Made by a program: the position numbers and the translations under genes
Shown here: positions 1 to 21,195 of the stretch, one piece after another
Numbering within the stretch: position 1 is the first letter of the stretch
How the letters are laid out: each line of letters begins with the position of its first letter
From: a virus
Strand: one strand, 5' to 3'
Length of the DNA stretch: 21,195 nt
Virus record (IMG/VR): IMGVR_UViG_3300017788_001190
Location: 1 to 21,195 of that record
The notes under the pieces: model-generated
What the model was told of the DNA's origin: nothing
What the model saw: only the letters and a program-made list of their open reading frames with translations
Database searches by the model: none

Positions 1-828
1 GATGTTGATGATGCAATAGCTTATTTTAAGCATATTGAAGAACTTAATAGGCTTGGCGCTCACGGCATAAAAACTGGACTAGCTGGATTTGATAATTATT
101 TACCCTCTGGAATAATGCCTGGAAACTTTGGGGTACTTCTTGCTTATCCCGCAATAGGAAAGTCCTGGCTTGCTCTTTATATGGCTGTACAGGCATGGAA
201 GAATAATAGGAAACCACTATTTCTATCATTAGAAATGACAGAAAGTGAAGTTCGTAATCGTGCCTATACCATCATGGGAGAAGGAAGATTTTCTCATCGC
301 AAGATGAGTGCTGGTGATGTTGATTTAGAAGAGTTTAAAAGATGGGGATCTCAATATTTTAAAGACAAGCCTTCCTTACAAATTATTTCTAGTGATGGAT
401 TAGGTGAAGTAACTCCAGCGGTATTAAGAGGAAAGATACAACAGTATTCTCCAGACATTGTATTTGTAGATTATATTCAACTCATGCAAGCAAATACTCC
501 AACTGATAATGAAGTTGTAAAGATTAAGAATATTTCTAGAGAGTTAAAGCTTCTTGCAATATCAGAGCAGATTCCTGTTATTGCTATTGCATCTGCTACT
601 CCAGATGACGCAACAAATATGAATAGTGTTCCACAACTTGGTCAGGTTGCTTGGTCAAAGCAGTTAGCCTATGATGCTGATTTTGTCGTAGCCCTTGGTA
701 GAGAACCAGCATCAGATATTCTTCAATGTGTATTTAGAAAGAATCGTGCAGGACATTTAGGAGAATGGTTGGTTCAAGTGGATTTTAATCATGGAAGATT
801 TCTTTATAAAGATTTTGAGGATAATTAA
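1..828 (+). CDS. dnaB: Replicative DNA helicase, DnaB-like (5' end missing)
   Basis: C-terminal RecA-fold ATPase domain of a DnaB-family replicative helicase, which unwinds the fork ahead of the polymerase. The frame is open from base 1, so the N-terminal part lies outside the window; 275 residues are visible. Motifs in order: a Walker A-like segment AYPAIGKS (about residues 46-53 of the fragment), the DnaB motif LFLSLEM, Walker B IVFVDYIQLM, and a C-terminal VFRKNRAGHLGEW resembling the DnaB KNRxGxxG basic motif. Two positions differ from textbook DnaB: the residue before AYPAIGKS is Leu rather than Gly, and the H3 region reads IAIASATPDD instead of the usual SQLxR. The primase, SSB and polymerase genes downstream support the assignment. 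The internal ATG at 115 is not the real start because homology (GIKTGLAGFDNYL) continues upstream. Confidence 0.88.
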   Translation, partial: DVDDAIAYFKHIEELNRLGAHGIKTGLAGFDNYLPSGIMPGNFGVLLAYPAIGKSWLALYMAVQAWKNNRKPLFLSLEMTESEVRNRAYTIMGEGRFSHRKMSAGDVDLEEFKRWGSQYFKDKPSLQIISSDGLGEVTPAVLRGKIQQYSPDIVFVDYIQLMQANTPTDNEVVKIKNISRELKLLAISEQIPVIAIASATPDDATNMNSVPQLGQVAWSKQLAYDADFVVALGREPASDILQCVFRKNRAGHLGEWLVQVDFNHGRFLYKDFEDN

Positions 829-832
829 ATAG

Positions 833-838
833 TATAAT
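833..838 (+). promoter_or_regulatory. -10 hexamer TATAAT, likely leaderless promoter
   Basis: A perfect TATAAT lies in the 16-nt gap between the helicase stop and the next ATG at 845, with exactly 6 nt between the hexamer and the ATG. With the usual -12 to -7 placement, transcription would begin at the A of the start codon. There is no Shine-Dalgarno in the gap and I see no -35 box. The same spacing recurs at 13832 and 14200. Confidence 0.6.
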
Positions 839-844
839 TAGTAC

Positions 845-1168
845 ATGACAACTTCACATAAGAATATTAAACGTTTTCACCTTGATGGAGAAATTTATGA
901 TGAATCAACAATTCCAAGGATGAGGCAGCAATATATTCTTATGCTGGAAACAATGATGAAATCAAAAGGGTTTTTACCAAGATATGATATTGACCCAGAC
1001 TTTACTATCATGTACAATGGTAAAACATTTGAATTTAGGCTATCTGTTTATGGCGTATTCGTAGGAAGGAAAAAGGCTCAGTGGTTCGATGGGGTGGACA
1101 AAAACACGTTGATAAGAAGTTCTATTCAGAAGAACAAATCAGAAGAGTCCTTGAATCCTGCGGAATAA
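845..1168 (+). CDS. Conserved hypothetical phage protein
   Basis: 107-residue soluble protein that I cannot assign to a named family. The N-terminal half is basic and Met-rich (about residues 24-40, RMRQQYILMLETMMKSKG, probably helical). The central part, about residues 52-75, has a beta-strand pattern (FTIMYNGKTFEFRLSVYGVFVGRKK). The start at 845 fits the promoter 6 nt upstream, which would give a leaderless transcript. It has no Cys motif, signal peptide or membrane segment. The last 88 nt overlap the primase frame (1081 onward). Its position between helicase and primase suggests a replication-linked role, but that is only contextual. Confidence 0.6.
   Translation: MTTSHKNIKRFHLDGEIYDESTIPRMRQQYILMLETMMKSKGFLPRYDIDPDFTIMYNGKTFEFRLSVYGVFVGRKKAQWFDGVDKNTLIRSSIQKNKSEESLNPAE
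1063..1070 (+). promoter_or_regulatory. Shine-Dalgarno AGGAAGGA deciding the primase start
   Basis: Purine-rich AGGAAGGA ends 10 nt before GTG 1081, inside the previous gene. It is the best support for starting the primase at this GTG, the only start codon in frame between the upstream stop (1036-1038) and the conserved zinc-finger region. Confidence 0.5.
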
Positions 1169-2031
1169 CTATTCAATATGAAATAGAATCTGATTTTATT
1201 ATTTATTGTATATTTCATAATAACTATAGAACTCCTGCTGCAGAGATATCAAAAGAGACAGGACTGTTCTACTGTTTTGGATGCCAGGAGTCTAAAGACT
1301 TGGCAGAGGTTGTTATGTTTGCAACTAAAAGAAGTTTCTTTGAAGCAGCTAGACTTATTGAATCTAAAAAATTAAACTTAAACATTGTTGATGAAGTGTC
1401 AAAAATTCTTGACAAAGAAAACGATATAAAAGAATTTGATATAGATATAATCAATAGGCTAAATCAATTTGCTCTTCAGTCTACTAGGGCTGCGGAATAT
1501 CTAAAAGGAAGAAAGATTACAAAAGAAAGTGTAGAGAAGTATCTTATTGGATACTCAGAAAAACAAGATATGATTACAATACCCGTTTTTTCTCCAGACG
1601 GCATATGTCTTGGAATGGTTGGACGGTCTATTGAGGGAAAGCAATTCAAAAATACCCCAGGTCTTCCAAGAAATAAAACATTATTTAATTTAAATAGAAA
1701 CAAGGCAGCAGATAAAATTTTTCTGGTAGAATCATCATTTGATGCAATTAGACTTGAGCAAGTTGGGGCTAGGGCATTGGCAAGCTTGGGGGCATCTATA
1801 TCCTCCTATCAAAGAGATTTGCTAAAAAGATACTTTAATAGTATAATTGTGGTATCTGACAATGATGATGCAGGAAAGGTAATGAAAGAAAAATTAAAGT
1901 CATCAATGGGTAGCAAGATAATTGCTGCACAATTGCCAGATTCTGTCAAGGACGTATCAGATCTTAATGATGAAGAACTGACAGAGTTTGTACATACATT
2001 CGATAATGAAATAGATTACATATTAAACTAG
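1081..2031 (+). CDS. dnaG: DNA primase, DnaG-type (CHC2 zinc finger plus TOPRIM)
   Basis: Synthesises RNA primers for the phage replisome. An N-terminal CHC2-type zinc finger is visible: C43-x2-H46 followed by C65-x2-C68 (YCIFH and YCFGC). A primase core follows, and then a TOPRIM domain with the glutamate motif VESSFDAI (E217) and the metal-binding Asp cluster SDNDDAG (D260, D262). At 316 residues it is about half the length of bacterial DnaG and lacks an obvious C-terminal helicase-interaction domain, which is common in phage primases. The GTG start is chosen for the AGGAAGGA ribosome site at 1063. The start lies 88 nt inside the upstream gene, an unusually long overlap for this genome. The neighbouring DnaB-like helicase is its natural partner. 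Confidence 0.9.
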   Translation: MVRWGGQKHVDKKFYSEEQIRRVLESCGITIQYEIESDFIIYCIFHNNYRTPAAEISKETGLFYCFGCQESKDLAEVVMFATKRSFFEAARLIESKKLNLNIVDEVSKILDKENDIKEFDIDIINRLNQFALQSTRAAEYLKGRKITKESVEKYLIGYSEKQDMITIPVFSPDGICLGMVGRSIEGKQFKNTPGLPRNKTLFNLNRNKAADKIFLVESSFDAIRLEQVGARALASLGASISSYQRDLLKRYFNSIIVVSDNDDAGKVMKEKLKSSMGSKIIAAQLPDSVKDVSDLNDEELTEFVHTFDNEIDYILN

Positions 2032-2047
2032 GAAGAAGGCAATTTAT

Positions 2048-2698
2048 ATGTCTATAGTAAGAGGTATTAAAAACATTGAGGCCATGCTAGACAGGCCAAA
2101 GACGACAGTAGCAAATCCAAAGGTACGCTGGCTTAAGATTGAAGATGGTCAGGCTGTAAAGGTTAGATTTGCAAATGAAATTGATGAGGATTCTAAAGAC
2201 TATGATGAGAAGCGTGGTCTAGCTATTGTTGTATCTGAGCATGTGAATCCATCTGACTATAAGCGCAAGGCTCTTTGCTCAATGGAGGATGAGGGCCGCT
2301 GCTTTGGCTGTGAAATGCATCGCAAGGATATGAAGGCAGGCTGGAGGCCACGACTTCGCTTTTACACAAATGTTATTGTTGATGATGGAAATGAAGATCC
2401 ATATGTTGCAATCTGGAGTATGGGTGTTGCAAAGTCTGCAACATTTGATATCATTCGTGAATATGCAGCAGAGGGAAATTCAATTTCTGGAATGACATGG
2501 AAAGTAAAGCGTAATGGTAAGGGAACAGAAACAAGCTACGCTTTGATTCCAGGACAACCAGACTCGGACAAGTTTGCATGGGATGCTTTTGATGCATTCC
2601 CATTGGAGGCTGCGATTAGACAGGTTCCATATTCTGAGCAGGAATCATTTTATTTTGGGTTTGACAATCCATCCACCTCAACTGATGTGGATTGGTAA
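2048..2698 (+). CDS. gp32-like zinc-containing single-stranded DNA-binding protein
   Basis: 216-residue protein between primase and polymerase. It has H65, C77, C85 and C88 in the arrangement H-x11-C-x7-C-x2-C, closely matching the zinc site of T4 gp32 (H-x12-C-x9-C-x2-C) in spacing and position; a further H91 follows. Around it are basic and aromatic stretches (WRPRLRFYTNVI) suited to ssDNA contact, and the C-terminus ends in a short acidic tail (TDVDW). gp32-like proteins coat ssDNA and organise helicase, polymerase and recombinase. The AGGAAGAAGG ribosome site overlaps the primase stop codon and precedes the ATG by 8 nt. A separate canonical Ssb is encoded at 18140. The assignment rests on the zinc pattern and context, not on overall similarity. 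Confidence 0.68.
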   Translation: MSIVRGIKNIEAMLDRPKTTVANPKVRWLKIEDGQAVKVRFANEIDEDSKDYDEKRGLAIVVSEHVNPSDYKRKALCSMEDEGRCFGCEMHRKDMKAGWRPRLRFYTNVIVDDGNEDPYVAIWSMGVAKSATFDIIREYAAEGNSISGMTWKVKRNGKGTETSYALIPGQPDSDKFAWDAFDAFPLEAAIRQVPYSEQESFYFGFDNPSTSTDVDW

Positions 2699-2704
2699 GA
2701 TAAC

Positions 2705-5700
2705 TTGAACTACGTTCCTCTTCACGTTCATACAGATATCGGCTCCCTCATGGATGGAGTCGCAACGCCAGAAGAATATGCTGCTCGCGCAGCAGAACTT
2801 GGTATGCCTGCTATATCTGTAACAGACCATGGATCTTTGTCTGCACATCGCAGAATGTATCGTGCAGCAAAGGCCAACGGTATCAAGCCCATTCTTGGCA
2901 TTGAAGGATACATTACTGCTGATAGATTTGATAAGCGTGACAAAGCAGAAAGAACAACCCCGCTTGATCTTGTCTACAATCATATTGTAATTCTTGCTAA
3001 GAATCCCAAGGGTCTGCAGAACTTGAATAGGTTAAATGAAATTGGATGGACAGAGGGATTCTATAAGAAACCACGCATTGATTTTGAAGTGCTTGAGAAT
3101 CATAGTGAAGGTCTTATAGTTTCCTCTGCCTGCATGTCTGGGCTTATAAATAAAGCTATAGAAACAGGAGAATATGCTGTAGCAAAGAAGCATATTCAAT
3201 GGTTTAAAGATAGATTTGGTAAAGACTTTTATATCGAACTAATGCCACACAATGTTCAGGGCATGAATAAAGAACTACATGACTTAGCAAGAGAAATGAA
3301 AATACCTTGTATCGTTACACCAGACTGTCATCATTGCACGCCAGATCAGAAGGTTGTGCAGGAACTTATGCTTGCATTAAATACTCATGCAAAGATTCTT
3401 AAAGAATCAACGTATGAAGGATCATTAAAGTATGACGATATGATGCAACGCCTTGACTATTTATATGGCGAAGATCGTCCAATGTCTTTTAGAAGTTTTG
3501 ATATTCACCTTCTTTCATATGATGAAATGAAAATGGCTATGGAACAGGAAGGTATATTTGATGAAAGTATTTATGAAAATACCCTTAAAATTGCAGACCA
3601 AATAGATGATTATGAAATTAAAAGTCATTTGAACCTCCTACCCATTCAAGTTAGTAGCCCAGAAAAAGAACTTAGATCACTAGTCATGTCTGGACTTAAA
3701 AATCGTGGTCTAGATCAAAATAAAGAATACTTAGATAGAGTTGAACAAGAGCTTAGTATTATCAATAAAAAAGATTTTGCTCCATACTTCCTTGTTGTAA
3801 ACAATATGATCTCATGGGCAAAGTCTGAAGGAATTATGGTTGGCCCAGGTCGCGGTTCGTCTGCAGGATCTTTGGTTTGCTACGCCCTTGGTATAACAGA
3901 AATAGATCCAATTAAATATGGATTGCTATTTTTTAGATTCATTGATCCTGATAGAGATGACGCTCCAGATATTGATACAGATATCCAAGATAGTCGCAGG
4001 GAAGAAGTAAAAGATTATCTTGAGAAAGAATATGTCAATGTTGCATCTATTGCTACATTTTTGCAGTTTAAGGATAAGGGTGTGGTTCGTGATGTTTCCA
4101 GGGTATTCAACGTCCCACTTACAGATGTAAATAAGGTTCTCAAGCTTGTTGATACATGGGATGAATATTGTTCTTCACCATCAACTAAATGGTTTAGAGA
4201 TAAGTACCCAGAAATTGAAAAGTATGGCGAGCAATTGCGTGGAAGAATTCGTGGTACTGGAATTCACGCCGCTGGAGTTGTAACAGCTAAGGAGCCTATC
4301 TTTAAATATGCCCCCATGGAAACTCGTAATAGTCCATCAACGGGAGAAAGAATTCCTGTAGTTGCTGTAGATATGGATGAGGCAGCAGATATTGGACTAA
4401 TTAAGATTGATGCCTTGGGCCTTAAAACTCTAACAGTTATTAGCGATACGCTAAAAAGCATAAAAGAAAGAAGTGGGTATGACATTGATTTAAAGACAAT
4501 TGATATGTCAGACAAGAATATATATCAAATGTTATCAGATGGTCATACAAAAGGTGTATTCCAATGTGAAGCGACACCTTATACAAACTTGCTAGTAAAA
4601 ATGGGTGTAAGAAGTTTTGATGAATTGGTTGCTTCAAATGCCCTAGTTCGTCCAGGTGCCATGAATACTATTGGAAAAGAATATCTGGCACGAAAGCAGG
4701 GTAGATCAATAGTAGAATATATTCATTCTTCAATGAAGCACTTCCTAGAAGATACATATGGCTGTGTTCTGTATCAAGAGCAAGTTATGCAAGCCTGTAC
4801 CACCCTTGGCGGTATGACAATGGCAGAGGCAAACAAGGTTAGAAAGATTATTGGTAAAAAGAAAGATGCTAAGGAATTTGATGAATTTAAAGATAAGTTT
4901 ATAAGTAATGCTGTAGCATACATTAGCCCCTTCATGGCAGATGCTATGTGGCATGACTTTGAAGCACATGCTGGATACTCATTTAATAAGAGTCATGCCG
5001 TAGCCTACTCTATGCTTTCATACTGGACAGCGTGGTTAAAGTTCTATTATCCTGTTGAATTTATGTTTGCAATTCTTAAGAATGAAAAGGATAAGGATGC
5101 TAGGACTGAATATCTTATTGAGGCAAAAAGAATGAACATTAAGTTAAAGCTTCCACATGTTAATGAATCAGATCCAGATTTTAAGATAGAGGGCAAGGGA
5201 ATTAGATTCGGATTAACATCTATCAAATGGATATCCGATACCATTGCTAGTAGGCTCATTGAGCGTAGACCATTTAGGTCTTATCAAGAAATAAAAGATA
5301 TTGTATTTACCAAAGGTAGCGGAATAAATTCAAGGGCTTTAGAGGCATTAAACTGCATTGGTGCCCTGACATTTCCAGACAATCCAAGGGATGATGAAAA
5401 GGTAAGAGAAAATTTATATGAATATCTTAACCTTCCAGAATTTAATACATCTATTCCACCACACTACTATGCATTTATAGATGATAATGAGGAATATGAT
5501 GAAACAAAATCACACATAGTAATGGGTATGGCAAAGAAAATAAAGCGAGCAAAAGGTTGGTGCCGTATAGAATTTATGGATAAGACTGGCATGATTGGAA
5601 TATTTGATGAGGAGAATAGCAAAATAGAAACTGGTAAAACGTATCTAGTTCTAGCTTCATCTAATAGAATATCTGCTGCAATTCCAGTAGATGAAATTAA

Positions 5701-5986
5701 AACCAATCAGGGTATGCCACTTATTAAGTATTTAAATTATAAGAAGATACCCTATGGACAAGATGAATATTTTGTGTTATCGTTTAACACAAGAATAACT
5801 AAGAAGGGTGACAAAATGGCATATTTAACCCTTGTTGATTATGATCGTAATATGATTCCAGTAGTAGCATTTCCAACAAAGTTTGCAGAGGCATATATGA
5901 AGTGTGAAGCTGGATCTGTAATAAAAGCAGAATTAAATAAATTAAAAGATGGAACTATATCATTTGGAGGAATTAAAATTGATTGA
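2705..5986 (+). CDS. dnaE: DNA polymerase III alpha subunit, DnaE-type replicase
   Basis: C-family replicative polymerase of 1093 residues, slightly shorter than bacterial DnaE (about 1160-1180). The N-terminal PHP domain retains all nine expected metal-ligand positions: H7, H9, D17, H42, E67, H93, C143, D207 and H209, so it may be catalytic. The polymerase core shows GPGRGSSAGSL (380-390), the Asp pair in PDIDTDI (D424, D426), the third catalytic Asp in KIDALGLKTL (D569) and GTGIHAAGVV (518-526). The C-terminus has OB-fold-like sequence (about 1020-1093). The start is TTG 2705, because PLHVHTD of the PHP fold begins at residue 5 and no ATG precedes it. Only 6 nt separate it from the preceding stop. 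No DnaQ-type exonuclease or sliding clamp is visible in the window. Confidence 0.95.
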   Translation: MNYVPLHVHTDIGSLMDGVATPEEYAARAAELGMPAISVTDHGSLSAHRRMYRAAKANGIKPILGIEGYITADRFDKRDKAERTTPLDLVYNHIVILAKNPKGLQNLNRLNEIGWTEGFYKKPRIDFEVLENHSEGLIVSSACMSGLINKAIETGEYAVAKKHIQWFKDRFGKDFYIELMPHNVQGMNKELHDLAREMKIPCIVTPDCHHCTPDQKVVQELMLALNTHAKILKESTYEGSLKYDDMMQRLDYLYGEDRPMSFRSFDIHLLSYDEMKMAMEQEGIFDESIYENTLKIADQIDDYEIKSHLNLLPIQVSSPEKELRSLVMSGLKNRGLDQNKEYLDRVEQELSIINKKDFAPYFLVVNNMISWAKSEGIMVGPGRGSSAGSLVCYALGITEIDPIKYGLLFFRFIDPDRDDAPDIDTDIQDSRREEVKDYLEKEYVNVASIATFLQFKDKGVVRDVSRVFNVPLTDVNKVLKLVDTWDEYCSSPSTKWFRDKYPEIEKYGEQLRGRIRGTGIHAAGVVTAKEPIFKYAPMETRNSPSTGERIPVVAVDMDEAADIGLIKIDALGLKTLTVISDTLKSIKERSGYDIDLKTIDMSDKNIYQMLSDGHTKGVFQCEATPYTNLLVKMGVRSFDELVASNALVRPGAMNTIGKEYLARKQGRSIVEYIHSSMKHFLEDTYGCVLYQEQVMQACTTLGGMTMAEANKVRKIIGKKKDAKEFDEFKDKFISNAVAYISPFMADAMWHDFEAHAGYSFNKSHAVAYSMLSYWTAWLKFYYPVEFMFAILKNEKDKDARTEYLIEAKRMNIKLKLPHVNESDPDFKIEGKGIRFGLTSIKWISDTIASRLIERRPFRSYQEIKDIVFTKGSGINSRALEALNCIGALTFPDNPRDDEKVRENLYEYLNLPEFNTSIPPHYYAFIDDNEEYDETKSHIVMGMAKKIKRAKGWCRIEFMDKTGMIGIFDEENSKIETGKTYLVLASSNRISAAIPVDEIKTNQGMPLIKYLNYKKIPYGQDEYFVLSFNTRITKKGDKMAYLTLVDYDRNMIPVVAFPTKFAEAYMKCEAGSVIKAELNKLKDGTISFGGIKID
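5966..5971 (+). promoter_or_regulatory. Shine-Dalgarno GGAGGA deciding the MazG-like start
   Basis: GGAGGA inside the end of dnaE stands 7 nt before TTG 5979. This favours TTG 5979 over the in-frame ATG at 5949, which has no ribosome site and would make a 38-nt overlap with dnaE. Confidence 0.6.
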
Positions 5987-6302
5987 CCTTGACGAACTAG
6001 CATTTCAAATTCATAACAATGCTATTGAAAAAGGATTTTGGGACCAGAACAATGGAGTAAATTTTTACTTCAAGCAACTGGCAATGATACATTCTGAAGT
6101 AACTGAGGCACTAGAAGTTATAAGAAAGTCTGAGGGAAATGATAGAGTTGTATATGAGTTTGCAGATATAATCATTCGCGTTCTAGATCTCTATGCTGGA
6201 CTAGTGCGTGATGGATATACAAAGAAATCAATAGAGGATACCCTCGTTGATAAAGTTGAGTATAACAAGAGCAGAGAAAGAATGCATGGTGTATTGGGAT
6301 GA
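5979..6302 (+). CDS. MazG-like nucleoside triphosphate pyrophosphohydrolase
   Basis: All-alpha NTP pyrophosphatase of 107 residues. The metal-binding signature of the MazG superfamily is complete: E40-x2-E43 (IHSEVTEALE) then E60-x2-D63 (YEFADIIIRVLD), 16 residues apart. Such enzymes hydrolyse (d)NTPs to monophosphates plus pyrophosphate. Phage versions are thought to clean or rebalance nucleotide pools, and effects on ppGpp have been proposed. The TTG start at 5979 is preferred because of the GGAGGA site 7 nt upstream; it gives an 8-nt overlap with dnaE. The stop overlaps the next ATG by 4 nt (ATGA), so translation is probably coupled with recA. Substrate cannot be told from sequence. Confidence 0.82.
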   Translation: MIDLDELAFQIHNNAIEKGFWDQNNGVNFYFKQLAMIHSEVTEALEVIRKSEGNDRVVYEFADIIIRVLDLYAGLVRDGYTKKSIEDTLVDKVEYNKSRERMHGVLG

Positions 6303-7303
6303 GTGTAGAAGAAATTCTTGCACAGTTAGATCCAAAGCTTAGAAAGTCTGTTACAGTATCTTCGGACATTATAACTCCTGATAAAATTCCTACCCCATCA
6401 TATGCATTAAACTCGGCTCTTGGTGGAGGTTTATTACTAGGAAGGCAAGTGCTTCTTTGGGGAAGCAAGTCAAGTGCTAAATCATCATTATGCCTGCAAA
6501 TCATTGGAATGGCACAAAAATCTGGATATACATGTGCATGGATAGATGCAGAAATGTCATATGATAGTGAATGGGCAGAGAAACTTGGAGTAGACAACTC
6601 AAAGCTATTGTATTCTGAAGTTCGCACAATCAATGACATGGTTGATATTGGTACAGGTCTTATGACCGCTGGTGTAGACATTATTGTTATTGATTCCATG
6701 TCTGCACTTTTGCCAGCGGTCTATTTTGAGAAGGACTCTGATGAGCTAAAACAACTAGAAAATACCAAGCAGATTGGTGCAGAGTCACGGGACTTTTCTA
6801 ATGCATGGAAGATGCTTAACTATGCAAACAATAGAGTAAAGCCAACATTGTTGCTTGTAATTTCCCAAGCAAGAAATAATATTTCTGCTATGTATACAAC
6901 CCAGGGTCCACAAGGAGGAATGGCTACCAAATATTATTCCTCTACCATTATTAAACTATTCTCATCTGAATCAGATAATCAAGCATTAAAGGGAAAAATT
7001 CATTCAGGTGACAGGATAATAGAAGATAAGATTGGTAGAAAGGTGCGATGGGATATACAATTCTCAAAGACCTCTCCAGCATTTCAAAGTGGTGAATATG
7101 ATTTTTATTTCCGTGGAGATCTAATAGGAATAGATTCTATTGCAGATCTTGTTGACTTTGCAGAAGGTCGTGGCAGCATTGAAAAGGGCGGAGCATGGTA
7201 TACAGTCCTTGGAGAAAGACTGCAAGGAAGAGCAAAGGTTGTAGAATGGCTACGCCAAAATCCAGATAAGGTAGAAGAGCTTGTCAAAATCTCTCAAGTA
7301 TGA
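6299..7303 (+). CDS. recA: RecA-like recombinase
   Basis: 334-residue RecA-family strand-exchange ATPase. Landmarks: Walker A GSKSSAKSS (55-63), the segment WIDAEMSYDSEWAEKLGVD aligning with the RecA FIDAEHALDP-type motif with its catalytic Glu (E85), Walker B DIIVIDSMSAL (127-137), and a DNA-binding loop 2 region around QGPQGGMATKYY. The last glycine of the Walker A loop is Ala (SSAKSS, canonical SSGKT), which is unusual. Length is close to bacterial RecA core proteins. The ATGA overlap with the MazG-like gene implies one operon; nuclease genes follow, so it probably heads a recombination and repair module. The last 23 nt overlap a small zinc-ribbon gene. Confidence 0.9.
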   Translation: MSVEEILAQLDPKLRKSVTVSSDIITPDKIPTPSYALNSALGGGLLLGRQVLLWGSKSSAKSSLCLQIIGMAQKSGYTCAWIDAEMSYDSEWAEKLGVDNSKLLYSEVRTINDMVDIGTGLMTAGVDIIVIDSMSALLPAVYFEKDSDELKQLENTKQIGAESRDFSNAWKMLNYANNRVKPTLLLVISQARNNISAMYTTQGPQGGMATKYYSSTIIKLFSSESDNQALKGKIHSGDRIIEDKIGRKVRWDIQFSKTSPAFQSGEYDFYFRGDLIGIDSIADLVDFAEGRGSIEKGGAWYTVLGERLQGRAKVVEWLRQNPDKVEELVKISQV

Positions 7304-7451
7304 TGTAATCCAGGGCACATTTATTTGTCACGGGTGCCACAAAGAAATATCTAGTGCTAGATTTTATCCAACTGTCTTAGATATAACATGGAAATGTAAG
7401 GATTGTGAACACGTTTCTACTATTAATATTCACAAAGAGAGGGGATACTAA
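7281..7451 (+). CDS. Small zinc-ribbon protein
   Basis: 56-residue protein read from TTG 7281 in a frame shifted from recA. It fills what would otherwise be a 147-nt gap between recA and the next gene. Four cysteines form two knuckles, C16-x2-C19 (FICHGCHKE) and C39-x2-C42 (WKCKDCEH), a typical zinc ribbon with 19 residues between pairs. Its stop TAA shares bases with the next ATG (TAATG, 7449-7453). A purine-rich stretch (GTAGAAGAG) precedes the TTG. The cysteine pairing and the precise junction argue that it is real. It may bind nucleic acid or a protein partner in the recombination module; no specific function is claimed. Confidence 0.72.
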   Translation: MSKSLKYDVIQGTFICHGCHKEISSARFYPTVLDITWKCKDCEHVSTINIHKERGY

Positions 7452-7750
7452 TGAGTGAGCGTGGGGAGTTAAAACGAATCGGCGCAAAGCAACATAAAAA
7501 CAGCGGTCGTAATACTAAAAAGGCTGATGGCAGCCTTGAAGATTATGTTGTTGATGTAAAGGAATATTCAAAAAGCTTTTCAGTTACACAAGATGTTTGG
7601 GCAAAGATTGTTACAGACACATTAAAGGTTGATAAAAATAAATCTCCAGTAATCATGCTAGTTCTTGGAGAGCAGAAAAAGGTAAGGCTTGCTATAATTG
7701 AGTGGAATGAATTTGAAGAATTACGGAAGCTGAGAGAAAATAATGAGTGA
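7451..7750 (+). CDS. PD-(D/E)XK nuclease, probable Holliday junction resolvase
   Basis: 99-residue protein with the layout of small phage resolvases of the restriction-endonuclease fold: a basic N-terminus with KQHKNSGR (14-20), an acidic residue after a turn (KADGS, D26), then YVVDVKEY, where D35-x-K37 provides the D/E-x-K pair, followed by KSFSVTQDVWAKI and a hydrophobic strand (PVIMLVLGE). Such enzymes cut branched DNA arising in recombination and before packaging. The junctions are TAATG upstream and an 8-nt overlap downstream. The family is inferred from motif order; a generic PD-(D/E)XK endonuclease with another target remains possible. Confidence 0.62.
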   Translation: MSERGELKRIGAKQHKNSGRNTKKADGSLEDYVVDVKEYSKSFSVTQDVWAKIVTDTLKVDKNKSPVIMLVLGEQKKVRLAIIEWNEFEELRKLRENNE

Positions 7751-8048
7751 TAAACCAACAATAGAACAGATAAATGATCTATATAAAATATCGGATTACA
7801 TGCAAGATGAGCAACTAACAAAGGCATTAGAGTTTATAGCTAAGATTATATTTAAACCAGACATTCCTTTATCTGTTGCTTCAGTAGAATTGGTTAGAAT
7901 GCAGGCTATTGCTGCAAAGCTTGCCCTTCAAGCATCCTGGTTGACAAATGTTGACAAAGGAGATAGGGCAAAAAAGAATCTTTACTATACCGCTGCTACA
8001 GAATTAGACAAGGTTGTTGCCTCTCTCAAGTATTTGGTTAAGGTATAA
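7743..8048 (+). CDS. Hypothetical helical protein
   Basis: 101-residue protein not recognised. It is predicted to be almost entirely alpha-helical, with Ala- and Leu-rich stretches around residues 20-38 and 45-67 (VASVELVRMQAIAAKLALQ) and no cysteines, signal peptide or membrane segment. It starts 8 nt inside the resolvase-like gene and ends 1 nt before the Cas4-like gene, so all three are probably translated together. A partner or adaptor of the flanking nucleases is conceivable, purely from position. Confidence 0.7.
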   Translation: MSDKPTIEQINDLYKISDYMQDEQLTKALEFIAKIIFKPDIPLSVASVELVRMQAIAAKLALQASWLTNVDKGDRAKKNLYYTAATELDKVVASLKYLVKV

Positions 8049-8049
8049 C

Positions 8050-8883
8050 ATGAAGGGTATAGTAAATAAGTTATCAATCAAAAAACTTGAAGAGGTAGAA
8101 AATGAACCAACGTTTGATGATGTTGATTGGCAATCAGAATTTAGTGATGATGGTCCACTTTCTGGTTTAATAGAGGCAATAGAAGAGGGATATCGTATTG
8201 ATAATATTCCAAAGCATATGACAAAGAAAAGCTTTGCTCCCTCTTCATTGGTATGGAATCACGGAATCTGTCCACGCTACTGGTACTTGGCATTTGAGGG
8301 TAATACCTTCTATGAATACAAGACTGGTAAGTCTATTACAAATATGGATAGTGGAACAGACAGACATGCAAGAATACAAAAAGCATTAGAAGATGCGGGC
8401 CTTTTGATTGAGAATGAGAAAAAGACAACCCATGACGATCCTCCAATTTTTGGATATGTAGATAGCTTTATTAATTGGAAAGAGTCTGAATACATAGTAG
8501 AAATAAAGACTTGCAATCAAGAAGCTTTTGATAGACACAAGAAAACTATGACAGCAAGCTCATATCATGTTCTTCAGCTTCTTGTCTACATGAAGATTTA
8601 TAAGAAGAAAAATGGAATCATTTTATATGAAAATAAAAATACCCATGATCTTCTTGTAGTACCTGTAAATATTACACAAAGTCATGTTGAATTTGTTGAC
8701 TATCTATTTGATTGGATGAGGGAAGTTTATGCGGCATGGAAAGATAAGAAGCTTCCAAAGATTCCTTTTAAAAATAATGATGTAAAAGTATGTCAAAACT
8801 GTCCTTTGCAAGAAGCTTGCAAGGCCGCACCTGAAGGCGATATTAAAATTGCCAGAAGAAAGGATGAAAAGGGGCAGTTCTAA
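8050..8883 (+). CDS. Cas4-like PD-(D/E)XK exonuclease with Fe-S cluster
   Basis: 277-residue RecB-family nuclease. Active-site residues appear in order: H106 (DRHARIQ), D138 (GYVDSF), E151-x-K153 (IVEIKT) and Q176-x3-Y180 (QLLVY). One cysteine near the N-terminal part (C74, GICPRYW) and three near the C-terminus (C248, C251, C257 in VCQNCPLQEAC) make the four-cysteine iron-sulphur site of Cas4/AddB proteins. Residues 1-55 are an acidic extension without recognisable fold. The start is ATG 8050, just after the previous stop; an upstream in-frame TTG at 8014 would lie inside the previous gene. No CRISPR array or other cas gene is present, so a role in DNA end-processing for recombination with RecA is more likely than adaptation. 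Confidence 0.82.
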   Translation: MKGIVNKLSIKKLEEVENEPTFDDVDWQSEFSDDGPLSGLIEAIEEGYRIDNIPKHMTKKSFAPSSLVWNHGICPRYWYLAFEGNTFYEYKTGKSITNMDSGTDRHARIQKALEDAGLLIENEKKTTHDDPPIFGYVDSFINWKESEYIVEIKTCNQEAFDRHKKTMTASSYHVLQLLVYMKIYKKKNGIILYENKNTHDLLVVPVNITQSHVEFVDYLFDWMREVYAAWKDKKLPKIPFKNNDVKVCQNCPLQEACKAAPEGDIKIARRKDEKGQF

Positions 8884-9174
8884 ATGGCGTATTGCATGTG
8901 GTGTGATAAAGAATTTGATGCAACGTCATCGAAACAAATTTATTGCAGCATAGAATGTCGTCAAAAAGCTAGCAAAGAAAAGATTGTAGAAAGAAATAGA
9001 ACTGAAAAAATAAAAAATAGAATTGGAAAAGAAAGAAGGTGTGCTGGTGGATGTGAAACTATTCTCTCAATATATAATGATGAGGGAATATGTGAGACGT
9101 GCATTGAGCATAAAAAGAAAATGAATAAGTTTATAAAAGAAATAAAGGGATACTTTGACTACTCCAAAAAATAA
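8884..9174 (+). CDS. Protein with two zinc ribbons
   Basis: 96-residue basic protein with two sets of four cysteines: C4-x2-C7 with C21-x3-C25 (CMWC, YCSIEC) and C53-x3-C57 with C70-x2-C73 (CAGGC, CETC). They are separated by a Lys/Arg-rich linker (30-52) that could be helical. The first set looks like the small YCSxxCR zinc knuckle seen in many nucleic-acid-associated phage proteins. It begins directly after the stop of the Cas4-like gene (TAAATG) and overlaps the RuvC-like gene by 20 nt. Probably a DNA- or RNA-binding accessory protein; the specific role is unknown. Confidence 0.72.
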   Translation: MAYCMWCDKEFDATSSKQIYCSIECRQKASKEKIVERNRTEKIKNRIGKERRCAGGCETILSIYNDEGICETCIEHKKKMNKFIKEIKGYFDYSKK

Positions 9175-9745
9175 AAGACTTGTTGATTTATCAAAACCTT
9201 CATCTATAGTTGCTGTAGATGCATCTACAAATTCTCTTGCATTTTCTTATTTTAAAAATGGTAAACTTATTAAATATGGAAAGATTAGGTTTACTGGCGC
9301 AGATGCTTTATATAAAGCAGGAGATGCTTGCAAAAAATCAATTCAATTTTTTAAGAAAATTCAGGCAGATGCTTTGGTCATGGAGGCTGCAATCTATTCT
9401 AATTCGCCAAAAACGGCAATGCAACTGTCTTTGGTGCAGGGAGCTATAGTGGCGGCAGCACAGGTTGCTGGAATAAAAAGTGTTACAACAATAACTCCAA
9501 TGGAGTGGCAAAACTTTATAGGTACTAGGCTATTGACAGCGGCAGAGAAACAAGATATAGTAAAAAGAAATCCAGGCAAGTCTAACTCCTGGTATAAAAG
9601 TAAAGAAAGAGAAACAAGAAAAAACAAAACAATAGATTCAGTAAACAAAAACTTTCATATCAACATATCAGATGATGATGTTGCAGATGCAATAGGAATC
9701 GGATGGTTTGTAAATGATAGATGGAATATATTTTTCAATGACTAA
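9155..9745 (+). CDS. RuvC-like RNase H-fold nuclease (Holliday junction resolvase-like)
   Basis: 196-residue RuvC-fold protein. The expected acidic residues are all visible: D22 in IVAVDASTNS, E77 in ALVMEAAIY, and a terminal acidic pair D175/D178 in DDDVADAIGIGWF. RuvC enzymes resolve four-way junctions with two metal ions. Phages with such proteins use them to debranch DNA before packaging or to degrade branched intermediates. The TTG start at 9155 follows an AAAGGGA ribosome site. A basic insertion (about 138-162, rich in Lys/Arg) precedes the last motif. It is the second resolvase-type gene in this region after 7451. Confidence 0.8.
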   Translation: MTTPKNKRLVDLSKPSSIVAVDASTNSLAFSYFKNGKLIKYGKIRFTGADALYKAGDACKKSIQFFKKIQADALVMEAAIYSNSPKTAMQLSLVQGAIVAAAQVAGIKSVTTITPMEWQNFIGTRLLTAAEKQDIVKRNPGKSNSWYKSKERETRKNKTIDSVNKNFHINISDDDVADAIGIGWFVNDRWNIFFND

Positions 9746-9905
9746 AAAAGATTTTTATAAAAATAAAAGTTGGATGCACAAGCGTTTTGTACAGGACAAG
9801 TGTACGCCACAAGAAATAGCAGATGAATGTGGAGTTACATTACAAACAATATATTTATACCTAAACAAGTTTGGTCTTAAGATGGGAAGAAAGGGAAGAA
9901 GATGA
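9738..9905 (+). CDS. Small helix-turn-helix protein
   Basis: 55-residue basic protein. Residues from about 22 to 46 (TPQEIADECGVTLQTIYLYL) form a clear helix-turn-helix: a helix with the EIA motif, a turn at CGV, and a recognition helix. The C-terminus is strongly basic (KMGRKGRR). It may be a small DNA-binding regulator or a remnant of an HNH/homing-endonuclease DNA-binding tail. ATG 9738 gives an 8-nt overlap with the RuvC-like gene; an in-frame ATG at 9714 would add eight residues. The stop overlaps the next ATG (ATGA). Confidence 0.72.
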   Translation: MTKKDFYKNKSWMHKRFVQDKCTPQEIADECGVTLQTIYLYLNKFGLKMGRKGRR

Positions 9906-10261
9906 CAGAGGATGAGCATATGATAGCTGCTATGAGTAATTTAATTGATCTTAGCAAGAAAGCTCCAGCAGGTAAAGAAATATTAGTTCAATGCCTAGAA
10001 ATAGCAGCACTTCTTCTTGATAAGAATATTAGCTATGGAAACTCGGCCCTTGATCCAATAAAAGTATTTGCACCTGATGTAGATGCTGGACTACAGATTG
10101 ATATAAAAATTGATGATAAGCTTAGCAGAATAAAAAAAGGATCAGAATTTCCTGGGGATGACACAATTCTTGACTTAACAGGATACCTTGTGCTAAAATT
10201 GATCCACCATAAGAGAGTGCGGCAATTGGGAGGAAACGATGGGAAAACGAAAGAAGTATAA
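9902..10261 (+). CDS. Helical protein resembling nucleotide-modification-associated domain 1 (DUF1599-like)
   Basis: 119-residue alpha-helical protein. The order LLDKNISYGNSALDP (38-52), IDDKLSRIKKG (70-80) and DDTILDLTGYLVL (86-98) resembles the K-x-YG ... K-x-x-R-I ... D-x-x-D-L-x-x-Y pattern of DUF1599/Nmad1 proteins, which are related to MazG-type all-alpha NTP pyrophosphohydrolases. It might therefore act on nucleotides. The fit is by eye and moderate. It overlaps its upstream neighbour by 4 nt and the downstream gene by 23 nt. Confidence 0.5.
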   Translation: MTEDEHMIAAMSNLIDLSKKAPAGKEILVQCLEIAALLLDKNISYGNSALDPIKVFAPDVDAGLQIDIKIDDKLSRIKKGSEFPGDDTILDLTGYLVLKLIHHKRVRQLGGNDGKTKEV

Positions 10262-10535
10262 AGGAATAGATCCTTTTATTCGTGAAGATTCATTTACCAC
10301 TTCAGATGGAAAGATTATATCTAGTGGTGATATTATCAAGATAAGAGGAGTTTGGGGATCTAAATTTAGATTCCAAAATTTTGTAACCAATCCTGAAAAT
10401 GGCATATCATGGATTGATTGCATAGAATTGGAACGTGGCATTGCATGTGGTATGAGATCATTTTATCCAGATCGTGCTAAGCCAATTCCCAAGAGAAGAG
10501 GCAAGCGTGTCAAAAGATCTCGTCAAACACCTTGA
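10239..10535 (+). CDS. Conserved hypothetical basic protein
   Basis: 98-residue protein that I do not assign to a function. A beta-rich core (FTTSDGKIISSGDIIKIRG at 19-37; GSKFRFQNFVTNP at 40-52) looks like a small SH3/KOW-type barrel, followed by ISWIDCIELERG. The C-terminus is a dense basic tail (residues 84-96, KRRGKRVKRSR). Such a tail suggests DNA or RNA contact. A good GGGAGG ribosome site stands 5 nt before the ATG. The last 29 nt overlap the terminase small subunit gene, so the basic tail is dual-coding with the start of that gene. Confidence 0.65.
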   Translation: MGKRKKYKGIDPFIREDSFTTSDGKIISSGDIIKIRGVWGSKFRFQNFVTNPENGISWIDCIELERGIACGMRSFYPDRAKPIPKRRGKRVKRSRQTP

Positions 10536-11022
10536 CGAAATAAATCTTGTAGCATCAGAATATTTAAAGGGCATTGATACTGCTATCATAGCCCAACAAT
10601 TAGACATGCCTCGTACCCGCGTTATGTCCTTGCTAAATGACTGGCGTAAAATGGCGGCAAATAACGAAGCCATTCACGCAAGAGCAAGGGAAGCTTTAGT
10701 TGGAGCAGATCAACATTACTCTGGTCTTATTAAAAAAGCATATGAGGTTATTGATTCAGCTGACGTAAATAACAACCTTGGTGCAAAAACAAATGCCATT
10801 AAACTTATTGCTGACATAGAAGCAAAAAGACTTGATATGCTTCATCGTGCAGGACTACTTGATAATAAAGAAGTTGCTGAAGAACTTGCAGATATGGAAA
10901 GAAAGCATGAAGTTCTTATAAATATTCTTAAAGACATTGCTTCTAATTATCCAGAGATTCGTAATGAAATATTAAGAAGGCTGTCAGAAGTTAGTGGCGG
11001 AGTGATCATAGTTGACAATTGA
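10507..11022 (+). CDS. terS: Probable terminase small subunit
   Basis: 171-residue helical protein directly before the large terminase. An N-terminal helix-turn-helix (about 22-49, GIDTAIIAQQLDMPRTRVMS) is followed by long helices (about 55-150), the usual plan of small terminases: DNA recognition plus an oligomerisation region that forms a ring at the packaging site. The GTG start at 10507 has an AGAAGAGG ribosome site 5 nt upstream and is preferred over the in-frame 10474. It overlaps the large subunit gene by 11 nt. The assignment depends largely on position and the HTH, since small terminases diverge strongly. Confidence 0.66.
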   Translation: MSKDLVKHLDEINLVASEYLKGIDTAIIAQQLDMPRTRVMSLLNDWRKMAANNEAIHARAREALVGADQHYSGLIKKAYEVIDSADVNNNLGAKTNAIKLIADIEAKRLDMLHRAGLLDNKEVAEELADMERKHEVLINILKDIASNYPEIRNEILRRLSEVSGGVIIVDN

Positions 11023-12793
11023 TTTTTCAGATTTCTTTGAAGCACTTGAAGATAATGTATTTGAAGAAGAGCCAGTAGATGTTGTAACATTTGTAACCTC
11101 GTCAGACCACCTTGGTCAACCATACCTTTCTGAATACCAATACACTGTTGTTGAGTGTATGAGTCAGATATATAGGGAAAAAGATTTACAAAAGCTTATG
11201 GGTGAAAAAGAAGGAAGCGAGCATTACAAAAAATATACAAAGGGCGAAGTTATATTACAGCTTGGAAAAGGATCTGGTAAAGATCATACATCTACAGTGG
11301 GTTGTGCATATCTTGTTTATAAACTGCTTTGTCTAAAAGATCCTGCCGCATATTTTGGTAAGCCTCCTGGGGATGCAATAGATATCATTAACGTAGCAAT
11401 TAATGCTCAACAGGCTAAAAATGTTTTCTTCAAAGGTTTTAAAAATAAAATTGATAAGTCCCCATGGTTTGCTGGAAAGTATGATGCCAAGGTAGATAAT
11501 ATTGAATTTGATAAGGCAATTACAGTCTACTCTGGTCATTCAGAAAGAGAAAGTCATGAGGGACTAAACTTGATGCTTGCAGTTCTTGATGAGATATCTG
11601 GATTTGCTCAGGAGTCTGTATCAGGAAATGAGAATGCAAAAACTGGTGATGCTATATATAAAGCTTTCCGTGGTTCCGTTGATTCACGTTTTCCAGACTA
11701 TGGAAAGGTTGCTTTGCTTTCATTCCCAAGATATAAAGGTGACTTTATATCCAAAAGATATGAAGATGTTATTGCTGAAAAAGAAACAATCATTAGGAAA
11801 TATGAATTTACTTTGAACCCCGTTCTTCCAGATGACGATCCTACAAATATATTTGAAATTGAATGGGAAGAAGATCATATTATTTCATATCGCTTCCCTG
11901 GAATTTATGCATTGAAAAGGCCCACTTGGGAAGTTAATCCAACCAGAAGCATTGAAGATTTTAAGATAGCGTTTTACACAGATCCAGCAGATGCAATGAT
12001 GCGTTTTGCATGTATGCCTAGCACATCTTCAGATGCATTTTTTAAATCACGGGATAAGATAGAAAAGTCCTTATCAATTCGCAACCCACTTGATTCAGTT
12101 AGAAGATTTGACCCAGGATTTAGACCTAAAGAAGATACTGCGTATTATGTTCATGCTGACTTAGCACAACGACATGACAAATGTGCGGTAGCAATTAGCC
12201 ATGTAGAAAAATGGGTAGAGGTTCAATCATTTAATGACTATACACAGATAGTTCCTTTTGTTGTAGTAGATGCAATAGCCTGGTGGGAACCAAGGAAAGA
12301 AGGACCAGTAGATCTATCTGAAGTAAAAAATTGGATTATTGATCTTAGAAGAAGTGGATTTAATCTTGGACTTGTTACATTTGACCGTTGGCAGAGTTTT
12401 GATATTCAGCGTGATCTAAAAAGTGTTGGAATCAATACTGAAACTCTTTCTGTTGCAAAGAAACACTATGAAGATCTTGCAATGCTTTTTTATGAAGAAA
12501 GAGTCGTTGCTCCACATATTGATTTACTCCTAGAAGAGTTGCTAGAATTGCGTATTGTGTCAAATAATAAAGTTGATCACCCAAGAAAAAAGAGCAAGGA
12601 CCTGGCAGACGCTATGTGTGGATCTGTCTATAATGCAATTAGCCATGGCAAAAGAGAAGCATTTGGAGAAATTGAAATTCATACTTGGTCATCATTTAAG
12701 TCTGATAGAAACAGAGAAGAAATAGAAGAAAAAGCAAAGCCACAAATGACTGATGATATAAAAGATTATCTGTCAAGTTATAGATTGATATAG
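11012..12793 (+). CDS. terL: Terminase large subunit
   Basis: 593-residue DNA-packaging motor. The N-terminal ATPase shows Walker A LGKGSGKD (84-91) and Walker B LAVLDE (189-194, with D193 and catalytic E194), then a coupling motif region LLSFPR (235-240). The C-terminal RNase H-fold nuclease has Asp residues in YVHADLAQRHD (D383), VVVDAIAWW (D420), VTFDRWQS (D458) and near KSKDLADAM. It translocates and cuts concatemeric DNA at the portal. TTG 11012 is preceded by GGAG 9 nt upstream. Portal and capsid genes do not follow directly; an IMPDH/GMPR-family gene does. Confidence 0.92.
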   Translation: MTIDFSDFFEALEDNVFEEEPVDVVTFVTSSDHLGQPYLSEYQYTVVECMSQIYREKDLQKLMGEKEGSEHYKKYTKGEVILQLGKGSGKDHTSTVGCAYLVYKLLCLKDPAAYFGKPPGDAIDIINVAINAQQAKNVFFKGFKNKIDKSPWFAGKYDAKVDNIEFDKAITVYSGHSERESHEGLNLMLAVLDEISGFAQESVSGNENAKTGDAIYKAFRGSVDSRFPDYGKVALLSFPRYKGDFISKRYEDVIAEKETIIRKYEFTLNPVLPDDDPTNIFEIEWEEDHIISYRFPGIYALKRPTWEVNPTRSIEDFKIAFYTDPADAMMRFACMPSTSSDAFFKSRDKIEKSLSIRNPLDSVRRFDPGFRPKEDTAYYVHADLAQRHDKCAVAISHVEKWVEVQSFNDYTQIVPFVVVDAIAWWEPRKEGPVDLSEVKNWIIDLRRSGFNLGLVTFDRWQSFDIQRDLKSVGINTETLSVAKKHYEDLAMLFYEERVVAPHIDLLLEELLELRIVSNNKVDHPRKKSKDLADAMCGSVYNAISHGKREAFGEIEIHTWSSFKSDRNREEIEEKAKPQMTDDIKDYLSSYRLI

Positions 12794-12800
12794 GAGAAAA

Positions 12801-13823
12801 ATGCAAAGAGTAGGTAAGGCACTTTGTTTCGATGATGTACTTCTAGTACCACAAAAAAGTAGCATAACATCAAGGCATGATGTTGACTTATCTATGTCAA
12901 TCGGATATGGGAAAAGAAAAATAGACCTTGAGCTACCTGTTATTGCCTCTCCTATGGATACAGTTTGTGATATAGAAATGTGTATTGCAATGGCAAATGC
13001 TGGCGGCATTGGAATACTTCACAGATATATGTCTTATCCAGATCAGATATTAAAAGCTCAATCATTGATAGAGCAAAATATTAAATTTGGAGTTGCAATA
13101 GCATCAAACAATGGATATTTAGCTCAGGCAGATCAACTTTATAACATAGGTGTTGGATTCTTTTTGATAGATACAGCAAATGGTCATGGCAACTATGCGG
13201 TAAAAGCTGTTGCACAACTTAGAAATGCATTTAAAGATGCCCACATTATGGCTGGAAATGTTGCAACAAAAGATGGATTTTTAAGATTGGCAGAGGCTGG
13301 TGCAGATTCAGTTCGTGTTGGGATTGGTGGAGGAAGTGCTTGCACAACTAGATTGGTAAGTGGTCATGGCGTTCCCACTCTTCATTCTATTATGGATTGT
13401 GCAGATACTTTTCAGCAATGTTCAATAGTTGCTGATGGTGGAATAAGAACAAGTGGAGATATGGTAAAGTCATTTGCTGCTGGTGCACATGCAGTAATGA
13501 TTGGATCTATGCTTGCGGGTACAGACCAGGCACCTGGAGAAATTCTTACAGATCATAATGGTCGTGAAGTGAAAGCTTTTCGTGGAATGGCTAGTGCAGC
13601 GGCACAAAAAGATGCAAGTGGAAAGGTATCTGTAGCAGAGGGAATATCTACAACCGTATCATATAAGGGATCTGTAGAACACATACTTGATCAAATTCGT
13701 GGTGGATTAGGAAGTGGATGCTCATATACTGGTGTAGATAAACTTCAAGACTTAGAAGAATATGCAGAATATGTAACAGTATCTGGATTAAGTATAAATG
13801 AATCCGTTCCTCATGCACTATAA
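12801..13823 (+). CDS. IMP dehydrogenase / GMP reductase family protein (no CBS domains)
   Basis: 340-residue TIM-barrel enzyme of purine interconversion. Family marks: [11 protein letters not shown] (10-20), SPMDTV (50-55), the catalytic cysteine loop [11 protein letters not shown] with C181, DGGIRTSGD (212-220), and [13 protein letters not shown]. The CBS pair usually inserted in IMP dehydrogenase is absent. The segment after FRGMAS is short and lacks the Arg-Tyr dyad of the IMPDH flap, which resembles GMP reductase, whereas the C-terminus VSGLSINES is IMPDH-like. Either guanine nucleotide supply (IMP to XMP) or GMP recycling to IMP is possible. A GGAG site 5 nt before the ATG gives ordinary translation. 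It sits directly behind the terminase. Confidence 0.85.
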
Positions 13824-13831
13824 ATAAAGGT

Positions 13832-13837
13832 TAAAAT
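13832..13837 (+). promoter_or_regulatory. -10 hexamer TAAAAT, likely leaderless promoter
   Basis: TAAAAT lies in the 20-nt gap after the IMPDH/GMPR-family gene, 6 nt before ATG 13844. It fits the TANNNT -10 consensus, and the spacing places +1 on the start codon. An AAAGG at 13827-13831 is 12 nt from the ATG, too far to be a good ribosome site, and would lie upstream of the predicted transcript start. Confidence 0.5.
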
Positions 13838-13843
13838 AGTATT

Positions 13844-14194
13844 ATGGATGACAAAGAAGATAAAGATGTTATCAAGTTTTTAGTTGACATGGGAATATTA
13901 AAAGATCTTGGATACAATGAAGAGCTTGGAGAGAATCTTTATTATATTGATTCAAAAGCAGATGAAACATTTCCACAATTAAAACAAGAACAAATGAAGA
14001 GTTTAAATCAAAGCGTATTTGATTTGTGGGAATTAGAAATGCTTGATGTAACTTTTAATAATGATGGTGAACCGCTCATTGGATTAAATAAAAATAGTTT
14101 AGATAAAGAAAAAATTGCTGCTATTAAGGATGAAGAATTAAAAAGGCAGCATATAATGATTGTTGCTGTATTTGATGAATACTTTAATAGATAG
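13844..14194 (+). CDS. Hypothetical acidic protein
   Basis: 116-residue acidic protein, not recognised. The N-terminus is highly charged (DDKEDKD) and two helical stretches follow: about 7-18 (DVIKFLVDMGIL) and 46-66 (QLKQEQMKSLNQSVFDLWELEM). The middle carries a short beta-like segment (LDVTFNNDGEPLIGL) and the C-terminus is helical. It has no cysteines or membrane segment. It is one of three genes with a -10 hexamer 6 nt before the ATG and no close Shine-Dalgarno. A small head-assembly or regulatory role can be imagined from position but is not supported by any motif. Confidence 0.68.
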   Translation: MDDKEDKDVIKFLVDMGILKDLGYNEELGENLYYIDSKADETFPQLKQEQMKSLNQSVFDLWELEMLDVTFNNDGEPLIGLNKNSLDKEKIAAIKDEELKRQHIMIVAVFDEYFNR

Positions 14195-14199
14195 AGTGG

Positions 14200-14205
14200 T
14201 ATAAT
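14200..14205 (+). promoter_or_regulatory. Extended -10 promoter TGGTATAAT, likely leaderless
   Basis: TGGTATAAT (14197-14205) is a perfect extended -10 element (TGnTATAAT) in the 17-nt gap before ATG 14212. Six nt separate TATAAT from the ATG, so the transcript should begin at or next to the start codon. No Shine-Dalgarno is present in the gap. Confidence 0.7.
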
Positions 14206-14211
14206 TTATTT

Positions 14212-15306
14212 ATGCCCTGGGAAATCAGACGTAACTATGGAGGCTGTTCAGGATACGCTGTAGTGAAGCTTCCTGATGGATCAGTTAGTGGATGCCATAC
14301 AACAAGAGCGTCTGCAAGAGCACAGCTAGGTGCCCTGTATGCATCTGAGCCAGAGGCTGCACAGAAAGAAACAGTTACAAATCAAATTACTCCAAACAAA
14401 TACCCACAATATATTAGACCAAAAAAGAGAAAGGTAAAAAAAGACATGGATCTTTATGATATGTTAAATCCAGAAGAGAAGGCGTATCATGATGCCCTTG
14501 TAGAAATAGTACAAGAATTTGGTTACTTTGATCAAGAAGCTTCTGGCGTATGGGTTGGATATGAATCAGCATCAGAAAATGAAGATGCTGTAATTGGTGT
14601 AAAGTGTGGGAATTGTTCTTTTCATGTGGAACAAGAAGATGGAAATATTGCATGTAAACTAGTCTCATTTCTTGTAGAAGAAAATGCAAAATGTAGACTT
14701 GCTGCAATTCCAGATGGACTTGTAAATACAAACAATTATGAGGAGAATGATATGGAAGACTTTATTGATAACATGATGGAAGATATGGGCAAAGCAGATT
14801 CAGTCCGTGTTGGTCAGATGGTTTCTTGGAATTCCTCTGGCGGAAGAGCTACTGGAAAAGTTATTAGGGTCATTAGAAATGGTAAATATAATGTTCCAAA
14901 CTCAGAGTTTACAATTACTGGAACGCCAGATAATCCAGCAGTAGCAATTAGAATTTATAGAGATGGAAAGCCAACAGATACAATTGTTGGACACAAAATG
15001 GACACATTAAGAACAGTAGGCAAGGCAATGAATCAGGATATTGAAGAGACAAAGAAAATTCTAGAAGAGCTTGAAAAGGGATATAAGAAAGATAAGATGA
15101 AGGCCATGAATGAAGATGATGAGGATATGGAAGAAGAAATGAAAACAAAAGGGTATAAAGATAAGAAAAATAAATCCATTGATTCTGATTCTGCTGTACA
15201 GCTAGAAGTTCCTAAAAATCTTTCAGATATTTTTTCCAATATGCCAAAAAGAGCAAAAAGAGTTAACAAGTCAGTCAACACAAATACAAATTTGTATAAG
15301 GGGTAG
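14212..15306 (+). CDS. Multidomain phage protein with Cys cluster and DUF2945/Tudor-like domain
   Basis: 364-residue modular protein. Residues 1-46 (MPWEIRRNYGGCSGYAVVKL ... SARAQLGALYASE) match a short module that recurs at the N-termini of actinophage proteins. Residues 129-161 hold a four-cysteine cluster (C132-x2-C135, C148, C161) like those in some phage head-associated proteins. Residues 196-270 (VRVGQMVSWNSSGGRATGKV ... GHKMDTLRTV) resemble the DUF2945 'hypervirulence-associated' Tudor-like fold. Residues 275-325 are a highly charged coiled-coil-like stretch, and the tail is basic. The probable leaderless start is at 14212. A strong internal ribosome site and ATG at 14752 may give a second, shorter product. 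Role unknown; a virion or prohead function is suggested only by domain company. Confidence 0.72.
   Translation: MPWEIRRNYGGCSGYAVVKLPDGSVSGCHTTRASARAQLGALYASEPEAAQKETVTNQITPNKYPQYIRPKKRKVKKDMDLYDMLNPEEKAYHDALVEIVQEFGYFDQEASGVWVGYESASENEDAVIGVKCGNCSFHVEQEDGNIACKLVSFLVEENAKCRLAAIPDGLVNTNNYEENDMEDFIDNMMEDMGKADSVRVGQMVSWNSSGGRATGKVIRVIRNGKYNVPNSEFTITGTPDNPAVAIRIYRDGKPTDTIVGHKMDTLRTVGKAMNQDIEETKKILEELEKGYKKDKMKAMNEDDEDMEEEMKTKGYKDKKNKSIDSDSAVQLEVPKNLSDIFSNMPKRAKRVNKSVNTNTNLYKG
14741..14754 (+). promoter_or_regulatory. Internal ribosome site and in-frame start (ATG 14752)
   Basis: AGGAG at 14741-14745 stands 6 nt before ATG 14752, which is codon 181 of the surrounding gene. Initiation here would make a 184-residue protein containing only the Tudor-like domain, charged coil and basic tail, while the full-length product comes from a transcript with no Shine-Dalgarno. 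Nested in-frame starts are known in phage protease/scaffold genes. Confidence 0.45.
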
Positions 15307-15308
15307 TT

Positions 15309-15686
15309 ATGGAACTTAAAAAAGAAGACATGTTCTCCCCCACCGCTGGAATGAAAGCTGCTGCTCGTAGGGCTTTGAAGTGGAAAGAAGAAGGTAAGGC
15401 AACGGGTGCAGGAACTCCAGTAGGTTGGGGAAGGGCATCAGATATAGTTGCTGGAAGGCAAATGTCTCTTTCCGTTGTAAGAAGAATGTATTCTTTCTTC
15501 TCACGTCATGAGGTTGACAAAAAGGGAAAAGACTTCTATAATACTTCTAATCCATCAAATGGTCGCATTATGTGGGACGCATGGGGTGGGGACGCAGGAT
15601 TTGCATGGTCAAGAAAGATTGCAAATGCAAATGCAAAAAAAGATATATGGTTCGATTCGCCCTTTTCTATTAGAAAAGCTGACTAA
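15309..15686 (+). CDS. Conserved phage protein of unknown function (possible head/protease-associated domain)
   Basis: 125-residue protein. Its core reads FSPTAGMKAAARRALKWKEE, GRASDIVAGRQMSLSVVRRM, FFSRHEVDKKGKDF and SNGRIMWDAWGGDAGFAWS. That pattern (Ala/Arg helix, 'ARDIxxGxxLSxxTVxRMxxFFxRHExDKKG', 'GxIxWxxWGGDxGxxWA') is one I recognise as recurring in tailed phages, alone or fused to capsid, portal or protease polypeptides; its function is not established. The basic helix 15-30 could contact DNA. The start is 2 nt after the previous stop, so it is translationally linked to the Tudor-like protein. Confidence 0.72.
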   Translation: MELKKEDMFSPTAGMKAAARRALKWKEEGKATGAGTPVGWGRASDIVAGRQMSLSVVRRMYSFFSRHEVDKKGKDFYNTSNPSNGRIMWDAWGGDAGFAWSRKIANANAKKDIWFDSPFSIRKAD

Positions 15687-15691
15687 TCTCT

Positions 15692-15699
15692 AAGGAGAT
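15692..15699 (+). promoter_or_regulatory. Shine-Dalgarno AAGGAGAT serving two overlapping starts
   Basis: AAGGAG (15692-15697) lies 5 nt before ATG 15703 and 9 nt before ATG 15707, which open different reading frames. Either start is compatible with this ribosome site. Confidence 0.55.
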
Positions 15700-15702
15700 G
15701 TA

Positions 15703-15909
15703 ATGAATGAGTCCAACGAGGCTGTTTTACAGACTTTGGCTGAGTATTATCGCAACAAATGTAATAAACTTGAGTATGATTTTGTTTTCTATCAAGCACA
15801 ATCACAAAGAACTGTCAATCAACTTAGGTCAAGAATTGATGAGTTATCCGTTAATAAAGAATTTGGAAATGATACCAGAAAAAAGGATGACTCAGTTGGA
15901 AAAGATTAG
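15703..15909 (+). CDS. Small hydrophilic coiled-coil-like protein
   Basis: 68-residue protein, not assigned. Residues 6-48 have a regular heptad-like helical pattern (LQTLAEYYRNKCNKLEYDF ... TVNQLRSRIDEL), and the last 20 residues are charged and probably disordered. It resembles small proteins widespread in actinophages but without known role. A strong AAGGAG site sits 5 nt before the ATG. Its whole length overlaps another open frame (from ATG 15707), whose downstream part certainly encodes the next gene. Confidence 0.68.
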   Translation: MNESNEAVLQTLAEYYRNKCNKLEYDFVFYQAQSQRTVNQLRSRIDELSVNKEFGNDTRKKDDSVGKD

Positions 15910-16099
15910 AGAAAAGAATACAATACGGGTAGCTATTGTTGGTGCTAAAGCGTATTGGGTTCATGAAAATATATTTTATGAAAGTGATATTGTTGATGGA
16001 CATATAGATGATTCTGCTGCCCGTCCAATAAATGCTCATGATCTTTCAAAGAAGGAACTAGATAGGCTCCTTAATATACTAGACAAAATTCAAGGGTAG
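15887..16099 (+). CDS. Small 'YW-domain' protein (soluble copy)
   Basis: 70-residue protein starting at ATG 15887, 23 nt inside the previous gene. TTG 15896 is an alternative, and the same frame is open back to ATG 15707 (130 residues). The conserved part (about 11-67) contains KAYWVHENIFYESDI and HDLSKKELDRLLNIL. The same layout recurs in the next gene: K-x-YW, six residues, Y-x2-DI, then an acidic loop and an L-S-x2-E helix, so the two are probably paralogues. This copy from 15887 has no membrane segment; from 15707 it would gain a hydrophobic N-terminus. Function unknown. Confidence 0.62.
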   Translation: MTQLEKIREKNTIRVAIVGAKAYWVHENIFYESDIVDGHIDDSAARPINAHDLSKKELDRLLNILDKIQG

Positions 16100-16104
16100 T
16101 TAAA

Positions 16105-16404
16105 ATGTCTAATCAAATGTTTTTTATTTGGGTGTGTATCGCATTGACTCAAGTTACCCTTTTTACAATATATATGATCAAAATGAACAAAACGGAAATT
16201 ATAGAAAAAAAGGTTGACATAATTCCTATTTGTAACTATAATGGTAAAACATATTGGCTAGAAGGATCTAATCTATACAGAGAAGATATTGGAAAGGCTA
16301 GTATAGAAGTAGAGAAGGCAGAAAAGATAGATCAATTAAATCCAAAGGATCTATCTGTTTCTGAAGTAATCTTTATAGTAGAAACGATAGGGGCAAACAA
16401 ATGA
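16105..16404 (+). CDS. Membrane-anchored 'YW-domain' protein
   Basis: 99-residue protein with an N-terminal transmembrane helix (about 5-25, MFFIWVCIALTQVTLFTIYM) followed by a charged linker and a soluble domain. The soluble part (KTYWLEGSNLYREDI, then KDLSVSEVIFIVETI) mirrors the preceding small protein. The positive residues after the helix (KMNK) suggest the soluble domain is cytoplasmic. It lies 5 nt after the previous stop and overlaps the next gene by 4 nt. It could anchor or antagonise its soluble paralogue; no catalytic motif is visible. Confidence 0.68.
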   Translation: MSNQMFFIWVCIALTQVTLFTIYMIKMNKTEIIEKKVDIIPICNYNGKTYWLEGSNLYREDIGKASIEVEKAEKIDQLNPKDLSVSEVIFIVETIGANK

Positions 16405-16748
16405 TTATAGCGGTGCAAGGAACAAAGTCTTTTGAAGATTATGAAACCTTTATGCGTGCTATGGGTGTTGCATTATCACAACCCAATGATGAAAGTATTA
16501 TAGAGGTGTGGTCTGCTGGACCACACAATGTTAACAACTATACTGCTGCATTTTGTAATTCTGCAGAAAATTATCTTAAGCAAAAGGGATATAAAGTTTT
16601 GTTTAAGAAGCTACCTGCAAGCTATATTCAAGAAAATATTTCTTATGTATCTTACTTTGCTTATTTTAGTAAGAAAAATGAAAAGGCTTCACCGCTTGTT
16701 GCAACAGCAGAACTGCAAGACATAGAAGTTGGAATATTTAGATCATAA
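16401..16748 (+). CDS. SLOG-like (DUF2493/YspA-type) nucleotide-binding protein
   Basis: 115-residue Rossmann-like protein. The N-terminus MIIAVQGTKSFEDYETFMRA matches the opening of small SLOG/DUF2493 proteins (strand, G-[ST]-[RK]-[ST]-F-x-D-Y, helix). A second strand with EVWSAGPHNVNNYTAAF (35-51) corresponds to the region that in that family reads VVSGGAxGAD. A helix and strand follow (NYLKQKGYKVLFKKL). SLOG domains bind or cleave nucleotide derivatives and recur in signalling and conflict systems. The glycine-rich loop is weaker here than in canonical members, so ligand binding is uncertain. Junctions are ATGA upstream and a one-base overlap (TAATG) with the deaminase-like gene. Confidence 0.5.
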   Translation: MIIAVQGTKSFEDYETFMRAMGVALSQPNDESIIEVWSAGPHNVNNYTAAFCNSAENYLKQKGYKVLFKKLPASYIQENISYVSYFAYFSKKNEKASPLVATAELQDIEVGIFRS

Positions 16749-17116
16749 TGCTAAGCAATAAAGATGTTTCTTTTTTAAATATAGCAAGATATTTTGCTGA
16801 AAAGTCTGAAGAAAAAAAGAAACACGGAGCCGTTGTTGTAAAATCTGGTAGAGTTGTTGGTGCTGGATTTAATAAGTTTAAGAATCATCCAGATGTTATA
16901 CCGACAGACTTGATTAAGATTCATTGTTCTAGACACGCAGAAGAGGTTGCTATTCGTGAAGCAGGATCAAATGCCAAAGGAGCAATTCTTTATGTTGCAA
17001 GAGTAAATAAAAGGGGAATAGACAGAAATAGCAAGCCTTGCAGAGAATGTAGCAAGCTTATAGAAAAATCTGGAATAAAGAAAGTAATCTATACCGTGGA
17101 AGAAATATGTCACTAA
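16748..17116 (+). CDS. Cytidine/deoxycytidylate deaminase-family enzyme
   Basis: 122-residue zinc deaminase fold. The zinc-binding and catalytic motif is complete: H63-A-E65 (SRHAEEVAIR) and P97-C98-x2-C101 (KPCRECSKLI). The N-terminal strand pattern KHGAVVVKSGRVVGAGFNK is typical of the family. Possible reactions are dCMP to dUMP, supplying dTMP synthesis, or deamination of a free or nucleic-acid base; it is shorter than classical T4 dCMP deaminase. No thymidylate synthase is visible in the window. It shares one base with the upstream stop and overlaps the membrane protein gene by 10 nt. Confidence 0.8.
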   Translation: MLSNKDVSFLNIARYFAEKSEEKKKHGAVVVKSGRVVGAGFNKFKNHPDVIPTDLIKIHCSRHAEEVAIREAGSNAKGAILYVARVNKRGIDRNSKPCRECSKLIEKSGIKKVIYTVEEICH

Positions 17117-17376
17117 ATGATTGGTCTTTAATAATATTTGGAACTACCCTTGCCTTATACATGGCAATATATTTTGCAATGTTCTCTAAACCACACTTAG
17201 TATCATTCTTAGTTGTATTTATTTTATGGTCAATAAATACTGGAGTAAAGCTAGTCTATGGATTAGTAACAGATCAGATAGGATTTGTTTTATTATTCTT
17301 TTTAGACTTAACGATGATATTCCTTGTATTTATCATAGCGGGAAGGTATGTTAATGATAATTCAGACGATGAATGA
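17107..17376 (+). CDS. Small three-helix membrane protein
   Basis: 89-residue hydrophobic protein with three probable transmembrane helices (about 7-26, 30-50 and 56-79) and an acidic C-terminal tail (NDNSDDE). It has no Cys or catalytic motif. A holin-like function can be considered because small three-helix proteins are common holins, but no endolysin gene is nearby, so this is not claimed. It overlaps the deaminase-like gene by 10 nt and the following gene by 23 nt, making it part of the same translational unit. Confidence 0.65.
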   Translation: MSLNDWSLIIFGTTLALYMAIYFAMFSKPHLVSFLVVFILWSINTGVKLVYGLVTDQIGFVLLFFLDLTMIFLVFIIAGRYVNDNSDDE

Positions 17377-17566
17377 AGCAGAGAAATTTGTTAAAGATCA
17401 CCCCAATTTCTCCTGGGATGGATGGGACATTGTTTATCTTATACAGGATGACTATGCTGAATATCTTTCTGTTGGAGTTTATAATAAAGAAGAAAATAAA
17501 TGGTATAAAAAATCTAGATATCCATATGATAATGGATGGAATATCCCAGACCCGGTGATAAGATGA
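17354..17566 (+). CDS. Conserved hypothetical actinophage-type protein
   Basis: 70-residue protein with conserved aromatic and charged features: HPNFSWDGWDIVYLIQDDY (18-36), an acidic/aromatic middle, KWYKKSRYPYDNGW, and an end in IPDPVIR. This 'LSWDGW ... W..PD.[FY][VI]R' layout is one I associate with small proteins in actinophage genomes; its function is unknown. Three in-frame ATGs exist (17348, 17354, 17369). 17354 is preferred because GGAAGG at 17341-17346 stands 7 nt upstream. The stop overlaps the WhiB start (ATGA). Confidence 0.65.
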   Translation: MIIQTMNEAEKFVKDHPNFSWDGWDIVYLIQDDYAEYLSVGVYNKEENKWYKKSRYPYDNGWNIPDPVIR

Positions 17567-17850
17567 GTTCCAAAGACTGGAAAGAACAAGCTTTGTGTTT
17601 AAATATGGACACAAACTTATTCTTTGACAAATATGAAGAAGATGAAGAGCTAAGGGTTGCAGTAGATCAACTATGTATTAAATGCCCCGTTCAAAGAGAG
17701 TGTCTTGCTTCAGCAGTTACTAGGCAGGAATGGGGAGTGTGGGGCGGGGTATATTTTGAAAAAGGTAAAATTTCAAAAGAATTTAATAATCATAAAGACA
17801 AAGGAAAGTGGTTTAGTATCTGGTCATCATTGACAATGGAAACATCATGA
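17563..17850 (+). CDS. whiB: WhiB-like [4Fe-4S] regulatory protein
   Basis: 95-residue WhiB-family protein, a group confined to Actinobacteria and their phages. The four cluster cysteines C12, C38, C41 and C47 have the usual C-xn-C-x2-C-x5-C arrangement (ALCLNM; CIKCPVQREC), followed by the diagnostic turn GVWGG (58-62) and a basic segment (EKGKISKEFNNHKDKGK). WhiB proteins bind sigma factor and DNA in a redox- or NO-sensitive way. The phage homologue TM4 WhiB (WhiBTM4) acts on host WhiB2 function. ATG 17563 is chosen for its 4-nt overlap with the upstream stop; an upstream in-frame ATG (17536) would extend further into the previous gene. Confidence 0.9.
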   Translation: MSSKDWKEQALCLNMDTNLFFDKYEEDEELRVAVDQLCIKCPVQRECLASAVTRQEWGVWGGVYFEKGKISKEFNNHKDKGKWFSIWSSLTMETS

Positions 17851-18143
17851 TATACACTAGGGAAATGCAAAGCGTGGTTAAGTCTATTCGGGCACCGCAT
17901 GAATTTGTTGTAGACATAGTTGAGTATGATATGAAAGGGCATCAATTTATAGGACTAAGATTCTATGAAAGCCAGTGGGAATATTATAATGAAAATGAAA
18001 GACTTAATTGTGTTCTTTACTTAGATAAGGTAAAGACAATAATAGAAAGGTTCGGTGTCAGGGTCACCCTTGAGCCTGTCATTGATACTGGCAATAATCT
18101 GCCAACAAAGAAAAAGATACGAGGAAAAGGAATAAATAAATGA
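17847..18143 (+). CDS. Conserved hypothetical protein
   Basis: 98-residue soluble protein that I do not recognise. The N-terminal part suggests a helix then beta strands (FVVDIVEYDMKGHQFIGLRFY, 19-39), the middle LNCVLYLDKVKTIIERFGV a strand-helix, and the last 12 residues are a basic tail (KKKIRGKGINK). It lies between WhiB and Ssb with 4-nt overlaps on both sides (ATGA), so it is co-translated with them. No metal site or membrane segment is seen. Confidence 0.68.
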   Translation: MIYTREMQSVVKSIRAPHEFVVDIVEYDMKGHQFIGLRFYESQWEYYNENERLNCVLYLDKVKTIIERFGVRVTLEPVIDTGNNLPTKKKIRGKGINK

Positions 18144-18514
18144 GTATGATTACGGTAATTGGGAATCTTGTTGCAGATCCAGAGTCAAAGGTTGCTGCTG
18201 GTCACAACCTTGCTCGCTTGCGAATTGCATCAAATGAAAGAGTAAAGGACGCATCTGGAGAATGGAAGGATGGAGATACCACATATGTAGATGTTACATG
18301 CTGGCGTAAGCTTGCTGATGGTGCTTCATCCCTTAAGAAGGGGCAGCGAGTTGTTGTCTATGGAAAGCTTAAGGGCCGTTCATTTCAGCGCAAGGATGGA
18401 ACAAATGGCTATGGTTATGAAATTGAAGCTACAGATGTTGGCACATCAATCATTAGCTATGGCTCATCTCCACAGAGAAAGGTTGAGCCAGACCTAGAAA
18501 ATCCCTGGAGTTAG
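18140..18514 (+). CDS. ssb: Single-stranded DNA-binding protein, bacterial Ssb type
   Basis: 124-residue OB-fold Ssb. Typical sequence marks: MITVIGNLVADPE at the start, RLRIASNERVKD, YVDVTCWRKLADGASSLKKG, RVVVYGKLKGRSFQRKDG and YGYEIEATDVG. It coats ssDNA as a tetramer in replication and repair. The tail is short and ends DLENPWS rather than the usual DDDIPF, so its partner-binding tip may be altered. It is the last gene before the intrinsic terminator at 18521. Its codon use looks less AT-biased than the neighbouring small genes. The genome also carries a gp32-like ssDNA-binding gene at 2048. Confidence 0.93.
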   Translation: MSMITVIGNLVADPESKVAAGHNLARLRIASNERVKDASGEWKDGDTTYVDVTCWRKLADGASSLKKGQRVVVYGKLKGRSFQRKDGTNGYGYEIEATDVGTSIISYGSSPQRKVEPDLENPWS

Positions 18515-18520
18515 TAAGAG

Positions 18521-18548
18521 GCCACCCGAAAGGGTGGCTTTCTTATTT
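18521..18548 (+). terminator. Rho-independent terminator after ssb
   Basis: GCCACCC (18521-18527), a GAAA tetraloop and GGGTGGC (18532-18538) form a perfect 7-bp GC-rich stem, extendable by G-U and A-U pairs, followed by TTTCTTATTT. It begins 6 nt after the ssb stop and is the only strong terminator I see in the forward strand of the window. Confidence 0.9.
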
Positions 18549-18549
18549 C

Positions 18550-18558
18550 TGATATAAT
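18550..18558 (+). promoter_or_regulatory. Extended -10 promoter TGATATAAT
   Basis: TGATATAAT (TGn-TATAAT) directly follows the terminator and stands 20 nt before ATG 18579. A transcript starting near 18565 would carry a short leader with the ribosome site AAAGGAG (18567-18573), so this promoter is not of the leaderless type. Confidence 0.65.
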
Positions 18559-18578
18559 CATATGTCAAAGGAGATAAA

Positions 18579-18854
18579 ATGGATATAGAGTCTATTGCTA
18601 AAATATTAGAAGAATTTTCCAGGGATTTTACAATTGGAGAAATTGACAGGGATTTTTTTAGTGACTTCGTAATCTATAATGATCTTGGCTTGCCACTCGC
18701 TCAGGCTGTGGCATATGAGCTAGCAACGCCAACAAAAGAGGGAGAGTCTTTGATAATAGAAACCTGGAATAATCTTTGTGAGATTCTTGACGCTGATCCA
18801 CTAGAGGATTATGATGATCTTGATGATCTATTTGATAGTATAGAAGAAGACTAA
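18579..18854 (+). CDS. Hypothetical acidic protein
   Basis: 91-residue, strongly acidic protein whose last 30 residues are dominated by Asp and Glu (EDYDDLDDLFDSIEED). The middle has a helical, conserved-looking stretch (GLPLAQAVAYELATPTKEGE and IIETWNNLCEIL, about 46-78). I know no function for it. Very acidic small phage proteins are sometimes DNA mimics or inhibitors of host DNA-binding proteins; that is only a possibility. It has its own promoter and an AAAGGAG ribosome site 5 nt before the ATG, separate from the long upstream operon. Its stop overlaps the stop of the convergent gene. Confidence 0.7.
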   Translation: MDIESIAKILEEFSRDFTIGEIDRDFFSDFVIYNDLGLPLAQAVAYELATPTKEGESLIIETWNNLCEILDADPLEDYDDLDDLFDSIEED

Positions 18855-19546
18855 GAGCCGTATACTTCTGTTAAAAATATATTGATTTCTTTTTCTAAAT
18901 CATATGACTTCATAAATTCATAAGTAATATTTTTATCATACCCAAGAGTTTTTATGTCAGATATTATATTTGCGTATTGCCTATATAGGCTTACTGGCTC
19001 AAGATCTGGCGTAGAAATATGAACATGATAAATATAATCTTTGTGTTTTTCAAATTCTGCTGTAGGATTTAGCCCCTCTAAATAAAGATTTCCACTATCA
19101 ATCATTGTTTTAATATTATAAAAATATCCAATGTCGTCAGCTATCTCGTCTACCGTATAATAATATTCTCCACCATACTTCCTTGCATTTGGTTCCACAC
19201 AAACAATGCAATCTCTTTTATTTATATAATCATCAATTTGTAATAAAAGCTCAAGCATATGCTTTTTACTTCCTACCCTCATAGATGGAGATCCAAGTGT
19301 TATGATTTTTATATTATTGTTTAAACAATAGTCAACCACCTTACATAAGTGATCGTAACATCTGGGGTCAAGGAATGAAGGTATCCCAGATCCAAAAAAT
19401 ATTCCTTGAACCGCGTATACAGATTTTGATAGCGGAACTTTTGCATAAGCAGACTCAATATAATCAAATCCTAAATTTAATGCCATTTCTGTATTATTTT
19501 TTACAGTCTCTGGCTGCCAACCAATATTGCTTATTCCTACTTGCAT
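18851..19546 (-). CDS. Xylose isomerase-like TIM-barrel protein (sugar epimerase/isomerase)
   Basis: 231-residue TIM barrel of the xylose isomerase/AP endonuclease IV-like superfamily. The metal-ligand quartet is visible: E118 (CVEPN), D150 (MIDSGN), H176 (YHVHIS) and E210 (ITYEFM). These folds isomerise or epimerise sugars, or act on DNA in the endonuclease IV branch. The company of a glycosyltransferase-like and an epimerase gene favours a sugar role. At 231 residues it is shorter than typical (about 260-290). An AGGA ribosome site precedes ATG 19546, which lies 10 nt inside the epimerase gene. Its TAG overlaps the TAA of the forward gene by 4 nt. Confidence 0.75.
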   Translation of the reverse strand: MQVGISNIGWQPETVKNNTEMALNLGFDYIESAYAKVPLSKSVYAVQGIFFGSGIPSFLDPRCYDHLCKVVDYCLNNNIKIITLGSPSMRVGSKKHMLELLLQIDDYINKRDCIVCVEPNARKYGGEYYYTVDEIADDIGYFYNIKTMIDSGNLYLEGLNPTAEFEKHKDYIYHVHISTPDLEPVSLYRQYANIISDIKTLGYDKNITYEFMKSYDLEKEINIFLTEVYGS

Positions 19547-20283
19547 AAAAATTTTCCTATATCTTTTAATGATGTTTCTGCATCATACCAATATCTATTT
19601 GTTGTTGTATTAGTTTGATAATTATACGCCATAAGCTTTCCTTCATATCCAATAGGTTTATCACAGAATCTTTCTATTATTGTTCTTGTGCTAACTGGTT
19701 CGGGGAATAAATTGAATATTATTCTATCATCATAATTGGTTGTTTCAATATCTAATGTAATAAGATTCATGTTATACCACTGATAATAAGAGTTTATGTT
19801 TATTTGATCTAAATTGTTTGAGTTTTTAATGTCAAATAGTATATTCTTTTTTAAGTGTGGACCATATAATCCTGGCAATCGTAATATCTTTATAGAATTG
19901 TATTGAAGATTTTGAGTTATTAAGTCTTCAAAGATGTATCTATTGTGTCCATATCCTAAGCTTTTAAATACAGGAGTAACTGTTTCATCTGCAAACAATT
20001 CAGTATCTTGATACACATCAATTGTAGAAAATAAAAATACTTTATTATATTTTTTATTCTTTATTTTAGTAAATATGCTTATTGCATTTTCTAAATCAAG
20101 TCCAGGATTTTTATTAATCATCCATTTTGTTGCGGGTAAACAACAAAGAAAGAGGTCGCAATTGTCTGGGGCAGAAGATATATCATCAAGGTTGGTTGAA
20201 TTATATTTAAAATCAAAGTCTATAAACCTTTGTAAATTCATTCCAACAAAACCAGTTGATCCAATTAAAATTTTATTGACCAC
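19537..20283 (-). CDS. NAD-dependent epimerase/dehydratase-like (extended SDR) protein
   Basis: 248-residue Rossmann protein. The N-terminal dinucleotide motif is G8-x2-G11-x2-G14 (KILIGSTGFVGMNL). A strand ending FLFSTIDVYQD (83-93) holds the SDR Ser/Thr, and LRLPGLYGP (134-142) is the substrate-side loop. The catalytic Y-x3-K appears as YGHNR (Y111, R115), with Arg in place of Lys, in a YGHNRYIFEDL context. A reductase, epimerase or dehydratase acting on a nucleotide sugar is likely. GTG 20283 places the Rossmann strand right at the N-terminus; TTG 20295 would add four residues. It overlaps the upstream glycosyltransferase-like gene by 11 nt. Confidence 0.75.
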   Translation of the reverse strand: MVNKILIGSTGFVGMNLQRFIDFDFKYNSTNLDDISSAPDNCDLFLCCLPATKWMINKNPGLDLENAISIFTKIKNKKYNKVFLFSTIDVYQDTELFADETVTPVFKSLGYGHNRYIFEDLITQNLQYNSIKILRLPGLYGPHLKKNILFDIKNSNNLDQININSYYQWYNMNLITLDIETTNYDDRIIFNLFPEPVSTRTIIERFCDKPIGYEGKLMAYNYQTNTTTNRYWYDAETSLKDIGKFLCK

Positions 20284-21175
20284 TATTCCATCCAAAGGTA
20301 ATATCTTTTGCTTTCAATAACATGTAATCTTTTAGTAAAAATGAAAGCAATCTTTCTGGGTACGAACAAAAATAAAAAAACATTGTTTCCCAGTGAATTT
20401 TTTCATCTAATTCTAAAACAAAAGCCTCCCCTCTTTTTGTGTGTGGAGTTTTTAAATATTCAAGCATTGATAAATTATGATCTTCAAACTGTTTACATAG
20501 TTCATCATATTTATAAAAAAGAGAACAATATTCTTTCATTGCACTCATGCTTCCATATGCATACATATCGCATACAGGATTATCATGCTCAAATATGTGT
20601 ACTTTTCTAAATCCCATTTCATAACTTGATTGACATTTTTTACAATAGCTTGGTACAGGATGTGCATGAAAACTACCATCTGGAAAATAAATAATTTTAT
20701 TTTGATTTATTTCTTCAATTAAACTTGGATCTAAGTTAAATTTTAAAATTGGATTTTCAAATCTAACTTTTATTACCAAGTCATAGCTTTCACCTGTTTC
20801 TTTGACATACTCTTCCATTAGCTCATATGCCTGGGAAATCGCATAAAGATTAGACTTGCTAAATACTTCTGGGTATCTCATCCAATTAAAATATTTTATT
20901 TTAAGATTATCATTATCTTTTATAAAACTCTTATTGTTAGCAATGGTGTATTTTTTTATTCCGTGTATATTTCTAATACAAGTTTCAATTGCCTCCCTGT
21001 CAGTATTAGATCTTAAATTTGTTTCAGTTGTTCTATATCCCCATTGATCCCAAGAAAAAACAAAAACATCTATGTTGTGTGTTTTATATTTTTTTAAAGA
21101 ATGAACTATGTCCACAGTTCTTGGATGCCCAGAAACAAGTAGGGCAACTTTAGGAATTGGATTAATTTTGATCAC
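20273..21175 (-). CDS. Glycosyltransferase-like protein
   Basis: 300-residue protein opening with PKVALLVSGHPRTV (8-21), then IDVFVFSWDQWG (36-47) and YDLVIKVRFEN. This is the layout of a group of viral and bacterial putative glycosyltransferases with a GT-A-like fold, where the [DY]-D-[LI]-V-[IV]-[KR]-x-R-[FY]-[DE] strand stands near the nucleotide-sugar site. A CxxC (SYCKKCQSSYE) occurs in the middle. It probably transfers a sugar to a virion or host-surface acceptor. GTG 21175 is the only start after an in-frame stop immediately upstream (21179-21181), and its ribosome site is weak (AAAAG). It is the first visible gene of the reverse-strand cassette; its promoter is likely outside the window. 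Confidence 0.66.
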   Translation of the reverse strand: MIKINPIPKVALLVSGHPRTVDIVHSLKKYKTHNIDVFVFSWDQWGYRTTETNLRSNTDREAIETCIRNIHGIKKYTIANNKSFIKDNDNLKIKYFNWMRYPEVFSKSNLYAISQAYELMEEYVKETGESYDLVIKVRFENPILKFNLDPSLIEEINQNKIIYFPDGSFHAHPVPSYCKKCQSSYEMGFRKVHIFEHDNPVCDMYAYGSMSAMKEYCSLFYKYDELCKQFEDHNLSMLEYLKTPHTKRGEAFVLELDEKIHWETMFFYFCSYPERLLSFLLKDYMLLKAKDITFGWNSGQ

Positions 21176-21195
21176 CTTTTATTAATTGTGTAATA

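Follow-up and report, generated by a model that had tools for sequence, protein, structure and literature searches.

Gene layout and genomic context

The question raised by this locus is what three inverted genes at the end of a viral sequence make, and whether they are cargo that passes from phage to phage. The window, by which we mean the whole stretch of DNA that was analysed, comprises 21,195 bases (positions 1 to 21,195 of the IMG/VR record IMGVR_UViG_3300017788_001190) and is probably a fragment. An earlier note on this DNA had described an overlapping minus-strand trio on an otherwise single-strand genome, and this description holds. The cassette consists of three minus-strand ORFs, each overlapping its neighbour, in the order GT (glycosyltransferase; 20273-21175), SDR (a protein with the NAD-dependent epimerase/reductase fold; 19537-20283) and TIM (a xylose isomerase-like TIM barrel; 18851-19546). 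That all three have homologues elsewhere among viral contigs shows that they are not chance ORFs, and all 29 genes taken as real within positions 1-18854 lie on the plus strand. The SDR/TIM overlap is 10 nt; that between GT and SDR is 11 nt if the SDR begins at the GTG at 20283, which fits the start of its homologues better, or 23 nt if it begins at the TTG at 20295. The TIM stop overlaps by 4 bp that of a convergent plus-strand ORF (18579-18854), the last gene before the cassette, which is conserved beside ssb in three related contigs (L002, L006 and L009) and which, with whiB and the single-stranded DNA-binding protein gene itself (ssb; 18140-18514, plus strand; PF00436), marks the edge of a hotspot. 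Twenty bases separate the GT start from the end of the window.

The plus-strand genes recognised by Pfam specify DnaB, primase, DNA polymerase III alpha, RecA, IMP dehydrogenase, a dCMP-deaminase-like protein, WhiB and SSB, and a terminase was recognised with PHROGs. Matches to this terminase occur in 370 of 50,697 phage records (E ≤1e-3), none above 60% identity, with Streptomyces and Gordonia phages the commonest. Since these are the main matches and WhiB is present, the gene content suggests an actinobacterial host; whiB is called a key indicator of actinophages in PMC10202952. The IMP dehydrogenase gene (PF00478) follows the terminase in the window (12801-13823) and lies elsewhere and on the opposite strand in L024 (20695-21693), so this gene also moves.

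The three proteins of the cassette

That all three genes specify sugar enzymes, as had been claimed, is supported by fold or family: by structure prediction for the SDR and GT, and by Pfam for the TIM protein. The 231-amino acid TIM protein scores 31.8 bits against PF01261 (AP_endonuc_2), above the gathering cut-off of 31.1, and, searched against the PDB, a profile built from 38 relatives picks out ketose 3-epimerases and 3-keto-D-glucoside 4-epimerase at E values of 3e-13 to 9e-11. The metal ligands, E118, D150, H176 and E210, are all kept in the window; they are conserved in 59, 57, 56 and 56 of 60 viral rows, respectively, and in 20, 20, 19 and 20 of 20 bacterial rows, counts in which the window likewise stands twice. 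Ketose 3-epimerases, IolO and 3-keto-D-glucoside 4-epimerase have the fold and these ligands in common with TIM, whereas the match to the IolO model itself (E 2.6e-5, 23.7 bits) falls far beneath the equivalog cut-off of 300. A search with the single TIM sequence found no viral relative; alignment-based searches did find relatives. The window protein is about 20 residues shorter than most of these, the missing stretch coming after the first strands. The TIM protein of L002 has the same short form, and those of L068 and L070 are also short.

For the SDR the AF2 model has a pLDDT of 94.8, and its best Foldseek matches (E 3.6e-9, probability 1.00) are all of the extended SDR type, among them RmlD, GalE and the Campylobacter CDP-glucitol reductase. 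The GxxGxxG motif is retained with its three glycines invariant, as expected of a Rossmann fold. Against the Epimerase family PF01370 the window protein reaches 14.9 bits, the cut-off being 20.9, and nine of 44 relatives match that family at E up to 0.01. The catalytic YxxxK reads YGxxR, the tyrosine and arginine being present in 83 of 83 aligned rows (a set restricted to rows within the length limits, in which the window stands twice, once as L001). Because of this YGxxR in place of YxxxK, the protein is best described as a putative atypical enzyme of the SDR fold and not a standard extended-SDR member; with the usual catalytic lysine absent its activity is not certain. In four contigs (L112, L113, L114:7998-9596 and L117:6837-8435) the SDR lies inside an ORF of about twice the length, apparently fused to another domain.

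The GT has a predicted GT-A fold and belongs to no named family: Pfam and NCBIfam returned none, and among the PHROGs it matches the unnamed phrog_13607 (E 2.6e-10). A scan of four proteins of L004 against the PHROGs gave no match. The AF2 model (pLDDT 82.1) retrieves only GT-A enzymes in the top 50 Foldseek and the top 50 VIA rows, the best VIA match having Z 12.1 and an rmsd of 4.2 over 191 aligned residues; the Foldseek TM-scores are only 0.3-0.4. The sequence profile gave nothing meaningful against the PDB, unlike the predicted fold. At the position of the DXD motif the window reads R-F-E-N-P (E-N-P), a degenerate form. Strict D-x-D occurs in four of 12 rows (L004, L082, L063 and L093); D-x-E or D-x-N is found in five, and the others have E-x-D or D-x-K. 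Some GT-A enzymes work without DXD, and the activity of the window GT is, with this motif degenerate, not certain.

A four-gene viral module

The earlier note had seen a compact, self-contained unit of three genes. The conserved unit is larger: it is a virus-borne module FAD-[GT]-SDR-TIM, headed by a DAO-type FAD oxidoreductase, of which the cassette in the window, with GT, SDR and TIM adjacent in the same order, is the right-hand part. Using the GT as bait in viral contigs, we found 26 relatives in 25 distinct loci; SDR and TIM lie beside the GT in all 25, and the FAD gene lies just upstream in 24, the remaining contig (L156) starting 20 bases before the GT. With the SDR as bait, among the best 80 of 177 viral relatives, TIM adjoins in 75 and FAD in 71, and the coordinates show that all but one (L118) of the loci without one or the other run off the end of the stretch examined. 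With the FAD protein as bait, 67 of 80 loci (from 341 relatives) have FAD, SDR and TIM, and a further 12 have SDR or TIM, giving 79; the last, L184, ends within a FAD-GT fusion. These three sets have contigs in common and are not independent.

The distances of the partners from one another are also correlated, with r values of 0.85 for SDR-TIM (44 loci), 0.86 for SDR-FAD (40), 0.92 for TIM-FAD (40) and 0.83 for SDR-GT (12). For each pair, 0 of 2000 permutations gave a value as high, in a test that keeps relatedness, so that some of the correlation is due to two large clades. Four duplicate contigs (L057, L072, L056 and L010) were left out of the correlations and of the neighbour-family count, and rows beyond the length limits were also left out of the former.

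The missing member probably lies just beyond position 21195, cut off by the end of the contig. This prediction follows from the constancy of the module and from the last bases of the window: an open frame on the minus strand (21172-21195, seven codons only) ends in TGA and overlaps the GT start as GTGA, which allows the 4-bp overlap seen at many FAD-GT junctions in relatives, and it may be the 3' end of the FAD oxidoreductase gene. The sequence profile of the FAD protein matches only dinucleotide-binding stretches. Nor is the module self-contained in its chemistry, for no sugar-activating gene (nucleotidyltransferase) was recognised as recurring beside it among the neighbour families present in at least five viral loci. 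On the whole the module stands on far firmer ground than its chemistry.

Beside complete loci such as L004, where all four genes are present, several variants were noted. In L005 (8912-10504) and also in L184 a single open frame, which runs off the contig, joins the FAD oxidoreductase to the GT, and by eye the L005 locus also has an HldE-like nucleotidyltransferase and a cupin isomerase-like ORF. In L073 (9876-10886) and L164 (6759-7769) SDR and TIM are separated by the gene for an exostosin-like GT47. Close to the module, 34 of 80 loci have a member of a protein family of about 220 residues with no Pfam or PHROG match (e.g., L089:6350-7012).

Exchangeable cargo at a glycan-gene hotspot

As the description of it as acquired cargo had implied, the cassette is cargo open to exchange, and it sits at a hotspot for glycan genes in a virus resembling an actinophage. 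When the locus was compared in relatives, presence and absence were found to vary: SDR and FAD are absent from 17 of 18 records of related phages, many of which are fragments. Beyond the whiB/ssb edge, four of the six relatives examined carry other glycan genes. These are an epimerase and a C-methyltransferase in L017, a GlcNAc transferase, a second GT and a methyltransferase in L050 and (by sight) L023, and a GT4 with a weak Stealth match in L024; L009 has a weak epimerase match only and L037 (by sight) no evident glycan gene. The nearest relative, L002, has the module at the same inverted place, with the FAD gene above the SDR in place of the GT, which is absent.

At the DNA level the SDR-TIM region of the window is 83% identical to that of L002, whereas the longer of the backbone matches give 67-73% and two short ones, of 68 and 107 bases, reach 83-85%. 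At four-fold sites 82 of 117 positions are identical in SDR and TIM, and nine backbone genes agree at 232 of 494 such positions (P 8e-6). Since the synonymous sites of SDR and TIM are closer to L002 than those of the backbone, the common ancestor of the module is younger than that of the backbone, which fits exchange between phages.

Base composition does not add to this. The cassette is AT-rich, as claimed (GC 0.289, against 0.331-0.395 in 661 windows of the same length within 1-18850), but this cannot be used as a mark of acquisition, since the SDR exceeds its own locus in AT content in each of the 56 other viral loci compared. There the GC difference averages -0.061 and SDR GC tracks locus GC with r=0.97 (loci not dereplicated, and those with less than 3 kb on a side left out). 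Low GC was therefore dismissed as an indicator of acquisition; the AT shift is a trait of the family more than a mark of recent arrival.

Distribution among viruses and bacteria

Phages of unrelated types carry the module, and it also turns up in glycan loci of bacteria. The window and L002 carry a terminase like that of Streptomyces phages; one large clade of carriers has it next to a portal gene (PF06381) and a terminase of another family; and other carriers reach 318 kb, some with PhoH adjoining the module. Of 50,697 records of isolated or deposited phages, one contained a relative, and this record is an unannotated scaffold from human faeces.

On the bacterial side 20 loci were collected (five plasmids, the faecal scaffold and 14 genome contigs; rows beyond the length limits left out). 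SDR and TIM are together in all 20 and FAD is present in 18, L145 ending early and L154 showing none. The triad lies here among glycan genes, its neighbours including GT2 and SMR-type or GtrA proteins. In a tree from which the duplicate L001 was removed, the viral SDRs (62 rows) separate from 19 of the 20 bacterial-labelled rows with 100/100 support, the retrieval patterns, which were built from viral rows, favouring viral-like sequences. The exception, L142 (Dolichospermum sp. contig JAKOGY010000249.1, from a cyanobacterial assembly), has the module beside portal-like and terminase-like ORFs, and because of these genes it looks like phage or prophage sequence.

Proposed pathway and its alternatives

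The product of the module is probably an unusual sugar that becomes attached to the surface of the cell or to the virion. In the reading that we favour, with moderate confidence, a module at a hotspot would oxidise, isomerise and reduce a sugar, which a GT would then transfer to a host surface glycan or to the virion. The starting material is likely a host NDP-sugar, since no sugar-activating gene was recognised as recurring in the neighbour families. The FAD and SDR enzymes would oxidise and reduce the sugar, one yielding a keto sugar and the other reducing it; the metal-dependent TIM protein would isomerise or epimerise the keto intermediate at the centre adjoining the carbonyl; and the GT, or another GT nearby, would transfer the finished sugar. 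Its target would be a host surface glycan, with a block to superinfection, or the virion. The intact metal site of TIM and the action of its nearest solved relatives on keto sugars support such a pathway. The earlier proposal that the genes build a sugar and attach it thus stands as the best reading; of the targets it had named (virion, phage DNA or host surface), DNA is favoured by nothing seen here.

Were the sugar placed on virion proteins and not on the host, which we regard as rather unlikely, the position of the module beside portal and terminase, in the late structural block of the one large carrier clade, would be explained; in the window it adjoins ssb and whiB rather than structural genes, and no virion gene beyond the terminase was seen in the fragment. 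It seems improbable that the sugar is handled in the gtr manner, that is, linked to undecaprenyl phosphate, flipped, and then added on the outer side of the membrane to change the host-surface glycan. Several bacterial triads do adjoin a GT2, a small flippase-like protein (GtrA, PF04138, in L138; SMR/EamA in L136 and L153) and a large protein with no Pfam match, but no GtrA, SMR or DPM-like GT2 is present among the ORFs of the window, which ends at 21195, and none was recognised among those neighbour families of at least five viral loci that were scanned, which are only some of them.

Hypermodification of phage DNA, which has been proposed for freshwater actinophages by the authors of PMC10202952, was also considered. 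Phage glycosyltransferases can act on DNA, but no hydroxymethylase or other base-priming enzyme was recognised in the window, and no support for DNA modification was found there. A sugar isomerase and a DAO oxidoreductase are not known to belong to DNA hypermodification pathways, and we consider such a role very improbable. An origin of the genes in the present host, with a role in host metabolism rather than in a phage module, we find scarcely credible: bacterial homologues of the triad exist, but the viral SDRs part from the bacterial-labelled ones as described above, the sole exception itself looking like phage, and no actinobacterial homologue is present among the 14 genome matches.

Returning to the oxidise-isomerise-reduce pathway, a bolder version of it is possible, although we lean against it. 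The window would then carry a virus-specific lineage of a dedicated pathway built around the YxxxR SDR, making a sugar undescribed in phages, spreading as a unit between unrelated phages and marking host or virion; being common in uncultured viruses and nearly absent from isolates, its chemistry would have been missed. Phage glycan genes are usually reported singly; a fixed set of enzymes in unrelated phages points to one defined product, which would make the chemistry tractable from four purified proteins. The module would also serve as a marker for surface-remodelling phages, and the hotspot as a place where relatives swap sugar genes.

Relation to known systems

Clusters of polysaccharide genes in cyanophages and jumbo phages such as P-SSM2 contain epimerases, cupin isomerases, PfkB kinases, nucleotidyltransferases and GTs (passages of PMC7824862). 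As here, phage-borne NAD-dependent epimerases accompany glycosyltransferases, the clusters are polymorphic between relatives, and a change in the host surface is proposed; whereas cupin isomerases, PfkB kinases and nucleotidyltransferases are named there, the core of the present module is FAD-SDR-TIM, and the terms "tim barrel" and "oxidoreductase" are absent from the main text of PMC7824862. The gtr system of serotype conversion (GtrA/GtrB/GtrC) is likewise a glycan change carried by phages, and bacterial triads can adjoin GtrA and a GT2, but it has the flippase GtrA and a membrane-bound GtrC beside GtrB, none of which is among the ORFs of the window up to its end at 21195. In the bacterial triads, e.g., those of Psychrobacter pA22P4, Roseobacter litoralis pROLI127, a Sagittula plasmid and Alteromonas confluentis, SDR, TIM and FAD stand side by side as in the viruses; they differ in having a separate SDR lineage and, often, a flippase and extra GTs. 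In mainly open literature, and with synonyms outside the scope of the search, no paper was found that contained all terms of the FAD-SDR-TIM combination. Phage glycan clusters are thus already known, and by its gene content the FAD-SDR-TIM set appears to be a new form among them. A terminase relative in an isolate, Streptomyces phage Gilson (NC_048742.1, 57638-59362; L261), carries, close to its terminase, genes for two glycosyltransferases and one resembling heptose kinase/adenylyltransferase.
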